DNA of 64,000 nucleotides from Dethiosulfovibrio peptidovorans DSM 11002 (GTDB lineage Bacteria > Synergistota > Synergistia > Synergistales > Dethiosulfovibrionaceae), in assembly GCF_000172975.1 (NCBI RefSeq), contig NZ_ABTR02000001.1:1278501-1342500 (forward strand), written 5' to 3'. Positions 1 through 64,000 of this stretch are shown piece after piece; positions within the stretch are counted from its first letter, which is position 1, and every line of letters begins with the position of its first letter. The notes under the pieces were generated by a model, which saw nothing but the letters and a program-made list of their open reading frames with translations, was not told where the DNA came from and did no database searches. Made by a program: the position numbers and the translations under genes.

Positions 1-1
1 C

Positions 2-976
2 CTGCTGTACTACGGTGCTATCTTGACCATGGTCGATCTCAGGGCCAAGAGCAACGGACTGGAGGGGTTGCCCAAGGAGGAAATCCCCTCCATGAAGACC
101 ACCATGTTGGACAAGGGGCACATGACCATACCTCTCGTCCTGATAGTTTATTTCCTTGTCGCTGGCTACACCCCGCTGTTCTCCGCTTTTCTGGGGTTGA
201 TCGCTATAATCGTCCTCTCTTCCTGCCGTAAATCCACTCGAATGGGGGTCAAGGATTTCATAGGAGCACTGGACGGAGGGGCCAGAAGCGCCGCTCCTGT
301 CGGAATAGCCTGCGGGATAGTAGGTTTCATAGTCGGAGCCGTCGGCATGACCGGTGTGGGGCAGGTCATAGCGATGAACATAATAATGTTCGCCGGAGGA
401 AAGCTCTGGGCGGCCTTGATACTGTGCATGCTGGCCTCCATAGTTTTGGGTATGGGGCTTCCCGCTTCGGCCTGTTACATCATAACCGCCACCATCGCGG
501 CTCCGGCCCTGCAGCAGATGGGGGTTCCCGCTCTGGCGGCCCACTTCTTCGCCTTCTACTATGGGACGATGTCGGCGGTGGTCCCCCCTGTGGCTCTCAC
601 CAGCTATACAGCCGCTGGATTGGCCAAGGCAGCTCCGACGAAGGTGGCGGTGGTCGGTTTCGGCCTGGCGATGTCCGGGTTACTTCTCCCCTTTCTGTTC
701 GTCTACAACCCGGTGCTGCTCTTCGTCGACTTCACCTGGGCCAGGTTCCTCCCGACCATCCTCTGTGCCGTGGTGGGGGTTTTCTCTCTGTCCGCCGGGC
801 TCATAGGGATGTTGAGGGCCCATATGCCCCTGTGGGAGAGGGTGCTTTTCGCCGCCAACGGCATAGCTCTGGTCAACCCTCTTAAGACGGTTCGTCTGAT
901 GAGTCTTGCCTTTTTCGCTTTCCTCTTCCTCCAGCATTGGATGAGAAACAGGGCGTTGAGAAAAGAGACGGCCTGA
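2..976 (+). CDS. TRAP transporter fused permease subunit, C-terminal part (start outside window)
   Basis: This is the C-terminal portion, about 325 residues, of the membrane subunit of a TRAP transporter, probably the fused DctQM type that works with a periplasmic binding protein to import carboxylates or amino acids. The frame is open to the first base, so the true start lies outside the window and the ATG at 23 is internal. Direct evidence is a run of hydrophobic segments plus the DctM-like stretches GMGLPASACYIITATIAAP (about 450-510) and YYGTMSAVVPPVALTSY (about 560-610). The substrate cannot be read from this fragment. The gene ends 15 bases before a promoter for the next gene, so the two are probably separate transcription units. 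Confidence 0.85.
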   Translation: MLYYGAILTMVDLRAKSNGLEGLPKEEIPSMKTTMLDKGHMTIPLVLIVYFLVAGYTPLFSAFLGLIAIIVLSSCRKSTRMGVKDFIGALDGGARSAAPVGIACGIVGFIVGAVGMTGVGQVIAMNIIMFAGGKLWAALILCMLASIVLGMGLPASACYIITATIAAPALQQMGVPALAAHFFAFYYGTMSAVVPPVALTSYTAAGLAKAAPTKVAVVGFGLAMSGLLLPFLFVYNPVLLFVDFTWARFLPTILCAVVGVFSLSAGLIGMLRAHMPLWERVLFAANGIALVNPLKTVRLMSLAFFAFLFLQHWMRNRALRKETA

Positions 977-990
977 TATGTCAGGACGAC

Positions 991-1019
991 TTGAGGTAAT
1001 CGACGAAAAGACTTATAAT
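991..1019 (+). promoter_or_regulatory. Sigma-70-type promoter of the DUF3870 gene
   Basis: TTGAGG (991-996), a 17-base spacer and TATAAT (1014-1019). A start point 6-8 bases downstream falls at about 1025-1027, only a few bases before the ATG at 1030. This bears on which start codon the following gene uses. Confidence 0.6.
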
Positions 1020-1029
1020 AGTAAGATAA

Positions 1030-1362
1030 ATGGAGGTGAGCGATCTGTCCGGCGATTATCCGGTATGCGTGATAGGCAACGCTAGGAGCGCCAGCGACAA
1101 CCCGATTACCCATACTTACTCTCATTTCTTCATCACCTTCATCGCCGACCCCGATACGGGGGAGATACTCGACATGGAGGCCTCCTTTACCCTGTCCTTG
1201 ACCAACAGGTTTTTGAGAGACCTGTTCCTAGGCAGATCCCTGGCGGCCGTGGACGAGGGGCTTCTTGAGGCGGTGAGGAGGAGATATCTGGGCTCATCTC
1301 AGAAGGCCATAGCCGTGGCCTACAAGGACGCGGTGAAGAAATTCGTAGCCGCGTTCAGGTAA
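1030..1362 (+). CDS. DUF3870 domain-containing protein
   Basis: This is a small protein of about 105-110 residues matching DUF3870: it has GNARSASDNPITHTYSHFF near the N-terminus, an internal TGEILDMEAS stretch and RRYLGSSQKAIAVAYKDA near the C-terminus. The molecular function of the family is unknown. The family is often found near transporters, and here it follows a TRAP permease. The start is unclear. The ATG at 1030 has no ribosome-binding site and lies almost at the predicted transcription start. A strong GGAGGTGA (1032-1039) instead lies five bases before an in-frame CTG at 1045. GTG 1036 lies inside that site. The outermost start is given here; CTG 1045 fits the signals best. Confidence 0.8.
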   Translation: MEVSDLSGDYPVCVIGNARSASDNPITHTYSHFFITFIADPDTGEILDMEASFTLSLTNRFLRDLFLGRSLAAVDEGLLEAVRRRYLGSSQKAIAVAYKDAVKKFVAAFR

Positions 1363-1381
1363 AGCGAAAGACAACTAAATA

Positions 1382-1440
1382 GCTGCTTTGCCTGTCGGCC
1401 TGATCGGTGTTCCCGGTCAGCGAGGAAGGCGAAATCCAGC
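1382..1440 (+). ncRNA. Candidate structured leader or attenuator upstream of the epimerase gene
   Basis: Three nested pairings can be drawn by eye. GCTG 1382-1385 pairs with CAGC 1437-1440. TTTGCCT 1387-1393 pairs with AGGCGAA 1427-1433. CTGATCGG 1400-1407 pairs with CCGGTCAG 1413-1420 around a TGTTC loop. An intrinsic terminator follows at once, as in transcription-attenuation leaders. I do not recognise a known riboswitch class. It could also be simply the 3' end of the DUF3870 transcript. Confidence 0.4.
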
Positions 1441-1480
1441 GGACATAGACCTCTAACGAGGTCCATGTCCGCTTTTTGTT
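1439..1480 (+). terminator. Intrinsic terminator before the dipeptide epimerase gene
   Basis: The stem GCGGACAT-GACCTC pairs with GAGGTC-ATGTCCGC (one bulged position per arm) around a TAAC loop, followed by TTTTTGTTTT. It either ends the DUF3870 transcript or serves as the off-state hairpin of a leader for the gene at 1508. Confidence 0.8.
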
Positions 1481-1507
1481 TTAAACGAGATCGGAGGAGA
1501 TGATCAG

Positions 1508-2596
1508 GTGAGGATAACCGGAGTGAGAACAGGGACCATATCGGTACCCCTCAAAAAACCTTTTAAGACGGCGGTAAGGTCCGTCGATGCGGTCAGAGAC
1601 GTCATCGTGGCGGTGGAGACCGATTCGGGGACGATCGGTTACGGCGAGGCCCCACCGACGGGAGCCATAACGGGCGACACGACGGGGGCCATTCTCGGAG
1701 CCATCGACGACCATATAAGACCTACGTTGCTGGGGCGCGACGGAGAGGACCTTGAGGGGAACTTAAAGATTCTTCAGAGCTGTGTGGTAGGCAACACCAG
1801 CGCCAAGGCCGCCCTCGACATAGCCCTTCACGATCTGTGGGCTCAGTCTATCGGCGCCCCTCTCTACAGGCTTTTCGGAGGGAGCCGGAAATCGGTGGAG
1901 ACCGACGTCACGGTGAGCGTAAACGAGCCGGACGAGATGGCCCAGGATGCCTTGAACGCCGTCGAGAGCGGCTACAAGGTGATCAAGATAAAGGTCGGCA
2001 AGGAGTCTTCCAAGGACTTCGACCGCCTCAAGGCAATAAGGGAGGCTATCGGACAGGACGTTGAAATAAGGATAGATGCCAACCAGGGTTGGACTCCGAA
2101 CGAGGCGGTGGATATTCTCGATCGGATGGAGAAAGCCGGTTTCGGCCTGGAACTGGTGGAACAGCCGGTTAAAGCCAAAGACCTGGACGGGATGGCCTAC
2201 GTCACGGCCCGTACGTCCATCCCCGTCGTGGCCGACGAGAGCATATGGAGCGCCTCGGACGCCCTGGAGATCTTCCGTCGCAAGGCGGCGGACATGGTCA
2301 ACATAAAGCTTATGAAGTGCGGTGGCCTAGCAGAGGCGAGACGGATAGTGGCGGTGTCGGAGATATTCGGGGCTCAGGTCATGCTGGGAAGCATGCTGGA
2401 GGGAAAGATCTGCGCCTCCGCTGCGGTGCATCTGGCGGCGGCTTATGGGGCGATAACGAGGATAGACATAGACGGTCCGTTGCTCTGCGCCTCCGATCCC
2501 ATAGTGGGCGGAGCGGACTTCAAGGGGCCGGATATCAGGGTCTCCGATGCTCCCGGTCTGGGAGTGATGTCCTTCGACGAAATAAACTGGCATTGA
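1508..2596 (+). CDS. Dipeptide epimerase (L-Ala-D/L-Glu epimerase type, enolase superfamily)
   Basis: This 362-residue member of the mandelate racemase/muconate lactonising group probably epimerises a dipeptide such as L-Ala-D-Glu from cell-wall recycling or peptide catabolism. Visible motifs are the catalytic-lysine stretch VIKIKVGK, the metal-ligand segments RIDANQGW, ELVEQPV and VVADES, and NIKLMKCGGL near the second catalytic lysine. The N-terminal capping domain covers about the first 120 residues. The start is GTG with GGAGGAG about nine bases upstream. The gene is followed after 42 bases by a DUF819 membrane protein, probably in the same operon. Dipeptide specificity varies within the family and cannot be fixed from the motifs, so Ala-Glu is the default reading. 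Confidence 0.88.
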   Translation: MRITGVRTGTISVPLKKPFKTAVRSVDAVRDVIVAVETDSGTIGYGEAPPTGAITGDTTGAILGAIDDHIRPTLLGRDGEDLEGNLKILQSCVVGNTSAKAALDIALHDLWAQSIGAPLYRLFGGSRKSVETDVTVSVNEPDEMAQDALNAVESGYKVIKIKVGKESSKDFDRLKAIREAIGQDVEIRIDANQGWTPNEAVDILDRMEKAGFGLELVEQPVKAKDLDGMAYVTARTSIPVVADESIWSASDALEIFRRKAADMVNIKLMKCGGLAEARRIVAVSEIFGAQVMLGSMLEGKICASAAVHLAAAYGAITRIDIDGPLLCASDPIVGGADFKGPDIRVSDAPGLGVMSFDEINWH

Positions 2597-2638
2597 TACG
2601 GGCCTAGGCCCTATTTTAATCTAAGAGGAGGGAATTAC

Positions 2639-3799
2639 GTGATCACCAACGGTTTTTCTTATCTCGCTTTTATCCTGTTTTTCGCGGGGCTAGTGGTTTT
2701 GGCGGAGCGGCATTCGAAAGGGAAGTTCTTCGAGTACGTTCCTGCGGTCGTCCTTATCTATTTCGTGTGTATGCTTTTCTCCACCTTCGGTCTGTGGAGC
2801 AAGACGGAAAGCGTAAACGCAGTCTACAAGGGGGTAAAGGGCAATCTTCTTCCTGCGATGATCTTCCTCATGCTCCTTCGATGCGACCTGAGGAAGATTA
2901 TGAAGTTGGGTCCGAAGATGCTGCTCGGATTTTTCGCCGCCTCCACCAGCATCGCTTTCGGTTTCGTCGTAATGTATATGTTGTTCAAGAGCAACCTGCC
3001 CGCCGATGGTTGGAGAGCCTTCGCCGCCCTCTGTGGAAGCTGGATGGGCGGTACCGGCAACATGGTGGCCATCCAGGGAGCCTTGAATATCGCCGACGCC
3101 GATATGGGCTACACCCTTCTTATAGACTCCATCGACTACTCGATCTGGGTCATGGTTCTTCTCGGTATGGTACCCTACGCAATGAAGTTCAACAAGTGGA
3201 CCAAGTCTGACACCAGCGCCATCGATCAGGTGGGAGCCGAGCTCTCCAGGCATCACGAAAGTCTGCGCAAGGAGACCACCTTCAGCGACATAATCTTCCT
3301 CCTCGGCGCCGCTTTGGCCGTATCCGCTGCCTGCCAGTGGGCTTCCGGTTTCCTTCCGAAATCGGCCTTCATGTCCGGCACCACCTGGACGGTACTTCTG
3401 GCTACGGTGGTAGGTGTGCTCTGCGCCATGACCCCCATGTACGGTCTTCCCGGTGCTTCTCAGATGGCCAACACCATGCTTTATATGATCGTCGGGCTTA
3501 TCGCCTCTAGAGCCAACTTCGCCGAACTCACCGAGGCTCCCATGTATATACTCGCCGGATTCGTCATCCTCGGAATTCACGCCTTGAGTCTCTCCATAAT
3601 AGCCAAGCTCTTCAAGCTCGACCTGTTCACATGCGGTGTGGCGAGCCTGGCCAACATCGGAGGGGTGGCTTCCGCCCCGATCCTTGCCGCCGCTTACAGC
3701 GACGCACTCGTCCCGATCGGAGTCCTTATGGCGATGATGGGCTACGTGGTAGGAACCGGTGGCGGACTTATCGTAGGAAAGATTTTGTCCATACTGTAG
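2639..3799 (+). CDS. DUF819 (YjcL-like) integral membrane protein
   Basis: This is a 386-residue polytopic membrane protein with about ten to twelve hydrophobic segments, two of them glycine-rich: GSWMGGTGNMVAIQGAL near the middle and ANIGGVASAPILAAAY near the C-terminus. The repeated GG(T/V) motifs resemble those of inverted-repeat secondary transporters. The DUF819 family has no firmly assigned substrate. Its position directly after a dipeptide epimerase, with a shared downstream terminator, suggests transport of a peptide, amino acid or their product. The start is GTG with AGAGGAGGG upstream. Confidence 0.85.
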   Translation: MITNGFSYLAFILFFAGLVVLAERHSKGKFFEYVPAVVLIYFVCMLFSTFGLWSKTESVNAVYKGVKGNLLPAMIFLMLLRCDLRKIMKLGPKMLLGFFAASTSIAFGFVVMYMLFKSNLPADGWRAFAALCGSWMGGTGNMVAIQGALNIADADMGYTLLIDSIDYSIWVMVLLGMVPYAMKFNKWTKSDTSAIDQVGAELSRHHESLRKETTFSDIIFLLGAALAVSAACQWASGFLPKSAFMSGTTWTVLLATVVGVLCAMTPMYGLPGASQMANTMLYMIVGLIASRANFAELTEAPMYILAGFVILGIHALSLSIIAKLFKLDLFTCGVASLANIGGVASAPILAAAYSDALVPIGVLMAMMGYVVGTGGGLIVGKILSIL

Positions 3800-3828
3800 A
3801 AAGCAACGACATCTCGATCTATAAACGT

Positions 3829-3869
3829 CCCCGATCATCTCCTGTTAGAGATGGTCGGGGATTTTTTAA
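3829..3869 (+). terminator. Intrinsic terminator after the DUF819 gene
   Basis: CCCCGATCATCTC pairs with GAGATGGTCGGGG (one G-T pair) around a CTGTTA loop, followed by ATTTTTTAA. Confidence 0.9.
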
Positions 3870-4032
3870 TTCAAGCTCAAGGAATACGGCGTTTCTCTGG
3901 ACTATGGATCGGCATCCCCTGCAATGATTTTTTTGCATCGATCAGCATGAAAATACAGCATTAGATGTGATGGCTTGCAGGGGATATACTGAAATAGAAA
4001 GACAGATAATTCCCGGAAGGAGCTGGAGCATT

Positions 4033-6357
4033 TTGATTTCCCTGGTGGATAGACCGGTATATCTTTTCAACGGCGATGTGCTTTGCGAGAGGTCGGAGAA
4101 GGTAGGAAAAACCGAGGTGGAGAGCCTCATGTCGAAGGCGGGGCTGGCGCCTGATGCGAATGCTCTGCCGACCGTGCCGGGAACCGGGACCATGGCCTAC
4201 GGCATCATCGACTCTCACGACACGAGCGATGGAAAGGGCGGCCTGCGGCTTTGCTTCGATAAGCTGACCTCTCACGACATCACCTACGTGGGGGTGGTTC
4301 AGACCGCCATAGCCTGCGGACTGACCGAGTTTCCCGTTCCCTACGTCCTTACCAACTGTCACAACAGCCTGTGCGCCGTGGGGGGGACCATCAACGAGGA
4401 CGACCACGTTTTCGGCCTCTCCGCTTGCAGAAAGTTCGGAGGCGAATACGTCCCCGCCCACGTGGCGGTGATCCATCAGTACATGAGGGAGATGATGGCC
4501 GAGAGCGGGGCCATGATCCTTGGGACCGACAGCCACACCCGCTATGGGGCTCTCGGGACTCTGGCAGTCGGTGAAGGTGGCCCGGAGCTGGTCAAGCAGC
4601 TTTTAGGTCGAACCTACGACATGGCTCGGCCCGGCGTGGTGTGTATATATCTGAAAGGCGCTCCCAGTCCCGGCGTCGGACCTCAGGACGTCGCCCTTGC
4701 CATCATAGGAACGGTCTTCGAGAACGGTTTCGTAAAGAACAAGGCCATGGAGTTCGTCGGGCCCGGCGTCGGTTCTCTGAGCGTCGATTTTAGGCTGGGT
4801 ATCGATGTCATGACCACCGAGACAGCCTGTTGGAGCTCCATATGGCGTACCGACGAGGCCATAAAGGAGTTTTACGGCGTACACGGTCGTCCTGAAGCCT
4901 ATAAAAGGATCGATCCGGACGACGTGGCCCTCTACGACGGAGCCGTGGTGGTGGATCTGGACAAGGTGGAACCGATGATAGCCCTGCCTTATCACCCGAG
5001 CAACGCCGTTACCATAAGAGAGTTCGTCGAGAACCCCGTGGATATGATAGAGGCCGTCGAGACGGAGACCGCCAAGGTGATGGAGAACAGCTCGCTGAGG
5101 CTGGGGCTCATGGATAAGGTTGTGGACGGTCGTTTCACCGTGGATCAGGGAATCATAGCGGGGTGCTCCGGAGGAACCTTCGAGAACGTCGTCGCCGCAT
5201 CGCAGATATTGGACGGAGCCGATACCGGGGCCGGTAAGTTTTCTCTGAGCGTCTACCCGGCCAGCCAGCCGGTTAACATGGAACTGGTGTCCAACGGTTC
5301 CATCGGAAAGCTAATGGCCGCCGGTGCCATAGTGAAGACAGCCTTCTGCGGACCCTGTTTCGGGGCGGGAGATACTCCCTGTCACAGAGGCTTCAGCATC
5401 CGTCACACGACCAGAAACTTCCCCAACCGTGAGGGCTCAAAGCCGGGAGATGGACAGATATCGGCGGTGGCTCTCATGGACTCTCGCTCCATAGCGGCCA
5501 CGGCGGCAAACGGCGGAATTCTGACCCCCGGAACGGAGTTTGCCGACAGACTCGAGCCCGTTCCCTACCGTTTCGACGGCGAAGTCTACGGCAAAAGAGT
5601 CTATCGCGGCGTGGGCAGGCCCCATCCCGAGGAAGAATTGGTCTACGGGCCCAACATAAAGCCCTGGCCGGAGATATCGCCTCTTCCAGAGGATCAGCTG
5701 CTTTTGATGGCTGCCGTTATAGACGATCCCGTCACCACTACCGACGAGCTGATTCCGTCCGGCGAGACGTCGTCGCTTCGTTCCAACCCGATGAAGCTGG
5801 CCGAGTTCACCCTCTCCAGAAAGGAGCCCCGTTTCGTAGGCCGGGCCAAGGTGGCTCAGGCCCTGGAGGATTGTCGCAAAAAGTCTGTCGCTGACGGAAC
5901 TCCCCTGCCCGACGATCTTGCCGAGATACTATCTCTGGTGGGAGAGCATGTCGATGTCGGAAGGATCGGTCTCGGGTCGGCGGTATTCGCCGTGAAGCCC
6001 GGCGACGGTTCCGCCAGGGAACAGGCGGCTTCGTCTCAGAAGATGCTGGGAGGTCAGGCCAACGTGGCGGTGGAGTACGCCACCAAAAGGTATCGCAGCA
6101 ACCTCATAAACTGGGGAATGATCCCCTACGTGGTCGAGCATGAGGAACAGGGCAAATTCCGTGCCGAGGACTGGCTTTACGTGCCGGGAATCCGAAAGGC
6201 TGTGCAAGAGGGCTCCACCGAGATCCAGGCGTACGTTCTGAGGGATCACGAGAGGGTCCCAGTGGCATTGAAACTGACGGATTTGGAGAAGGAGGACAGG
6301 GATATAATTCTGTCCGGATGCCTGATGAACTACTACAGAGACTGTTCGGACAGATAG
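4033..6357 (+). CDS. Aconitase-family hydratase (YbhJ-like)
   Basis: This protein of about 774 residues belongs to the aconitase/isopropylmalate isomerase superfamily and resembles the E. coli YbhJ putative hydratase more than housekeeping aconitase. The iron-sulfur ligands are visible as GCSGGTFEN (about residue 377) and FCGPCFGAGDTP (about 437-441). The N-terminal half has the family stretches SHDTSDGKGGLRL and GTDSHTRYGALGTLAVGEGG, and the C-terminus carries the swivelling domain. The start is taken as TTG 4033, ten bases after GGAAGGAG. An in-frame GTG at 3967 would add 22 residues that do not look like the family. The gene is convergent with a LysR gene that may regulate it. The substrate is unknown. 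Confidence 0.85.
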   Translation: MISLVDRPVYLFNGDVLCERSEKVGKTEVESLMSKAGLAPDANALPTVPGTGTMAYGIIDSHDTSDGKGGLRLCFDKLTSHDITYVGVVQTAIACGLTEFPVPYVLTNCHNSLCAVGGTINEDDHVFGLSACRKFGGEYVPAHVAVIHQYMREMMAESGAMILGTDSHTRYGALGTLAVGEGGPELVKQLLGRTYDMARPGVVCIYLKGAPSPGVGPQDVALAIIGTVFENGFVKNKAMEFVGPGVGSLSVDFRLGIDVMTTETACWSSIWRTDEAIKEFYGVHGRPEAYKRIDPDDVALYDGAVVVDLDKVEPMIALPYHPSNAVTIREFVENPVDMIEAVETETAKVMENSSLRLGLMDKVVDGRFTVDQGIIAGCSGGTFENVVAASQILDGADTGAGKFSLSVYPASQPVNMELVSNGSIGKLMAAGAIVKTAFCGPCFGAGDTPCHRGFSIRHTTRNFPNREGSKPGDGQISAVALMDSRSIAATAANGGILTPGTEFADRLEPVPYRFDGEVYGKRVYRGVGRPHPEEELVYGPNIKPWPEISPLPEDQLLLMAAVIDDPVTTTDELIPSGETSSLRSNPMKLAEFTLSRKEPRFVGRAKVAQALEDCRKKSVADGTPLPDDLAEILSLVGEHVDVGRIGLGSAVFAVKPGDGSAREQAASSQKMLGGQANVAVEYATKRYRSNLINWGMIPYVVEHEEQGKFRAEDWLYVPGIRKAVQEGSTEIQAYVLRDHERVPVALKLTDLEKEDRDIILSGCLMNYYRDCSDR

Positions 6358-6361
6358 TAGC

Positions 6362-7246
6362 CTACCGGGCGAGGGAGGGTTTAAACGCTACCTCGCCCTT
6401 GACGAATTCCATGAAGGCCGCCAGGGCCTTGAGTCCTACGGCGTTCTCCCGGCAATACAATCTGGTGTCTCTCCGGAGCGGATTCCCGTCGGGGAACACC
6501 AGCATTTCTCCGTGGAGTTCCGTCGCCTCCTCCAGGCAGAGACCGGAAAGTATTGCATATCCCAGCCCTTTCCTGACCATCTGTAGGCATATATCGACGG
6601 TGTCCACCTCCATGGAAACGGTGGGAGGGACGGAGTAGCGACTTTGCCACCAGTTTCTTATGTCGGTCTCCAGCGGTCCGTCGGTGCGGTTGTGGATTCT
6701 CGGCATCTCCGGCAGTCTGTCCATTTTCAGCGGTTCGGAGCTTACGACGTAATAGAGGCCGTCGTCGTCCATCGAATAGCTGAGTTCCGGCCACTTGAAA
6801 TCTCCCCTGGCGATTATCAGTTGAGCCTCGTCAGACAACAGCATGTCGTAAACCCTCTGGCTGTGGCCGGTTCGAACCTTTACCTCCACGTCGGGGTATT
6901 TGCCGCAAAAGGACTTCAGCAGGTCCGGAAGCCTGTATTTGGCGAAGATATTGGCGCATCCTATGCGAAGCGTCCCTCTGACTCCGTAGTCGTCGCCGTC
7001 CAAGGAGTCCTTGAGGTCTCTCAGATCTTTCAGTGATTTTCTGGCGTAGTTCACCAATCTCTCTCCATGAGGGGTCAGATCCACCCCCCGGCCTCTTCTG
7101 ATCAGGATGCGGCAGCCGAACTCTCTCTCCATATGCTGTATCCTCCTGGTCACGGCGGGTTGAGACATATACAGTCTCTTTGCCGCCTGGGTGACGTTCC
7201 TCTCCTTCCATAGCGCCTCTACAAGAAGCCAATCCTTTTCGTCCAC
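6362..7246 (-). CDS. LysR-family transcriptional regulator
   Basis: This is a 294-residue LysR-type regulator. The N-terminal winged helix-turn-helix covers about residues 3-62 (RNVTQAAKRLYMSQPAVTRR), and the effector-binding domain makes up the rest. The start is GTG 7246 with AAAGGAGGA seven bases upstream; a longer open frame to 7369 has no ribosome-binding site. The stop lies four bases from the stop of the convergent hydratase gene, and the diguanylate cyclase gene is divergent 228 bases away. Either neighbour could be its target, and LysR genes most often control the divergent one. No inducer can be inferred. Confidence 0.92.
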   Translation of the reverse strand: MDEKDWLLVEALWKERNVTQAAKRLYMSQPAVTRRIQHMEREFGCRILIRRGRGVDLTPHGERLVNYARKSLKDLRDLKDSLDGDDYGVRGTLRIGCANIFAKYRLPDLLKSFCGKYPDVEVKVRTGHSQRVYDMLLSDEAQLIIARGDFKWPELSYSMDDDGLYYVVSSEPLKMDRLPEMPRIHNRTDGPLETDIRNWWQSRYSVPPTVSMEVDTVDICLQMVRKGLGYAILSGLCLEEATELHGEMLVFPDGNPLRRDTRLYCRENAVGLKALAAFMEFVKGEVAFKPSLAR

Positions 7247-7474
7247 GATGAATCCTCCTTTGGTATCTCTCTCCGACAGGTTTTCTTTTATGCTTCCCGT
7301 TTTTTTTCTTATAGGTGTTAAGATAATGGAAAAGTTGATCATTTTAAGGGGTCGTGGACGTGAAGACAATAGGGTCTTCCTTTCTCTCTACCGACATCCA
7401 TGGAGCGGAATGTTTCCTAGGGGTTTCCCCGTCGAACGATCCCTTCTACAATTCAGTGAGGGAGGTGGCGAACC

Positions 7475-8959
7475 GTGACCTCTAGGAGAAGGTCCTCTCT
7501 TAGAAACGGTATCTTGACCATAGTCATGGCCTCTTTTGCCGTCTTAAGCCTGATCTACGGCATTTTGCTGGAGTTGGCGATAGATGACTATAGAGAGTCT
7601 AGAATCGCCGATCATGACAGATATACTGCCATAGTGCGCAGGAATCTGACCTACGAGCTCGATCATATTATGGAGTTATCCACCAATTTGTCCCGTCCCA
7701 GAGATATCGTGGAGTCCATCGAGGAATCGGATAACGAGGTGCTGTCAGACTGGGGCAAGGCTTTCACTAAGACCGTCGGTTCCGTGGTCTTCACCGACTT
7801 GGACGGGGTTGTCATCGCCAGGGCTCCCGACGAGTTCAGATTTGCCGATTCGCTTTCCTCCGATATCTACTTCGAGGAGGCAGAGAAGAATGGGGTCTTC
7901 TTAGGGATAGCTCCAGTGGATGGGAGGGATAGCTTCGTCGCCTGTCGTCCCGTGCTTAAATACGACGATGTGCCTGTTGGATATCTGGTCGTGTCCAAAG
8001 CGATAACTCCCTCTTTTCTGGAAACGCTGCTCCCGCAGGACAACATGAAATTGACCTTCTCCGAAGAGATGGATTCCGATCTATCCCGGGAAGATGACGC
8101 TTCTCAGTATCCCCATCGTATTATAGAGGTAGGAGGGGGGTTCTTCTCCCTCGACTTTTTGCCCAGTCCCGAATATAGGGAACTGCTGTGGCTTCAGTAC
8201 AGCTTGATACTCGCCTTTCTGGCCGTGACCGGAGGAACCGTTTTTTTTCTGCTGTTCTTCCTTAGAAGGCGATTCGATCCCTATACCAGAATGGTAGGCG
8301 CCTTAGTCGATTATTCGGAGAGGAAGACCGACCTGGACGGGCTGCTGGACGTGATGTCCGAGATATCCTCGGGGGCGTCCGATGAGATCTCCTATATATG
8401 CGAGGCGCTGAAGGACATGATACTGGTACTGAAGGATAAGATGGAAAACATCCAGTCCTACAGCGACAGGTTGGAATATCTGGCCAACAGGGATTCCCTT
8501 ACGGGGCTCTGGAACCGCCGGAAGATGGACCAGATTCTTCTTTCAGAGACGGAGAGGTCCAGCCGCTACGGATCGTCTCTCTCCGTCGTGATGGTGGATA
8601 TAGACCACTTTAAAAATGTCAACGACAATTTTGGTCATGAGGTAGGGGATACTGTGTTGAGCTCCATCGCGGCTCTGATGAAGAACTGTACCCGTGCAGG
8701 CGACTCTGTCGGAAGGTGGGGTGGGGAGGAGTTTTTGGTGGTTCTGCCGGAGACCGACGTCAAAGGCGCCCTGGAGTACGCCGAGAGGATGAGGAGTGCC
8801 GTAGAGGACAATGTATTCCACGACGACATAAGGATAACCTCCAGCTTCGGGGTCACCCAGTATAGGAGCGGCGAACCGGTAAACGAGTTCGTGGCCAGGG
8901 CGGACGAGGCACTCTACGACGCCAAGGAAAAAGGCAGAAACAGAGTCGAAATCTGCTGA
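7475..8959 (+). CDS. Membrane-bound diguanylate cyclase (GGDEF) with extracytoplasmic sensor domain
   Basis: The 494-residue protein has a transmembrane helix at about residues 11-32, an extracytoplasmic sensor region of about 200 residues (probably Cache-like), a second helix at about 240-265, a linker and a C-terminal GGDEF domain from about 335. The active-site motif is GGEEF (about residue 415), so it should make cyclic di-GMP. A product-inhibition site RAGD lies five residues before it. No EAL domain is present. The start is GTG, preceded by GGGAGGTG. The gene is divergent from the LysR gene and convergent with the TauE/SafE gene seven bases away. The ligand of the sensor part is unknown. 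Confidence 0.9.
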   Translation: MTSRRRSSLRNGILTIVMASFAVLSLIYGILLELAIDDYRESRIADHDRYTAIVRRNLTYELDHIMELSTNLSRPRDIVESIEESDNEVLSDWGKAFTKTVGSVVFTDLDGVVIARAPDEFRFADSLSSDIYFEEAEKNGVFLGIAPVDGRDSFVACRPVLKYDDVPVGYLVVSKAITPSFLETLLPQDNMKLTFSEEMDSDLSREDDASQYPHRIIEVGGGFFSLDFLPSPEYRELLWLQYSLILAFLAVTGGTVFFLLFFLRRRFDPYTRMVGALVDYSERKTDLDGLLDVMSEISSGASDEISYICEALKDMILVLKDKMENIQSYSDRLEYLANRDSLTGLWNRRKMDQILLSETERSSRYGSSLSVVMVDIDHFKNVNDNFGHEVGDTVLSSIAALMKNCTRAGDSVGRWGGEEFLVVLPETDVKGALEYAERMRSAVEDNVFHDDIRITSSFGVTQYRSGEPVNEFVARADEALYDAKEKGRNRVEIC

Positions 8960-8966
8960 AGTCGAT

Positions 8967-9716
8967 TCAGCTAAGTATGAGGCGTATCGCCGCGACGAAG
9001 GTCAGTGCCGTCACGACCATTATGAAGAGATTCTGCTTTATTCTTCCCACCAATTTCAGCCCCGACCAGACCCCTAGGGCGACGAAGGGCATGGCGATAA
9101 GATTAGCCTTCAGTGTGTCCGGGTTTATGATCCCGATGGACCAATAGAACGGGACTTTGAGGACGTTGGCCACCAGGAAGAACCAAACGCTTGCGGCTAT
9201 GAAACGTCGTTTAGGCAAGCCGGACATTATCATGTGGAGAGATATGATCGGTCCCGCTACGTTGGCCAGGGCAGTCGCGGTACCGGCGGCGAGCCCGAAA
9301 AGAAACCTTAGGGAGGGTCTCATCCCCTCGAAGGTGGATCCTTCCTTTTTCCGCCGTGACGACAGAATCCTCAGCCCAAGCATGGACAGAACCACCCAGC
9401 CTATGACGGATCGAAACAACTCCCCGTCTAGCCTCTCCATCAAAAGGCATCCCAGTCCGATCCCTACGACCGCCCCCGCCAGAAGGGTGAGGATCAGTCT
9501 TCTCTCCTTGGCGGCCTCGAACCTGTAGCTCGGGGCGGAGACGATGTCCGCTGCTATAAGAATGGGCAGAGACAGCCCGACCGACAATTTGGCCGGGAAG
9601 GCCGATGCCATGAGCGGGACCATGAGAATGGCCGTCCCGGGCAGAGCCGACTTGGAAAGCCCCGCTATCAGCCCCGACAGGGCGATCGCCAATATCTGAA
9701 AGCTATCTAAATGCAA
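8967..9716 (-). CDS. TauE/SafE-family membrane exporter
   Basis: This is a 249-residue polytopic protein with seven or eight hydrophobic segments. It has the family's N-terminal pattern GLIAGLSKSALPGTAILMVP, the first half of the inverted repeat typical of sulfite exporter TauE/SafE (DUF81) proteins, which move sulfite, sulfoacetate or other small organic anions. The start is taken as TTG 9716, eight bases after GGGAGG. The upstream in-frame GTG 9725 overlaps that ribosome-binding site and is unlikely. No neighbouring gene indicates the substrate. Confidence 0.85.
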   Translation of the reverse strand: MHLDSFQILAIALSGLIAGLSKSALPGTAILMVPLMASAFPAKLSVGLSLPILIAADIVSAPSYRFEAAKERRLILTLLAGAVVGIGLGCLLMERLDGELFRSVIGWVVLSMLGLRILSSRRKKEGSTFEGMRPSLRFLFGLAAGTATALANVAGPIISLHMIMSGLPKRRFIAASVWFFLVANVLKVPFYWSIGIINPDTLKANLIAMPFVALGVWSGLKLVGRIKQNLFIMVVTALTFVAAIRLILS

Positions 9717-9787
9717 AGGACGCACCTCCCGTTTAACGTCCTTAAAGTATAAAGCAGAAATGTTGTTAGGTGTGCCCCGGAGAGTTT

Positions 9788-10627
9788 TTAGTCCGTCACG
9801 TCCATGGTCCGTATTCTACAGGCGTCGGCGGGAGTCTGGGCCACGCAGCCCCCTCCGAACCACCGGATCCCCCGAGTTCTGAGGGTCTCGAGGTGATCTC
9901 CGTATCTTCCCGATCCCATCTCCGCGGTATGTCCCGATATGGCCCCTATCTCTTCCATGGACGACGAGAGCCGTCCGCACAGAAAACCGCTCCACGGTCC
10001 GTCCAATCGGTCCATCTCCCTCAACAGTCTGGTCAAAGCAGGGGAGACCAGCTTTTCGAACCGTTTCGGGCCTAGAAGGTCGGGGGTGGCGGAGGGCTCC
10101 GCCAGGGAGATTATCGAGATATCCCGTCTCGCCGCCTCCTTTGCACAGGAGAGAGAGTAGGCCGATATTCCTTTCAGAACGATCTCTATTCTGTCGGGAT
10201 CTTTTCTGGCGGTTCGAAACAAAACCTTGGGATCCAGCAGCCCCATCAGGGTGGAGAAGGGCCCGGATATCTTCAATATGACGGGAAGACCTTTTCCCCT
10301 CAGTATGGACACCGCCTTCATGACCTCACCCATCCTGCCGGAGTCAGGCGATGGAATCTCCTTCGGGATCATGTCGGGGTCGTCCCAGGGACACTTGGGT
10401 ATGAGAGGGGTGGTCCTGTGGTCCCCCATCCTTACCTGCGCCCCGAAGGCCTCGGCCTCCACGGTGGAACAGAAAGGCACGGAACAGTAGATGTCTCCTT
10501 CTAATCGCATCAATTCCTCCGCCACCTGGGCCATGAGCTCCCCGTCGCGGTGTACCTGGGGAAAGGGATAGCGGGAGCCTATCTCGTCCGGCATGGCTCC
10601 GTTCTTCGACACAGGGCAGCCCTTCAT
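9788..10627 (-). CDS. Shortened UroD/MtaA-family methyltransferase paralogue
   Basis: This is a 279-residue relative of the UroD/MtaA methyltransferases encoded at 12390 and 13411, last in the corrinoid operon. The family pattern VPFCSTVEAEAFGAQVRMGD is clear near the N-terminus, but the first ~25 residues of the family are absent. At the zinc site the usual HxC is FLC, so the His ligand is replaced by Phe, and the next ~75-residue stretch is about 30 residues shorter. The distal Cys (GGGC) is kept. The ATG start overlaps the upstream stop by four bases. It may be non-catalytic, for example a scaffold, or have a changed metal site. Long frames upstream of 10627 are shadows of the activator gene. 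Confidence 0.75.
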   Translation of the reverse strand: MKGCPVSKNGAMPDEIGSRYPFPQVHRDGELMAQVAEELMRLEGDIYCSVPFCSTVEAEAFGAQVRMGDHRTTPLIPKCPWDDPDMIPKEIPSPDSGRMGEVMKAVSILRGKGLPVILKISGPFSTLMGLLDPKVLFRTARKDPDRIEIVLKGISAYSLSCAKEAARRDISIISLAEPSATPDLLGPKRFEKLVSPALTRLLREMDRLDGPWSGFLCGRLSSSMEEIGAISGHTAEMGSGRYGDHLETLRTRGIRWFGGGCVAQTPADACRIRTMDVTD

Positions 10628-12393
10628 CTCGATACCTCGAACTGGAGACATCTGGAGAAGAGACGGTCGTAACTCTCCAGCACGGATAGCTCGACGTAGT
10701 CCACCATGTCGGAAATCCTCTCTGCGTCGTCTCTGGCTTTCCTGGAAAGCAGGCACATGGCGGCTCCAGCTCCGGAGGTGTTGCCGCAATAGGTTATTCG
10801 TTCCTTTAGTTCCATCGGTATGAGCCCCGACCCCGTCAGGCTGTCGATGCTCAGATGGCGTCCGAACTGTCCCGCTACCAGGACCTGATCTATGTCGGCC
10901 ATTGTCAGGTCGTTGGCCTCCAGAAGGGATATGAATCCGGAGAGTATGGCCCCTCTCGCCAGCTGAACCTGTCTAAGGTCGCCCTGGGTCACGGTGAGCC
11001 TCGGATCCCTCTCTCTCAGGACCAACGCCCTTTTCCCGTTTTCCTCTGTGATCATGGGCCCCGGTTTCAGTCTCCCCGTCTTGCCCACCATCTCAAGACG
11101 GACCACCTCGGATAACACGTCCAGTATGGCGCTGCCGCATAGCCCTCTGGGCATTCCTCCGCCTATGACTCCCAGTTCGGCGAAGGATTCGTTCAGGCGA
11201 ACCGACTCCACCGCTCCGTCCGATGCCCTCATGCCGCAGCTTATGTTCATCCCTTCCAGAGCGGGCCCGGCGGCGCAAGAACAGGCGCTGAGCCTGCCCC
11301 GGTCGGACAGGACGATCTCACCGTTCGTGCCTATGTCTATGAAGAGCCTGATGCCCCGGTCTTCCATCAGCTCGGTAGCCACCATTCCAGCCACTATATC
11401 GGAGCCAATGTAGGCTGAGACTCCGGGCAGGACGTAGGCCCTGGCTCCCGGAGCCAATTCTACCCCCAGGTCTACCGAGGGTACGGTCATCCCCCTTCGA
11501 AGAACAGGGCTGAAAGGAGCCCTGCCCAGTGACCAGGGATGGACCCCCAGCAGCAGAGAGGTCATGGTGGCGTTGCTGCCGATCGCCATCTCGTATATTC
11601 TTTTCCTGGAGGTCCCTTTATCGAAACAGACTTTGTCCACGAGGCGGTCCAGGCAGGAGATTATGGCGTCATGGAGGTCCTCCAGACCGGTAGGAAAGGT
11701 CTCGCATCTCTCTATTCGGGAGATCACGTCCAGGCCGAAGTCCTTCTGGGGGTTTATCTCGCTGGCGGATCCGACGGTATCCCCGGTCTTCAAGGATATC
11801 AACGACACGACCACCGTCGTGGTACCTACATCAACCGCCAGTCCGTAAAGCTCGGGGTCTCTCTTCGGTATCAGGTCTATCAGGCTGTCTTTGTGGAAGA
11901 CCGCGGTTACTTCCTTCGATCTGAACGCCTGGGGAATCCTCCTGACCAGAGATGCGTCCGGTTTAAGCGGCCCTGTTACCGATTCGAGATGGTCCAGAAG
12001 GGACATTCCGTCTCTTATCTCCGGTCTCGGTATCGATATAGGCACGGCGCCTATGGCGGGGCATATCTCGAAATCCGGGCGGTTCCCGTCCGTGAGGATG
12101 GCCGAACCCTTTTCCTCCTGATCGGACAGGGACACAGCGACGTCGCCGACCGGGCGGCACAGGCAGGACAGTCGAACTCCCTCTGCGATGTCCTCCGACG
12201 AGAGAAAGGTCCTCTCCTCGTCCGTCACGGGGCCTCCGTCTCCTTTCAGGGTGACCCGGCATTTTCCGCAGATTCCCTTGCCTCCGCAGGGAGCCTCTGT
12301 CTTGACTCCGCCTTCTCTCAGTATCTCCAACAGGGTAGGCCCCGGAGAGAACTCCAGGACCTTGTCTCCATCGATGGTAATCCTCGACGTCAT
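10624..12393 (-). CDS. RACo-type reductive activator of corrinoid protein (2Fe-2S + ASKHA, DUF4445)
   Basis: The 589-residue protein has an N-terminal plant-type 2Fe-2S ferredoxin domain, with cysteines 36, 42 and 45 in CGGKGICGKC and a fourth in LSCLC near residue 78. A linker and an ASKHA ATPase domain follow, with GLAVDVGTTTVVVSLISLKTG, FIDIGTNGEIVL and LVAGQFGRHL. Such proteins (RACo, RamA-like group) use ATP to drive reduction of inactive Co(II) corrinoid proteins back to Co(I). Its place between corrinoid methyltransferase genes with four-base overlaps on both sides fits this job. The cofactor target is presumably the corrinoid protein encoded at 14492. Confidence 0.92.
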   Translation of the reverse strand: MTSRITIDGDKVLEFSPGPTLLEILREGGVKTEAPCGGKGICGKCRVTLKGDGGPVTDEERTFLSSEDIAEGVRLSCLCRPVGDVAVSLSDQEEKGSAILTDGNRPDFEICPAIGAVPISIPRPEIRDGMSLLDHLESVTGPLKPDASLVRRIPQAFRSKEVTAVFHKDSLIDLIPKRDPELYGLAVDVGTTTVVVSLISLKTGDTVGSASEINPQKDFGLDVISRIERCETFPTGLEDLHDAIISCLDRLVDKVCFDKGTSRKRIYEMAIGSNATMTSLLLGVHPWSLGRAPFSPVLRRGMTVPSVDLGVELAPGARAYVLPGVSAYIGSDIVAGMVATELMEDRGIRLFIDIGTNGEIVLSDRGRLSACSCAAGPALEGMNISCGMRASDGAVESVRLNESFAELGVIGGGMPRGLCGSAILDVLSEVVRLEMVGKTGRLKPGPMITEENGKRALVLRERDPRLTVTQGDLRQVQLARGAILSGFISLLEANDLTMADIDQVLVAGQFGRHLSIDSLTGSGLIPMELKERITYCGNTSGAGAAMCLLSRKARDDAERISDMVDYVELSVLESYDRLFSRCLQFEVSR

Positions 12394-13421
12394 GAAGACT
12401 TCCTTTCCTTTGCGCTATCCACCAGAGTCCGTACCTGGCTAAGTGCCGTCCCCGCTCCAATGCCGCAGGCGGGGGCCAGAATATCGATTCCCTGGTCCAT
12501 GCACACCTTCGCCATCCGTTTCAGATGTTCTGGAGAGGCCGTCTCTATGGCAAGGGTGCTCACGTTTCCCATAAGGGATTTAGTGCTCAACCTGAGGGCC
12601 AACTCTTTGGCGGAGGTTATGGAATCGAAACTGATGCAGTCGCTCCTTATGTCGTCCAGAAGATGGGCCACTCCGCCGAGACGTCCGCATATATGTACTA
12701 TGGTGCCCTTTACGGAGGTGGAGAGTCGGTCCAGTATGCCGTTGAGAGCGGGGATTGCCCATCTTTCGAATGCCTTAGGTCCCAGGATCTCTCCCGTTCC
12801 GCTTGGGTCCGATATGGTGAGGACGTCCGCTCCCGCCTCGACCTGGGCTTTTCCGAATCGAACGAGCTGTTCCACCACGAAATCCATCAGAATCTGGACT
12901 TTCTCCGGGCTCTTTCTCATATCCTTATAGAAAAGCGAGGGATCCACGAGCGATGTGGCAAGGCTTATCGGACCGGTTAGGTTGGCTATTACCGGTATGT
13001 CGCCGTTTCTTTTTTTCAGGAGGGAAATCGCCCTACATACCTGGGCCGTACGTTCGGAGGATAGGTCCATCTCCTTTAAACTGTTCATGTCGCCGGAGTT
13101 CGACATGACGTATCCGATAACCCTCGGTTCGTGGATCCTGTCTCCCATCGATACAGGCGCCCCCATGGCTTCGGCCTCTACTGTCATGCAGAATGGAACC
13201 CCGTAGTTCTCGAACCCTCCGTTCTCCGGCTGTCCCGCCGCCAGCTCGGCCATGGCCTCTCCGTCGAGGTGTGCCTCGGGCCAGGTACTGTCGGTCAGGT
13301 CCATAACGTCCTCTACGATCATGTTCATCATTCCGCCGGGGCATATGCAGGGAGGGCGGTCTAACGACTCCCTCTTCAGGGCCCCGACCAGCCTTTTTAG
13401 CTCGGTCATATCAGTCGTCAT
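12390..13421 (-). CDS. UroD/MtaA-family corrinoid methyltransferase (2)
   Basis: This 343-residue methyltransferase belongs to the uroporphyrinogen-decarboxylase-like MtaA/MtbA group. It has the N-terminal RPPCICPGGMMN, the VPFCMTVEAEAMGAPVSMGD motif, the zinc-site HICGR and the distal Cys in APACGIG. These proteins move methyl groups between a corrinoid protein and a thiol or tetrahydrofolate, or from a methylated substrate to the corrinoid. The start ATG 13421 overlaps the upstream gene by 11 bases and has no strong ribosome-binding site, so translation is probably coupled. Another ATG lies at 13409. It is a candidate for the second (methyl-accepting) methyltransferase of the operon; the role division with the gene at 13411 is inference. 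Confidence 0.88.
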   Translation of the reverse strand: MTTDMTELKRLVGALKRESLDRPPCICPGGMMNMIVEDVMDLTDSTWPEAHLDGEAMAELAAGQPENGGFENYGVPFCMTVEAEAMGAPVSMGDRIHEPRVIGYVMSNSGDMNSLKEMDLSSERTAQVCRAISLLKKRNGDIPVIANLTGPISLATSLVDPSLFYKDMRKSPEKVQILMDFVVEQLVRFGKAQVEAGADVLTISDPSGTGEILGPKAFERWAIPALNGILDRLSTSVKGTIVHICGRLGGVAHLLDDIRSDCISFDSITSAKELALRLSTKSLMGNVSTLAIETASPEHLKRMAKVCMDQGIDILAPACGIGAGTALSQVRTLVDSAKERKSS

Positions 13422-14505
13422 ATCTGTCGATCGCCAGAGCCTTCTCCAGTTTTTCCTCGGTTATGGGCCACCCGAGCTCCCTGGTTGCATCCATCATGGC
13501 GTCTATGTTCCTTATCGGCGTCTCCACCGGAAGGCCGCATCCGGACATGAGGGCGAATCCCTTGGGCGATCGATAGGCGTCTCGGATGTCGGACAGGCAG
13601 GCCTTTCGAACCTCTTCCCTGGTTCCGGCGAACATAACCGACGAGGGGTCCACCTTGCCCATTATCTTCATCCTGTCGCCTACCTTGGATACGCAACCCG
13701 GTAGGGGGACCACGTTGTCGATGCTGAGGGCGTTTAGACCCATGTCGGCCAGATCCTCCCAGATCCCGTCGGTCTTGCCGCAGATGTGCATCGATGTGCC
13801 CATGCCCTTGTCCTTGATGTGGTTCAGCAGTTTTCCTACCACTGGAGCGGCGTAGCGTCTGAAGTGTTTGGGGCTGACGACGGTACAGGATGAGAGAGGC
13901 TCTGCTATGGATATCCCCATGCCTCTGGAGGCGGCGGCGTCTACGTAGCGCAGTGTGCTTTCCAGCGAGACCTGACATAGCCTATCCACCGACTGGGGAT
14001 CTCGCACCATCAGTCTCGTCATTTTCTCTACACCTATCAGAAAGAAGGCGGTGGTGAAGGGGCCGACCACCAAGGCGGTGCAGGGGACCTCGGAGCTTAT
14101 TTCGTCCACTACCATCTCCATCGCCTTCAGGTGGGTCGGAATTCTACAGGCCTTCTCCGGATCTATAGGCTCCAGCTCGTCGATCCTGGAGACGTCGTCT
14201 ATGGCAGGTTCCAATAGGTCCGCCGTGTCGTCGTCGGGAAACTTGATCTTGGCTCCCATAGCCTCGGCGACGGTGAAGAGGTCGGTGAACACCTTGGCTC
14301 CGTCGCCTCCGAATCTCCTGTGGGTGGCGATGACGGCGTCGGCCAGGGCTCTCGGGTCGTGGTTGAACTCGGATATCCTGCATCCCGATATGCGGGCGAT
14401 CCCGTTGGAGAGGTTGGGGTTACACTGTAACCGGTCCACCGGCTGTCCCGCTGACATGGCCCTGGCACGTTCCAGCGGGGTCATTAAATCCTTAAACTGC
14501 GACAT
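13411..14505 (-). CDS. UroD/MtaA-family corrinoid methyltransferase (1)
   Basis: This is a 364-residue methyltransferase of the UroD/MtaA superfamily directly after the corrinoid-protein gene. The zinc ligands appear as SMHICGK and MSGCGLP, both in canonical form. The N-terminus (LTPLERARAMSAGQPVDRL is similar to other members, here with MTPLERA) marks the group used as substrate-side methyltransferases in some O-demethylase systems. The start overlaps the upstream stop by 14 bases. No MttB-, MtaB- or MtrH-like protein is present in the operon, so this one may act on the methylated substrate itself. The substrate cannot be read from the sequence. Confidence 0.88.
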   Translation of the reverse strand: MSQFKDLMTPLERARAMSAGQPVDRLQCNPNLSNGIARISGCRISEFNHDPRALADAVIATHRRFGGDGAKVFTDLFTVAEAMGAKIKFPDDDTADLLEPAIDDVSRIDELEPIDPEKACRIPTHLKAMEMVVDEISSEVPCTALVVGPFTTAFFLIGVEKMTRLMVRDPQSVDRLCQVSLESTLRYVDAAASRGMGISIAEPLSSCTVVSPKHFRRYAAPVVGKLLNHIKDKGMGTSMHICGKTDGIWEDLADMGLNALSIDNVVPLPGCVSKVGDRMKIMGKVDPSSVMFAGTREEVRKACLSDIRDAYRSPKGFALMSGCGLPVETPIRNIDAMMDATRELGWPITEEKLEKALAIDRYDD

Positions 14506-15166
14506 GGGACATCGTCTCCAGTTTCGTCGTCACCAGTTTTCTGGCAAGTCTGGCTCCGGCGGATGCCTCCGGTTCGTAGCCGTCGGCACCTATCTTCTGG
14601 GCGAAGTTCCTGGAGATAGGGCCTCCTCCTACCATGACGATAGTCTTATCCCTTATGCCCTTCGCCTTGAGCAGGTCTACGACCACCGGCATGTTGGGCA
14701 TGGTGGTGGTCATCAAGGTGGACATCCCTACCAGATGGGCTCCCACCTCGATGGCCTTGTCGACGAACTCCTTGGGGGGGACGTCTCTTCCAAGATCGTA
14801 GACCTCGAATCCTACGGTCTCCAGCATCACCTTGAAAAGATTCTTCCCTATGTCGTGGGTGTCCCCCTCGACCACCCCTACCACCGCCTTGTAGGTCTCG
14901 GACGAATCGTCCCTGCGAAGGTGGGGCTTAAGCACGTCCAGACCGGCGTACATGGCGTCGGAGCACAACAACAACTCCGGTATGTAGTACTCCTCCTCTT
15001 CGTACAGTCTTCCCGCCTCGTCCATACCTACGGAAAGTCCCGAGGAGATGCCGTCGTAAGCGTCAAATCCCGCTTCGACGTAATTTTTGGATAGCTTCGC
15101 CGATGTCTCCTCGTCCATATCGACTACCGATCTGGCCAGTTCTTTAAGCATATTTTCTTTCTCCAT
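14492..15166 (-). CDS. Corrinoid (B12)-binding methyl-carrier protein
   Basis: This 224-residue protein has the two-domain layout of MtaC/MtbC/MtvC: an N-terminal helical cap of about 90 residues and a C-terminal Rossmann-like B12-binding domain. The signature D-x-H-x-x-G is at residues 102-107 (GDTHDIGKNL), with His104 as the lower cobalt ligand, and MVGGGPIS lies further along. It is the first gene of the operon, preceded by GGGGGAGGAACTACAAG. It should carry the methyl group between the methyltransferases encoded downstream and be reactivated by the RACo-type protein. Confidence 0.93.
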   Translation of the reverse strand: MEKENMLKELARSVVDMDEETSAKLSKNYVEAGFDAYDGISSGLSVGMDEAGRLYEEEEYYIPELLLCSDAMYAGLDVLKPHLRRDDSSETYKAVVGVVEGDTHDIGKNLFKVMLETVGFEVYDLGRDVPPKEFVDKAIEVGAHLVGMSTLMTTTMPNMPVVVDLLKAKGIRDKTIVMVGGGPISRNFAQKIGADGYEPEASAGARLARKLVTTKLETMSHVAV

Positions 15167-15190
15167 CTTGTAGTTCCTCCCCCTTGTAAC

Positions 15191-15217
15191 TATTAGGCAT
15201 AAAAATTATGCCTAATA
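15191..15217 (-). promoter_or_regulatory. Palindromic operator in front of the corrinoid operon
   Basis: A perfect 12-base inverted repeat, TATTAGGCATAA and TTATGCCTAATA, is separated by AAA. It starts just downstream of the -10 element, so it covers the transcription start, a typical repressor site. It is followed on the minus strand by a G-rich ribosome-binding region rather than a T-run, which argues against a terminator. Confidence 0.65.
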
Positions 15218-15219
15218 TC

Positions 15220-15248
15220 AGTATACACGTGGAGGATTTACGCGACAA
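15220..15248 (-). promoter_or_regulatory. Promoter of the corrinoid methyltransferase operon
   Basis: On the minus strand, TTGTCG (15248-15243), a 17-base spacer and TATACT (15225-15220). The operon therefore has its own promoter, separate from the ABC-transporter genes upstream. Confidence 0.7.
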
Positions 15249-15264
15249 GATCGAAACATTTATG

Positions 15265-16089
15265 CTATAGAGTCTTCAATATATTGTTCGCAAGAGTTCC
15301 CGTGGGGACAAGTTTATATTTCAGAAATAAACCGATCGATTTCAGTATTTCATCTACCAGCTCTGCCGGATCGAGGCCTACGGAGGCGGTCAGAGATCCC
15401 GCCTCTATGGCGGAAAGGGCTTCCGGTATGAGGTCGACCCCTCCTATTGGGATTTCGACGCCCTTTTCGGCGGCGGTCTCTATAGCCCCTAAGGCCATAA
15501 GGTCGTTGGCGCAGAAAATGGCCTCGGGTTTTAGGGGGATCAGCTTTTCCATCGCCTTTCTGCCGCCCTCCTTGGTGAAGTCGCTCCATTCCACGTCGAG
15601 GACCGCTAGGCCTCTTCGTTTTGCCGTCTTAACGGCTCCCTCTGTTCTCATCCTGCCCTGCCTGGTGTCGATGGGGCCGCCGATGCAGCCCAAAGGACCG
15701 TCGCAGTTTTCCAGTAGAACCTCCGTGCACATTCGGCCCTGTTCCTCGAAGTCGGCCGCCTGTAACGGTATATAACCGGATATGCCGGCTACCATCTCTT
15801 GGTCGCACTTGGGGCCTACGTCGAAGATGGGAAATTTTCTGGACGATGACTCAAGCGAGGGCAGGAGGTTTTCCGCCGTCAGGGGGTTTATTATCATGCA
15901 GTCGTAGTCCGCCGACAGGTATCTGCCCATGAGTTCGGCCTGGCATAGGCCGTCTCTCGGATCTTCGGGAAAGAGAAAGTCTCCATAAAAACCATGTACC
16001 GGGAGGGATTCCCGGTACATGCGTATGGTCTCCAACCAGAACGGGTTGTCTTGATCACAGAAAAGAATAGCTATTTTGCGGAGATCCAT
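15265..16089 (-). CDS. Stand-alone periplasmic-binding-protein-like (LacI/RbsB) domain without signal peptide
   Basis: This 274-residue protein has the fold pattern of ribose-type binding proteins: RKIAILFCDQDNPFWLETIR at the start, PEAIFCANDLMALGAIETA in the second lobe and a final hinge strand. It has neither a signal peptide nor a helix-turn-helix. The ATG lies four bases after the stop of the secreted binding-protein gene at 16093, so the two are co-transcribed. It may be a cytoplasmic ligand sensor or a transport accessory. Both this and the neighbouring protein keep the CANDxMALGAI-type pattern, which points to duplication with loss of export. The function is unknown. Confidence 0.8.
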   Translation of the reverse strand: MDLRKIAILFCDQDNPFWLETIRMYRESLPVHGFYGDFLFPEDPRDGLCQAELMGRYLSADYDCMIINPLTAENLLPSLESSSRKFPIFDVGPKCDQEMVAGISGYIPLQAADFEEQGRMCTEVLLENCDGPLGCIGGPIDTRQGRMRTEGAVKTAKRRGLAVLDVEWSDFTKEGGRKAMEKLIPLKPEAIFCANDLMALGAIETAAEKGVEIPIGGVDLIPEALSAIEAGSLTASVGLDPAELVDEILKSIGLFLKYKLVPTGTLANNILKTL

Positions 16090-16092
16090 CGA

Positions 16093-17109
16093 TCATTTCC
16101 ACCCCTGGAATTGCCCGATATTCTCTCCGTTCACCAGGGTTATCGGAACGGACAGTTTTTCCGGAAGGTCTTCGTCCTTTTTTATCAGCTTCAGAGTGTA
16201 GACGAGAGTTCCTCTGGTCCAGGCGGCCTGGGAGAAGGTGGTCGATCCGGCCAACCTGCCGCTTTTTATGGCCTCTGCCGCCTCAGGAATGAAGTCCGTT
16301 CCGTATACCGTCACTCCCTCTATTCCTGCAACCTCGAGGGCGTCTACCGCGGCAAGAGCCATCACGTCGTTGGCGCAATATATTCCCTTGAGTTGGGGAT
16401 GGGCTTTTACGAGGTTGGTCGTTATGTCGTAGGCCCTGTTTCTGTCCCAGTTGCCGGCTTCCACAGCGACCAGTTTGAGTCCGGCTTTTTCGAAGCCCTC
16501 GGACGCTCCCTCTCTCCGAGCTTTGCTCTGTCCGGCTCCGGGAATTCCCTCTATTATGGCGACCTCCGATCCGGAGGGCAGCTTTTCGGCCATGTCCTCG
16601 GCGCAGAGTCGCCCTTGGTCCTTGAACGTGGCGGTTATCCATCCGTCCATTACGGCACCGGCCTGCTTTAAACCGTCTCTGCTTACCTCGGGGCCGGAAC
16701 ATACGACTGGGATGCCTTTTTCGTCGGCCTTGACTATGCCCGGTATAAGATTGAACGGGTCCATCGGGGTAACTATGATTCCGTCGTATTTCTTGGCCAC
16801 CATGGCCTCCAGGGTGTTGAGCTGGGACTTGAGGTCCTTTTCGGTTGGGGCCGCCATAACCTCCACCGATATCCCCATCTCCTTTGCCCACTCGCCGTAG
16901 CGTTCTTTCATGGTCACCCAATAAGGGTTGGACAGGGTTATCACCAGAACCCCTATGCGCTCCTGGCCGGTTATGTCGGGCAACGACCCCATCTGATCCT
17001 CGATGGTCGCTATCGACTTGGAGACCATCGGGTTCGGCTCGCCTGCGAAAGAGGTCGCCGCCATGGCGCAACACAGCGCCGCCGCACATAAGAACTTCGC
17101 TACCTTCAT
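16093..17109 (-). CDS. Ribose-type ABC transporter substrate-binding protein
   Basis: The protein of about 338 residues has a signal peptide (about residues 1-23, hydrophobic core ending ATSFAG) followed by a periplasmic-binding fold of the RbsB group. IGVLVITLSNPYWVTMKERY opens the first lobe and GIYCANDVMALAAVDALEVA is in the second. The start is ATG 17109, ten bases after GGAGGG; TTG 17115 is possible but only four bases from it. The gene lies in an operon with a permease and an ATPase upstream. RbsB-type proteins bind sugars, polyols, autoinducer-2 and other small molecules; the ligand here is unknown and might be linked to the corrinoid operon downstream. Confidence 0.88.
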   Translation of the reverse strand: MKVAKFLCAAALCCAMAATSFAGEPNPMVSKSIATIEDQMGSLPDITGQERIGVLVITLSNPYWVTMKERYGEWAKEMGISVEVMAAPTEKDLKSQLNTLEAMVAKKYDGIIVTPMDPFNLIPGIVKADEKGIPVVCSGPEVSRDGLKQAGAVMDGWITATFKDQGRLCAEDMAEKLPSGSEVAIIEGIPGAGQSKARREGASEGFEKAGLKLVAVEAGNWDRNRAYDITTNLVKAHPQLKGIYCANDVMALAAVDALEVAGIEGVTVYGTDFIPEAAEAIKSGRLAGSTTFSQAAWTRGTLVYTLKLIKKDEDLPEKLSVPITLVNGENIGQFQGWK

Positions 17110-17130
17110 TTTCAAATCACCCTCCGCTAT

Positions 17131-18057
17131 CTATTGTTTCGTCCTCGTCGATCGCTCCGAAAGAACTACCGATATGAGGACGATGGCACCTACGGAAAAT
17201 CCCTGATAGTAGGACGAGACTCCGAGCATCGTGAGGCCGTTCTTTACCAGCGCCAGCAGAATCCCCGCCAGAACGGTCCCTGTCAGGCTGGTTTTACCGC
17301 CCTGTATGGCTGTTCCTCCGAGCACCGCCGTGGCTATGGCGTCCATCTCCATCATCGCCCCCGCCAGAGGTTCCGCGCTGTTGAGACGCGAGGTAATAAG
17401 TACGGCAGCCATGGCGGCGCAGCATCCGCAAAGGCAGTATAGGCCGGTCTTCCAGCGCTTTACCCTGATTCCGCATCGTCTGAGGGCCTCCTCGTTGTTT
17501 CCCAGCCCGAGGGTGTATATCCCGAATCGAGTGAACGAGAAGAAGAACCACAGAGCCAGAAATAGCAGGGCACAGACTATAACCGATACCGGAAGGCCCA
17601 TAATCCGGCCTCTGCCTATAAACGTGAAAGACGGCGGGAAGCCGTAAACCGGCGTTCCCTGCGTGATTATAAGTGCCAGACCGGACATCAGAGACATAGA
17701 GGTCAAGGTCGCTATGAAGGGATTGATCCTCAGAAAAACGACGATACCAGCGTTCCATAGGCCCGCGATCGTCCCCGCCGCCAGGGCGGCCAGGCATGCC
17801 GTGGACGTCGGTAGCCCCGCTTTCAGCGCGGGGGCTATTATCACGCCTATAAGCGCCACGGCGGAACCTACCGAGAGGTCTATCCCTCCTGAGGCGATCA
17901 AAAGGGACATCCCCAGGCCTACGACTATGTTGAGAGTGCTTTGATCCAGCACGTTCCTTATGTTGTCCCAGTTCATGAAATAAGGCGACGATAGGGCGAA
18001 AATCAAACAGGAGATCGATATGACTCCCGCCAACCGCAGCGGTCTAGCGCTTTTCAC
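17131..18057 (-). CDS. Ribose-type (RbsC) ABC transporter permease
   Basis: This is a 308-residue permease with about eight to ten membrane segments and the RbsC/XylH patterns VVGLGMSLLIASGGIDLSVGS and AVLGGTAIQGGKTSLTGTVL. Only one permease gene is present, so it should act as a homodimer. Its ATG overlaps the stop of the ATPase gene by four bases, and the binding-protein gene follows after about 20 bases. Confidence 0.9.
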   Translation of the reverse strand: MKSARPLRLAGVISISCLIFALSSPYFMNWDNIRNVLDQSTLNIVVGLGMSLLIASGGIDLSVGSAVALIGVIIAPALKAGLPTSTACLAALAAGTIAGLWNAGIVVFLRINPFIATLTSMSLMSGLALIITQGTPVYGFPPSFTFIGRGRIMGLPVSVIVCALLFLALWFFFSFTRFGIYTLGLGNNEEALRRCGIRVKRWKTGLYCLCGCCAAMAAVLITSRLNSAEPLAGAMMEMDAIATAVLGGTAIQGGKTSLTGTVLAGILLALVKNGLTMLGVSSYYQGFSVGAIVLISVVLSERSTRTKQ

Positions 18058-18791
18058 GATATGGCTCCGGATATCCGTCCCGCAAGGGATAGGGGATCGA
18101 GTTCGTCAGCGGGAATACAGGCTACGGTTCTTCCGTTGCGCATTATAACCACTTCGTCGGCGGTCTCCAGAACCTGTTCCATATCGTGGCTTATGTAGAG
18201 TATCGCCTGTCCGTCCTCCCGTAACTTTTTAACGGTATCGACGATGTGGGATCTTTCCACTATCCCCATGGCAGATGTCGGCTCGTCCAGTATCAATATA
18301 TCTCCTTCCTGGGCGATCGCTCGGGCCAGGGCTACCGCCTGTCTCTGGCCTCCGGAGAGATCGGAGACGGGAGTAGCGACGGACGGAAGGTCTATGGCGA
18401 ATCGTTTAAGCAGCTCGATCGAACGATGCCTCATAGCCTCTCGATCGACGATACCCCATCTCGAGGGTTCCATACCGAGCCATATGTTCGACGCTACGTC
18501 CAACACGTCCACAAGGGCCAAATCTTGATAGACTGTGGCTACCCCCCTACGACGAGCTTCGGCCAAGGTGAGAGACGGGGTCGCTTTGCCCCTAATGGAT
18601 ATATAGCCGTAATCCGGCCGCAGCGCTCCGGTTATGCATTTGATCAGAGTGGTCTTTCCCGCTCCGTTGTTTCCCACCAACGCAGTTATCTTTCCCCTCT
18701 CGAGGGTCAGATCTCCCTCTACGAGGGCGTCTACGGGGCCGAAACTTTTCTTTAAAGAACGGACGGTCAGGACGATGTCGTTATATCGCAT
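18054..18791 (-). CDS. Single-domain sugar-type ABC transporter ATP-binding protein
   Basis: This 245-residue ATPase has Walker A GNNGAGKTT (residues 40-48), signature LSGGQRQAVALARAI, Walker B ILILDEPTSAMG and the switch histidine in LYISHDM. Ribose-type importers usually have a double-length ATPase (RbsA); here there is a single domain of the FrcA kind. It is the first gene of the importer operon, with ATG after AAAGGAGG. Confidence 0.9.
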   Translation of the reverse strand: MRYNDIVLTVRSLKKSFGPVDALVEGDLTLERGKITALVGNNGAGKTTLIKCITGALRPDYGYISIRGKATPSLTLAEARRRGVATVYQDLALVDVLDVASNIWLGMEPSRWGIVDREAMRHRSIELLKRFAIDLPSVATPVSDLSGGQRQAVALARAIAQEGDILILDEPTSAMGIVERSHIVDTVKKLREDGQAILYISHDMEQVLETADEVVIMRNGRTVACIPADELDPLSLAGRISGAIS

Positions 18792-18814
18792 CTCGGCCTC
18801 CTTTGGAGATAAAA

Positions 18815-18836
18815 ATTATAACATATGAGAATATGT
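18815..18836 (-). promoter_or_regulatory. Extended -10 promoter with operator-like repeat for the ABC importer operon
   Basis: On the minus strand TATAAT (18820-18815) is preceded by TGT, an extended -10. Immediately upstream lies the inverted repeat ACATAT-GAGA-ATATGT (18821-18836), placed where a repressor would block the polymerase. It differs in sequence from the palindrome of the corrinoid operon. Confidence 0.5.
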
Positions 18837-18924
18837 CTATCGACAAAACAGCAAGATTCTACAAGAAAATCCTTTACGACGGTGGTAATTTAGACGAGAA
18901 AGGCTGTTAGCAACATGACCTAAA

Positions 18925-18954
18925 GGGGCCGAGGCGGAATTCCGCCTCGGCCCC
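18925..18954. terminator. Perfect 30-base palindrome between the SDR gene and the ABC operon
   Basis: GGGGCCGAGGCGGAA is followed directly by its reverse complement, giving 15-base arms. It lies 22 bases past the stop of the SDR gene (minus strand). The trailing T-run is only three bases in that direction, so it is a weak terminator candidate or another palindromic site. Confidence 0.5.
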
Positions 18955-18976
18955 TTACATGAGAACTTGCCCTTTG

Positions 18977-19765
18977 CTAGAACGCTTTGACCATCCCTCC
19001 GTCCAGGAGGATCGTCTGTCCCGTTATGTAGGTGTTGGCCTCGGAGCAGAGGAAGGCGGCCAATCGGCCGTATTCGTCTACTGTTCCATATCTTCCCAGG
19101 GGGATGGAATCGAAGGCCTTGCGTCGGACCTCTTCGACCGACAGCCCCGACCTTTCCGCCCTGATCGAGTCCAGATGCTCTATCCTGGCGGTACCTATCC
19201 TTCCCGGACCTATGACGTTGACCAGAATGCCGTCCTTTCCGAGCTCTTGGGACAGGGATTTCGTCAGCCCCATGACCCCGGTCCTGAAGGTGTTGGACAG
19301 TATCAGGTTGTCCAGGACCGATTTTACCGAGGACGAAGTGGAGTTCACGATCCTGCCGCCTCCGTTGCCCCTCATGGACGGAAGGACCGCCCTGACGGTA
19401 CGGATATAGGACAAGAGCGTGAGCTCGAAGGCTTTTTGCCAGGCCGTGTCCTCGAAGTCGTCGAAGGTACCGGCAGGAGGTCCTCCGGTGTTGTTCACCA
19501 GGGCGTAGACAGGCCCTAGCTTTTCCACGGTGGCGTCCACCAGGCCCTTTATGTCCTTCGCTGCCGTGATATCTCCGACGAAGAAGGACGGCCTGTTGCC
19601 GGTCTCCTCCTCTATGTCCCTTTGAGCTTCTGCCAGTTTTTCCTCCGACGGGCTGAACAGCATCACCTTGGCTCCCTCTCTGGCGAGCTCGGTGGCTATA
19701 CCCTTGCCGAGACCTCCGCTGGAGGCCATCACTATGGCTGTCTTATCTCTCAGTCCAAGATCCAA
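18977..19765 (-). CDS. Short-chain dehydrogenase/reductase family protein with atypical active site
   Basis: This 262-residue SDR protein has a nucleotide-binding SSGGLGKG near residue 15, NNTGGPP in the NNAG position, a catalytic-region serine run (NSTSSS) and a C-terminal GGMVKAF ending. The usual YxxxK catalytic pair is replaced by SNTFR, that is Ser and Arg. Relatives with this pattern exist in the SDR superfamily, so it is probably not a random mutation, but a standard dehydrogenase mechanism is doubtful. The start is TTG 19765 with AAAGGAGGG upstream. It is a single gene downstream of the leu operon; the substrate is unknown. Confidence 0.82.
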   Translation of the reverse strand: MDLGLRDKTAIVMASSGGLGKGIATELAREGAKVMLFSPSEEKLAEAQRDIEEETGNRPSFFVGDITAAKDIKGLVDATVEKLGPVYALVNNTGGPPAGTFDDFEDTAWQKAFELTLLSYIRTVRAVLPSMRGNGGGRIVNSTSSSVKSVLDNLILSNTFRTGVMGLTKSLSQELGKDGILVNVIGPGRIGTARIEHLDSIRAERSGLSVEEVRRKAFDSIPLGRYGTVDEYGRLAAFLCSEANTYITGQTILLDGGMVKAF

Positions 19766-19844
19766 AATCGATCCCTCCTTTTACGATGCTTTATCGTGGT
19801 GCACGATAAAAACATACCATATAAGTAGGGATAAGTGAAGGGCT

Positions 19845-20240
19845 CTACCCCTCCAAAATGGACATGACTATCATGTCCAGGTAACGTCCGTCCCTGAAGA
19901 TTGCCTCTCTCATCCTGCCTTCCTCCACGAATCCGCATTTTTCGTAGCATCTTCTGGCGGACAGGTTGTCCTCCCTCACCAGCAGGTCCATTCTGTGCAG
20001 ATTCATGAAACGAAAGCCGTAATCGACCAGGGTGTTCAGGGCCTCCGATCCGTAGCCCTTCCCCCTGTTGCCGGGGGTGCCTACGACGAGGGCTATCCTC
20101 GCCGAACGGTTTTTCCAGTCTATTACGTGGAAGTCTATCTGACCTATGTAGGCAAGGGTCTTCCTGTCGGCTATCACGAAATGGGCCTCTCTGTCGGTTT
20201 CGAGGTGCTGTGGTCGTACCTTCTGTTCTTTCGCTGTCAC
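19845..20240 (-). pseudogene. GNAT acetyltransferase missing its N-terminus
   Basis: About 131 residues of a RimJ/RimL-type N-acetyltransferase remain, including the acetyl-CoA pocket VVGTPGNRGKGYGSEAL and the C-terminal CYEKCGFVEEGRMREAIFRD. The family usually has about 170-180 residues. The first ~45 are missing. In another frame just upstream (minus strand from 20251) an ATG ACC CTG CGG then stop looks like the usual start MTLRP. GACCCTGCGG occurs exactly at the junction, consistent with a deletion between two short repeats. GTG 20240 is the first in-frame start but has no good ribosome-binding site. It lies 71 bases past the leuA stop. Confidence 0.6.
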
Positions 20241-20311
20241 CGCAGGGTCATGCCCTTGGCGAGGGAGAGTGCCGACGAGCTGATCTCGTTCGTGAGCGAT
20301 AAACTTCGAGC

Positions 20312-21865
20312 CTAGACGGCCCGTCTCTGTCGCACTATCTCCACCCCTCTGGCGGCGGCGGTCTGATACAGTCGGTTTATGCCGTTTACGTAGGCCTTTA
20401 TGCTGGCCTCTATCACGTCGGTGCTGACTCCCCGTCCCTGGACCTCCATGTCGTCGTGTCGCAGGGTGACCCTGGCCTCTCCCAGGGCGTCGGATTTCTC
20501 GCTTGCCGATATTATCCTGTAGGCCGCCAGTTCCGGCTCTATTCCCACGATCCTCCTTATCGCCGCGTAGGAGGCGTCCACCGGGCCGTTGCCCGTGGCG
20601 GCGTCGTGGATCTCGTCTTTGCCATCGATCAGGGATATGGCGGCGGTCGCCCTTCCTCTGCCGGAGTGGACGGCGAAATCCTTGACGGAGAATTTTCTGT
20701 CCGGACAGACAGAGAGGATCTCGTCCACCACAAGGGCCTCCATGTCGCTTTTCGTCACCATCTCCTTCTTGTCGCAGAGTTCCTTGAAGAGGGAGAAGGC
20801 CCTCTTGAGCTCCTGGTCGGTGAGGGAGTATCCCATGGACTCGAGCTCTTTGGCGAAGGCGTGGTGACCCGAGTGCTTGCCCATGACGAGCTTGGTCTCC
20901 GGAGCCCCCACGTCCTTGGGATGCATTATCTCGTAGGTCTCCCTCTTGCAGAGAACTCCGTGCTGGTGTATTCCCGCTTCGTGGGCGAAGGCGTTGTCTC
21001 CCACTATGGCCTTGTTGGGAGGCAGATGGACCCCCGTCAGTCGGGAGACCATTCGGCTGGTGTCGAAAAGTTTGGTTGTGTCTATCGCAGTGTCCACCGA
21101 GAAAACGTCTCGGCGGACCTTGAGGGCCATGACTATCTCCTCCAGAGATGCATTGCCCGCCCTCTCTCCTATGCCGTTGACGGTGCACTCCACCTGTCTG
21201 GCTCCTCGTCTTACCGCCTCCACCGAGTTCGCCACCGCCAGCCCAAGATCGTTATGGACGTGGACGGACCATATGGCCTTTTCCGATCCCTCGGTGCCCT
21301 CCATTATGCGGGAGAGGAAGTCGCCGAACTCTCCCGGGGTGGCGTAGCCCACAGTGTCCGGGACGTTTATCGTCGTGGCTCCCGCGGCTATGGCTGCGGT
21401 GAAGACCTCCATGAGAAACTCCGGGTCGGATCGACTGGCGTCCTCGGCGGAGAACTCCACGTCCTTGACCAAAGAGGCGGCCAGGGAAACGGCGTCGGTC
21501 GTTCTGCGAAGGACCTCTTCGGGAGACATCTTGAGCTTGTGCTCCATGTGGATGGGGCTTGTGGCTATGAAGGTGTGTATTCTACTTCTAGATGCTTCCC
21601 TGACGGCCTCGGCGGCTCTTCTTATGTCCCCTTCGTTCGCCCTGGCCAATCCGGCTATGATCGGGCCGTCTATCTCGGAGGCGATGGATCTCACCGAGTC
21701 GAAATCGCCCCGTGAAGAAGCAGGAAAGCCCGCCTCTATGACGTCCACCCCTAGGGCTGCGAGCTGTCTGGCTATCTGAAATTTCTCCGTTCCGTTGAGG
21801 TTTATGCCCGCCGCCTGTTCTCCGTCTCTCAAGGTGGTGTCGAAGATGCGAACCGTGTCTTTCAT
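20312..21865 (-). CDS. leuA: 2-isopropylmalate synthase
   Basis: This 517-residue enzyme condenses acetyl-CoA with 2-oxoisovalerate, the first committed step of leucine synthesis. The catalytic motif is FDTTLRDGEQAAGINL at the N-terminus, with metal-site HNDLGLAVAN and HEAGIHQHG further along. The C-terminal ~120 residues form the LeuA allosteric (leucine-feedback) domain, with GRGRATAAISLIDGKD and the final helix region. The ATG lies one base after the leuB stop. It is the last leu gene in the order leuC-leuD-leuB-leuA. Confidence 0.96.
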   Translation of the reverse strand: MKDTVRIFDTTLRDGEQAAGINLNGTEKFQIARQLAALGVDVIEAGFPASSRGDFDSVRSIASEIDGPIIAGLARANEGDIRRAAEAVREASRSRIHTFIATSPIHMEHKLKMSPEEVLRRTTDAVSLAASLVKDVEFSAEDASRSDPEFLMEVFTAAIAAGATTINVPDTVGYATPGEFGDFLSRIMEGTEGSEKAIWSVHVHNDLGLAVANSVEAVRRGARQVECTVNGIGERAGNASLEEIVMALKVRRDVFSVDTAIDTTKLFDTSRMVSRLTGVHLPPNKAIVGDNAFAHEAGIHQHGVLCKRETYEIMHPKDVGAPETKLVMGKHSGHHAFAKELESMGYSLTDQELKRAFSLFKELCDKKEMVTKSDMEALVVDEILSVCPDRKFSVKDFAVHSGRGRATAAISLIDGKDEIHDAATGNGPVDASYAAIRRIVGIEPELAAYRIISASEKSDALGEARVTLRHDDMEVQGRGVSTDVIEASIKAYVNGINRLYQTAAARGVEIVRQRRAV

Positions 21866-21866
21866 A

Positions 21867-23006
21867 TCAAGGAGTCTCCTCTCCGATTCTCTCTATTATC
21901 TCGGCGACCCTGTCTCCGACCGCCTCTGTTCCTACCTGACCTCCCATCTCTCTCGGAAGGTCGTCTCCGTCGTTTTCGCTAAGGAAGGTCTCTACCGCCC
22001 GGTCTATCGTCTTGGCGGCCCGGTGTTCTCCCAGGGAGTCGAGCATCAGTCCCGCCGATAGAATTGCGGCCAGAGGATTGGCCCTGTCCGTTCCGGCTAT
22101 GTCCGGGGCCGAGCCGTGTATGGGCTCGAACATCCCCAGTCCGTCTCCCAGGTTGCCTCCCGCCGCCACTCCCAGTCCGCCGGTTATTCCGGCGAAGAGG
22201 TCGCTGACGATGTCGCCGAACAGGTTGGGGCAGAGCACGGTACCGAAGTCCCAGGGGCTTCTGACTGCGTGGTAGCACATGGCGTCCACGTTCATAGTCT
22301 CCATCGGTATTCCCTGGGCCTTGGCCTCGTCGGCGGCTATCTCCTCCCAGAAGCCGTACAGCTGGGGCATTGCGTTGGCCTTGGTCGCCAGAAGTATAGA
22401 ATCGTCTCCTCGTCCCCTGGCGAAGCGGCAGGCCGTGGCGGTTATCCTCCTGATAGCTGGTTCTGTGGCTATCCCCATCTGCATTGCCATCCTGTGTCCC
22501 GTCTCCAGCTTTACACTGCCAGTCAGGTCGTAGAGCCCTCTTTCCGCCTCTATTGCCTCGTCGATGCTTCCGTCTCCGGTGGCTCCTAGCCCCATGTAGA
22601 GGTCCTCGGTGTTCTCCCGGACCACCAGCATGTCTATGGAGTGACCGTCCGCTCCCGCTATTGGAACCGGTACCTTGGGAAAGGCCCTGGCGGGACGGAG
22701 GTTTACGTACATGTCGAAGCCGAATCGCAGCGTCAGGAGGATGCCTCTTTCCAGTATCCCCGGCTTGACCTTGGGATCCCCTATGGCTCCCAGATAGATG
22801 GAGTCGCACTCCGAAAGCCTGTCAACGGCGTCGTCCGGAAGGACCTCACCGGTGGAAAGGTAGTGGGACGCTCCCCATGGAAAGGTCCTCCATTCCAGAT
22901 CCGTTCCCGTCTTGGCCGTGGCGGCGTCCGCCGCCTTTCGTCCCTGCCTGATCACCTCCGGACCTATTCCGTCTCCGGCGATCTGGGCTATTATCTTCAC
23001 GGTCAT
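21867..23006 (-). CDS. leuB: 3-isopropylmalate dehydrogenase (isocitrate/isopropylmalate dehydrogenase family)
   Basis: This is a 379-residue beta-decarboxylating dehydrogenase. Visible motifs are IAGDGIGPEV at the N-terminus, the metal-ligand segment DIVSDLFAGITGGLG and FEPIHGSAPDIAG. The substrate-loop stretch reads VVRENTEDLYMG rather than the RExTGGxYFG usual in bacterial LeuB, so it sits nearer the homoisocitrate/tartrate/archaeal-type branch. Its position inside leuCDBA, four bases before the leuD stop on the upstream side and one base from leuA, assigns it to leucine synthesis, though side activities are possible. Confidence 0.88.
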   Translation of the reverse strand: MTVKIIAQIAGDGIGPEVIRQGRKAADAATAKTGTDLEWRTFPWGASHYLSTGEVLPDDAVDRLSECDSIYLGAIGDPKVKPGILERGILLTLRFGFDMYVNLRPARAFPKVPVPIAGADGHSIDMLVVRENTEDLYMGLGATGDGSIDEAIEAERGLYDLTGSVKLETGHRMAMQMGIATEPAIRRITATACRFARGRGDDSILLATKANAMPQLYGFWEEIAADEAKAQGIPMETMNVDAMCYHAVRSPWDFGTVLCPNLFGDIVSDLFAGITGGLGVAAGGNLGDGLGMFEPIHGSAPDIAGTDRANPLAAILSAGLMLDSLGEHRAAKTIDRAVETFLSENDGDDLPREMGGQVGTEAVGDRVAEIIERIGEETP

Positions 23007-23010
23007 GGCT

Positions 23011-23499
23011 CTATCTCCCCGCTCTGGACGCCACGAAGGGCACCAGTCCGCCGGCGGCGATTATCCCACGGAGGTATTCGGGGAATGCCGGTACGGTCCA
23101 GCTTTCTCCGGTCGTTTCGTCCGAGATTACCCCGACCTCCATGTCCGCCGTCACCTCGTCGCCCTGAGATATCTTCTCTGCCGCCTCGGGGCAGACGAAG
23201 ATGGGCAGCCCCACGTTTATGGAATTGCGGAAGAAGATCCTGGCGAAGGATTTAGCTATGACGCAGGAGATCCCCGCTCCCTTTATGGCGATGGGGGCGT
23301 GTTCCCTGCTGGATCCGCAGCCGAAGTTCTCTCCTCCGATAATGATGTCCCCCTGGGATATCTTTTTAGCGAAATCGGGGTCGCCGTCCTCCATGCAGTG
23401 GGCGCCCAGGGTTTCAGGATCGGCCGTGACCAGATATCTGGCCGGTATTATTACGTCTGTGTCCACGTGGTCTCCGAATTTCCAGGCTTTTCCTCTCAT
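23011..23499 (-). CDS. leuD: 3-isopropylmalate dehydratase small subunit
   Basis: The 162-residue swivelling-domain subunit starts MRGKAWKFGDHVDTDVIIPA and carries the signature ENFGCGSSREHAP. It forms the isopropylmalate isomerase with LeuC. The short length matches the archaeal/Clostridia-type LeuD (about 160-170 residues) rather than the ~200-residue enterobacterial form. ATG 23499 follows GGAGG seven bases upstream, and the leuC stop is inside that spacer. Confidence 0.95.
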   Translation of the reverse strand: MRGKAWKFGDHVDTDVIIPARYLVTADPETLGAHCMEDGDPDFAKKISQGDIIIGGENFGCGSSREHAPIAIKGAGISCVIAKSFARIFFRNSINVGLPIFVCPEAAEKISQGDEVTADMEVGVISDETTGESWTVPAFPEYLRGIIAAGGLVPFVASRAGR

Positions 23500-23501
23500 C
23501 G

Positions 23502-24761
23502 CTATGCCTCCTCCTGCGCCGGATCGGCGATGTGTCCCTTGACTGCGCTCCAGGCCGCCGTCACAGGGCTGGCCAGATATACCTCGCTCTTCGGGTGTCC
23601 CATCCTTCCGACGAAGTTTCTGTTGCTGGTGGACACGCATCTCTCGCCTTCCGCCAGAATCCCCATGTGTCCTCCCAGGCATGGGCCGCACGTCGGAGTG
23701 CAGACCGCCGCCCCCGCCTCGGTGAAGGTCCGGATGTAGCCCTTCTCCAGACAGGCGTTATATACCTCGTAGGACGCCGGTATGACTATGCATCGAACCG
23801 ACGGATGGACCTTCTTCCCCTCGAGCACCGATGCCGCCGCCGCCATGTCCTCCAGCCTTCCGTTGGTGCAGGATCCGATGAAGACCTGCTGTATCTCGGT
23901 GTCTCCGAAGGTGGATGCCGGCCTTACGTTGTCCGGAGAGTGGGGCGCCGCCACCAGCGGCGTGAGCTTCTCCACGTCGATCTCCACCCGTTTGGCGTAT
24001 TCGCATCCCTCGTCGGGATATCTGGCGGTGAAGGGGCGTGAGGCTCTAGCCTCGGCGTAGGCCAGGGTGGTTTCGTCCGGAACGAATAGTCCGGCCTTGC
24101 CTCCGGCCTCGACCGCCATGTTTGCTACGGTGAAACGGTGATCCATCGACATGGAGGCCAAGGCGTCTCCTCCGAACTCGAGGGCCATATATCTGGCTCC
24201 CTGTACCGATATCTCGCGCAGGACCGCCAGTATGAGGTCTTTTCCCGTGATATGTCTGGATATGGAGCCTCGGAAATCTATCCGTACCGTCGGAGGAACC
24301 ATGAGCCAGGTCTCGCCTGTGGCCCAGGCCCCGGCCAGGTCGGTGGAACCCATTCCGGTTGAGAAGGCTCCCATGGCTCCGCCGGTGCAGGTGTGGCTGT
24401 CGGCGCCCAGAACTATGTCGCCCGGCAGTATATAGCCTTTTTCGGGAAGCATGGCGTGTTCGATACCGGCCCGTCCAACCTCCCAATAGAGCATTTTCTG
24501 CTCCGAGGCGAATATACGGGATTTCTTGGCCTGTTCCGCCGAGGCTATGTCCTTGTTGGGGGTGAAGTGGTCCGGAATTATGGCGCATCGCTTCCGATCG
24601 AACACCCGGCTTCTTCCCATGGCCGCCATGGCGTCTATGGCGGGAGGAGCGGTGATGTCGTTTACGAAGGCGAAGTCCACCGATACCCGGCAGATGGCTC
24701 CCTCTTTGACGGGATCCGTGCTGTGGCTGGCTATTATCTGAGATGCGAGGGTTCTCTTCAT
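23502..24761 (-). CDS. leuC: 3-isopropylmalate dehydratase large subunit
   Basis: The 419-residue 4Fe-4S subunit of isopropylmalate isomerase has ligands in FIGSCTNGR and CGPCLGGHMG, plus the N-terminal GADSHTCTGGAMGAFSTGMG pattern. The length fits the archaeal/Clostridia-type LeuC partner of a short LeuD. It is the first structural gene after the attenuator, with ATG preceded by AAGGAGG. Confidence 0.96.
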   Translation of the reverse strand: MKRTLASQIIASHSTDPVKEGAICRVSVDFAFVNDITAPPAIDAMAAMGRSRVFDRKRCAIIPDHFTPNKDIASAEQAKKSRIFASEQKMLYWEVGRAGIEHAMLPEKGYILPGDIVLGADSHTCTGGAMGAFSTGMGSTDLAGAWATGETWLMVPPTVRIDFRGSISRHITGKDLILAVLREISVQGARYMALEFGGDALASMSMDHRFTVANMAVEAGGKAGLFVPDETTLAYAEARASRPFTARYPDEGCEYAKRVEIDVEKLTPLVAAPHSPDNVRPASTFGDTEIQQVFIGSCTNGRLEDMAAAASVLEGKKVHPSVRCIVIPASYEVYNACLEKGYIRTFTEAGAAVCTPTCGPCLGGHMGILAEGERCVSTSNRNFVGRMGHPKSEVYLASPVTAAWSAVKGHIADPAQEEA

Positions 24762-24811
24762 GTTGTCCTCCTTGCGTTTTTTGTGAGCACCGCCTTGGGA
24801 GGACCCGAGAG

Positions 24812-24856
24812 AAATAAAAAAGGGCCGATCCGCAAGACTGTGCGAAATCGGCCCTT
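24812..24856 (-). terminator. Attenuator terminator of the leu operon
   Basis: On the minus strand AAGGGCCGAT and ATCGGCCCTT form a strong stem, with CGCAC pairing partly with GCG in the loop, followed by TTTTTTATTT. It lies between the leader peptide and leuC. Confidence 0.9.
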
Positions 24857-24888
24857 GGAAGGTCGTTATCGATAGACGAAGGTAAACG

Positions 24889-24969
24889 CTACCGACGACT
24901 CCGGAGGGAGACTCCGCGGTCGATGGTTAGCGATAGGACGAGGCTGTTGACGATTACGTTTATATTCAT
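24889..24969 (-). CDS. leu operon leader peptide (26 residues)
   Basis: ATG 24969 follows AAAGGAG by nine bases and the frame ends at TAG 24889. The peptide starts MNINVIVNSLVLSLTID and ends RSRR. Eleven of 26 residues are Ile, Val or Leu, including the run NVIVNSLVLSL. This is the classic design for transcription attenuation: ribosome stalling at branched-chain codons when the charged tRNAs are scarce prevents the downstream terminator from forming. The Ile/Val/Leu mix suggests response to all three amino acids, not leucine alone. Confidence 0.85.
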   Translation of the reverse strand: MNINVIVNSLVLSLTIDRGVSLRSRR

Positions 24970-25008
24970 CTCGCGGTTCTCCTTTCAGAGTTCGGTAAGT
25001 TGAGGAGG

Positions 25009-25037
25009 ATTCTAGGGCATATGGGGGGAGATGTCAA
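25009..25037 (-). promoter_or_regulatory. Promoter of the leuCDBA operon
   Basis: On the minus strand a consensus TTGACA (25037-25032), a 17-base spacer and TAGAAT (25014-25009). The start point would be near 25002, about 33 bases before the leader-peptide ATG. Confidence 0.85.
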
Positions 25038-25117
25038 GCCCGACAGGACGACTTTGATCGGAGCTGGCGTAGGCTCTCCGTTTGTATAAATACGTCTGAG
25101 ATAATGCAAACTAAAAT

Positions 25118-26041
25118 TTATTTATCCTGCACCACCAGTTTCAGCACGTCCGGTCTGGAGTAGTGGCCGCAGGGGTCGAACTCCATTCGGCTGGCCGGAA
25201 CCTTCTGCATGTCCAGCTCGGCAAATATTATGGCTTCCTCGTCCCATAGGGTCTCAGTCACGGCGTGACCGTAGGGATCTATGACGCAGCTTCCGCCACG
25301 GCACACCGTGTCAGGAAGTTTAGCGATTTCGTCGGAACAGTTCAGGTCCTTGGGGTACATGTCCTTCGTGAAGTACATGTCGCAGTTGACGAAGTAGCAT
25401 CGTCCCTCTATGGCGATGTGGCGAATGGTGGACTGCCATTCTTCGTTGTCGTTGGTGTTGGGAGAGATGTAGAGGGTCACTCCCTTTTCGTAGAGGGCGA
25501 CCCTTGCCAGGGGCATGTAGCTTTCCCAGCAGATCAGGCTTCCGATCGGTCCCCAGGGCGATTCCGCCACGGGGAAGAGGTCTTTGTCACCGTCGCCCCA
25601 GACCACCCGTTCCGCCCCCGTTGGCTTCAGTTTCCTGTGGGAGAAGAGCAGTTCCCCTTTCGGGGAGAACAGCAGGTTGGAGTTGTAGAGCGTCGCCGAT
25701 AGGGCGTCCCGTTCCGACACTCCGATGCTCAAAAACGCACCGGCCTCCTCGGCGGCTTTACCTAGAGCCTCTGTCTCCGGACCAGGGACCACTATGGAGT
25801 TATCGTAGTATTTTTTCCAGTCCTCCCGGCCTTCGGCGGTCCTGCTTCCCACCGTGAACCCGTAGGTGATCCCGTAGGGATAGCCTGGAATGAAAAGCTC
25901 GGGAAAAACGATCAGCTCCGCCCCTTTCTCGGCGGCTTTCTTGGTAAGGTCGACGGCTTTTTCCGTGGAGGCTTCGCTGTCGAACATGACCGGTGCCGCC
26001 TGGACCACTGCGATCCTACATGTGTCCTTTAACGTGAGCAT
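25118..26041 (-). CDS. Nitrilase-type carbon-nitrogen hydrolase
   Basis: The 307-residue enzyme has the catalytic triad of the nitrilase superfamily: Glu48 (IVFPELF), Lys137 (HRKLKPT) and Cys171 (ICWESYMPL). The CWESYMP context and the HRKLKPT motif place it in branch 1, true nitrilases and cyanide hydratases, which convert a nitrile to an acid plus ammonia. Its start is ATG 26041 after GAGGAGG. It lies between prfC and the leu promoter in the same orientation without an obvious partner. The natural substrate is unknown. Confidence 0.88.
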   Translation of the reverse strand: MLTLKDTCRIAVVQAAPVMFDSEASTEKAVDLTKKAAEKGAELIVFPELFIPGYPYGITYGFTVGSRTAEGREDWKKYYDNSIVVPGPETEALGKAAEEAGAFLSIGVSERDALSATLYNSNLLFSPKGELLFSHRKLKPTGAERVVWGDGDKDLFPVAESPWGPIGSLICWESYMPLARVALYEKGVTLYISPNTNDNEEWQSTIRHIAIEGRCYFVNCDMYFTKDMYPKDLNCSDEIAKLPDTVCRGGSCVIDPYGHAVTETLWDEEAIIFAELDMQKVPASRMEFDPCGHYSRPDVLKLVVQDK

Positions 26042-26068
26042 TCTGTTTCCTCCTCAATAATGTTTAGG

Positions 26069-27679
26069 TTATTCCCCCGAGTGTTCGCAGGTCTTCAGAA
26101 ACTGTACTTCCGGCCAGTGGTTCTCCACGTACTTAAGGTCCCAGTTGTTGGCCGCCAGGTAGACCAGCTGGTCGGCGCTGTCTTTGGCCAGGTTGTTCTG
26201 CTGGGTTTTCTCGAACTCGGCCATTTTCTTGAGGTCGTCGCAACGGACCCACCGTGCCACCGAGTATGGGGTGGAGTCGTAGCTGGCGTCCACCGAGTAC
26301 TCGGCCTTGAGCCTGGCCACAGCCACGTCGAACTGAAGCACGCCGACGGCTCCCAGTATGAATATATTGTCGTTTATCGGCCGGAAAACCTGTATAGCTC
26401 CCTCTTCGGATAGCTGCAACAGCCCCTTGTGGAGCTGTTTGGATTTCATGGGAGAGTCCAGCCTGACCCTTCTGAAATGCTCCGGCGCGAAGCTCGGTAT
26501 GCCAGTGTACTGAAGGGGCTCTTTGTCGGTAAAGGTGTCCCCTATCTTTATGGTGCCGTGGTTGTGTATGCCCACGATGTCCCCCGGCCAGGCCTCGTCG
26601 ACCAGCTCTCTGTCCTGGGCCATGAATATGGTGGGGTTGGACATGGTTATGTCCTTGCCTATTCTGTGGTGCTTGACCTTCATCCCTCTTTGAAATTTTC
26701 CCGAGCATATTCTCATGAAGGCCAGACGGTCCCTGTGGGCCAGGTCCATGTTGGCCTGTATCTTGAAAACGAAGCCGGAGAACTCCTCCTCGTCGGGAGA
26801 TACCGTCCTGGTCGTAGTCTTCCTGGGGCCGGGGCAGGGGGCTATTTCCACGAAGCTGTCCAGCATCTCCTTGACCCCGAAGTTGTTCACGGCGCTTCCG
26901 AAGAAGACCGGGGTTTGGCTGCCCTTAAGGTAGTCGTCCAGGTCGAAGGGGTTGGCCGCTCCCTCCAGAAGCTCCACATCGCCTCTCAGGTCGTCCGCCT
27001 GGGATCCCAGAAGCTCGTCCAGCCTGGGGTCGGACAGGTCGGATATCTCCGTCACCATGTCCTGTTCCCTCAGGGACTCGAAGCCGGCACGGAAGAGGGT
27101 GAGCTTTTTTCTGTATATGTCGTAGGTTCCCTTGTAGCCCTTGCCCATTCCCACCGGCCAGGTGAGAGGGGCGCACTCTATCTGTAGGGTTTCCTCTATG
27201 TCGGACATCACCTCTAAGGGTGACATTCCCTCCCTGTCCAGCTTGTTCACGAAGGTCATGATGGGGGTGTTTCTCATCCGGCAGACCTCCATGAGCCTCC
27301 TGGTCTGTTCCTCGACCCCCTTGACGCTGTCTATAACCATCACGGCGCTGTCCACGGCGGTGAGAACCCTGTATGTGTCCTCGGAAAAGTCCTTGTGTCC
27401 CGGAGTGTCCAGCAGGTTTATCTCGTAGTCCCGATATTCGAACTTCATCACCGAGCTGGTGACGGAAATTCCCCTTTCCTGCTCGATCGACATCCAGTCG
27501 CTGGTGGCGTGACGGGAGGCCTTGCGTGATTTCACAGCTCCCGCCATTGTTATGGCTCCTCCGAAGAGCAGGAGCTTCTCCGTAAGGGTCGTCTTTCCCG
27601 CGTCGGGGTGGCTTATTATGCCGAAGGTCCTGCGACGCTCTATCTGTCTTTTAAGTTCCGAGGAGTTGCTAACGGTCAT
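26069..27679 (-). CDS. prfC: Peptide chain release factor 3 (GTPase)
   Basis: This 536-residue translational GTPase removes RF1/RF2 from the ribosome after termination. G1 is SHPDAGKTT, the switch/G3 segment reads [16 protein letters not shown] and G4 is FVNKLDREG, followed by the domain II and III regions with [20 protein letters not shown]. The length matches RF3 rather than EF-G. ATG 27679 follows GGGAGG; the frame continues 14 codons further upstream without a ribosome site. Confidence 0.96.
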
Positions 27680-27806
27680 GTGAATCCTCCCGATATGTCT
27701 CAGTATGAAAGGGGAGGTCAAAGGCCGGGAACCTCCCTAGAACAAGAAATTATACATCACATGGAGGGAATCATAAAGGATTATAGGTGTCGTCCGCTCG
27801 CACCCC

Positions 27807-27836
27807 TTGGGCTTTAACGCACCTTGCGTGTATAAT
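27807..27836 (+). promoter_or_regulatory. Promoter candidate for the S10 peptidase gene
   Basis: TTGGGC (27807-27812), an 18-base spacer and a perfect TATAAT (27831-27836), about 100 bases before the ATG at 27938. Confidence 0.55.
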
Positions 27837-27937
27837 TACAGCGCGTAACGAAAGGATCTGAAAGGGCTTATTGTTGAAGATGTTTAATTTAAAAATCCTG
27901 CTTTGTCAGTGTCTACCGAGAGGAGATAGTCGAAAAA

Positions 27938-29488
27938 ATGAAAAAATCTTATCTGGCCCTGTTGTTGGGGGCGTTTATCTTAACCTGCCTGTCCTCCGTA
28001 GGATGGGCTGAGACGGAAAAGGATGTAGTTGCTCCGGAGGAACAGCCTAGGTCTCAGGAGGTCGTCCCGGAAAAGGCGATCGTGCCTTTGGACGCCTCCG
28101 TAACCGACCACACCGTGACGGTGGCAGGCAAGAAGTTGAACTATCGGGCCAGGGCTGAGTTGATGCCGGTGTTCGACGATAAGGGCGACGAACTGGGCAG
28201 GGTCTTCTACGTGGGCTACTCCAGGACGAAGGTCTCCGGAAAGGACAGACCTGTTACCTTCGCCTTCAACGGAGGCCCAGGCTCCTCGTCTCTTTTTCTC
28301 CACATGGGGGCTTTCGGCCCCAAGGTGGTCAAGTCCTCTCCCGATGGCATAGGCCTTCCCAGGCCTCCCTACGTCGTTCAGGACAACGGAGACACTATTC
28401 TGGAGGAGACGGACCTGGTTTTCGTCGATCCCATAGGGACCGGTTTCAGCAGAGGGTTCGATCCGGAGTCGAGCGAAAGTTTCTGGGGAGTTTCCGAGGA
28501 CGTAGCTTCGGTCGCCCAGTTCATAAGGATGTATCTGACCAGAGAGGGCCGTTGGGGATCGCCTATATACATCGCCGGAGAGAGCTACGGTGGCATCAGG
28601 GCCACCGGGTTGGCGTCGGCTTTGATGGACATGGGCATAATGCCTTCCGGTATCATACTGGTGGCTCCGGTGGCGAGCTACGGCGACTTGGTTCCGGACA
28701 GCAGCAACGACAGGCCCTACATCCACGCTCTGCCCGCCATGGCGGCAGCGGCCTGGTATCATGGCAAGCTTCCGGAGGATCTTCAAAGCCTGCCTCTGGA
28801 GAAGGTCCTCTCCAATGCTAGGGACTGGGCCTCCGGCGCCTATCTGAAGGCTCTTTGGGACGGCAACGGGCTGTCCGAGGAGGAGTTCGAGGTAGTGCTG
28901 GAGGGGCTGAACCGCTATACGTCTCTTCCTGAGAGAGACATAAAAAGTCTGAACCTGAGGGTTCCTCCGGCGGTATTTCTCTCCGGGCTCCTCCAGGAGG
29001 ATCGTCTCATGATCAGTCGCTACGATACGAGGCTCACCGGCCCGGGCGGCTGGTACGACTACGGAGAGGATCCCATGTTCACCCTGGTCGGTGCCCCTTA
29101 CTACACGGCTTTCATGTCCTATCTCAGGGACGATCTCGATTTTTCCACCGACAGAGAATATCTGAGCGGTAACGACGAGGCTCTCTACCGCTGGAACTTC
29201 CAGTCCGGATCGGAGGGATTCGTAGGGTATCCCAACACAGTGGACCTCCTGGCCAGTGCTATGAGACGGTGCGACTTTCTCAAGGTATTCGTCGCCATGG
29301 GAGCTTACGATATGACCTGTACCGCCGATTCCATCCTCTATACGCTGGGACGTCTGGACGTTCCCGTGGAGAGGCTGAAGGAAAACGTCACGGTTAAGAC
29401 CTACGACGGTGGTCACATGATGTACACCAATCCATCCGCCAAGGCGGCGCTTAAATCCGATCTGGACCGGTTCTTCGGGGGTAGATAG
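27938..29488 (+). CDS. Secreted serine carboxypeptidase (peptidase family S10)
   Basis: The 516-residue protein has an N-terminal signal peptide (cleavage after about residue 24, SVGWA). The family motif NGGPGSSS is at 111-118, and the nucleophile Ser216 is in AGESYGG. The acid and base are suggested by AYDMTCTADS (about 450) and DGGHMMYT near the C-terminus. S10 peptidases remove C-terminal residues from peptides, in line with a peptide-fermenting lifestyle. ATG follows GAGAGGAG. The MBL-fold gene starts 22 bases downstream and may be co-transcribed. Confidence 0.9.
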   Translation: MKKSYLALLLGAFILTCLSSVGWAETEKDVVAPEEQPRSQEVVPEKAIVPLDASVTDHTVTVAGKKLNYRARAELMPVFDDKGDELGRVFYVGYSRTKVSGKDRPVTFAFNGGPGSSSLFLHMGAFGPKVVKSSPDGIGLPRPPYVVQDNGDTILEETDLVFVDPIGTGFSRGFDPESSESFWGVSEDVASVAQFIRMYLTREGRWGSPIYIAGESYGGIRATGLASALMDMGIMPSGIILVAPVASYGDLVPDSSNDRPYIHALPAMAAAAWYHGKLPEDLQSLPLEKVLSNARDWASGAYLKALWDGNGLSEEEFEVVLEGLNRYTSLPERDIKSLNLRVPPAVFLSGLLQEDRLMISRYDTRLTGPGGWYDYGEDPMFTLVGAPYYTAFMSYLRDDLDFSTDREYLSGNDEALYRWNFQSGSEGFVGYPNTVDLLASAMRRCDFLKVFVAMGAYDMTCTADSILYTLGRLDVPVERLKENVTVKTYDGGHMMYTNPSAKAALKSDLDRFFGGR

Positions 29489-29510
29489 ACATGAAGGGGA
29501 TGGAGTCGCC

Positions 29511-30404
29511 ATGGCGGATCTGAAACTGACACATCTCTTGGGAGATAGCTATGTCGTGGAGGGGCGCATAAAGCTGGGGCTCTGGGGACCTAAGGACGAT
29601 ACGGTTCTTCTGGATTCGGGCATGGACGAATCGTCCGGCAGGGCTTTGAGGCGCATGATCGAAAGGGAAGGCCGGCATCTGAGCTGGGTAGCCTGCACCC
29701 ATTTTCACGCCGATCACGTCGGCGGATGCGCCTATCTGAAGAAGTCCACCGGCTGTTCCGTAGCGATGCCAGCCTTCGAGAGTCCGTTTCTGGAGGAGAC
29801 GACCTACGAGCCGTCGTTCCTATGGGGGGCGTCGCCTTTCGGGGCTCTCAGGAACAAGTTTCTTATGGCTCCTGTGTGTCAGGTGGACCGACGGTTACCT
29901 CAGTCCGGAGAGTGGGAGGAAACCGACCTGAGGCTGGTCTCACTGGCGGGGCACTCTCCGGGGATGGTGGGCTACGTCACGCCGGACGAGGTCGCCTACG
30001 TGGGGGACTCGTTGTTCGACTCCGATATGGTGGAGGCCCACGGAATGCTTTACGTGGTGGACGTGGCGGAATGGCTCGTTACCCTCGATTTTCTGGAGAG
30101 GCTGGAGGCCCGGTGGTTCGTTCCCTGCCACGCTTCGACCGTGGAGGATCCCTCCGAGCTTATCTCCGTGACCAGGCGGCATCTATTGGATATATCCGAC
30201 AGGGTTCTCACCCTTTGCAGAACCCCGATGACCAGAGACGACCTGTTGGGAAAGTTGATGGAATGGCTGGATAAGAAGATGGATCCCCTGAGATACGTCT
30301 TGAACCTCGGGGCCCTTTCGGCCCATCTCAGTTATCTGATAGACCGTGGAGAGGTGGAGCCCCTGGAGGATCGGGGGAGATTGCTCTGGAAAGCGGTGGA
30401 TTGA
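29511..30404 (+). CDS. MBL-fold metallo-hydrolase
   Basis: This is a 297-residue metallo-beta-lactamase-fold protein. The metal site THFHADHVGG gives His64, His66, Asp68 and His69, with further ligands in AGHSPGMVGY and VGDSLFDSD and a later CHAS. The C-terminal ~80 residues resemble the helical tail of GloB/RNase-Z-independent hydrolases seen in DUF-type relatives, with no clear specificity. It follows the peptidase closely. The substrate is unknown. Confidence 0.85.
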   Translation: MADLKLTHLLGDSYVVEGRIKLGLWGPKDDTVLLDSGMDESSGRALRRMIEREGRHLSWVACTHFHADHVGGCAYLKKSTGCSVAMPAFESPFLEETTYEPSFLWGASPFGALRNKFLMAPVCQVDRRLPQSGEWEETDLRLVSLAGHSPGMVGYVTPDEVAYVGDSLFDSDMVEAHGMLYVVDVAEWLVTLDFLERLEARWFVPCHASTVEDPSELISVTRRHLLDISDRVLTLCRTPMTRDDLLGKLMEWLDKKMDPLRYVLNLGALSAHLSYLIDRGEVEPLEDRGRLLWKAVD

Positions 30405-30405
30405 G

Positions 30406-30440
30406 AAAAACAGGAGGGACCCGATCGTGGGTCCCTCCTG
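30406..30440. terminator. Bidirectional terminator between the MBL-hydrolase and PRTase genes
   Basis: CAGGAGGGACCC (30411-30422) pairs with GGGTCCCTCCTG (30429-30440) around GATCGT. The minus-strand copy is followed by TTTTTCTC and so is a good terminator for the PRTase gene; the plus-strand tail is poor in T. Confidence 0.85.
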
Positions 30441-30453
30441 TCTATCGGTCGAT

Positions 30454-31002
30454 CTATTTCTCCGTGGGGAATACCGGCAGAGTCTCCAGGAAGGTCACTC
30501 CTTCTCCGTCGTGACCTCCCTCCTCGAGCAGAGGTGCCGCCTGAGCCACCGTTATGGCTCCGGCCCTGTCGAGTATCTGTCTGGCCGATCGGAGGGACGC
30601 CCCTGTGGACACCACGTCGTCCACCAGACACACCTTTCGCCCTCTTATCTTGGCTACGTCCGATCCGTCCATTACGAGGGTCTGCTCTTCTGTGGTGGTT
30701 ATCGACCTCACCGTCTCGACCAGAGGCTCCACCATGTAGCCTTTCACCGATTTTCTTATGACAACGTAGTTAAGCTTCATAATCCTGGCCATGGCGTGGG
30801 TCAGGGGAATAGCCTTCGCCTCGGGGCAGACCAGTGCGTCCAGGGATATATCGCCCAGTTTTTCGGTCAGCTTCTCGGCGCATCGTTCCACCAGTTCCGT
30901 GTCTCCCATCATCACGAAAGACGCTATGGACAGGTCTTTCGAGATGGCTACCTTGGGCAGTCGCCTGACCAGTCCCGCCAGGTGTAGCTCGTAAAAGTCC
31001 AT
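30454..31002 (-). CDS. Type I phosphoribosyltransferase (adenine/xanthine PRTase-like)
   Basis: The 182-residue protein has the PRPP-binding loop KVCLVDDVVSTGASL and an upstream ALVCPEAKAIPLTHAMARI, as in adenine/xanthine-type phosphoribosyltransferases, which convert a purine base plus PRPP to the nucleotide. ATG 31002 lies eight bases after AGGAGGG, whereas GTG 31011 overlaps that site. It follows a purine-type permease gene 13 bases upstream, so import and salvage of a purine base are probably coupled. The exact base is unresolved. Confidence 0.86.
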   Translation of the reverse strand: MDFYELHLAGLVRRLPKVAISKDLSIASFVMMGDTELVERCAEKLTEKLGDISLDALVCPEAKAIPLTHAMARIMKLNYVVIRKSVKGYMVEPLVETVRSITTTEEQTLVMDGSDVAKIRGRKVCLVDDVVSTGASLRSARQILDRAGAITVAQAAPLLEEGGHDGEGVTFLETLPVFPTEK

Positions 31003-31015
31003 AGAATACACCCTC

Positions 31016-32119
31016 CTATATCCCGAAAGCCAGTCTTACCGCCACTCCCGCCAGCAACCCGAAGAATGGATTCCACCTGGCCGAGGCGAACACGGTAGCT
31101 CCGATCACCATTCCCCAGGGGGTCATGCCGAAGGGGCCCTGAAAATCCGGAACCAGAGATACCGCTGCGGCCATGTTGGTGGAGAAGGTCACGAATACCC
31201 CCAGCACCAGCAGGAAGCCGGCGATGGACGAGCGGTGCACGTACCGTCCTATGGTGGGCAGCAGCTTGAACAGCAGCAGGACAGCCATTATGGCCATCAT
31301 CATGACGGACGATCTAACCGGGTTCGGAGCCGTGGCGGTTCCGGATATGATGGATTCCACCGGAGCCCCTCCGAACAGAGTGGAGGCCATGTCGGCAAGG
31401 CTGGAGTAGATGGCCAGGTGATCTATGTCGGTGCCGACCCCTGCTATGCTGCCGGTTATCTTTCCGAAAGAGATGTTGGCTCCTATGTTGAGACAGGCCA
31501 TGGCCAGGGCTCCGTAGAGTATCCTGGGATGGCGCCATATGTCCCACTTGACCATCCCGAAACGGAATTTTTCGTTTGCCCCGTCTATTACGTGAACGTC
31601 CAGATCCATCCCCCTGCTTCTCAGCAGGTAGTTGTACAGAAGCGTCGAGGCCAGGACGGACACGATGATGGTTTTGGCCAAATCTCTGGTCAGGAACCAT
31701 ACCACGAGAGCCACGGCGACCGAAGCCGAACCGGACCAGCGCTCCGACGAGAAAAGGTCTATGGCCACGTTGGCCAACATCAGGCCTACCCCGGCCATCA
31801 TGGAGTTTACCACCACAGGACCTATCGCCGAGACTATCTTTTCGTTCATGCCCAGCATCGACGGTATCAGCAGGAACAAAGCCCCCCAGAAGACCATGCT
31901 GAGCCTTTCGGACAGATCCTTTCCCATTGTGCCTGCCAGCGTGATGGTCTCGGCCTGGAACGATATGGTGGCTACCGAGTTGAAATAAAGGGATCCGGCT
32001 ATTCCCACCCCGAAGGCCAACGCCGTCGGCAGGGCGGCGAAGCCGAACATAAGGGCCAATAGCCCCTGAGGTATTCCGTTGACTACCACCGCAAGAGCGG
32101 CGAGTAAATCGGTAAACAT
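31016..32119 (-). CDS. NCS2/AzgA-like purine permease
   Basis: This membrane protein of about 367 residues has ten or more hydrophobic segments. The N-terminal GIPQGLLALMFGFAALPTA and the mid-protein FGGAPVESIISGTATAPNPV occupy the positions of conserved NCS2/AzgA transport-core motifs. It is shorter than typical AzgA proteins (about 430 residues). Co-transcription with the PRTase gene supports a nucleobase substrate. The start is uncertain: ATG 32119 is about 12 bases after GGAGGGAG, and TTG 32131 lies too close to it. Confidence 0.75.
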   Translation of the reverse strand: MFTDLLAALAVVVNGIPQGLLALMFGFAALPTALAFGVGIAGSLYFNSVATISFQAETITLAGTMGKDLSERLSMVFWGALFLLIPSMLGMNEKIVSAIGPVVVNSMMAGVGLMLANVAIDLFSSERWSGSASVAVALVVWFLTRDLAKTIIVSVLASTLLYNYLLRSRGMDLDVHVIDGANEKFRFGMVKWDIWRHPRILYGALAMACLNIGANISFGKITGSIAGVGTDIDHLAIYSSLADMASTLFGGAPVESIISGTATAPNPVRSSVMMMAIMAVLLLFKLLPTIGRYVHRSSIAGFLLVLGVFVTFSTNMAAAVSLVPDFQGPFGMTPWGMVIGATVFASARWNPFFGLLAGVAVRLAFGI

Positions 32120-32187
32120 AGCTGTGAGCAACTCCCTCCAAAAACGATATGGCTTACTTTATATCTTCTTGGAGGTAGAATGTCAAC

Positions 32188-33507
32188 TTATGTTTCGGGA
32201 AGCCATGGAATCGTCAATCTGTCGATTCGATCCAGTATCAGTTTGCCCGGGGCGTGGTCCGGAAGGTCCTCTCCCAGATTCAGTGTGGATATCACGGTTT
32301 TGCCCACTATATACCGTCCTTCACTGCCTTTTTTCTCGGTCCTTATTCCCCACATGTCGTGGAGTATCAAGGGTTTTCCTCTGTAGGTTCCTATGTAGAG
32401 CATTATGTGTCCAGGCTGGCCTATCAGGGAGAAAAAAGGTATTCCCTCTCTCGAAATCGTATCTATCTTTTCCTGCCGAGACATCCTCTCCAGGGATATG
32501 ACCTTACCCTCCTTTGCCTGAGCTCTTGAGTTCCTGGGCAGCCAGATGCCTAGAGGCAGCATAAGGTCTCTGGTTGTGGCGCTGCAATCCCGGTTTTTCA
32601 GGAAGCCTCCCCAGCCGTAGGGCTCGTTCATCAACTGTTCCGCCAGGGTCGCCGCACTCCAGGCGGTAGGTCTCAGGGGAGCCGGGGACACGGAGGTCAT
32701 TGGTGCCCTCAGCTCGACGGACGAGGCGATTCCGTCCTGCCCTGCCATGGGAATCTCCACTGTGACGGTGGTCGCCCCTCTGCTTTTCATCGGCAGCAGT
32801 GTCCCTATCTTGGCCTTGAAGAGCGAACTACCGCGATATGCCAGGACGACGTCTTCTCTCGCTACCGCCGCCAGCTCCATGGATCTCCATTGCGTCGCCA
32901 TTTCGTCGTTCACCGTCGCCAGGTCGGCCATGTCCACCCATCCCGAGGCGTAGGATGTATCGCACCATCCCCAAAGTCCGTCTTCCGAGAAATGAGACAG
33001 GTAGAGAGGTTCTCCGGCGTGGACCAGACTGTTCTGTAGGTAGTCGAAGGGGTAGCCCTCTCCCGGCAGTTCGGGAGACAGAAAGGCGGGGGATTTCGTA
33101 GGGAGCAGCCTCAAGGATGTCTCTCTCAGGGAGACTGCCCTCGTGCCCAGCTCTCCGACCGAGTCGACCCGGCAAGATTCGGCCATCCTTTTTTTCCATT
33201 CGTCGGTGCGAGGGGAGAGGTTTTCGCCGTAAACCCCGTCTCTACAGTAACGGTCCAGAACCCATAGGATAACCTCTTTGCCCTCTCTCGGCTCGTCCTG
33301 GTCCCAGGGAGAGTAGAAGCGTTTTTTGAGTTTTTCATAATGTCTCAGCTGAATTTCCTTGGGTATTATCGGTAGGTCCGGCTGGGAGACTGCGTGATAC
33401 ATTGGCGACTGTGGTATTCCCTCTATGCCTCCGAGTCCCCATGCGGGGAGTCGGAGGCATAGAAAAACCGCGACTATTGCGGTCGCTCGAACGGTTTTTA
33501 ACCTCAT
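32188..33507 (-). CDS. Secreted SH3-domain NlpC/P60 cell-wall endopeptidase (YkfC-like)
   Basis: The 439-residue protein has a signal peptide (about residues 1-24), a middle region of bacterial SH3-type domains (segments around EDGLWGWCDTSYASGWVDMA) and a C-terminal NlpC/P60 peptidase. The catalytic Cys is in NRDCSATTRD and the His in QPGHIMLYIG. Such enzymes cut the gamma-D-Glu-diamino acid bond in muropeptides. In Bacillus the related YkfC works with an Ala-Glu epimerase like the one encoded at 1508. The stop lies 68 bases from the permease start, and the ZIP gene ends four bases upstream, so an operon is possible. Confidence 0.85.
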   Translation of the reverse strand: MRLKTVRATAIVAVFLCLRLPAWGLGGIEGIPQSPMYHAVSQPDLPIIPKEIQLRHYEKLKKRFYSPWDQDEPREGKEVILWVLDRYCRDGVYGENLSPRTDEWKKRMAESCRVDSVGELGTRAVSLRETSLRLLPTKSPAFLSPELPGEGYPFDYLQNSLVHAGEPLYLSHFSEDGLWGWCDTSYASGWVDMADLATVNDEMATQWRSMELAAVAREDVVLAYRGSSLFKAKIGTLLPMKSRGATTVTVEIPMAGQDGIASSVELRAPMTSVSPAPLRPTAWSAATLAEQLMNEPYGWGGFLKNRDCSATTRDLMLPLGIWLPRNSRAQAKEGKVISLERMSRQEKIDTISREGIPFFSLIGQPGHIMLYIGTYRGKPLILHDMWGIRTEKKGSEGRYIVGKTVISTLNLGEDLPDHAPGKLILDRIDRLTIPWLPET

Positions 33508-33511
33508 CCCG

Positions 33512-34321
33512 CTAACCCAAAGCCACGTCTAGGATCATCATAATGGTGAACCCCAGCATGACTCCCATCGTTGCCAGGTCGCCGTTACCGCTCTGTTGGG
33601 ATTCCGGAATAACCTCCTCCACCACGACGAATATCATGGCTCCGGCGGCGAAAGCCAGGGCGTAGGGAAGTATCGGCCTGGATATTCCCACTATGGCGGC
33701 TCCGATCACACCGGCGATGGGCTCGACCACGCCGGAAAGCTGGCCGTAGGTAAAGCTTTTGTTTTGCGAGAGTCCTTCCCTTCTGAGAGGTAGGGACACC
33801 GCCATTCCCTCGGGGAAGTTCTGTATGCCTATTCCCAGGGCAAGAGCTATCGCTCCAGCCAGGGTGGCAGAGGGGAGACCGTAAGCCACTGCGCCGAAAG
33901 CCACGCCAACCGCCAGGCCTTCCGGTATGTTGTGCAGGGTTATGGCCAGTACCAGCAGGGTGGTCCTTTTCCATCTGGTCTGTACTCCCTCCGCCTCGCT
34001 GGTAGGAAGTCCCAGGTGCAGGTGGGGCAGGTATCGGTCCACCAGCCTCAGGATGCCGCCTCCGGCAAGAAAACCTACGGCGGCCGGAATCCAGCCGGGA
34101 ACTCCCATATCCTCGGACATCTGTATGGCTGGAGCCAGAAGGGACCAGTAGCTGGCTGCTATCATCACTCCCGCCGCGAAGCCTAGCATGATGTCCAGGG
34201 TCTTTTGCCCCGGTTCCTTGCTTACGTACACCATCCCGGAACCGGCGGCGGTCATTCCCCAGGTGAAGAGGGTCCCTATAAGCGCCTGAAGTACCGGGTG
34301 TAGTTGAATAAAACTTTCCAT
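33512..34321 (-). CDS. ZIP-family divalent metal transporter
   Basis: This 269-residue protein has eight hydrophobic segments. Segments four and five carry the ZIP metal motifs LHNIPEGLAVGVAFG and QNFPEGMAVSLPL, the second a variant with Asn-Phe replacing the usual His-Asn. ZIP proteins import zinc, iron or manganese. The start is ATG with GAGGTGACC upstream. The metal is not readable from the sequence. Confidence 0.9.
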   Translation of the reverse strand: MESFIQLHPVLQALIGTLFTWGMTAAGSGMVYVSKEPGQKTLDIMLGFAAGVMIAASYWSLLAPAIQMSEDMGVPGWIPAAVGFLAGGGILRLVDRYLPHLHLGLPTSEAEGVQTRWKRTTLLVLAITLHNIPEGLAVGVAFGAVAYGLPSATLAGAIALALGIGIQNFPEGMAVSLPLRREGLSQNKSFTYGQLSGVVEPIAGVIGAAIVGISRPILPYALAFAAGAMIFVVVEEVIPESQQSGNGDLATMGVMLGFTIMMILDVALG

Positions 34322-34478
34322 GTCGTAAAGGTCACCTCTCTTTTCTAAGAAAATACATACAGATATTCATAGCATGCCGGTAGGATTTTTGCAACTGGAC
34401 CGTTTTTTTTAGCTATCTTCCGTCTATGTAGGTTACAATAGAGGACATATAAGAGGTTTATTTTTGAGGAGGAACACC

Positions 34479-35504
34479 ATGTCGGATATGACCTACGGTC
34501 TAGAGTTCAATTACGATGAGTGGCGGAATTTCGTCGACGAGGCGGGAGAGCCGTCCTACAGAGCGGATCAGCTCTGTCAATGGATATACGGGAAAAAGGT
34601 TTTCGATATACATAGGATGACTAACCTCTCCAAGGATCTTCGTTCGAAGCTGGAGGGGCATCTGTACGTTCAGCCGCCCTTCGCCGTGGACGTTCAGAAG
34701 TCTTCGGACGGAACGGTAAAGTTTTTGTGGCGTTTTCTCGACGGTCAGGAGGTGGAGTCGGTCCTGATGGATCACGGCAACCACCATACCGCCTGTCTCT
34801 CCACCCAGGTGGGATGTCCCCTCAGGTGCGATTTCTGCGCTACCGGAAGACAGGGTTTCGTTCGGAACCTCACCGTGGGAGAGATAGTGGGGCATTTCCT
34901 GGCGATGGAATCCTGGCTGGGGCAGGACATAAAGAATATAGTCTTCATGGGAATGGGAGAGCCTCTGCTCAACTGGGAGAACGTAAAGAAGGCCATAGAA
35001 ATCCTTAACCACCCCAAGATGAGGGGAATGGGAATCAGGAGGATAACCATATCGACCTCCGGGGTCGTCCCGGGAATTCTGGCCTTGGCCGATTCGGGGC
35101 TCGACGTTCGACTCTCCTTTTCTCTGCACGCTCCGAACGACCAAATTCGCTCGAAGCTCATGCCGGTCAACGAGCGTTATCCCCTGGGTCAGGTGGTAGA
35201 GGCTCTTCAGGAGTTCCAGAAAAAGACCGGCAACAGGATCACGGTAGAGTACGTTCTGCTCAAGAGGATCAACGACGAGCCCTCCATGGCCTACGAGATA
35301 GCCGCTCTTCTGTCCGATTTGGACGTGTACATAAACCTGATTCCCTATAATCCGGTGGTGGAACGTTACGGCAGACCCTCGGCCAGCAGGATAAATCCCT
35401 TTATGGCCACCTTGAGAGAACTGGGGTTGGAGGTCGAGTTGAGAAAGGAAAAGGGAACGGATATAGACGCCGCCTGCGGACAGCTCCGAGGAAAGAGAGG
35501 CTGA
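34479..35504 (+). CDS. rlmN: 23S rRNA (adenine-2503-C2)/tRNA A37 methyltransferase, radical SAM
   Basis: The 341-residue radical SAM enzyme has the cluster motif CPLRCDFC (Cys113, 117, 120), the GGEP-like motif MGMGEPLLNW and the catalytic C-terminal Cys in DIDAACGQLRG (Cys334). It methylates A2503 of 23S rRNA. ATG 34479 follows GAGGAGGAA; an ATG 15 bases earlier has no site. The RNase H gene follows one base after its stop. Confidence 0.96.
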   Translation: MSDMTYGLEFNYDEWRNFVDEAGEPSYRADQLCQWIYGKKVFDIHRMTNLSKDLRSKLEGHLYVQPPFAVDVQKSSDGTVKFLWRFLDGQEVESVLMDHGNHHTACLSTQVGCPLRCDFCATGRQGFVRNLTVGEIVGHFLAMESWLGQDIKNIVFMGMGEPLLNWENVKKAIEILNHPKMRGMGIRRITISTSGVVPGILALADSGLDVRLSFSLHAPNDQIRSKLMPVNERYPLGQVVEALQEFQKKTGNRITVEYVLLKRINDEPSMAYEIAALLSDLDVYINLIPYNPVVERYGRPSASRINPFMATLRELGLEVELRKEKGTDIDAACGQLRGKRG

Positions 35505-35505
35505 G

Positions 35506-36093
35506 ATGGTCTGGAAGGCCCATTTCGACGGCGGTTCTCGAGGCAATCCCGGCATAGCCGGAGCGGGGGCGGCCTTGTATGACGACGAAAATCGTCTTGT
35601 ATGGAGAGGGGCCGAACCTCTGGGAGAGAGGACCAACAACGAGGCGGAATATATGGCGGCCATCTTGGTTCTTAAAGAGGTACTCCGTCGTGGCTTGAGC
35701 GAGATAGAACTCTGTGGGGACAGCAAGCTGGTGATCAACCAGCTCTCGGGAGCCTGGAAGATAAAGGAGCCGAGATTGGGCGTTTTGGCCGAGGAGTTCA
35801 AGGCATTGGCTAAAGGTCTGTCGGTGAGGTTCCGCTGGGTTCCCCGGAAGGATAACTCCGAGGCGGACCGCATGGCCAACCTCGCTATGGACGGCCTGGC
35901 TCCTTCAGACGACGTTTCCTCCGAAAAGGAAGAGACTACCAGTCAAGCAGTGGTGGAGATAGTGGTCTTCTCCGATGGAGATGAACGGTATTTCGTAGAT
36001 CTGCCCCGTCTTAGGTGCAGCTGCGAGGAGTTCTGCTCCAAAGGTGACTGCGTTCACCTTAAAATCTGTAGAGATGCGGGGTTCGCGCCCTGA
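35506..36093 (+). CDS. RNase HI fused to a C-terminal SWIM zinc finger
   Basis: The 195-residue protein has an RNase HI domain at about 1-130 with the four catalytic acids Asp8 (FDGGSRGNPG), Glu48 (NNEAEY), Asp72 (CGDSKLV) and Asp121 (NSEADRMAN). An acidic linker and a short C-terminal module follow: CSCEEFCSKGDCVHL, in which Cys171, Cys173, Cys182 and His184 form the CxC-x8-CxH spacing of SWIM zinc fingers. RNase HI cuts the RNA strand of RNA-DNA hybrids; the finger probably adds nucleic-acid or protein binding. It is co-transcribed with rlmN (one-base gap). The domain combination is unusual to my knowledge. Confidence 0.88.
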   Translation: MVWKAHFDGGSRGNPGIAGAGAALYDDENRLVWRGAEPLGERTNNEAEYMAAILVLKEVLRRGLSEIELCGDSKLVINQLSGAWKIKEPRLGVLAEEFKALAKGLSVRFRWVPRKDNSEADRMANLAMDGLAPSDDVSSEKEETTSQAVVEIVVFSDGDERYFVDLPRLRCSCEEFCSKGDCVHLKICRDAGFAP

Positions 36094-36124
36094 AAAAAGG
36101 ACGGGACCTCTAAAGGTCCCGTCC
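36093..36124. terminator. Bidirectional terminator between RNase H and the microprotein gene
   Basis: GGACGGGACCT (36099-36109) pairs with AGGTCCCGTCC (36114-36124) around CTAA. The minus-strand copy is followed by TTTTTT, making it a strong terminator for the small gene at 36145. The plus-strand tail has scattered Ts only. Confidence 0.9.
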
Positions 36125-36144
36125 TGCGTTTATGTTTTTACGGA

Positions 36145-36294
36145 TCAGTGAACCGAAACGGCGCTTTCCTGGACGACTCTTCGGAGATACCAGTTCCCCT
36201 CGCTGTCCTTGTCCCACAGAGAAGACGTCGATTCGATCTCGGTTACCGAGCTCATCAGGGGATACCAGTTCCCGCAGTCGTCCTTATTCCACAT
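36145..36294 (-). CDS. 49-residue microprotein with two Trp-rich repeats
   Basis: This small gene is expressed from its own signals: promoter TTGACA-17-TATCAT, ribosome site AAGGAGG eight bases before ATG 36294, and a T-rich terminator. The product contains an imperfect tandem repeat of about 25 residues, MWNKDDCGNWYPL and LWDKDSEGNWYLR, giving the shared pattern W-(N/D)-K-D-x-x-G-N-W-Y. It has no signal peptide or membrane helix, and a single Cys. I do not recognise the family. The repeat resembles aromatic beta-hairpin units, which might bind a ligand or partner; this is inference only. Confidence 0.75.
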   Translation of the reverse strand: MWNKDDCGNWYPLMSSVTEIESTSSLWDKDSEGNWYLRRVVQESAVSVH

Positions 36295-36348
36295 GGTTCG
36301 TTCCTCCTTAGTATAGTTTATTCTGATGTCGTTCTTGAAGTTGAGTTT

Positions 36349-36377
36349 ATGATATACCTCGGTCGTGAACCTGTCAA
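36349..36377 (-). promoter_or_regulatory. Promoter of the microprotein gene
   Basis: On the minus strand TTGACA (36377-36372), a 17-base spacer and TATCAT (36354-36349); the start point would be about 48 bases before the ATG at 36294. Confidence 0.8.
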
Positions 36378-36430
36378 CCCTCATTCATAAAAAATATTGG
36401 ATTGAACTTTTGTAAAAAGGAGGTCTCCAG

Positions 36431-38548
36431 ATGGTGTTGCCTTTCCCCCACGGCGAGATGTGTCTTTCCATACTGGACTCGGTGCTCTACGGGCTGTTGG
36501 TCTACGATGGCGACAGGGTATCGTTCGCCAATAGAAAGGCCGTCAGCATCCTCGGTTACGAGGATCAGGAAGCCATAGTCGGTCGTCCCCTGCTCGATCT
36601 TATACATCCCGACGACAGGGCCGTTCTCTGGGAGAGGATCCCCAATGCCGCCGCCAGACATACGGTGGTGGGAGAGGAGAGGCTCCTTAAAAAGGACGGA
36701 TCCTCGGCCCTGGTAGACATAGAGATTTTCCCGATGAAACCGGATGGGTCGGGAAAATCCCTCATGTTCCTGAGGGACATCTCCATGAGGAAGAGGGCGG
36801 AAGAGTCTCATTGGGAGAGCGAAAAGAAATACTGGCAGCTTTTCAACTCCATGGGCGACGGTGCTTTCATAAGCGGTACCATCCGTTCGGACATGCCGAA
36901 TAGGATATCGGAGATCAACGACAGTTTCTGCCGTATGTTGGGTTTTAGCAGGGAGGATCTTGTCGGTCGTCCTGTTATAGATATGGTGGATTCCAGCTCC
37001 AGGGACGAGGCTGAGGGTATGTTCGACAGGCTTCTGGACGAAGGGGAGTTGCTGCTTACTCTAAATCTGTTGAGAAAAGACGGCCGGACTTTTCCGGCGG
37101 AGCTGTCGGCCAGGGTTATACCGCTTTGGGATTATCCCGTGGTGATGACGGTCGTGAGGGACCTTTCGGATAAAGTAAGGGCCTCCAGCAGGGTGCGATT
37201 CGCCGAGAAAAGATACGAATCACTGTTCGATAACCTGGTGGACGCCATGTCTCTCAACGAGATAATGACGGACGAAGAGGGCAAGCCGTGGAACTACAGG
37301 CTGCTGGAGGTCAATCGGGCCTACGAGACTTTGACGGGGATGGGAAGAGAGGAGCTCGTTGGAAAAACCGCCTTGGAGCTGTTCCCCGGCGAGGATTTTC
37401 TTCTTTTCGACCTGTACCATTCGATAGCTACATCCGGAGAGTCCAAGAGGTTCGTCCATTCCTCTATCGAAAAGGGAACGGTCTGGGACATGGTGGTTTT
37501 CTCGCCGGAAGAGGGGCAGTTCGCCCTTCTGATCAGGGATATCACAGAGGAGAGACGGCTGGAGAGACTTATCCGACAGACGGAGAAGCTTCGTTCCCTG
37601 GGAGAGCTCACTGGAGGTATCGCCAACGATTTCTTGGCCTATTTCCAGGCCGTCTCCGGCTACGGCGAGACCCTTCGAGAGGATTCCAGCGATCCTTCGG
37701 CCAGGGTCATAGGGAGCAGGATCATCGATGTTTCCGAAAGGGCCTTGTCGCTTATAAGAAAGCTTCTGGCGTTTTCCAAAAAGGGAGATGTAGACTTCTG
37801 CCCGGTGGACGTACACGACGTTTTATTGAAGCTACGGGGCCTTTTTTCCCACGGATTCGAGGAAGGCCCCGAGGTCGAGCTGTATCTGAAGGCCCCTATC
37901 GGTCGGGTGCTGGGCGACGAGGGGCAGCTGTACAACGCCTTCATGAATTTGATGCTGAACGCCAAGGAGGCCGACCCCGAGGGCGATGCAGTCACTGTTC
38001 ACACCGGTTTTGCCCGTCTGGGCGAGGAAAGCTGTGGGGAGCTGTTGGGGGAGCCCTCCCCGGGCGATTTTATCCGCATATCGGTGGAGGATCACGGCTC
38101 GGGAATCGGAAGGAGCGATCTTTCCAGGATAATGGAGCCCTTTTTCTCCACCAAGAAAAACTCGATAGGCATGGGTTTGCCGGAGGTCTTCGGTATAGTT
38201 CGGTCTCACGGAGGAGGTCTGTCCATAGAAACGGAGGAGAGGAAGGGAACCACCGTTTCCCTGTTTCTGCCTCTTTTCAAGGAGGAATACGGTGGCAGCA
38301 GTTTTGAAGGGTTCGACTCGGTGTTGGAAGACTCCGGTCGGAGCAGGGAGTTCAAGCCGGTCCGTATAGTCTGCTCCCTCGAGGAATCCCTCTTAGGACA
38401 TCGTCCTCGAGAGTCCAGGTTGGCTCTCGAGGAGATGGTCGATCGAGGTGAACTGTCCCTGGGGAATGCAGAGAGGATAGGCCTGATGATAGCGGAATAT
38501 CGTTTCGAGGAAGCTTTGGGGCTTTTGAACGAAGAGGGCGGGGAGTGA
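36431..38548 (+). CDS. PAS-domain sensor histidine kinase with H-box His replaced by Asn
   Basis: The 705-residue cytoplasmic protein has three PAS domains (about 9-120, 133-250, 258-375), an H-box/dimerisation region and a HATPase domain (about 450-615), then a ~90-residue tail. ATP-site boxes look intact: N box NLMLNAKEA, G1 DHGSGIG, F FFSTKK, G2 GMGLPEV. The H-box, however, reads GELTGGIANDFLAYFQ where relatives have GGIAHDFNN, so the phospho-acceptor His is Asn399 (codon AAC at 37625). It should bind ATP but cannot autophosphorylate in the usual way. No response regulator is adjacent. ATG follows AAAAAGGAGG. Confidence 0.87.
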   Translation: MVLPFPHGEMCLSILDSVLYGLLVYDGDRVSFANRKAVSILGYEDQEAIVGRPLLDLIHPDDRAVLWERIPNAAARHTVVGEERLLKKDGSSALVDIEIFPMKPDGSGKSLMFLRDISMRKRAEESHWESEKKYWQLFNSMGDGAFISGTIRSDMPNRISEINDSFCRMLGFSREDLVGRPVIDMVDSSSRDEAEGMFDRLLDEGELLLTLNLLRKDGRTFPAELSARVIPLWDYPVVMTVVRDLSDKVRASSRVRFAEKRYESLFDNLVDAMSLNEIMTDEEGKPWNYRLLEVNRAYETLTGMGREELVGKTALELFPGEDFLLFDLYHSIATSGESKRFVHSSIEKGTVWDMVVFSPEEGQFALLIRDITEERRLERLIRQTEKLRSLGELTGGIANDFLAYFQAVSGYGETLREDSSDPSARVIGSRIIDVSERALSLIRKLLAFSKKGDVDFCPVDVHDVLLKLRGLFSHGFEEGPEVELYLKAPIGRVLGDEGQLYNAFMNLMLNAKEADPEGDAVTVHTGFARLGEESCGELLGEPSPGDFIRISVEDHGSGIGRSDLSRIMEPFFSTKKNSIGMGLPEVFGIVRSHGGGLSIETEERKGTTVSLFLPLFKEEYGGSSFEGFDSVLEDSGRSREFKPVRIVCSLEESLLGHRPRESRLALEEMVDRGELSLGNAERIGLMIAEYRFEEALGLLNEEGGE

Positions 38549-38559
38549 TCCCCGCCCTC
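38534..38559. terminator. Hairpin overlapping the kinase stop codon
   Basis: GAGGGCGGGG (38534-38543) pairs with CCCCGCCCTC (38550-38559); the loop holds the kinase stop codon. It lies between convergent genes and could end transcription from both sides, but T-runs are short. Confidence 0.6.
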
Positions 38560-38569
38560 TCTCTTGCGT

Positions 38570-40495
38570 CTACCAGCCGCCACCACCTCCACCGCCGCCG
38601 CCTCCGCCAGCAGAGCCACCGCCACCTCCGCCTCCGGAAAAGGCGGAATCCGATCCCGGGGCGGTAGAGGCCGAGGAGATCGCGTCCGAGAAGGAGGACC
38701 CCAGAGAGGATGCGAAATCTCCCATTCCTGCCGCATACAGAGGAGCGGATCCCACGTACCACGTCGGATTATATCCGCCGTCTCCTGAATCGACGGAGGA
38801 GAGCACCGATGCGAACTTCTCTCCCCATTTTTGCTCCAGTCCCAGAGCCAGAGCGTAGGGCAGGTACCTCTCGAACAGCTCGGGGGTTCTCTCCGGAGGG
38901 TTGAGGAGGTTGAGGCGATCTTCCTCCGCGACCTTTAGGTACATGGAGAATCCCTCTATCTCGTCCATCAGGCTCCTGCCCTCTTTGGTAGGTGCACTCA
39001 ATATGGGAATGAAGAACACCGGTATGAAGGCTATTATCGGCATGGTCATTGCGCATATGGGTGAGAGTACGTAGAAAGTCAGGGAGATGGCCATCAGCAT
39101 CAAGAAAAGCGTCAGAAGCAATACCAGCGTTTTTGTCAGGATCTTGAAGAAGGCCTTGAATCCGGAGTTCTCCCTCCACGTCTTTCGCAGGTTTCTGACC
39201 AGCCCCATGACCATGAAGCCCATGACCAGTGTGGCCACGGTTACCCCAAGTCCGAAGAAGATCTCTTCTTCTCCTTTCCCGAACAGGAAGAACGACGGAA
39301 CCAGTATGGCCGTCATGATCAGCACCCCTATTATCCCGTAGCCGAGGTTGTTATCGTAGAGCCTTCCGTATTCGGCGTTAAGGCTGTCCGAAAGAGCTTC
39401 CTTGGCCGCTCCCAGGGTTTCGTGGTTTTCCTGTTTCAGCAGGATGCTCTCCCTGTCGCCCAGCAGGGTGTCGAATAGCCTTTTCTCCTCCGGAGGAATG
39501 GCTCCCTTTCGCCTGTCATCAGGGGTCTTCGTTATCTTGTACTTTTTTAAGAACCCCTCCTCCTCGGATATCACCAGATAACCCTTTACGGCCAGGGATA
39601 TTATGGCGGAGGAGAAGGACCTGCCGTCGAAGCCCATTATGGACAACTGTCTCACTGCTGCGGGAGACATTCCCTCGGGAGGCAGGAACCTCGGAACGAT
39701 GATGCCTTTCTTAGGGTCTTTGCCGACCTTCAGCCAGGCCCAGAAGAAGTAGATCAGACCGATCAAGACGGTCCCTCCGAACGCCAGGTCCAGGCCGTGA
39801 TCGGTCATGAAATAGGCGTTTTTAGCAGGAGGAGCTACGATTCCCTTTGGCCATGACAGAGCGATGGTAAGCCCCTCTCCCGGAGCTAAGGGTCTGGTGA
39901 TGGCAAAGGATGCCTCGCCTCCCTCCGCCTTCATGACAGCGAGCCTGTCCTTCGATCCCTGAATTCCGGTCCAGGCTCCGGTCTGGAGTATTCTAGCTCC
40001 TTCCGGGAGGTTAACGGTGCAGGATGCCTTTTCGATGGGGAACATCCAGCCGTTTCCCGTGACGTTCCAGTATAGCTCGTCGTACTCCTCGTAAAAGCCT
40101 ATCTGACGGGCGGTCGTGTAAGATATCGTGTAGCGGTGTTCCCCCCTGGACAGAAGGTGGTCCGGGTTTCCTATCCTTACCCTGATTCCGTTGGACAGTC
40201 CCTCGGTGCTCCATTTCTCGGGTCTTCCGTCTCTCGTCACCTCGCTCACCTCGAAGGGGACCGTCATGGTTCCTCCTTCGGGCCTCTCGTAGACGGTGGG
40301 GAAGTCCCTGAATATTCCCCTCTTTATGTTATGGCCTTCCGCTACTACCGATATGGTCTCCGTCACCTTGACGGTACCGTCTATCTCGACGGATACGTCG
40401 CTTCGGAAATCGGATATGACCTCCGCCGCCTCGACGGGCATAACGCAGAGAAAGAGTCCCAGAATAAAGAGGGCGACCGCTTTCGCCAGCCTCAT
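38570..40495 (-). CDS. DUF2207 membrane protein with glycine-rich C-terminus
   Basis: The protein of about 641 residues has a signal peptide, an extracytoplasmic beta-rich DUF2207 domain (about 25-230, starting EVISDFRSDVSVEIDG), a membrane helix near 240-260, a cytoplasmic stretch, further membrane segments around 395-500 and a C-terminal Gly/Ser tail ending in repeated GGGG and W. DUF2207 proteins are commonly encoded beside LemA, as here, but their function is unknown. The start is given as ATG 40495, five bases after GAGGT; ATG 40507 is also possible. Confidence 0.88.
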   Translation of the reverse strand: MRLAKAVALFILGLFLCVMPVEAAEVISDFRSDVSVEIDGTVKVTETISVVAEGHNIKRGIFRDFPTVYERPEGGTMTVPFEVSEVTRDGRPEKWSTEGLSNGIRVRIGNPDHLLSRGEHRYTISYTTARQIGFYEEYDELYWNVTGNGWMFPIEKASCTVNLPEGARILQTGAWTGIQGSKDRLAVMKAEGGEASFAITRPLAPGEGLTIALSWPKGIVAPPAKNAYFMTDHGLDLAFGGTVLIGLIYFFWAWLKVGKDPKKGIIVPRFLPPEGMSPAAVRQLSIMGFDGRSFSSAIISLAVKGYLVISEEEGFLKKYKITKTPDDRRKGAIPPEEKRLFDTLLGDRESILLKQENHETLGAAKEALSDSLNAEYGRLYDNNLGYGIIGVLIMTAILVPSFFLFGKGEEEIFFGLGVTVATLVMGFMVMGLVRNLRKTWRENSGFKAFFKILTKTLVLLLTLFLMLMAISLTFYVLSPICAMTMPIIAFIPVFFIPILSAPTKEGRSLMDEIEGFSMYLKVAEEDRLNLLNPPERTPELFERYLPYALALGLEQKWGEKFASVLSSVDSGDGGYNPTWYVGSAPLYAAGMGDFASSLGSSFSDAISSASTAPGSDSAFSGGGGGGGSAGGGGGGGGGGGW

Positions 40496-40511
40496 ATCTG
40501 ACCTCATGTCG

Positions 40512-41069
40512 CTAGAAGGACACCAGAGGAACCTCTCCCTCGGAGCGGTCCTCCAGTTCGAAGAACTCGGCCTTCTTGAATCCGAACGTCGACGCGATCA
40601 GGTTGGTTGGGAAGGTCTGTACCGCTATGTTCAGGTTTCTGGCAGAGCCGTTGTAATAACGTCTTGCCATCTGGATCTCGTCCTCCAGGGAGGAAAGCTG
40701 TCCCTGAAGCTGGACGAAGTTTTCGTTGGCTTTCAGGTCGGGATAGGCCTCGGCCACGGCGAAGAGGCTTCTCAGAGCCCCGGTCAGCATGGATTCGGCC
40801 TTTGCAGAGTCGCCTACTGATCCGGCTGACATGGAAGCCGATCTGGCCTCTGATACCTTTTCGAACACCTCTTTCTCGTGGGATGCGTATCCCTTTACCG
40901 TGTTCATAAGATTCGGTATCAAGTCGTGTCTCCGTTTTAGCTGGACCGATATCCCGCTCCAGGCCTCCTCGACCATGGTCCTCTTCTTGACGAGACCGTT
41001 GTAGGCCATGATGGCCCAAAGAGCCCCGACTGCCGCAATCGCCGATAATATGATCGCCGATGTTCCCAT
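40512..41069 (-). CDS. lemA: LemA-family membrane protein
   Basis: This 185-residue LemA protein has one N-terminal membrane helix (about 4-24) and a long helical domain with the family pattern YNGLVKKRTMVEEAWSGISVQ, LKRRHDLIPNLMNTVKGYA and TFPTNLIASTFGFKKAEFFE. ATG 41069 follows AAGGAGG; an upstream in-frame start lacks a site. The DUF2207 gene follows, a conserved pairing of unknown function. Confidence 0.93.
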   Translation of the reverse strand: MGTSAIILSAIAAVGALWAIMAYNGLVKKRTMVEEAWSGISVQLKRRHDLIPNLMNTVKGYASHEKEVFEKVSEARSASMSAGSVGDSAKAESMLTGALRSLFAVAEAYPDLKANENFVQLQGQLSSLEDEIQMARRYYNGSARNLNIAVQTFPTNLIASTFGFKKAEFFELEDRSEGEVPLVSF

Positions 41070-41216
41070 TTCAAGTCCTCCTTCGATTACATAGATTTTC
41101 ACCATTGTAGCATCAGTTAGATTGATATGAAACTTGAAGTTTCCGTTCTACTGGTAGATACTATAAAAATAAAGTCGGTCGCTGGGTTGGTGATGACCTG
41201 ACGATAGGTGGAGTCA

Positions 41217-41245
41217 GGGGAGGCGGGGCGGCCTCCCCTTTAATT
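41217..41245 (+). terminator. Terminator-like hairpin in the addB leader
   Basis: GGGGAGGC (41217-41224) pairs with GCCTCCCC (41231-41238) around GGGGCG, followed by TTTAATTT. Just upstream CTGAC (41199-41203) and GTCAG (41213-41217) can pair. It lies 22 bases before the addB start, so it may attenuate read-through or regulate addAB. Confidence 0.5.
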
Positions 41246-41266
41246 TGCCTGCATCGGAGGATTTTT

Positions 41267-44143
41267 ATGGCTTTGAGGATATACGAATACAGAAAAGTCG
41301 GATCGATGAAACCGATCCTGTCGAGGATTTCGATAGAACAGGGCAACCCGGTGGTCTACCTCGTCCCGGGATCGTCCGATCGGGAGTGGCTCAAGGATAT
41401 CCTGCTCGAAGAGGGAACCTTCGGCAGGGAGGCCTTCCGAATCTGGCGTTGGGATGACCTATATCGGGAGGCCTGCTCCGCCACGGGATCGGTGCCTATG
41501 GTGCAGATCGATCCGCCTGACCACTGGCTGGCCCTTCATCATCTGGTTCGGGAAAGCCTGACCAGATGGAGCGATTTAATGCCTCCGGGGACAGGACAAT
41601 CGAGTTTCGTTCAGACCCTGGGGGAGACGGTCAGGGAGCTCATAAGGGAGGAGGTTCCCCCGGAAGCCCTGTCGGAGGCTCTGTACCCCGACGGAGAGGA
41701 TCATCCTGAAGAGCCGTCCTGGCTGCTGGCGAACCTCTACCGTCGTTATCTGGAGCTGTTGAGATCCAGAGGCCTTATGGACAGCGCCGCGGTCTCCACC
41801 GAGATTGCCTCCCTTATCGAGGAAAATCCGGAGGCGGCAAAATGGCTTCGACGATGGAGGATCGTTCTGGTCGGCTTCTACAGTTTCACCCACTCTCAGC
41901 TCGGCATGGTACGGGCCATGGTGAGGAATGGGGCGGACGTCACGTTGCTGTCCCCCGAGGCGGGACTGGAAGGAGAGTACGGAGCTCCTTCCCAGCTGGA
42001 GGGAGCGGACGTCTTAAGATCGAAGCCTTCCCAATCGGGATGTTTCGTCATATCGGGAGGGGCGGCCAGAGGCGAGATGGAGACCGTGGTCAGGGACCTG
42101 GCCCTCTGGAGCTCTGGCGAAGGCCCTCTGGCGGATAAGGGGAATTTTCCAGGTTGGGGGGAGGTCGGGATGACCGTCGACTTCAGGTCTACCTCTTTGG
42201 CCTCGGAGGTGCTGAGGCGCTACGCCGTTCCGTTCAGAAGGTCTGAGGGCCGCACCGTGGCGGAGACGATCCTGTGGGACACTGTCAGGAGGGCTTGGGA
42301 TTGCTACAGGGACGGATGGCAGCCCGAACCTACGGCGGAGCTTCTCTGTCTGCCCTGGTTTTTCCACGGTCTCTCGGAGCGGTGGCTTGTTATGGCCTCT
42401 CCCAGAGGCCTCAAAGGGTGGAGGGATCTGGCTTCCTCGGAGGAGAGTCTAGCTGAACCTTTGGAGAGAGTGGTTGCATTTGCCGAAGCCATCGGAAAAG
42501 GCGGTACCGCCGAGGAGCTTCTGACCGCGATGAAAAGACTGGTGACCTCCTCTCCGGATTGGCGGGAAGTGCTGTCTTCACGGTTGGAGGACCGTCCCGA
42601 ACTGGACGAGGTCGTCCTGGAGCTCGGATCGGCGGTCCAGGAATTGGATCGAAAGCTCGACCGAATCGCCGAGCTCCAGGCCGACCTGGGCGATCCGGGA
42701 AAGGCGGTTTTGAAAGGTGGCGACGCAATGGCGTTTCTCTCCGTCTGGGCAGAGAGCGCCGTCGTCTGGCCCGGAGCCTCCCGAAGCGGAACGATGACCC
42801 TTTACGGAGGCACTCCCCCGGTGTTGGCCCATCATCGTATCTGGGCCTTCTGCGGGGTTACCGCGAAGAATTGGCCCGGACCCATGGCGGAGTCGCCCCT
42901 TCTCGGCGACTGCCACAAGGAACTGCTTCACGATATGGATCTCAGGGGCAGCAGGCTGGACAGGACCCATCTGCCTCTCATGTCGGAGAAAAGGGCTCAG
43001 AGGGAGGTCCTGTTCAGGAGAATTCTGGCCTGTGGCGACGATCTAGTAATACTGTCTTATCCGTCTCTGGACGGGGCGGGACGGCCACTGCCGGAGAGCC
43101 CCTTTATCGGCGGTGCCTTGAGAGATCGTTGGATAGACGAATTGGGGAAAGAGGTCCGTTCGGTGGGGAACGTCCTTCCCCGCTGGGAGGAACCGGCGCT
43201 ACTGCCATCGGAGGTTCAGGAACCGCCCAAGGGGATCGTGACGGCCAGGCCGGACCGTCGGTTGCCCTCGGATCCGATCATGGCGGAGATCCGCTCCATA
43301 AGGCTCAGCTCGATAGACTCCTTCGCGGCCTGCCCCTTCATGTTTAGATGCTCCCAGATAGTGGGTCTCGAACCCCCGGAGAGGCCGGGATACGACGGAC
43401 GACTGGCCGGAACGGCGGCTCACAGACTATGGCGGGATGTCTGGAAGGCCTACGAGGTCGATAGAGACGCGGATCTGGCCTCTCTGGCCTGCGATATCTG
43501 GCCCTCCGTCCTCGAGGAGGTCTACAGAGGGTTGCTCTACTCTCCGGATCTCAAGCGAAGAGGCGACGCTCTTTTAAAGGACATCCTCAAAACCGCCGAT
43601 TATCTGAGCGAACTTGAGGATATCGGACTCAAAAACATGAGGGTCGCATCCTTTCTCGAGTGGGAGCTGCCGGTCCTTGAGCTCGACGGGGTTCCCTTTA
43701 CGGGCATAGCGGACAGGATAGACCTGTTGGACGACGGAACCGTTCTGATATGGGACTACAAATCCGGCGGCTCCTCGAAATACGATCGTTCTCTTCAGTT
43801 GGCCTGTTACGCCAGGTCTCTCGAGCTATCGGACAGCCTGCCCTTCGAGATGTCCAGAGTGGGAGGATACGGCTTTATCTGTCAGAGGGATCAGAAGGTC
43901 GTGGGAGCCGCCGACGAGGATCTTCGGGAGTTTATGGGGCTCTCTCCCAGGAGCAGGGTCGCCCTGGACACCCGGTTGAAAGACGCCTCGGATGTCATAG
44001 AGGCAGCCGCATTCGCCGCCAACTCCGGGCTTTTCCCTCCGAACTACGATAACGATCAGGCCTGTAGAAACTGTCCCTACAGCGGCCTCTGTCGCAGAGG
44101 CGAGCTCCACGGAAGGGAGGACGACGAAGATGACGATCGATAG
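41267..44143 (+). CDS. addB: AddB-like subunit of helicase-nuclease (PD-(D/E)XK nuclease)
   Basis: The 958-residue protein is the partner of the helicase gene that overlaps its end. The N-terminal ~700 residues resemble the degenerate helicase fold of AddB-type proteins. The C-terminus is a RecB-family nuclease: GTAAHRLWRDVWKAY, the catalytic Asp in GIADRIDLLDDG, and WDYKSG with the catalytic Asp and Lys. A trailing CRNCPYSGLCRRG gives three cysteines that, with an earlier Cys (AACPF-like), could hold the 4Fe-4S cluster of AddB. It is expected to process double-strand breaks for RecA loading. It diverges from Bacillus AddB, so the symbol is by analogy. ATG follows CGGAGG. Confidence 0.82.
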   Translation: MALRIYEYRKVGSMKPILSRISIEQGNPVVYLVPGSSDREWLKDILLEEGTFGREAFRIWRWDDLYREACSATGSVPMVQIDPPDHWLALHHLVRESLTRWSDLMPPGTGQSSFVQTLGETVRELIREEVPPEALSEALYPDGEDHPEEPSWLLANLYRRYLELLRSRGLMDSAAVSTEIASLIEENPEAAKWLRRWRIVLVGFYSFTHSQLGMVRAMVRNGADVTLLSPEAGLEGEYGAPSQLEGADVLRSKPSQSGCFVISGGAARGEMETVVRDLALWSSGEGPLADKGNFPGWGEVGMTVDFRSTSLASEVLRRYAVPFRRSEGRTVAETILWDTVRRAWDCYRDGWQPEPTAELLCLPWFFHGLSERWLVMASPRGLKGWRDLASSEESLAEPLERVVAFAEAIGKGGTAEELLTAMKRLVTSSPDWREVLSSRLEDRPELDEVVLELGSAVQELDRKLDRIAELQADLGDPGKAVLKGGDAMAFLSVWAESAVVWPGASRSGTMTLYGGTPPVLAHHRIWAFCGVTAKNWPGPMAESPLLGDCHKELLHDMDLRGSRLDRTHLPLMSEKRAQREVLFRRILACGDDLVILSYPSLDGAGRPLPESPFIGGALRDRWIDELGKEVRSVGNVLPRWEEPALLPSEVQEPPKGIVTARPDRRLPSDPIMAEIRSIRLSSIDSFAACPFMFRCSQIVGLEPPERPGYDGRLAGTAAHRLWRDVWKAYEVDRDADLASLACDIWPSVLEEVYRGLLYSPDLKRRGDALLKDILKTADYLSELEDIGLKNMRVASFLEWELPVLELDGVPFTGIADRIDLLDDGTVLIWDYKSGGSSKYDRSLQLACYARSLELSDSLPFEMSRVGGYGFICQRDQKVVGAADEDLREFMGLSPRSRVALDTRLKDASDVIEAAAFAANSGLFPPNYDNDQACRNCPYSGLCRRGELHGREDDEDDDR

Positions 44144-47100
44144 GGAGATAGCCTCTCTGACCGATATGGTGAACTCTGCTACCCTTCCGGCACAGAAGGA
44201 GGCCATTACAGCCGAGGAGTCTCTGGTGGTGGTCAGCGCCGGAGCCGGCACCGGTAAGACCTGGACCTTGGCCTGGCGCTTCGTTTGGGCCGTGGCCACC
44301 GGAAGGGCCAGGGCGGGGGAGATCCTCACCCTAACCTTCACCGACAAGGCCGCCACCGAGATGGCAGAGAGGATCCGACTCCTTATGGAGGGGCTTCTTC
44401 CCAAGACGAAGGAACTCCCGACCGTAGCAGCCGCTCTAAGGGAGGGGCTGGAGAGTCTGGAGGATTCCTATATATCGACCATACACTCCTTTTCCTCCAG
44501 GGTAATAAGGGAGTCGGGGCTCTCTCTGGATCTGGATCCGGCCAGCCGGGTGGTCTCCGCTCCGGAAGAGGATCTGTTCTGGTCTCAGATGACCGATTGT
44601 CTGGACAGGCTGGACCGTCGCTGGGTGGGTCGTAATCTCTCCGGCGAGGTCAGGGATTTCGGCATAGCCCTGATGGAGGATCCCATGACCCTGGAGCTTC
44701 TGGAAAACTACGGGCCCTCCGGCGTGGTCCGTTTCGCAAGAGGTCTTATGGACATATCCTCCAGCAGAGGGGATCGTCCGGAAGATCTGCTCTCCTGGGC
44801 GGAGGAGCTCGACGAACGTCACGAGGCTGTGATCGCCCCCTTGATCGCGGCCTCGGTGGAGGAATGGCGATCGATCCATCGGATGTGGTGCGGGCCGAGG
44901 GGGATACTGTCCGGCCTGACCCTGGGCGACACGAAGCTGGGAATTCGTCTGGCCGGATTGAGGGACCGATGGTGCGAGGATATCGATGAGGATCGCTACA
45001 TAGATTTTCTTAGGGACCTCTGCGAGGCGATAAAGGGAGCCCGCGGGAAGCTGGCCGACTCCATAGCGTCGCTTCTGCCGGAGGAGAAGGTCAAGGACCA
45101 TCGAGAGAGCATATTGAGCCGGTCCTTCATTTGGAATCTGGCAGAGGAGGGGTGGAGTCAGAGAGAGTTGGACCTCACCAGAGGGCTGTTGAGACTCGTC
45201 GCCCTGTGCTGGTTCTGTTGGGAAAGCAGAAAGAGCGGAAGAGGGCTCATAGCCTTCGACGACATGCTCCTTCACGCCGGTCGAGCCCTGGAGAGAAACA
45301 GGGAATACGCCGGGCGGTTCAAAGAAGTCCTGGTGGACGAATTTCAGGACACCAACGGCCTTCAGGACAGGCTCATCCGTTCGGTGGTATCGGACGGGGA
45401 CGCAAGGCTCTTTCTGGTGGGGGATCTTAAACAGTCCATCTACCGGTTTCGTCACGCCGACCTGTCCCTCTTCGGAAGCTATATATCGAAAGCCCGGAAG
45501 GGGGGACGTTACGTATCCCTCGACGTCAGCTTCAGAACCAGGGATGTCCTTCTCGACCGAGTGAACCGTCTGTTCGGCCATATATGGAGAGATGGTCTGG
45601 GAGCCACTCTGCATCACCGTTACGAATCGCTCCGGCCGCCGGTGGATCAACCCTGGCACGGGGCCAGACAAGACGTATCGGTCGCTCCCTGGGAAAATAT
45701 AATACTGGAAGCGGGAGAGGACGAGAAACTATCCGCCGAGGACAGGCGGGATCGTTCCGCATCCCTTCTGGCGGCCAAACTGACCGGCATGGTCGGAGAG
45801 GAAACGATCTGGGACAAGGCGGAATCGTCGGCGAGGACCATGAGGTGGAGGGATGTCGCCATACTTGTTCCCTCCAGGACTCTTTTTCCATCGATCCAGA
45901 GGGTGCTGGGAGATCTCTGGGGCATTCCTCTTCATTTCGAGAAGAACACCGGCTATTACGCCAGGACCGAGGTGCAGGATTGCGTCGCCCTGCTGAGGTG
46001 TCTATTCGACCGAGAGGACCATCTCGCCTTGGCGGGATACATCTGTTCCCCCTTTTCCGGTCTCTCTCTGGCGGACGGATCGCGGTTGCTCGACCGGTCC
46101 GCCGGAAAGGATCTGTCGGAGGAACTGAGGGGCCAATATCCGGAGATATTCGCCCGGCTCGAGAGATGGAGGGAGATAGGGCTGGTCCAAGGCGCCTCCC
46201 GCGTCATGGAGGAACTGGTCGCCGACGGAGCCGTTCTCGACCGTTTCGCCGAGTGGAAGAGGAGGGGAGTGGCGGCGAATCTGAGGAGGACGGTGGATCT
46301 CCTTCGGGAATACGAGTCTACCCTGGGCAACGGACTTTCCGGCGCCGCCTCGTGGCTGGGGGAGGCCCTGAGGAAGAGGGCCAAGGAAGAGGAGGCCGGG
46401 GCTGTCGGCCCGGACGAGGACGTGGTCAGGGTTATGACGGTCCACGCCTCGAAGGGGCTGGAGTTTCCCGTGGTGGTTGTTGCCGGTTGCGACTCCAACG
46501 GAAAGGGTTTCCCGTCGTCGCTTATGCCCTCTGCCTATCTGGGAGCCGCCCTTTCCAGGGACGACGGCGGGAACGGAGATCCTATCAGCAGAAAGGTCCA
46601 CAGACTGTTGGAGGAGACAGCCGAGAAAGAAGAGAGCGAGAGGCTCTTTTACGTGGCCTGCACCAGGGCCAGAGATTGTCTGATGTTGAGCGGTTCGTGG
46701 GATCCCCCGGAAGACTCCTGGTTCGACATGGCGATCCGGTCCGGAGAGGTCGATAAGGCGTCCGATGTGGATGGCGATCCCCCGGAAAGATCGATCGAGA
46801 GGTCTCTGCCAGAGAGAGGCCCGATAGTGACCATCTCCGGATCGCCCGGAGGCCTGGAGAGAATCAGCGCTACCTCCTGGGCTCTTTACCGTCATTGTCC
46901 CTACGGTTGGAGGCTCCGTTTCCGTCAGGGCTTGGACCTGACCTGGGAACAGCCCGACGGCGAGACGGGAGGCGGTCCGGACATGGGAAGCCTCGCCCAT
47001 TGGATCCTGGCCCGATGGGACTTCTCCGTAGATGGCCTGGAAAAACTGCTTTCCTCGGAAAGATCCTTGCTCCCAGGAGATCTTAGACCTATATGGGGCG

Positions 47101-47612
47101 ATAGGGAGACCAAGGATAGGCTGAGAGGGTGGCTCGTCGACCTGATCTCCTCCGAGGAGGGGCGAAAGCTTCGCCCTCTGAGGGACTCGGGATATCTCAT
47201 GAGAGAGGCTCCTTTCAGGGTTCCCTTGAAGGACGGCCCCCTGTTGGTAGGGGCGGTGGATGTTATGTGGCCCGGAGACGACGGAGCCTATTCGATTCGG
47301 GATTACAAGATAACCCTGGAGGGAGGGGCCCCCGAAGGGCTATACGAGGACCAGCTTAGATTCTACGGCTTGGCCGTGACTCTCGGCATGGACGCTTCAT
47401 CCGTCGATATGGCCCTGTGGCGTCTCAGGGAAAGGGGACGATCGGAGAAAGTCTTCCTGAGCCCCTTCGAAGACTGGGAAGGTCTGGCCGAGGAGATCCG
47501 TAAGGATTCGCTGGAGGCGGCTGCCGGTCCCTGGCCGAAGAGAGAGGATCGCTGCGAAAGCTGTCCGTTTTTCCGGCGCTGCCGCGGTGTGGACCGTTTG
47601 TCTAGAGGATAG
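44130..47612 (+). CDS. addA: AddA-like UvrD/RecB helicase-nuclease
   Basis: The 1160-residue superfamily 1A helicase has motif I VVSAGAGTGKTWTLAWRF (about 30-48), LTLTFTDKAATEMAERI (motif Ia), the Walker B segment VLVDEFQDTNGLQ, QSIYRFRHAD (motif III region), and C-terminal helicase motifs DVVRVMTVHASKGLEFPVVV and YVACTRARDCL. A RecB-type nuclease ends the protein, with GAVDVMWPG, IRDYKITLEGG and a CESCPFFRRC tail. The ATG overlaps addB by 14 bases, so the two are co-translated. Together they form the AddAB-type double-strand-break resection enzyme. Confidence 0.9.
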   Translation: MTIDREIASLTDMVNSATLPAQKEAITAEESLVVVSAGAGTGKTWTLAWRFVWAVATGRARAGEILTLTFTDKAATEMAERIRLLMEGLLPKTKELPTVAAALREGLESLEDSYISTIHSFSSRVIRESGLSLDLDPASRVVSAPEEDLFWSQMTDCLDRLDRRWVGRNLSGEVRDFGIALMEDPMTLELLENYGPSGVVRFARGLMDISSSRGDRPEDLLSWAEELDERHEAVIAPLIAASVEEWRSIHRMWCGPRGILSGLTLGDTKLGIRLAGLRDRWCEDIDEDRYIDFLRDLCEAIKGARGKLADSIASLLPEEKVKDHRESILSRSFIWNLAEEGWSQRELDLTRGLLRLVALCWFCWESRKSGRGLIAFDDMLLHAGRALERNREYAGRFKEVLVDEFQDTNGLQDRLIRSVVSDGDARLFLVGDLKQSIYRFRHADLSLFGSYISKARKGGRYVSLDVSFRTRDVLLDRVNRLFGHIWRDGLGATLHHRYESLRPPVDQPWHGARQDVSVAPWENIILEAGEDEKLSAEDRRDRSASLLAAKLTGMVGEETIWDKAESSARTMRWRDVAILVPSRTLFPSIQRVLGDLWGIPLHFEKNTGYYARTEVQDCVALLRCLFDREDHLALAGYICSPFSGLSLADGSRLLDRSAGKDLSEELRGQYPEIFARLERWREIGLVQGASRVMEELVADGAVLDRFAEWKRRGVAANLRRTVDLLREYESTLGNGLSGAASWLGEALRKRAKEEEAGAVGPDEDVVRVMTVHASKGLEFPVVVVAGCDSNGKGFPSSLMPSAYLGAALSRDDGGNGDPISRKVHRLLEETAEKEESERLFYVACTRARDCLMLSGSWDPPEDSWFDMAIRSGEVDKASDVDGDPPERSIERSLPERGPIVTISGSPGGLERISATSWALYRHCPYGWRLRFRQGLDLTWEQPDGETGGGPDMGSLAHWILARWDFSVDGLEKLLSSERSLLPGDLRPIWGDRETKDRLRGWLVDLISSEEGRKLRPLRDSGYLMREAPFRVPLKDGPLLVGAVDVMWPGDDGAYSIRDYKITLEGGAPEGLYEDQLRFYGLAVTLGMDASSVDMALWRLRERGRSEKVFLSPFEDWEGLAEEIRKDSLEAAAGPWPKREDRCESCPFFRRCRGVDRLSRG

Positions 47613-47689
47613 CCATCGATAGCGACGTGTTCGACCTGGTGGTGCCTCTTCACGTGGTGTAGGTCATTATTTTTCAATAGGCGAAATCG

Positions 47690-47719
47690 CCCCGTCGAGA
47701 GCATCCGGCGGGGTTTTTT
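47690..47719 (+). terminator. Intrinsic terminator after addA
   Basis: CCCCGTCG (47690-47697) pairs with CGGCGGGG (47706-47713, one G-T pair) around AGAGCATC, then TTTTTT. It is 78 bases past the addA stop. Confidence 0.85.
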
Positions 47720-47779
47720 CTTGCGGTGTGACCGATGGGGTGTCAGAATTCGTGGAAATGGAGGAGAGGAGGAAAGAGC

Positions 47780-48745
47780 TTGAAGGAATTGGCCAACATA
47801 TCGGTATACCCCTTCGATCTGGAGCCCTTCGGTTCCTGGGAGAGGGCGCTGGAGTTCCATCTGTCTCTGGGGCTGGACGGTCTGGAGGTCTTGACGGCCT
47901 TCGACGGCACCATGGGGGTTCCTAAGGACGTGGTCACCGCGGTCCATCTGCCATTCTGCATGGACTGGATGCCTCTTTGGAACGGAGGAGAGCTTGAGGG
48001 ATCGTTCTCCCCGGAGGAGGAGGTCTATTTCAGGGGAGGTTCCTCCAGGGAAGATCTGGTGTCCAATCTGAGACGCTATCTCTTCGACGCGTCGTCCCTT
48101 GACCCGGCTTACGGGGTATTCCACCTAACCAACACCTCCGTAGGGGAGGTACTCGGGGGGATGAAAGCCAACGGCTCCCGTTCGGTGCTCCTCTCCGCGG
48201 CGGAGATGGTGAACGAGGCGGTGTCGATTTTCCCCCAAGGGGAGCCCCCCGTGAGGGTTTTCTTCGAGAATTTGTGGTGGGAGGGCTTGACCTTTCTTGA
48301 TCTAGATTTACTAGACCTCTTTGCGTCGTCGTTGAACTTCTCCAACTGGGCCTTTCTGCTGGACACTGGCCATCTTCTGAACACCACGACGACCTGTCGG
48401 AACGAGGACGATGCCATGGATTATCTGACGTCAGTTTTGGGAGGGCTACCAAAGGAGATTCGCAGTCGCATAGAGGGGGTCCATCTGAGCTTGAGTCTGT
48501 CCGGCGAGATGAGGGAGGTCCATGATTGGCTGGATCACGATCCTGAGGAGGACTTTATGGTTCGACTGGACAGGGCCTGGAGAAGGATGTCCAAGATAGA
48601 CCAGCATCGTCCGTTCAGGACCTCGGCCTGTCGCCGGTTGCTGGATCTGATGGAGCCCGACTATCTTACCCACGAGTTCATATGCGATGATATCGAGGAC
48701 CGACGGAGCAAGATACTGACCCAGCGAAGGGCCCTGAACGGATAG
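47780..48745 (+). CDS. TIM-barrel protein of the sugar isomerase / AP endonuclease 2 family
   Basis: This protein of about 321 residues belongs to the xylose-isomerase-like TIM-barrel group (AP_endonuc_2). Recognisable segments are the N-terminal strand NISVYPF, the barrel metal-site regions AVHLPFCMDW, FFENLWWEG (Glu ligand), FLLDTGHLL (Asp/His ligands) and GVHLSLS. The start is TTG 47780, seven bases after AGGAGG; the frame opens at ATG 47735 without a site. It stands alone. The family includes isomerases, epimerases and nucleases, so the reaction is open. Confidence 0.75.
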   Translation: MKELANISVYPFDLEPFGSWERALEFHLSLGLDGLEVLTAFDGTMGVPKDVVTAVHLPFCMDWMPLWNGGELEGSFSPEEEVYFRGGSSREDLVSNLRRYLFDASSLDPAYGVFHLTNTSVGEVLGGMKANGSRSVLLSAAEMVNEAVSIFPQGEPPVRVFFENLWWEGLTFLDLDLLDLFASSLNFSNWAFLLDTGHLLNTTTTCRNEDDAMDYLTSVLGGLPKEIRSRIEGVHLSLSLSGEMREVHDWLDHDPEEDFMVRLDRAWRRMSKIDQHRPFRTSACRRLLDLMEPDYLTHEFICDDIEDRRSKILTQRRALNG

Positions 48746-48818
48746 AGTTGACCTAGTGAGGGCCAGAGCGGCACAGGTTAGATCCTGTCGGGCTATGCCG
48801 GTCGAGCCGAAAAGGGAA

Positions 48819-49595
48819 TTATCTTTGCATGTCGTAAAGCTCACTCAACGTTAGGAAGCGGAAGCCTCTTTTGGTTAGATCCTCCACGGCGGCGCGAATT
48901 CCCTCGGCGGTGCCGGACTCGGGGTGATTCATGTGGCAGAGCACCACTCCGCCGGGCCTGACCGACGATATACTGTCTCTGACCCGATCGGCCGAGAAGG
49001 TAGCGCCTCCGTCGCCGTTGACTGAGAAACCTGCCACGACGTATCCCAGCTCCGTTACGATCTTCACCGAGGCCCTGTCGTAGTGGGCCGTTCCGGCCCG
49101 GAAGAATCGAGGTTTCTCCCCTGTCGATCTCTCGATGGTGTCCCCGCAGGTCTTTACCTCTGAGATCACCTCTGCCCGGTTTTTAGTTCCTGCTATGCCG
49201 TAGGCCGATCTTCCCGTCAGGGAAAGAGGCACGTGTCTGGTACCGTGGTTTCCTATCTCGAATAGGGGGTCTTCCGCCAGGGACGCGAACTCGTCTGGAT
49301 GGGCCTCGATCCATCGCTCGTTTACGAAGAGGGTCGCAGGTATATCGTCTTTTCTCAGAAAAGCGATGAGCTCTTCGTCGTAGTCTCTTTCTTCTCCGGT
49401 GTAGGAGCTCTTGCCGCAGGCGTCGAATGTGAGGGCCAGGACCTTTTCGTCGGTGTCTATCTCCTTAAATATCCCCGGCAGATCCACGCCCCAGTCCATA
49501 TCGGACGGTTCCGATGCTGCATATGCCGATATAGCCAGGAGGGCCGTCGCCGAGCCCACCAGGAGGGTTTTCAGAATCCTGGAGAGGGATGTCAT
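48819..49595 (-). CDS. Secreted polysaccharide deacetylase (NodB-like)
   Basis: The 258-residue protein has a signal peptide (about 1-27) and a NodB domain. The catalytic motif reads TFDAC (Asp58) instead of TFDDG, the metal histidines are in GNHGTRHVPLS and the later motif is FFRAGTAHYD. The TFDAC form is also seen in other bacterial members. It may deacetylate cell-wall glycans. The ATG overlaps the upstream YbaK stop by four bases, so the two genes are co-transcribed, although their functions are not obviously linked. Confidence 0.85.
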   Translation of the reverse strand: MTSLSRILKTLLVGSATALLAISAYAASEPSDMDWGVDLPGIFKEIDTDEKVLALTFDACGKSSYTGEERDYDEELIAFLRKDDIPATLFVNERWIEAHPDEFASLAEDPLFEIGNHGTRHVPLSLTGRSAYGIAGTKNRAEVISEVKTCGDTIERSTGEKPRFFRAGTAHYDRASVKIVTELGYVVAGFSVNGDGGATFSADRVRDSISSVRPGGVVLCHMNHPESGTAEGIRAAVEDLTKRGFRFLTLSELYDMQR

Positions 49596-50077
49596 CTGGT
49601 GAGCCTCCCCACCGTGGCGTCGGTGGCCCTTATCAGGTCCTCCGGGGACAGTGTCATCTGGAGCCCCCTCTGACCGGCGCTTACCGCTATTGTCTCGTGT
49701 CCTACGGCGCTCTCGTCCAGGTAGACCGGGTAGCCTTTCTTCGCACCTACCGGGGAGCAGCCTCCGCGCACGTAGCCGGTCAGAGGCTGCAGCTCCTTCA
49801 GGTGGACCATCTCCATCCTCTTGTTCCCGCTCAATGCGGCCAGTTTTTTCAGGTCCAGCTCTGAGGCTCCGGGGATACAGGCCATCACGATATCCCTCTT
49901 GGGGTCGTCTCCCCGGGCCACCAGGGTCTTGAATATCCTCTCGATCGGTAAGTTCACCTTGCTCGCCGCCGCTACGGCGCTGAGGTCTTCCTCGTCCACC
50001 TCGTATTCCAGGAGTTCCACGGAGATCCCAAGTCTTTCCAGTTCCCTGACGGCGTTGGTCTTCCTGTTTCCCTTCAT
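49592..50077 (-). CDS. YbaK/EbsC-family aminoacyl-tRNA deacylase
   Basis: The 161-residue single-domain protein is of the YbaK/ProXp type, which hydrolyses mischarged Cys- or Ala-tRNA(Pro). Recognisable are KTNAVRELERLGI at the start, ERIFKTLVARGD, LAALSGNKRMEMVHLKELQ, and GGCSPVGAKKGYPVYLDE with the conserved GxxSPxG. ATG 50077 follows AAGGAAGG. The first gene of a two-gene unit with the deacetylase. Confidence 0.9.
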   Translation of the reverse strand: MKGNRKTNAVRELERLGISVELLEYEVDEEDLSAVAAASKVNLPIERIFKTLVARGDDPKRDIVMACIPGASELDLKKLAALSGNKRMEMVHLKELQPLTGYVRGGCSPVGAKKGYPVYLDESAVGHETIAVSAGQRGLQMTLSPEDLIRATDATVGRLTR

Positions 50078-50127
50078 TGCATTTTCCTTCCTTTTCGGAA
50101 ATAAAAATCTTTCGATCAAGGTTCGAT

Positions 50128-50868
50128 CTATGCCAGATTTCTCTCTATCCTTTTGGCCGTCTCCATGACCGGGATCACGAGATCTCTGCTTTTATCCTCG
50201 AACTTGAATCTCGGTCCCGAGAGGATGAGTCCGGCTATGAGATCTCCCCTCGGAGACAATACCGGAGCTCCTATGGCCATCCCTCCAGGGTTTATCTCCT
50301 CGATGCTGATGGAATACCCTCTCTCTCGAATCGCCGACAGCTCCTCCCTCAGCCTTATTGAGTCTATGAGGGTGTTTTCCGTAAAAGGTCTTAGAGTCTG
50401 ATCGAGCATCCACTCTCTGAAGGTCTCCTGACAGTATGCCAGGAGGATCTTTCCCATCGCTCCGGCGTATATGGGAAGCTCTCCTCCTACCGAGAAGGAA
50501 AACTTTATCGCCTTGGGGGTCTCCACTATATGGACGCATCGAGCCACCTCGCCATCCGGTACGGCCAGGACCGTGGTCTCTCCTGCCTCCTTGACCAGAT
50601 CCCTCATAGGGATATCGCTCTGCCTGACAAGTTCCTGTCTCATCTGACGTTCCTTCGCGAAGATCATCATCCTCGGTCCGAGGCGGTAGAGTCTGGTCCT
50701 GGGGTCCTGGATCACCCATCTGTCTTTTCCTAGGGACGTCAATATGCGGTGCACCGTGCTCTTCGGTATGTCGCTTCTTTCCGATAACTCCTTCAGGTCC
50801 ATGGTTCCTCCGGCCAGAAAGAGGATCTCGAGAAGTTTCATGACCTTTTCCGTCAGTCCGTTGGACAT
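50128..50868 (-). CDS. IclR-family transcriptional regulator
   Basis: This 246-residue regulator has an N-terminal winged helix (about 7-70, with SDIPKSTVHRILTSL) and a C-terminal IclR effector domain with GGELPIYAGAMGKILLAYC and GYSISIEEINPGGMAIGAPV. ATG follows GGAGGGAGG. It is divergent from the YfcC-M20 operon across 250 bases and is the probable regulator of that operon, as IclR genes usually control divergent catabolic genes. Confidence 0.92.
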   Translation of the reverse strand: MSNGLTEKVMKLLEILFLAGGTMDLKELSERSDIPKSTVHRILTSLGKDRWVIQDPRTRLYRLGPRMMIFAKERQMRQELVRQSDIPMRDLVKEAGETTVLAVPDGEVARCVHIVETPKAIKFSFSVGGELPIYAGAMGKILLAYCQETFREWMLDQTLRPFTENTLIDSIRLREELSAIRERGYSISIEEINPGGMAIGAPVLSPRGDLIAGLILSGPRFKFEDKSRDLVIPVMETAKRIERNLA

Positions 50869-50948
50869 TTTCAGAGTCCTCCCTCCGAATTACCCGTGTT
50901 TTTCAAGAGGCAGACAACATTTTCCACTCATAGGGGAGGTAAAGTCAA

Positions 50949-50976
50949 TTGACATAATCCTGCAAATTGATAGAAT
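50949..50976 (+). promoter_or_regulatory. Promoter of the YfcC-amidohydrolase operon with operator-like repeats
   Basis: TTGACA (50949-50954), a 16-base spacer and TAGAAT (50971-50976). The palindrome GTCAATTGAC (50944-50953) overlaps the -35 and a TTGA-TAGAATT-TCAA repeat (50967-50981) overlaps the -10, both plausible for IclR binding. The rest of the 250-base gap holds no open frame of interest. Confidence 0.65.
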
Positions 50977-51119
50977 TTCAAAATGGGAATGGCGTCCTGT
51001 AGAGAGGAATAGTATTCAATTGATGAGAAGGGGGCCCGATAAAGACGAGAATACCCGTCCTCTCCGGCGTTGTAGTTCCCGAAGTCTTTTTTATAAAACT
51101 AAATAGGGAGTGGTTCCAG

Positions 51120-52514
51120 GTGGAGAAAAAGCGTTGGTATAATAAGCTTCCCAATCCGTATGTCCTTCTTTTCATGATCATAATAGTGGCAGGGATAATG
51201 ACCTACATCGTTCCGGCCGGGGAGTTCGATAGGGCCCAGGTGGGTACCCGTATGGGAGTGGTCGCCGGTACCTATCATCACGTGGAGCAGTCTCCCGTCG
51301 GTTTTTTCGACCTTTTCAAGGCCCTGCCCATGGGGATGGTCAAGGCGGCCAGCATCATATTCATCACCTTTATCTCCGGGGCCCTTTTCAATCTGCTTAA
51401 CGCCACCGGGGCTTTGGAGAACGCCGTGGGAGTGATAGTCCGTCGCATAGGGGTGAACAAGAGTAACCGTCTCATATGGCTTATGACTTTCGTGTTCGGA
51501 TTTCTAGGCGCTACGGTGGGTTTCGAGAACAACATAGCTCTGGTTCCCATAGCGGTTTTGGTGGCCCTGGCCCTCGGAGGGGATCTCATGGTGGGTGCGG
51601 GAATGGCCGTCGCCGGTATCGGGGTGGGATTCGCCACGTCGCCTATAAATCCCTACACCGTAGGTGTAGGAGCTGTCATAGCCGATCTCCCCATGTTCTC
51701 CGGGGCCCTGCTGAGGACCGGTTTTTGCCTGGCGAGTCTGGCTTTGGTGGCCCATCATACCTGTAGATATCTGGGTAAGATAAAGAAGAATCCCTCCGCC
51801 AGTCTGGTAGCGGGAATCGGCACTGATGGACTTTCGCTGACCCATCCCATAGAGGAATATTCCCTCTGCGGTAAGGACAAGATCGTCCTGACCTCCTTCG
51901 TTTTTGGGATGGCTACCATCCTGTTCGGCGTGTTCACCTGGGGATGGTATATTACCGAGATCTCGGCGGTCTTTATAATAATGGCGGTTGTGGCCGGGCT
52001 TTTGGCCGGTATGAACTCGGACGAGATTATAGCTAAGATGGTAAAGGGAGCGGGCGACATAGTGGGAGGAGCCTTGATCATAGGCGTGGCCAGAGGGATT
52101 CAGGTCATACTGGATGCCGGTCATATAGGCGATACCATAGTACAGACTCTGGCGGCTCCCCTTGCCGATCTGCCTGTCACCCTCTCTGCCATATTGATGA
52201 CGATGGTGCACAGCGTAATCAATTTCTTCATCCCCTCCGGCAGCGGACAGGCCATGGCCACTCTGCCTATAATGATCCCTCTCAGCGACCTTATAGGTAT
52301 GACCAGACAGACCGCCATACTGGCCTTCCAGGTGGGAGACGGAGTGATGAACCTCCTAGTACCGACTTTAGGAGGCCTTCTAGCCATGATCGCTTTGGCC
52401 AGGGTTCCCTTCGATCGCTGGTTCCGTTTCGCCTTCCCGCTGGCCCTGAAGATACTCGTCATGAGCTGGTTCTTCCTGGCGGTAGCGGTGGCGATAAATT
52501 GGGGTCCGGCGTAG
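51120..52514 (+). CDS. YfcC/DcuC-superfamily membrane transporter
   Basis: This 464-residue protein has about 12 to 13 membrane segments. Family features are the N-terminal LPNPYVLLFMIIIVAGIMTYIVPAG-like entry, the re-entrant SGALFNLLNATGALENAVG and NFFIPSGSGQAMATLPIM near the C-terminus. YfcC proteins are thought to take up basic or other amino acids or peptides; no substrate is proven. GTG 51120 follows GGGAG. An M20 amidohydrolase gene starts 15 bases after the stop, pointing to uptake plus hydrolysis of an N-acylated amino acid or dipeptide. Confidence 0.86.
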   Translation: MEKKRWYNKLPNPYVLLFMIIIVAGIMTYIVPAGEFDRAQVGTRMGVVAGTYHHVEQSPVGFFDLFKALPMGMVKAASIIFITFISGALFNLLNATGALENAVGVIVRRIGVNKSNRLIWLMTFVFGFLGATVGFENNIALVPIAVLVALALGGDLMVGAGMAVAGIGVGFATSPINPYTVGVGAVIADLPMFSGALLRTGFCLASLALVAHHTCRYLGKIKKNPSASLVAGIGTDGLSLTHPIEEYSLCGKDKIVLTSFVFGMATILFGVFTWGWYITEISAVFIIMAVVAGLLAGMNSDEIIAKMVKGAGDIVGGALIIGVARGIQVILDAGHIGDTIVQTLAAPLADLPVTLSAILMTMVHSVINFFIPSGSGQAMATLPIMIPLSDLIGMTRQTAILAFQVGDGVMNLLVPTLGGLLAMIALARVPFDRWFRFAFPLALKILVMSWFFLAVAVAINWGPA

Positions 52515-52529
52515 AGGGAGGTCGTCGTT

Positions 52530-53723
52530 TTGTCCGTTTCGAATTCGTTTAAAGGCCATTCCCGTGATATCGAGAGGAAGATAATAGACTGGTATCGTCA
52601 TCTGCACAGACATCCGGAGCTTTCCTTCAGGGAGATAGAGACGAGCCGTTGGATAGCCGAGAGGCTGGAGGAGATGGGAATCGACGATGTCCGAGTAGGG
52701 TGTGGCGATTTTTCCTCCGGCGTAGTGGCCGAGATAGGGAAAGAAGGACCTACCGTGGCACTTAGGGCCGATATGGATGCCCTTCCGGTCGTCGAGGATA
52801 CCGGGCTCTCTTTCGAGTCGGAGAACGTAGGGGTGATGCACGCCTGCGGACACGATGCCCATATGGCCATATTGCTCGGTGCCGCCGAGATACTTTCGTC
52901 GAGGGCTAGAGAACTTCCCGGTCGGGTCCGTCTCGTCTTTCAGCCTTCGGAGGAGGCCTCTGTGCCTCGATCCGGTGCGGATGCCATGGTAGATTCCGGC
53001 GTACTGGATGGAGTCGACGGCATATTCGGTCTTCACGTCTGGCAGCCTCTGGATTCGGGGATCCTCGGATGGTCAGACGGCCCCCTTATGGGATCCTCCG
53101 ATTTCTGGAAGGTCTCCATCGAGGGTAAGGGAGGTCACGGCGCCATGCCCCATCAGACGGCGGATCCTACAGTGGCCGCCGGAGCCTTCCTCATGGCGTT
53201 GCAGACTATCGCCAGTCGCCAGACCGATCCTCTCGACAGCGTTGTGGTCAGCGTGGGGAACCTGAGGGCGGGAGAGGCGTTCAACGTGATCCCCGACATG
53301 GTGACGATCGAGGGAACTGCCAGAACCCTCTCTAGGGAGATACGGGACGAGCTTCCGGGAAGGATCGAGACATTGGTGGTCAACACCGCTCGAGCCTTCG
53401 GATGCGGGGCGCGACTTGAATATCTCAAAAACCTGCCTCCGGTCATAAACGACGGGAAAATGGCCCGGCGGATTTCCGACGTCGCTTCGGGGCTCTTCGG
53501 AGAGGACAGGGTGAGAAAGATCCGTCCGACCATGGCGTCGGAGGATTTTAGTTTCTATCTCGAGAAGGTGCCGGGGGCCTTCGTATTCCTGGGAATGGGA
53601 GGTGAGGGAGGAGCGGACTGGCCCCATCATCACCCGAAGTTCAGGGTGAACGAGTCGGTCCTGGTCGACGGGGCCTCTCTCCTGTCGTCGGTGGCGTGGG
53701 ATTTTCTGGATAATAGAGATTGA
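52530..53723 (+). CDS. M20-family amidohydrolase / aminoacylase
   Basis: The 397-residue metallopeptidase-family enzyme has ALRADMDALPV, the metal site MHACGHDAHM (about 103-112), FQPSEEA with the catalytic Glu pair, and HGAMPHQTADP plus the C-terminal HHPKF. M20D amidohydrolases split N-acyl amino acids, aminobenzoyl-glutamate or hippurate-type substrates. TTG 52530 follows GGGAGG by ten bases. It is the second gene of the IclR-linked operon. The acyl group is unknown. Confidence 0.92.
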   Translation: MSVSNSFKGHSRDIERKIIDWYRHLHRHPELSFREIETSRWIAERLEEMGIDDVRVGCGDFSSGVVAEIGKEGPTVALRADMDALPVVEDTGLSFESENVGVMHACGHDAHMAILLGAAEILSSRARELPGRVRLVFQPSEEASVPRSGADAMVDSGVLDGVDGIFGLHVWQPLDSGILGWSDGPLMGSSDFWKVSIEGKGGHGAMPHQTADPTVAAGAFLMALQTIASRQTDPLDSVVVSVGNLRAGEAFNVIPDMVTIEGTARTLSREIRDELPGRIETLVVNTARAFGCGARLEYLKNLPPVINDGKMARRISDVASGLFGEDRVRKIRPTMASEDFSFYLEKVPGAFVFLGMGGEGGADWPHHHPKFRVNESVLVDGASLLSSVAWDFLDNRD

Positions 53724-53733
53724 TCCACAGGAG

Positions 53734-53768
53734 TCGGGCCCGGTTCAAAGAACCGAGCCCGATTTTTT
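53734..53768 (+). terminator. Intrinsic terminator after the amidohydrolase
   Basis: TCGGGC-CGGTTC pairs with GAACCG-GCCCGA around AAA, with one mismatch bulge, then TTTTTT. Confidence 0.9.
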
Positions 53769-53798
53769 ACCCTCGGTCCCTTGCCTCCGATGTTTTTA

Positions 53799-53816
53799 TG
53801 TGGTAATATTGCCACA
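53799..53816 (+). promoter_or_regulatory. Operator candidate for the ArsR-type repressor
   Basis: TGTGG-TAATATTG-CCACA is a near-perfect inverted repeat 17 bases before the arsR ATG, in the promoter/leader region, with the size and AT-rich core of ArsR/SmtB sites. The half-site TATGTGGT recurs at 54417, upstream of the permease gene. Confidence 0.65.
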
Positions 53817-53832
53817 CAAGGGAGGGGGTCCC

Positions 53833-54144
53833 ATGGCGGATAAGGATTGGACCGTCGCCGTTTTCAAGGCCTTGGCCCATCCCCTCAGACTGGAGATAGT
53901 CAGGAGGCTGGGCGTGGGCGAGGTTTGTGCTTGCGAGATAGCCCGGTGGTTCGAGTCGGATAGAACCACAGTCAGCAAGCATCTGGCTGTGTTGAGGGAT
54001 GCAGAGGTACTGAAGGATCGCAGAGAGGGACAGAAGATCCTGTATTCCATAGCTTTGCCCTGCGTCTCCGACATGATAAAGTGCGTCGACTCCGATCGAT
54101 GCGCATCTATTTGTCCTAATGGAGGTTGTCGAAATGACCGTTAA
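53833..54144 (+). CDS. ArsR-family metalloregulator
   Basis: This 103-residue winged-helix repressor has ALAHPLRLEIVRRL, the sensor-type VCACEIA (Cys32, Cys34) in the alpha-3 position, as in arsenite-sensing ArsR (ELCVCDL), and the recognition helix TTVSKHLAVLRDA. A Cys-rich tail (Cys84, 90, 94, 99) could add further ligands. ATG 53833 follows GGGAGGGGG. It overlaps the next gene by 11 bases. It likely represses its own operon and, through the second repeat, the permease gene. Confidence 0.9.
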   Translation: MADKDWTVAVFKALAHPLRLEIVRRLGVGEVCACEIARWFESDRTTVSKHLAVLRDAEVLKDRREGQKILYSIALPCVSDMIKCVDSDRCASICPNGGCRNDR

Positions 54145-54379
54145 GATTCAGATACTGGGGACAGGCTGTCCCAAGTGCAAGAAACTTGCTGAACTGGCCG
54201 AGGCCGCTGCAAAGGAGTTGGGTTTGGATTACTCCATGGAGAAGGTAACCGATATCTCCGAGATCCTGGAGTTCGGCGTGGCCGGTACGCCGGGATTGGT
54301 GGTAAACGATAAGGTGGTGGCGGCTGGAAGGATCCCGACCCCTCTGGCGGTCAAGAGACTCATCTCCGAGGCTCTTTAG
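54134..54379 (+). CDS. Small thioredoxin-fold redox protein with CPKC motif
   Basis: This is an 81-residue protein of the redox-active-disulfide (TM0996/MTH895) group: beta-start VKIQILGTGCPKCKK with Cys12 and Cys15, cis-Pro in VAGTPGLVVNDKVVAAG. Such proteins commonly lie next to ArsP/UPF0718-like permeases. ATG 54134 follows GGAGG and overlaps arsR. It may hand electrons to the arsenate reductase or bind metal for the permease. Confidence 0.88.
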   Translation: MTVKIQILGTGCPKCKKLAELAEAAAKELGLDYSMEKVTDISEILEFGVAGTPGLVVNDKVVAAGRIPTPLAVKRLISEAL

Positions 54380-54385
54380 GGTTGT

Positions 54386-54407
54386 AGGCCCCTCGAGGGC
54401 CTTTTTT
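54386..54407 (+). terminator. Intrinsic terminator after the redox protein
   Basis: AGGCCC pairs with GGGCCT around CTCGA, followed by TTTTTT. It separates the arsR part from the permease-arsC part. Confidence 0.8.
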
Positions 54408-54415
54408 TCGAGAAG

Positions 54416-54439
54416 ATATGTGGTGTTTATGTCACATAT
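54416..54439 (+). promoter_or_regulatory. Second ArsR-like operator upstream of the permease gene
   Basis: ATATGTG-GTGTTTATGT-CACATAT, a 7-base-arm repeat, 33 bases before the TTG at 54473. It shares TATGTGGT with the site at 53798, suggesting control by the same repressor and an independent promoter for permease-arsC. Confidence 0.55.
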
Positions 54440-54472
54440 GCAGGGGAAAATAAAGGAAAGAGGGTTCTTACA

Positions 54473-55636
54473 TTGGAGGATAAGAGGAAATTTGCGTGGA
54501 TATTAGGGGTGTTTCTCCTGGCCTACTGGCTTCCTATCGACTCTCAGGGAGTGCGGTCTGGTGCGGTGGAGGCCTTGGCGATGCTCCACGAGTACGCCAG
54601 GGAACACGTGCTCTTGTGTCTGATACCGGCTTTCTTTATCGCCGGGGCCATCTCCGTCTTCGTCAGTCAACAGGCGGTTATGAAATACCTGGGGGGTCAG
54701 GCTAAAAAATGGGTGGCCTATTCGGTAGCGGCGGTCTCCGGGACAATCCTGGCCGTGTGTTCCTGCACTGTGTTGCCTCTTTTCGCCGGTATATACAAAA
54801 GAGGAGCAGGTCTCGGCCCTGCCTCTGCGTTTCTGTATTCCGGACCGGCTATAAACGTGTTGTCGATCATTCTTACCGCCAGGGTCCTGGGGTTCCAGTT
54901 GGGTTTAGCTAGAGCAGTAGGAGCGATAATCTTTTCCGTGTTAATTGGAATTTCCATGGCGTTCATCTTCCGTGGTGAGGAGGAGGTGCGGCAGAAGGGT
55001 TTTGCCCAACTTCCCGACGACGGTTCCGAAAGACCCCTTTGGAAGACGGTTTGGCATATGGCCAGTATGGTGGTTTTTTTGGTCTTCGCCAACTGGGCTG
55101 CGCCGAAGGTTCCCGGTGGAGTCTGGGAGGCCGTTTATTCCGTCAAATGGTATGTAGCGGCGGCAGCCCTCCTCTCCACATTGGTCGCGACTTTCGTGTG
55201 GTTCAACAGGGACGAAAAAGAGGAATGGATGGGGTCTACCTTTGAGTATGCCCTACAGGTATTGCCGCTTTTATTTGGCGGGGTCCTGGTTGCTGGTTTT
55301 CTACTGGGACGGCCTGGACACGAGGCTCTTATCCCTAGCAGATGGGTAGCCTCTTTGGTGGGAGGAAACTCGGTGGGGGCCAATTTCTTCGCCTCCATCT
55401 CCGGGGCCTTCATGTACTTCGCCACCTTGACGGAGGTGCCTATACTCCAGGGGCTTCTGGGGTCCGGAATGGGGCAGGGACCAGCGCTGGCGCTTCTGCT
55501 GGCGGGGCCTGCACTTTCTTTGCCTAATATGCTGGTCATTAGAAGCGTCATTGGCACCAGAAAGACCGTTGTCTACGTGGGGTTGGTGGTCGTCATGTCC
55601 ACTATAGTGGGAACCATATTCGGGTATATCTCATGA
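54473..55636 (+). CDS. UPF0718 (ArsP/YraQ-like) permease
   Basis: The 387-residue membrane protein has about eight to ten segments. The marker CSCTVLPLFAGIYKRGAGLG (a CSC variant of the family's Cys motif) and FLYSGPAINVLSI match the DUF318 permeases, which include ArsP and YraQ. ArsP exports trivalent organoarsenicals. TTG 54473 follows AAAGAGGG by about ten bases. It is co-transcribed with arsC (four-base overlap). Arsenic substrate is likely from context, not proven. Confidence 0.85.
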   Translation: MEDKRKFAWILGVFLLAYWLPIDSQGVRSGAVEALAMLHEYAREHVLLCLIPAFFIAGAISVFVSQQAVMKYLGGQAKKWVAYSVAAVSGTILAVCSCTVLPLFAGIYKRGAGLGPASAFLYSGPAINVLSIILTARVLGFQLGLARAVGAIIFSVLIGISMAFIFRGEEEVRQKGFAQLPDDGSERPLWKTVWHMASMVVFLVFANWAAPKVPGGVWEAVYSVKWYVAAAALLSTLVATFVWFNRDEKEEWMGSTFEYALQVLPLLFGGVLVAGFLLGRPGHEALIPSRWVASLVGGNSVGANFFASISGAFMYFATLTEVPILQGLLGSGMGQGPALALLLAGPALSLPNMLVIRSVIGTRKTVVYVGLVVVMSTIVGTIFGYIS

Positions 55637-56052
55637 GGATATTGTTTCTGTGCACCGGGAATTCCTGTAGAAGTCAGATGGCGGAGGGTTGGGCCAGGCA
55701 CACATGGGGGGATCGATACACCGCCTTTTCCGCTGGATCGGCCCCTCATGGCCTGGACCCTCTGGCTGTAAGGGTTATGGCAGAGGCGGGAGTGGACATC
55801 TCCGGACATCGATCCAAGAGCGTTACAGAGTTTTTCGATTCGTCCATAGACCTGGTTATAACCGTTTGCGACAAGGCCAGAGGAACCTGTCCGGTCTTCC
55901 CCGGAGACGTCGATACGATTCATGCGGGATTCGAGGACCCTCCGGCATTGGCAAGAGAGGACCAGAGCGAGGAGGAGGCGTTGATCTTTTACCGAAGGGT
56001 TCGAGACGGGATCAAGGCCTTCGTGGAGGGCTTGCCCAAATTTGTAGGATGA
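55633..56052 (+). CDS. arsC: Arsenate reductase (thioredoxin-coupled, low-molecular-weight phosphatase fold)
   Basis: This 139-residue protein has the P-loop CTGNSCRS (Cys7-x5-Arg13) and redox cysteines in VITVCDKARGTCPVFPG (Cys79 and Cys86), the three-Cys design of the Bacillus/Staphylococcus-type arsenate reductase. It reduces arsenate to arsenite with electrons from thioredoxin. The thioredoxin reductase gene 115 bases away on the opposite strand could supply the electrons. ATG overlaps the permease stop by four bases. Confidence 0.93.
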   Translation: MRILFLCTGNSCRSQMAEGWARHTWGDRYTAFSAGSAPHGLDPLAVRVMAEAGVDISGHRSKSVTEFFDSSIDLVITVCDKARGTCPVFPGDVDTIHAGFEDPPALAREDQSEEEALIFYRRVRDGIKAFVEGLPKFVG

Positions 56053-56129
56053 TTGAGAGCTTCGCTAATTGGACCCTGTCTCGAACGGGTTCCGTCGGGG
56101 TGGCCTTGCGGAGGATTTATGGTTAATGC

Positions 56130-56160
56130 AGGTGGCGGTATCTAATAGATGCCGCCACCT
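56130..56160. terminator. Hairpin between arsC and trxB
   Basis: AGGTGGCGGTATCT pairs with AGATGCCGCCACCT (one G-T pair) around AAT. It lies between two convergent genes. There is no clear T-run in either direction. Confidence 0.6.
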
Positions 56161-56166
56161 ACATAA

Positions 56167-57111
56167 TTACCTGGTAAGTATGTAGTTTTCCGCTTCCACC
56201 GCTGCTATTGCGCCATCCGAGGCTGCTGTGACGACCTGCCGGAGGGTCTTTGTCCTGACGTCTCCTGCCACGTACACGCCCGGGCAGGATGTCTCCATCT
56301 TTTCGTTGGCTTTTATGAAGCCTTGGTCCATCTCGACCTGGCCCTGGAAGATTTGGGTCTTAGGCGTCAGTCCTACATAGGGGAAGACGATAAAGTCCTT
56401 CGTCCCCTCTCCAGGGAGGATAGTCCTCTGTTCTTTGGTCTTTACGTTTTCTATAACCATGGATGTCACGCAGTCCGTGCCTCCGATGGACTTGACGACC
56501 GAATCCCATATGAAGTCGAGGCATTTGCATTCGAAGGCTCTCTCCTGTATGGATTTAGCTGCTCTAAGCTGATCTCTTCTGTGGATCAAAGTCACCTTGT
56601 TGGCGAACTTGGTGAGGTACATGGCTTCCTCCACAGCGGAGTCTCCTCCGCCTACGACGTAGACGTCCTTGCCGATACAGTTGTTAGCGTCGCAGGTGGA
56701 ACAGAAGGAAATACCCTTGCCTATGAGTTCGGCTTCTCCGTCGCAACCGATTGGTTTGGGTTTTACCCCCGTGGCTATTATCACGCTTTTGGCGTGGTAC
56801 TCGTTCCTAAAGGTATGGACTATTTTATCCATCCCTGTGAGTTCGACCTCTTTTACTCCTGTAAGCTTGAATTTGCATCCAAACCTTTTGGCCTGTTTGT
56901 AAAAGAGGTTCATCAATTCCTCTCCGCCGACCCCTTCGGGAAAGCCAGGGTAGTTCTCTAGCCCCTGTGTGGAGGTTATCAATCCGCCGACCAATCCCTG
57001 TTCTATTACCAGGGTGTTAAGCCTAGCTCTTCCGCAGTATATCCCTGCCGTCAGTCCCGCTGACCCTGCTCCTATGATAACTACGTCGTAGTCCTCTTTC
57101 TTCTTAGCCAT
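56167..57111 (-). CDS. trxB: Thioredoxin reductase
   Basis: The 314-residue flavoprotein has FAD motif VVIIGAGSAGLTAGIYCGRA, NADP motif VYVVGGGDSAVEEAMYL and the redox pair CSTC (Cys137, Cys140) in SFCSTCDANN. It reduces thioredoxins or glutaredoxin-like proteins with NADPH. It is last in an apparent operon with the YeeE and TusA genes, so it may support sulfur relay as well as the arsenate reductase nearby. ATG follows AGGAGA. Confidence 0.94.
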   Translation of the reverse strand: MAKKKEDYDVVIIGAGSAGLTAGIYCGRARLNTLVIEQGLVGGLITSTQGLENYPGFPEGVGGEELMNLFYKQAKRFGCKFKLTGVKEVELTGMDKIVHTFRNEYHAKSVIIATGVKPKPIGCDGEAELIGKGISFCSTCDANNCIGKDVYVVGGGDSAVEEAMYLTKFANKVTLIHRRDQLRAAKSIQERAFECKCLDFIWDSVVKSIGGTDCVTSMVIENVKTKEQRTILPGEGTKDFIVFPYVGLTPKTQIFQGQVEMDQGFIKANEKMETSCPGVYVAGDVRTKTLRQVVTAASDGAIAAVEAENYILTR

Positions 57112-57124
57112 TAAGGACCTCTCC

Positions 57125-57655
57125 TCACATGAAGAATTTCACCAGCAGTTTGCTGCCCACGAAGGCCCCCAGAAACATGAACGCCAAATAGATCCATCCG
57201 GATAGGGCCATGGAGGCCACCCCGCTGAAAAGGGCTCCTATATTACATCCGAAGGCAATTCTTGCCCCGTATCCCATGAAGAGACCACCTAGAATGGCGG
57301 CGACCGCCTGTCTCAGGCTCTTTATCTTCTTTATCTTGAACTCCGATGCCAACAATGTCGCAAGGAGGGCTCCTACGATTATACCTATGTTTCTGATGCT
57401 TCCTCCGTTGGCCAATAATCCCTTGGATAACGCCTTTCCGTGACTACCAGCGTAGTATACCCATGTATCGACCGATCCTCCCAATGTCTCGTAGATCCAG
57501 GTTCCCCAAAGGGCGAAAGGAGATGTCACTCCCCAAGGTTTGCCGGATGAAGCGAAAATAGCGATGTTGAGGACCGCCAGGATAACCGCACCTGCGTAAT
57601 AAGGCCAAGGGGTTTTAAGGAAAAGCCTGTAGTATTTGTTATCCCTTATATTCAC
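57125..57655 (-). CDS. YeeE/YedE-family half-size membrane protein (C-terminal-half type)
   Basis: This protein of about 176 residues has four to five membrane segments and the YeeE signature GYGARIAFGCNIGALFSGVA with the conserved Cys. E. coli TsuA (YeeE) thiosulfate transporters have about 350 residues. This is one half; the gene at 57941 encodes the other type. GTG 57655 is the likely start although the ribosome-binding site is weak. The TusA gene ends ten bases upstream, giving operon order YeeE-TusA-YeeE-TrxB. Confidence 0.8.
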   Translation of the reverse strand: MNIRDNKYYRLFLKTPWPYYAGAVILAVLNIAIFASSGKPWGVTSPFALWGTWIYETLGGSVDTWVYYAGSHGKALSKGLLANGGSIRNIGIIVGALLATLLASEFKIKKIKSLRQAVAAILGGLFMGYGARIAFGCNIGALFSGVASMALSGWIYLAFMFLGAFVGSKLLVKFFM

Positions 57656-57665
57656 CTTTATCCAC

Positions 57666-57896
57666 TCATTTCGTCTTCTCGATCCAAATCTCCCACTGCC
57701 CGTCGTCAATCTCCTCTATCTCGCAGTTGTAACCCTCTTTGTTGGCCCACTCTGGGACGTTCTTTACCGCACAACTGTGATCGATCTCTATTGTTATGGT
57801 GTCGCCGACGGACATCTCGGCCATTTTCTTCTGAGCCTTTATAAGCGGTATGGGGCAGGCTTCCCCGAGGCAGTCGAGAGTGTATTCTTTCGCCAT
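57666..57896 (-). CDS. TusA-like sulfur carrier protein (1)
   Basis: This 76-residue protein has the TusA motif CLGEACPIPLIKAQKKM (Cys9, and the active Cys14 in CPIPL) and HSCAVKNVPEWA near the middle. TusA-type proteins carry sulfur as a persulfide. In thiosulfate uptake a TusA-like TsuB acts with YeeE/TsuA, exactly the gene pair seen here. ATG follows AAGGAGG. Confidence 0.93.
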   Translation of the reverse strand: MAKEYTLDCLGEACPIPLIKAQKKMAEMSVGDTITIEIDHSCAVKNVPEWANKEGYNCEIEEIDDGQWEIWIEKTK

Positions 57897-57940
57897 GGTG
57901 TGTGTCCTCCTTGGTTTTTTTTGTAAGATATGTCTATCGT

Positions 57941-58594
57941 TTATTTTTCTAGGCTTTTTCTGTTGCTAAACCAGTCTGCCAGGATGAAAAGCCCCATCAG
58001 AAGGCCAAATTGAACGACCAAAGCGGGGAACCATCCCAGTACGTCGGGAAGAAATATCTTTACGCTTCCATCGATAAATGTCGGTTTCCAGTAATTGAAG
58101 TCACGAGCTCCCCATACAGAGCCGACGATGAAGAATACCAGTGAGAGCCACTGCATAGAAAAGCCTTCTCCTACTCTCATCAGGGTTCCTGAAGCGCAGC
58201 CTCCTGCTATGACCATGCCTATCCCGAACATAAACGCTCCGATGGCTATGTGAACTCCCACAGGAGATATGTTCCCGGGAATAGGCTGCCCAGTTAGGCT
58301 GGCTTTGTACTGAATAGCCGCAAATCCTACAGTGGCCAGTGCGATGGCGACTATCACCGCCTTGGTTAGGTTCGTTCCACCAGTAAGAACCGGATCCCTC
58401 ATTGAAGCGGTGAAACAGAAACGAGAGGCTCTTAGGGTCAATCCCAGTAATATTCCAAAAAACCAAAAAGATGGGTTACTAGGACTGAAGTTGCTTAAAT
58501 AAAATCCTACAGCTACAATAACAACCAGTAAAAGAAGGGCGATTGGGAGCTGATTTGCCTTCTTCTTCCGGGTGGATCTCTTTGCTCTCTCCAC
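57941..58594 (-). CDS. YeeE/YedE-family half-size membrane protein (N-terminal-half type)
   Basis: This protein of about 217 residues starts with a basic cytoplasmic stretch (RAKRSTRKKKANQ) then five to six membrane segments, with ASRFCFTASMRDPVL and GGCASGTLMRVGEGFSMQW, the two conserved Cys positions of YeeE/YedE. Start GTG 58594 lies five bases after GGGAGGTGA; an ATG 39 bases upstream has no site. It is the first gene of the sulfur/selenium module, divergent from a LysR gene. Confidence 0.85.
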   Translation of the reverse strand: MERAKRSTRKKKANQLPIALLLLVVIVAVGFYLSNFSPSNPSFWFFGILLGLTLRASRFCFTASMRDPVLTGGTNLTKAVIVAIALATVGFAAIQYKASLTGQPIPGNISPVGVHIAIGAFMFGIGMVIAGGCASGTLMRVGEGFSMQWLSLVFFIVGSVWGARDFNYWKPTFIDGSVKIFLPDVLGWFPALVVQFGLLMGLFILADWFSNRKSLEK

Positions 58595-58727
58595 GTCTCT
58601 CACCTCCCTTCTGGTTAAATATTTAACTATCATGCTCTATGGTCATTATATTCTTTTCCTTAGTGAAGTAGTTAACGGATAAACTTATGCACCATCGCTC
58701 TTACCGATGGACAGGAGGGGACCGTAT

Positions 58728-59633
58728 TTGAATCAATCGACCATAAAGTATTTCCTTAACATAGTTGAGGAAAAGAGCATCTCCAAGGCCGCTCAAAAAC
58801 TCCATATGAGTCAGTCGGCATTAAGTCAGCAGCTTAAACAGCTTGAGGAAGAGATGGATACATTGCTTTTAGAGAGGAGCAATCATGGTATCTCCCTGAC
58901 AAAGTCGGGGGATCTCTTTTATTGCTATGCCCAGATATTCGAGGAGTTATACGAGAAGATGAGGTCCGAGATGGAGCTTCTGAAACATCGATCAATATCC
59001 GTTATCCGCGTGAGTTCATCCACCAGCATCTGCGAGTATCTTGTACCCTGTGCCTTGACGGCTTACCAGAGGAGAAATCCCTCTATTAGGTTCAACAACA
59101 TCTGTAACTATACCGAGGAGGTCCTGGAGGACGTCAGAAATTTTCGGTCCGATATAGGGTTCATCTCCCAGGAGAAGGGGAGTGACGAGGACCTTTTTGT
59201 GCACAAGTTGATGGACAATAGGTTGGCGATAATAAGTTCTCCAAAAAATAGAGCGATCGAAGATATCCGATCGCTCTGCGAGCTCGCTAACATGAACCTA
59301 TTGTTGTGTCCTAAAAAGTCCGGTCTTCGTGGAATAATAGATAAAGCTTTCTCCGATAACGGAGTGTCTCCGGAAAAACTGAACGTGGTAATGGAGATGG
59401 GCAGCTTAGAGGCATTGAAAGCATCTGTGGCGAACGATGATGGAGTTTCTATAGTTCCTTACGTTACAATTAAAAAAGAGCTTTATCTTGAGATGTTGAA
59501 ACAACATATTATTCCGGATGTGGACATGAGCTGCCCCGTCTCGATAGTCTATCATCGGTCGTCTCTTCAGATGCCCGAGTTGGATTCTTTTATAGAGTTT
59601 ATGCTTCATGAGGGGAAAGACAGTTTTTGCTGA
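58728..59633 (+). CDS. LysR-family transcriptional regulator of the YeeE-TusA module
   Basis: This 301-residue LysR regulator has HTH EKSISKAAQKLHMSQSALSQQ at about 13-33 and an effector domain. TTG 58728 follows AGGAGG nine bases upstream. It is divergent from the YeeE gene at 58594 (133-base gap), so it probably controls uptake and relay genes. Its 3' end overlaps the convergent TusA gene by 35 bases. Confidence 0.9.
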   Translation: MNQSTIKYFLNIVEEKSISKAAQKLHMSQSALSQQLKQLEEEMDTLLLERSNHGISLTKSGDLFYCYAQIFEELYEKMRSEMELLKHRSISVIRVSSSTSICEYLVPCALTAYQRRNPSIRFNNICNYTEEVLEDVRNFRSDIGFISQEKGSDEDLFVHKLMDNRLAIISSPKNRAIEDIRSLCELANMNLLLCPKKSGLRGIIDKAFSDNGVSPEKLNVVMEMGSLEALKASVANDDGVSIVPYVTIKKELYLEMLKQHIIPDVDMSCPVSIVYHRSSLQMPELDSFIEFMLHEGKDSFC

Positions 59634-59838
59634 TGATGATCTCGAAAATGCCAGGTATGACCTCTTCCAGCTCGATAGAGCATCCCATCTCGTCGGCGAT
59701 ATCCTTGACGTTCAATGGGGCGCAGCTATGGTCTGAAACAAGGAGGATGCTCTCTCCCGGCCTCATCTTCTCCATCGCCACCTTGGCTTTCATTCCAGGT
59801 ATGGGGCAAAAGTCCCCTAGACAGTCGATTTTTTTCAA
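59599..59838 (-). CDS. TusA-like sulfur carrier protein (2)
   Basis: This 79-residue second TusA-like protein has CLGDFCPIPGMKAKVAM (Cys6, active Cys11) and SDHSCAPLNVKDIA. It differs from copy 1 in the Gly after CPIP. TTG 59838 follows AAGGGGGT. It is transcribed toward and overlaps the LysR gene by 35 bases at the 3' ends. Confidence 0.9.
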   Translation of the reverse strand: MKKIDCLGDFCPIPGMKAKVAMEKMRPGESILLVSDHSCAPLNVKDIADEMGCSIELEEVIPGIFEIIISKNCLSPHEA

Positions 59839-59940
59839 TTCGATACCCCCTTGTTCCTAATATACCTTAATGTATCTGGGGCCTCCCGATTATCGGTGGT
59901 CTCGTTCTGGATATTCCCCCATATTGAGGGGTTTGGGGTT

Positions 59941-60001
59941 TAAGGTATAAAAAAGACGATTACCCTTAGCCTCGTAGGGTAACCGTCTTTTTTATACCTT
60001 A
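59941..60001. terminator. Large bidirectional terminator
   Basis: TAAGGTATAAAAAAGACG then TTACCCT pair with AGGGTAA and CGTCTTTTTTATACCTTA, one mismatch, around TAGCCTCGT. Long A/T outer arms provide T-runs in both directions. It ends the remnant gene at 59999 from the right. Confidence 0.9.
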
Positions 60002-60207
60002 TTTTCTCGACCTGTGGCGCTGTGCTCTTATCAATTTATCCATTTCTCCGCTCTCTAAGGTTCCCCAGCCTACGAAAGTGTAGGGACGAGGAGTCCCAAA
60101 AAGCTCTTGGAATGACTTGAGGGGAAACTGGTTTAGAACGTAAGCCCTGTTGTCGTTCTGTTTTTGTTCTTCCTGTTTCGTGATGGTCCCGGTCTTTTTC
60201 TTCTTCT
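59999..60207 (-). pseudogene. C-terminal remnant of an unknown gene cut by the IS66 element
   Basis: An open minus-strand frame of about 68 codons runs from the IS edge to a TAA at 59999, immediately before the large terminator. Its end reads AYVLNQFPLKSFQELFGTP, RPYTFVGWGTLESGEMDKL and IRAQRHRSRK. Low-complexity Lys/Gln codons precede it. There is no start, because the IS66 left end supplies an in-frame stop just upstream. I do not recognise the family. Its tight fit with the terminator suggests a once-real gene. Confidence 0.6.
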
Positions 60208-61647
60208 GTAACTATTCAGTCGCCTGCCGATTTAGGTCCTAAATCAGCAGTTCCTCAGGCTCTTGCAACGTGATATCATGGCATCAGAATAAATCTGAAG
60301 GGAGGCCTCCCTGTGTTTCAGAAGCCCACCTACGAAGAGCTCTTCGAGGAAAACCAGATGCTCAAGGCGATAATCAAGAGCCTTAGCGAGAGGATCTCTG
60401 AGCTCGAAGCCATCCTGAAACAAAACAGCCAGACCAGCTCCAAGCCTCCTTCCAGCGACGGCTATAAAAAGCCCAAGCCGACCAGCTCCCGGAAGAAAAG
60501 CGACAAGAGTAAAGGGGCTCAGAAAGGCCATAAAGGAAGTGGCCTTTAGCTTCCCCATGAGCCGGATAAAATCGTGGAGCACCTGCCCAAACAGTGCGAG
60601 AGCTGCGAACATAAGGATGTCTGAACCGCCGATAAGGCTTCCTGCGGTGCAGGATACGTAATAGAGACCAAACTGGTGACCATGGTGGAAAAACATCAGG
60701 TGATAAAACGAACCTGTCCCTTGTCCAGCGAAACGATAAGGGGTCATCTATCTGTAACCGTGAAGTCCACCATCCAGTATGGTCCGGAGACTACAGCTCT
60801 GGTCTCTGTCCTAAATACCCTAGGAGCCGTATCCGCCGTAGCATCCTCTGTGGAGGTCATAAAGGAGAAGGTCAAAGCTCTTCCCTTAGCTCACTTCGAC
60901 GAAACAGGGGTCCGAGTAGATAAAGGACTCCGCTGGGCTCATGTGGCCTGTAACCGTGACTACGCCTACATCTCCGTCGAGAAGAAGCGAGGCTATGATG
61001 GAATGGAATGGTCGCCTCCGGGATACTTCCCTGTTTCAGAGGGATAGCTGTCCATGACTTCTGGCGCCCCTACGAGAGGTTTGACGTAAACCACGTCTAC
61101 TGCAACGCCCATCTTATTCGGGAGCTGAAAGGCATCCACGAAAACACCGGCCAGGAATGGGCTTTAAAGCTGAGAAAACTCCTGGTATGGGTCCAGCACA
61201 AGAAGAAGGCGTTTATCGTGGCCGGTAAGGACCGTTTTTCCCCTTATTGCTGCCGCTACAGGATCGACAAACCCTTCGATGAATTACTTGCCTCCGGTCT
61301 GGCCCAAAACCCTCTACCTATTGGAAAGGGGACAAGAGGCAGGCCCAAAAAAGGCAAGGCCAGGAACCTCCTGGAGAGATTTAGGGACCATAAGGAGGAG
61401 ATCCTGCTCTATTCCAGGGACTTTGCGATCCCCTTCGACAATAACGAGGCTGAGCGAAACATCCGCAACTTCAAAGCGAAGCTTAAAATATCGGGCTGCT
61501 TCCGAACCTCGGAAGGGGCTAGTGACTATGCCAAAATAATGTCGTTTCTCATCACGGCGAAGAAAAACTCGATCAATATATTCGAGGCCATGTCTATGGC
61601 TCTCGATGGTCAGATTCTCTTCCTGGCTGGAGCGACTGAATAGTTAC
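60208..61647 (+). mobile_element. IS66-family insertion sequence remnant (single-gene type, 1440 bp)
   Basis: The ends are perfect 16-base inverted repeats, GTAACTATTCAGTCGC (60208-60223) and its complement (61632-61647). It carries one transposase gene and no tnpA or tnpB, like the short ISBst12-like branch. The transposase is broken. The eight bases outside the ends (CTTCTTCT left, CTTTGCTA right) do not match, so no target-site duplication is left, suggesting deletion or recombination between two copies. Confidence 0.85.
60313..61643 (+). pseudogene. IS66 transposase (tnpC), inactivated
   Basis: The N-terminal part is coiled-coil plus a SSKPPSSDGYKK linker, then the catalytic domain with AHFDETGVRVDKGLRWAHVA, HDFWRPYERFDVNHVYCNAH and AIPFDNNEAERNIRNFKAK. 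Three lesions are visible: an in-frame TAG at 60547, an in-frame TGA at 60622 and a frameshift from a duplicated 5-mer ATGGA (60998-61007). Removing one copy of the 5-mer restores the family reading DGMVASGILPCFRG. The gene cannot make active transposase. Confidence 0.85.
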
Positions 61648-62370
61648 CTTTGCTATGGAGGGATCCTGAGAGATTTTGTGGTGAATGTACTCTTCCACCA
61701 TGGTGTCCATCCATTGGAGGGCCTGTCTGGCTCTCCTCTCTTGGAAGAACCCCGATTCCTTCATTGCTTTCTCGAACTTGGTAACGAGCTTCCATAGGTC
61801 GTCTATACCGTCGCCGGTAAGGGCGGAGCAGGCGTAGGCTCCGGTGGTCCATCCCTCCGTTGCGGGACGGAGATAGTGAAGTATCTGCTCGTAGTCCGCC
61901 CTTGTGACCAGGGCCTTTCTTCGGTTGTTTCCGTCGGCTTTGTTGACCACTATGGCGTCGTATCCGGCGGCCTCGCATAGCAGCAGGGGCTCCCTGCTTT
62001 TTCTGGTGACACCTTCCAGAGTTCCGCTGGAGGGAGAGGCCCTTATGAAGGCTCTGGTTCCCCTGGTCAGTTTTTCCATCCTGGTCTTGTCTCCCAGTAT
62101 GCTACCGCCAGAGACGCCGCTGCTGGGGTCCACGGCAAGCACCGCCATCTTGTATCCTCTCTCACAGAGTGAGTAGCCAAGGGCCTCTATGAAGGTGCTC
62201 TTCCCGACTCCGGGAACCCCTGTTATCCCTACTCTGACGGCGTTTCCAGTATTCGGTAATATCCTCTGGACGAGCTCCTGGGCAGGGCCGAAGTGTCTGG
62301 GGACGTTGCTCTCTATAAGGGTTATCCCTCTGGAGAGAATCATCCTGTCCCCTTCGAGGATGCCCCTCTC
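61648..62370 (-). pseudogene. meaB: meaB/argK GTPase, truncated at its C-terminus by IS66
   Basis: The G-protein chaperone of methylmalonyl-CoA mutase is recognisable by ITGVPGVGKSTFIEALG, AVDPSSGVSGGSILGDKTR and NKADGNNR. The true sequence ends at the IS border (61648), about 70-80 residues short of the usual end; a frame continues a few codons inside the IS to 61594. Upstream of ATG 62343 the same frame reads ERGILEGDRMILSRGITL, the normal MeaB N-terminal region, directly abutting a mutase fragment and an in-frame TAG. It is probably not functional, as the dimerisation tail is missing. Confidence 0.8.
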
Positions 62371-62646
62371 CTATGCCCAGAAAAACGAGAGCCTCGGGGC
62401 GAAGTTGTCCACGTCCAGTCCCGCATCTATGCCGGTGCGGATGTATTCCAGGCCGTCGGCCGAGGAGTAGCCCAGTTCTATGTCGGCTGTGGCGCCTGCC
62501 TCCTGCATCTGATAGCCCGATATACTTATGCTGTTGAACTTGGGCATATGCCGGGATGTGTAGGAGAATATGTCCCCTATGATCCTCATAGATGCGTCAG
62601 GGGGGTATATGTAGATGTTTCGGACCATTAGTATCTCGTATTATTC
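62371..62646 (-). pseudogene. Internal fragment of methylmalonyl-CoA mutase large subunit
   Basis: About 85 codons match the mutase N-terminal TIM-barrel region: [40 protein letters not shown] and [16 protein letters not shown]. It starts and stops abruptly, with a TAA upstream (minus strand) and a TAG at 62371-62373 followed in the same frame by the MeaB sequence. Most of the ~550-730-residue mutase gene is gone. This is a deletion remnant. Confidence 0.8.
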
Positions 62647-62823
62647 CAGCGTCCCGACCGATGTCAAGCTATATCGATCACGAGCTGTTCGTCGTCCCGT
62701 TCGGGAGGTGGTCGTTTTTTGACTTTTTGTATAATAGAGACATCGTCTGGAGATCTCTCCCTTGGTTAGCGTTTTAGAGCGGGATGAGGGGGGGAAGATT
62801 CCGTCAATTGTCGGTCCGAGAGA

Positions 62824-62906
62824 TAAATTTATGTTATTATATAAATTTACAGCGGTAAGGCCCTTGCATGGGTCAGGCGTTCTCCCCGATATTGGGGAGA
62901 CTTTTT
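62824..62906 (+). promoter_or_regulatory. Leader of the glycine betaine binding protein gene: A/T repeats plus two hairpins
   Basis: TAAATTTA occurs twice (62824-62831, 62842-62849), a possible operator or promoter region. Downstream, GGCCC-TTGCAT-GGGTC (62859-62874) and CTCCCC-GATATT-GGGGAG (62882-62899) can form tandem hairpins. The second is followed by ACTTTTTC, like a terminator, 17 bases before the ATG. The region could act as an attenuator. From 62647 to 62823 I see no gene. Confidence 0.45.
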
Positions 62907-62922
62907 CGAGAGGAGTCGATGT

Positions 62923-63915
62923 ATGAGAAAGAGTACGAAGTTTTTCAGTGTAATTTTGACGTTGGGGGTTATTCTCTCCTCCGTGGCGGCCTCGGCTGGG
63001 TCTAAGATAGTCTTTGCCGATTTCAGCTGGGAAAGCGCCCAGTTCCACAACAGGGTGGCCGGTTACATACTGGAGCACGGATTCGACCGCGAGGTAGCCT
63101 ATTCGCTTACCGAGGAGATGCCCGGTTTCCTGGGACTGGAGAGAGGCGATCTTCAGCTTGCCATGGAGACGTGGGTGGATAACTCCATAGCCATCTGGGA
63201 TAAGATAACGAAGAAGGGGAAGGTCCTGGAGATGGGGAAAAATTACCCCAACGCTCCTCAGGGCTGGTATGTCCCCACGTTCATCATAGAGGGAGATCCC
63301 GAGAGAGGGATAGAGCCTCTCGCCCCGGATCTTAGATCGGTTACGGATCTTCCTAAGTACTGGAAGATCTTTCAGGATCCGGAGAACAAGGATAAAGGCC
63401 GTTTCCTGAACGGGCCCACCGGTTGGCCGATCAGCATCAAGAACGTCGACAGGCTGAAAGCGTACGGACTCGACGATACATACGTTAACTTTTACGCCGG
63501 TTCCGGTGCGGCTCTGGCCGTCGGTATAGCCAGTGCCTACGAAAAGGGAAGGCCGGTTCTGGCCTATTATTGGGAGCCTACCCCTCTGCTCGGAAAATAC
63601 GACATGACCAAGCTGGAGGAGCCGCCCTACGATCCGAAGGTATGGAAGGAAACTGGTATGTGCGCCTTCCCCGCCTGTAGAGTCCTCAAAACCGGAAACC
63701 GTGCATTTCTGGAATCCGAGCCGGAGATCAGGGATTTCGTAGAGAGGTACGAGACCTCCTTAGAGCTGACCAGCGAAGCTCTCGCCGTCATGGATACCGA
63801 GGGGATGAGCGGTCCCCAGGCGGCGGAGTGGTTCCTGAAAGAGCATCCCGAGGTGTGGTCGTCCTGGGTAGACGAAGAAGTGAGGGCGAAGGTATCCAAG
63901 GCCTTAGGCCTTTAA
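62923..63915 (+). CDS. Glycine betaine/proline-type ABC transporter substrate-binding protein
   Basis: The 330-residue secreted protein has a signal peptide (about 1-25, ending VAASAG) and an OpuAC/ProX fold. It starts KIVFADFSWESAQFHNRVAGYI, with GPTGWPIS and AYYWEPTPLLGKYDMTKLEEP further along; the Trp residues in FSWES, YYWEP and related positions are typical of the aromatic box that holds quaternary ammonium groups. ATG follows AGAGGAG. The next gene begins about 20 bases downstream and is probably the permease or ATPase of the importer. Confidence 0.9.
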   Translation: MRKSTKFFSVILTLGVILSSVAASAGSKIVFADFSWESAQFHNRVAGYILEHGFDREVAYSLTEEMPGFLGLERGDLQLAMETWVDNSIAIWDKITKKGKVLEMGKNYPNAPQGWYVPTFIIEGDPERGIEPLAPDLRSVTDLPKYWKIFQDPENKDKGRFLNGPTGWPISIKNVDRLKAYGLDDTYVNFYAGSGAALAVGIASAYEKGRPVLAYYWEPTPLLGKYDMTKLEEPPYDPKVWKETGMCAFPACRVLKTGNRAFLESEPEIRDFVERYETSLELTSEALAVMDTEGMSGPQAAEWFLKEHPEVWSSWVDEEVRAKVSKALGL

Positions 63916-63934
63916 TTAAGGGGAGGTGATCGTC

Positions 63935-64000
63935 TTGTCCGGTTCGGCTATGGAAGGTTCGTCTCGACGTCTGCCTTTCGACGATCCTTACGGCAGCGCG
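63935..64000 (+). CDS. Start of next gene in the betaine-type importer operon (truncated by window end)
   Basis: TTG 63935 follows GGGGAGGTGA; the frame is open for 22 codons to the window end (MSGSAMEGSSRRLPFDDPYG). It is too short to identify. By position it is likely the permease or ATPase partner of the binding protein. Confidence 0.55.
   Translation, partial: MSGSAMEGSSRRLPFDDPYGSA

Follow-up and report, generated by a model that had tools for sequence, protein, structure and literature searches.

A corrinoid operon in Dethiosulfovibrio peptidovorans that probably acts on methylated sulfur or selenium compounds, beside an apparently separate CUT2 importer

The DNA analysed here (the window, 64,000 nucleotides of Dethiosulfovibrio peptidovorans DSM 11002) carries on its minus strand a corrinoid operon that encodes a corrinoid protein, two full UroD/MtaA-type methyltransferases (UroDA and an MtaA-like enzyme), a RACo-type activator and a shortened UroD paralogue. 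Upstream lie the genes of a CUT2 importer and a cytoplasmic-type homologue of periplasmic binding proteins (Table 1). All nine genes of the locus were found as intact ORFs with agreeing Pfam families, as a first-pass annotation of this DNA had described them. The same annotation gave gene overlaps of 4 to 14 bases in the operon, which is correct for three of them (14, 11 and 4 bases); the fourth is 28 bases, with the start of the short UroD gene placed at the ATG at 10651, where the congener start agrees, instead of the TTG at 10789. The pyl_corrinoid model matched the corrinoid protein at 183 bits, under its cut-off of 215.

A gene for a TauE/SafE-type permease, overlooked in the first-pass annotation, lies on the same strand 62 bp downstream of the short UroD gene and is a possible sixth gene of the operon. 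It occupies the equivalent place in two congeners (G108 and G110) and is not found there in G111 or G113. TauE/SafE proteins form a transporter family for sulfur compounds.

Table 1. Features of the corrinoid operon and its surroundings (positions in the window)
Feature	Position	Strand	Evidence
TauE/SafE-type permease	8967..9725	-	PF01925
Short UroD paralogue, 287 aa	9788..10651	-	PF01208; family recurs in operon
RACo-type reductive activator, 2Fe-2S and ASKHA domains	10624..12393	-	PF14574, PF17651, PF00111
MtaA-like methyltransferase	12390..13421	-	PRK06252, 392 bits vs cut-off 244; H243, C245, C319
UroD-superfamily methyltransferase UroDA	13411..14505	-	PF01208, 262 bits; H240, C242, C323
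Corrinoid (B12-binding) methyl carrier protein, 224 aa	14492..15166	-	PF02310 and PF02607 above cut-off
Conserved palindrome/hairpin ATTAGGCATA-ATTTT-TATGCCTAAT, just after the -10 site	15192..15216	-	comparison across congeners
Promoter-like site, corrinoid operon (TTGTCG, 17 nt, TATACT)	15220..15248	-	consensus scan
Periplasmic-binding-protein homologue, cytoplasmic (no signal peptide)	15265..16089	-	PF13407
CUT2 substrate-binding protein, D-allose-BP-like	16093..17115	-	PF13407 (Peripla_BP_4)
CUT2 permease	17131..18057	-	PF02653 (BPD_transp_2)
CUT2 ATPase, single-domain, 245 aa, half RbsA size	18054..18791	-	PF00005; RbsA/YtfR-type N-terminal half only
Promoter-like site, importer (TCGATA, 17 nt, TATAAT, extended -10)	18815..18843	-	consensus scan; sequence kept in G110

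Both full UroD proteins carry an H-x-C...C motif that is kept across all aligned relatives, and its residues (Table 1) align with the zinc-ligand positions of Methanosarcina MtaA. Identity to M. mazei MtaA (4ay7) in global alignment was 32.5% for the MtaA-like enzyme, 25.0% for UroDA and 24.5% for the third, short UroD protein; BLAST local alignments of the three gave 32.4, 24.6 and 26.4%, the second and third being borderline at 25%. The same structure was the best PDB match of the AlphaFold model of UroDA (TM 0.83, query length), and the dN/dS of UroDA (0.039) was the strongest constraint among the nine genes tested.

The third UroD protein is short, as the first-pass annotation had noted, but it is a conserved family of the operon and no degenerate copy. 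A dN/dS of 0.19 places its gene under purifying selection, and its AlphaFold model (pLDDT 86) is a barrel whose best PDB match is again MtaA 4ay7 (TM 0.65, query length). The histidine of the zinc motif is replaced by phenylalanine in the window, G108 and G110 (FLCG), and is present in G111 and G113 (HLCG). In a quick tree the three UroD paralogues formed separate lineages that recur together (SH-aLRT 98, 93 and 99). The window's UroDA and MtaA-like enzyme clustered with those of Clostridia (SH-aLRT 100 and 95), which suggests that the operon has been exchanged between phyla.

The importer does lie directly upstream of the operon in the same direction, as previously annotated, but 98 bp with a conserved promoter-like site and a palindrome separate its genes from the corrinoid gene. 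Over the whole region, the consensus scan gave no excess relative to shuffled sequences. The TATACT element and the TTG are retained in congeners whose DNA further upstream differs, and TATACT and the palindrome are kept both in genomes where operon and importer are linked (the window, G108 and G110) and in those where they are not (G111, G113 and G112). Across these six related sequences the palindrome arms were paired in 57 of 57 cells, with one pair altered on both sides between clades and two formed by G-U; this is modest evidence that the arms covary, and the palindrome may serve as an operator or form an RNA hairpin. An Rfam riboswitch search of the window gave no match. Because no terminator was found in the 98-bp gap, read-through from the importer promoter into the corrinoid operon is possible.

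The nearest PDB relatives of the CUT2 binding protein are allose-binding proteins, whose aspartate and lysine positions it lacks. Its gene is followed by that of the cytoplasmic homologue, both in the window and in G108, G110, G112, G113, G115-G118, G026, G036, G043 and G142, and this pairing occurred in every examined genome that has a close relative of the binding protein. The two proteins have N63, P64, W66, G141, P142, R200, N249 and D274 in common, and the homologue is under purifying selection (dN/dS 0.22). The simplest guess is that it serves as a cytosolic receptor or carrier of the imported ligand.

The first-pass annotation had proposed that the importer supplies a methyl compound to the corrinoid system, and that a survey of genomes would bear on this. 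We scanned named genomes, which yielded 60 loci, and added Synergistota loci; those with UroDA, corrinoid, MtaA-like and RACo genes were counted as complete, 42 besides the window and 43 with it. A CUT2 importer lay within 5 kb of the operon in 2 of the 42 (3 of 43 with the window), all three in Dethiosulfovibrio, and in each of these (the window, G108 and G110) it stood directly upstream in the same direction. Elsewhere the two units occur apart or singly: in the congener G113 the CUT2 unit stands behind leucine-type genes, the same setting as in the window, with the operon 2.2 Mb away; G111 has the corrinoid operon and no importer; and G115-G118 have the importer and no methyltransferase operon. 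Relatives of the CUT2 binding protein at 62-82% were found in eleven other genomes, nearly all of which have no corrinoid operon adjoining it. The two gene sets are thus rarely adjacent, and the operon has a promoter region of its own. Supply by the importer, as proposed, is not supported; the importer is apparently a unit in itself, and its link to the corrinoid operon is weak. A less specific form of the proposal fares better, since parts of SsuABC-type importers lay within 5 kb of 23 of the 43 complete loci, the strongest association of the wider family with any ABC-type importer. As candidate Sao transporters (NCBIfam) these were rejected, with scores far under the cut-off.

A second recurring neighbour is a double-cubane reductase, found within 5 kb of 6 of the 42 complete loci. 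The nearest clostridial relatives of the operon (58-69% for UroDA) hold this reductase (NF040772, above cut-off) and its activator inside the cluster. In D. peptidovorans a second CUT2 importer, of a different subfamily from that in the window, stands immediately after the reductase and activator genes. CUT2 importers also stand beside the double-cubane pair in about a dozen other Synergistota loci, in about ten of them in this same order, and in G142 an importer of the window type sits directly behind it; SsuABC-type importers and YedF are found beside the reductase in other Synergistota loci. Within the Synergistota the reductase was present in 16 of 21 genomes with the operon vs 65 of 167 without it (Fisher p = 0.002, kinship ignored). 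This pattern would allow a looser functional tie between CUT2 importers and this methyl chemistry.

Genome-wide searches covered 2,576,359 bases in three contigs. The genome contains no MtrH- or MetH-type folate methyltransferase; its sole Pterin_bind protein is FolP-like and lies beside a folate-biosynthesis gene about 247 kb from the operon. The earlier remark that no MtrH-like protein is present therefore holds for the whole genome, and the methyl acceptor cannot be folate through any known enzyme. None of the operon's neighbours is MtaB-like by Pfam or NCBIfam. Three B12-binding proteins are encoded in the genome: that of the operon, one in an ornithine-degradation cluster, and a third whose length and neighbourhood suggest a mutase subunit. 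The operon protein appears to be the only one of the methyltransferase type. Also absent from the genome are MetE (PF01717), the MetH/BHMT domain (PF02574), the MetH-type pterin domain, and MarHDK-type or other nitrogenase-like proteins. SelA, SelB and YedF are encoded. Among Synergistota, SelB was not enriched in carriers of the operon (15 of 21 vs 114 of 167, p = 1), and a selenium link through SelB co-occurrence was rejected.

On balance we favour assigning the five genes to the 'type 1 mlp gene cluster' kind, as a corrinoid system for S/Se methyl transfer, and regarding the adjoining CUT2 importer as a separate transcription unit. Judged from its gene content and zinc sites, the operon probably acts on methylated sulfur or selenium compounds. 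A His-Cys-Cys site is the mark of S/Se enzymes in the UroD superfamily, and Mlp2 of C. ljungdahlii is a methylcobalamin:selenide methyltransferase in vitro (PMC10418091). Type 1 mlp clusters combine several MtaA-like proteins with a corrinoid protein and a RACE activator, without a folate methylase; a double-cubane reductase and activator are also listed for them, and their proposed role is in methyl-sulfur or methyl-selenium metabolism (PMC10418091). By properties and tree position, UroDA is a candidate Mlp2, the donor-side enzyme; the MtaA-like enzyme is a candidate Mlp3, on the acceptor side; and the short UroD is a candidate Mlp1. The earlier annotation's view of a corrinoid methyltransfer system, in which only a UroD paralogue can be the substrate enzyme, is supported.

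We infer the direction of transfer, the substrates and the way in which the UroD enzymes share the work as follows. At its His-Cys-Cys zinc, UroDA would bind a methylated thiol or selenol (e.g. methylselenol, dimethylselenide or a methyl thioether), whose methyl group it would transfer to Co(I) of the corrinoid protein. From there the MtaA-like enzyme would hand the group to a thiol acceptor such as sulfide or homocysteine. RACo would re-reduce corrinoid that has been oxidised to Co(II). In this clade the zinc histidine of the short UroD is lost, and the protein probably acts on a further substrate or has a regulatory role.

Automatic annotation would invite a different reading, which the first-pass annotation had drawn by analogy with acetogen O-demethylases: the CUT2 importer would take up a sugar or polyol that bears a methoxyl or O-methyl group, and a UroD enzyme would strip off that O-methyl group. 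UroD-type O-demethylases are indeed known (OdmB and VdmB; PMC10418091), and the importer stands upstream in the same direction in G108 and G110 as well. However, UroD-superfamily O-demethylases have a carboxylate in place of the cysteine or miss that ligand (PMC10418091), whereas both full UroD proteins here have the His-Cys-Cys site; together with the missing MtrH-type acceptor enzyme, this led us to reject the analogy. The scarcity of adjacent importers and the operon's own promoter region also argue against it, as does the report that D. peptidovorans uses neither sugars nor fatty acids (PMC3035263). We regard O-demethylation as highly improbable and correct the annotation accordingly.

It is unlikely, if less so, that importer and methyltransferases work together, the former taking up a methylated organosulfur or organoselenium compound built on a sugar-like body (methylthioribose or a methylseleno-sugar, for instance) and the UroD enzymes removing its methyl group. 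In favour of this are the altered pocket of the binding protein, the CUT2-type importers that recur by the double-cubane pair accompanying the operon family, in D. peptidovorans and G142 among others, and the co-occurrence of reductase and operon. Yet most genomes with the importer have it without the operon, the second CUT2 importer belongs to a different subfamily, and the sugar-like ligand is a guess; in the selenosugar literature we found no bacterial importer. A role in methionine supply, with the MtaA-like enzyme methylating homocysteine with methyl groups from methylated sulfur compounds, would make the operon a folate-independent methionine synthase or salvage system. It is a candidate for that role because the genome lacks MetE and MetH/BHMT domains; MetE shares the fold of UroD-type enzymes, and methionine recycling has been proposed for type 1 mlp clusters (PMC10418091). 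Against this, an anaerobe living on peptides may obtain methionine from outside, and the MarHDK-type proteins of a proposed salvage variant are absent, for which reason that variant was rejected; we hold the methionine role to be unlikely. That CUT2 importers, double-cubane reductase and operon make up one scavenging network for imported methylated organo-S/Se compounds with a sugar-like body, the MtaA-like enzyme acting as folate-independent methionine synthase, seems very unlikely.

On the S/Se reading that we favour, the operon adds a new member to a group that is known but little studied, and a named, culturable type strain joins the small set suited to testing what type 1 mlp clusters do. 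The strain offers a useful simplicity, with a single methyltransferase-type corrinoid protein and neither a folate methyltransferase nor a known methionine synthase found. The cluster family is extended to 43 complete loci, and the recurring SsuABC-type importers provide a lead to the natural substrate.

The importer resembles the CUT2 sugar importers AlsBAC and RbsBAC in its protein families, with a Peripla_BP_4 binding protein that has a signal, a BPD_transp_2 permease and an RbsA-type ATPase in half-size form. It differs from them in the single domain of this ATPase, the changed pocket positions and the cytoplasmic binding-protein homologue that follows. With the coenzyme M methyltransferases MtaA and MtbA of Methanosarcina, the MtaA-like enzyme (32.5% identical to MtaA) shares zinc residues and fold, although its host is without methanogenesis. 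Acetogen O-demethylases (OdmB/VdmB) likewise combine a UroD-type donor enzyme with a corrinoid protein and a RACE-type activator, but their MtrH-type folate methyltransferase and non-His-Cys-Cys metal site are both missing here. The SdmABC dimethylselenide system of Methanococcus (Niess and Klein 2004; via PMC11097638 and PMC10418091) also has a corrinoid protein and UroD-type methyltransferases, and its chemistry may be shared; it is archaeal and responds to selenium starvation.

The closest likeness is to the type 1 mlp clusters of Kountz and Balskus (PMC10418091), in gene set, co-direction, zinc sites and the selenium genes of the genome. One defining trait of these clusters is the presence of two or more UroD proteins with about 25% identity or higher to a characterised CoM methyltransferase, and the window operon has them, the two lower global values being borderline. 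Its corrinoid protein and RACE activator genes are co-directional with gaps under 2 kb, no folate methylase lies within 20 kb, and the zinc ligands are His-Cys-Cys; the short UroD is without the histidine, as is allowed for Mlp1. Unlike those clusters, D. peptidovorans has a CUT2 importer upstream, a TauE/SafE permease downstream and its double-cubane pair elsewhere (C1:1361799-1363717), whereas the nearest clostridial relatives of the operon hold that pair within the cluster, as listed for type 1 mlp clusters.

The CUT2 binding protein of the importer is followed by a periplasmic-binding-protein homologue that lacks a signal in at least 10 genomes (the window, L158 and L160-L167 among the loci compared), and the two proteins have pocket residues in common. 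Inside the 5' end of the signal-less homologue's gene lies a terminator-like hairpin of 12 pairs with a T-rich tail. Upstream, an AraC-type regulator diverges from the importer in G110, a genome in which importer and corrinoid operon are linked as in the window, but is absent from the corresponding place in the window itself. In congeners whose corrinoid operon stands alone, the gene immediately upstream of the corrinoid gene encodes an exported SAM-hydrolase-like protein.

Part of the operon region recurs on a second D. peptidovorans contig of 7.4 kb (G000:C2), where 4,921 bases are identical to the window; beyond this repeat the contig runs on into unrelated DNA. The repeat may stem from a duplication of recent date, represent a variant produced by rearrangement, or be an artefact of assembly.

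Coordinates of the features compared
Feature	Window	Other locus	Remark
Cytoplasmic binding-protein homologue	15265-16089 (-)		
Terminator-like hairpin	15993-16021		coding strand of cytoplasmic binding-protein gene
AraC-type regulator	18792-18976	L042 2112-2921	absent in window
Exported SAM-hydrolase-like protein		L045 6647-7555; L115	
Repeated segment	9523-14443	L038 (G000:C2) 2495-7415	100% identity
Double-cubane reductase, activator, second CUT2 importer		L173 7799-12559	G000:C1:1361799-1366558

A search of the D. peptidovorans genome for MetE, MetH and BHMT domains found none. Among Chlorobiaceae, Anaerovibrio, Fibrimonas and further taxa (L078-L105), the operon repeatedly contains a DUF1847-like protein, accompanied by an SsuABC-type importer. 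Across L173 and L207-L246, D. peptidovorans and about 10 other Synergistota loci have the double-cubane reductase and its activator adjoining a second CUT2 importer; elsewhere the neighbour is SsuABC or YedF.
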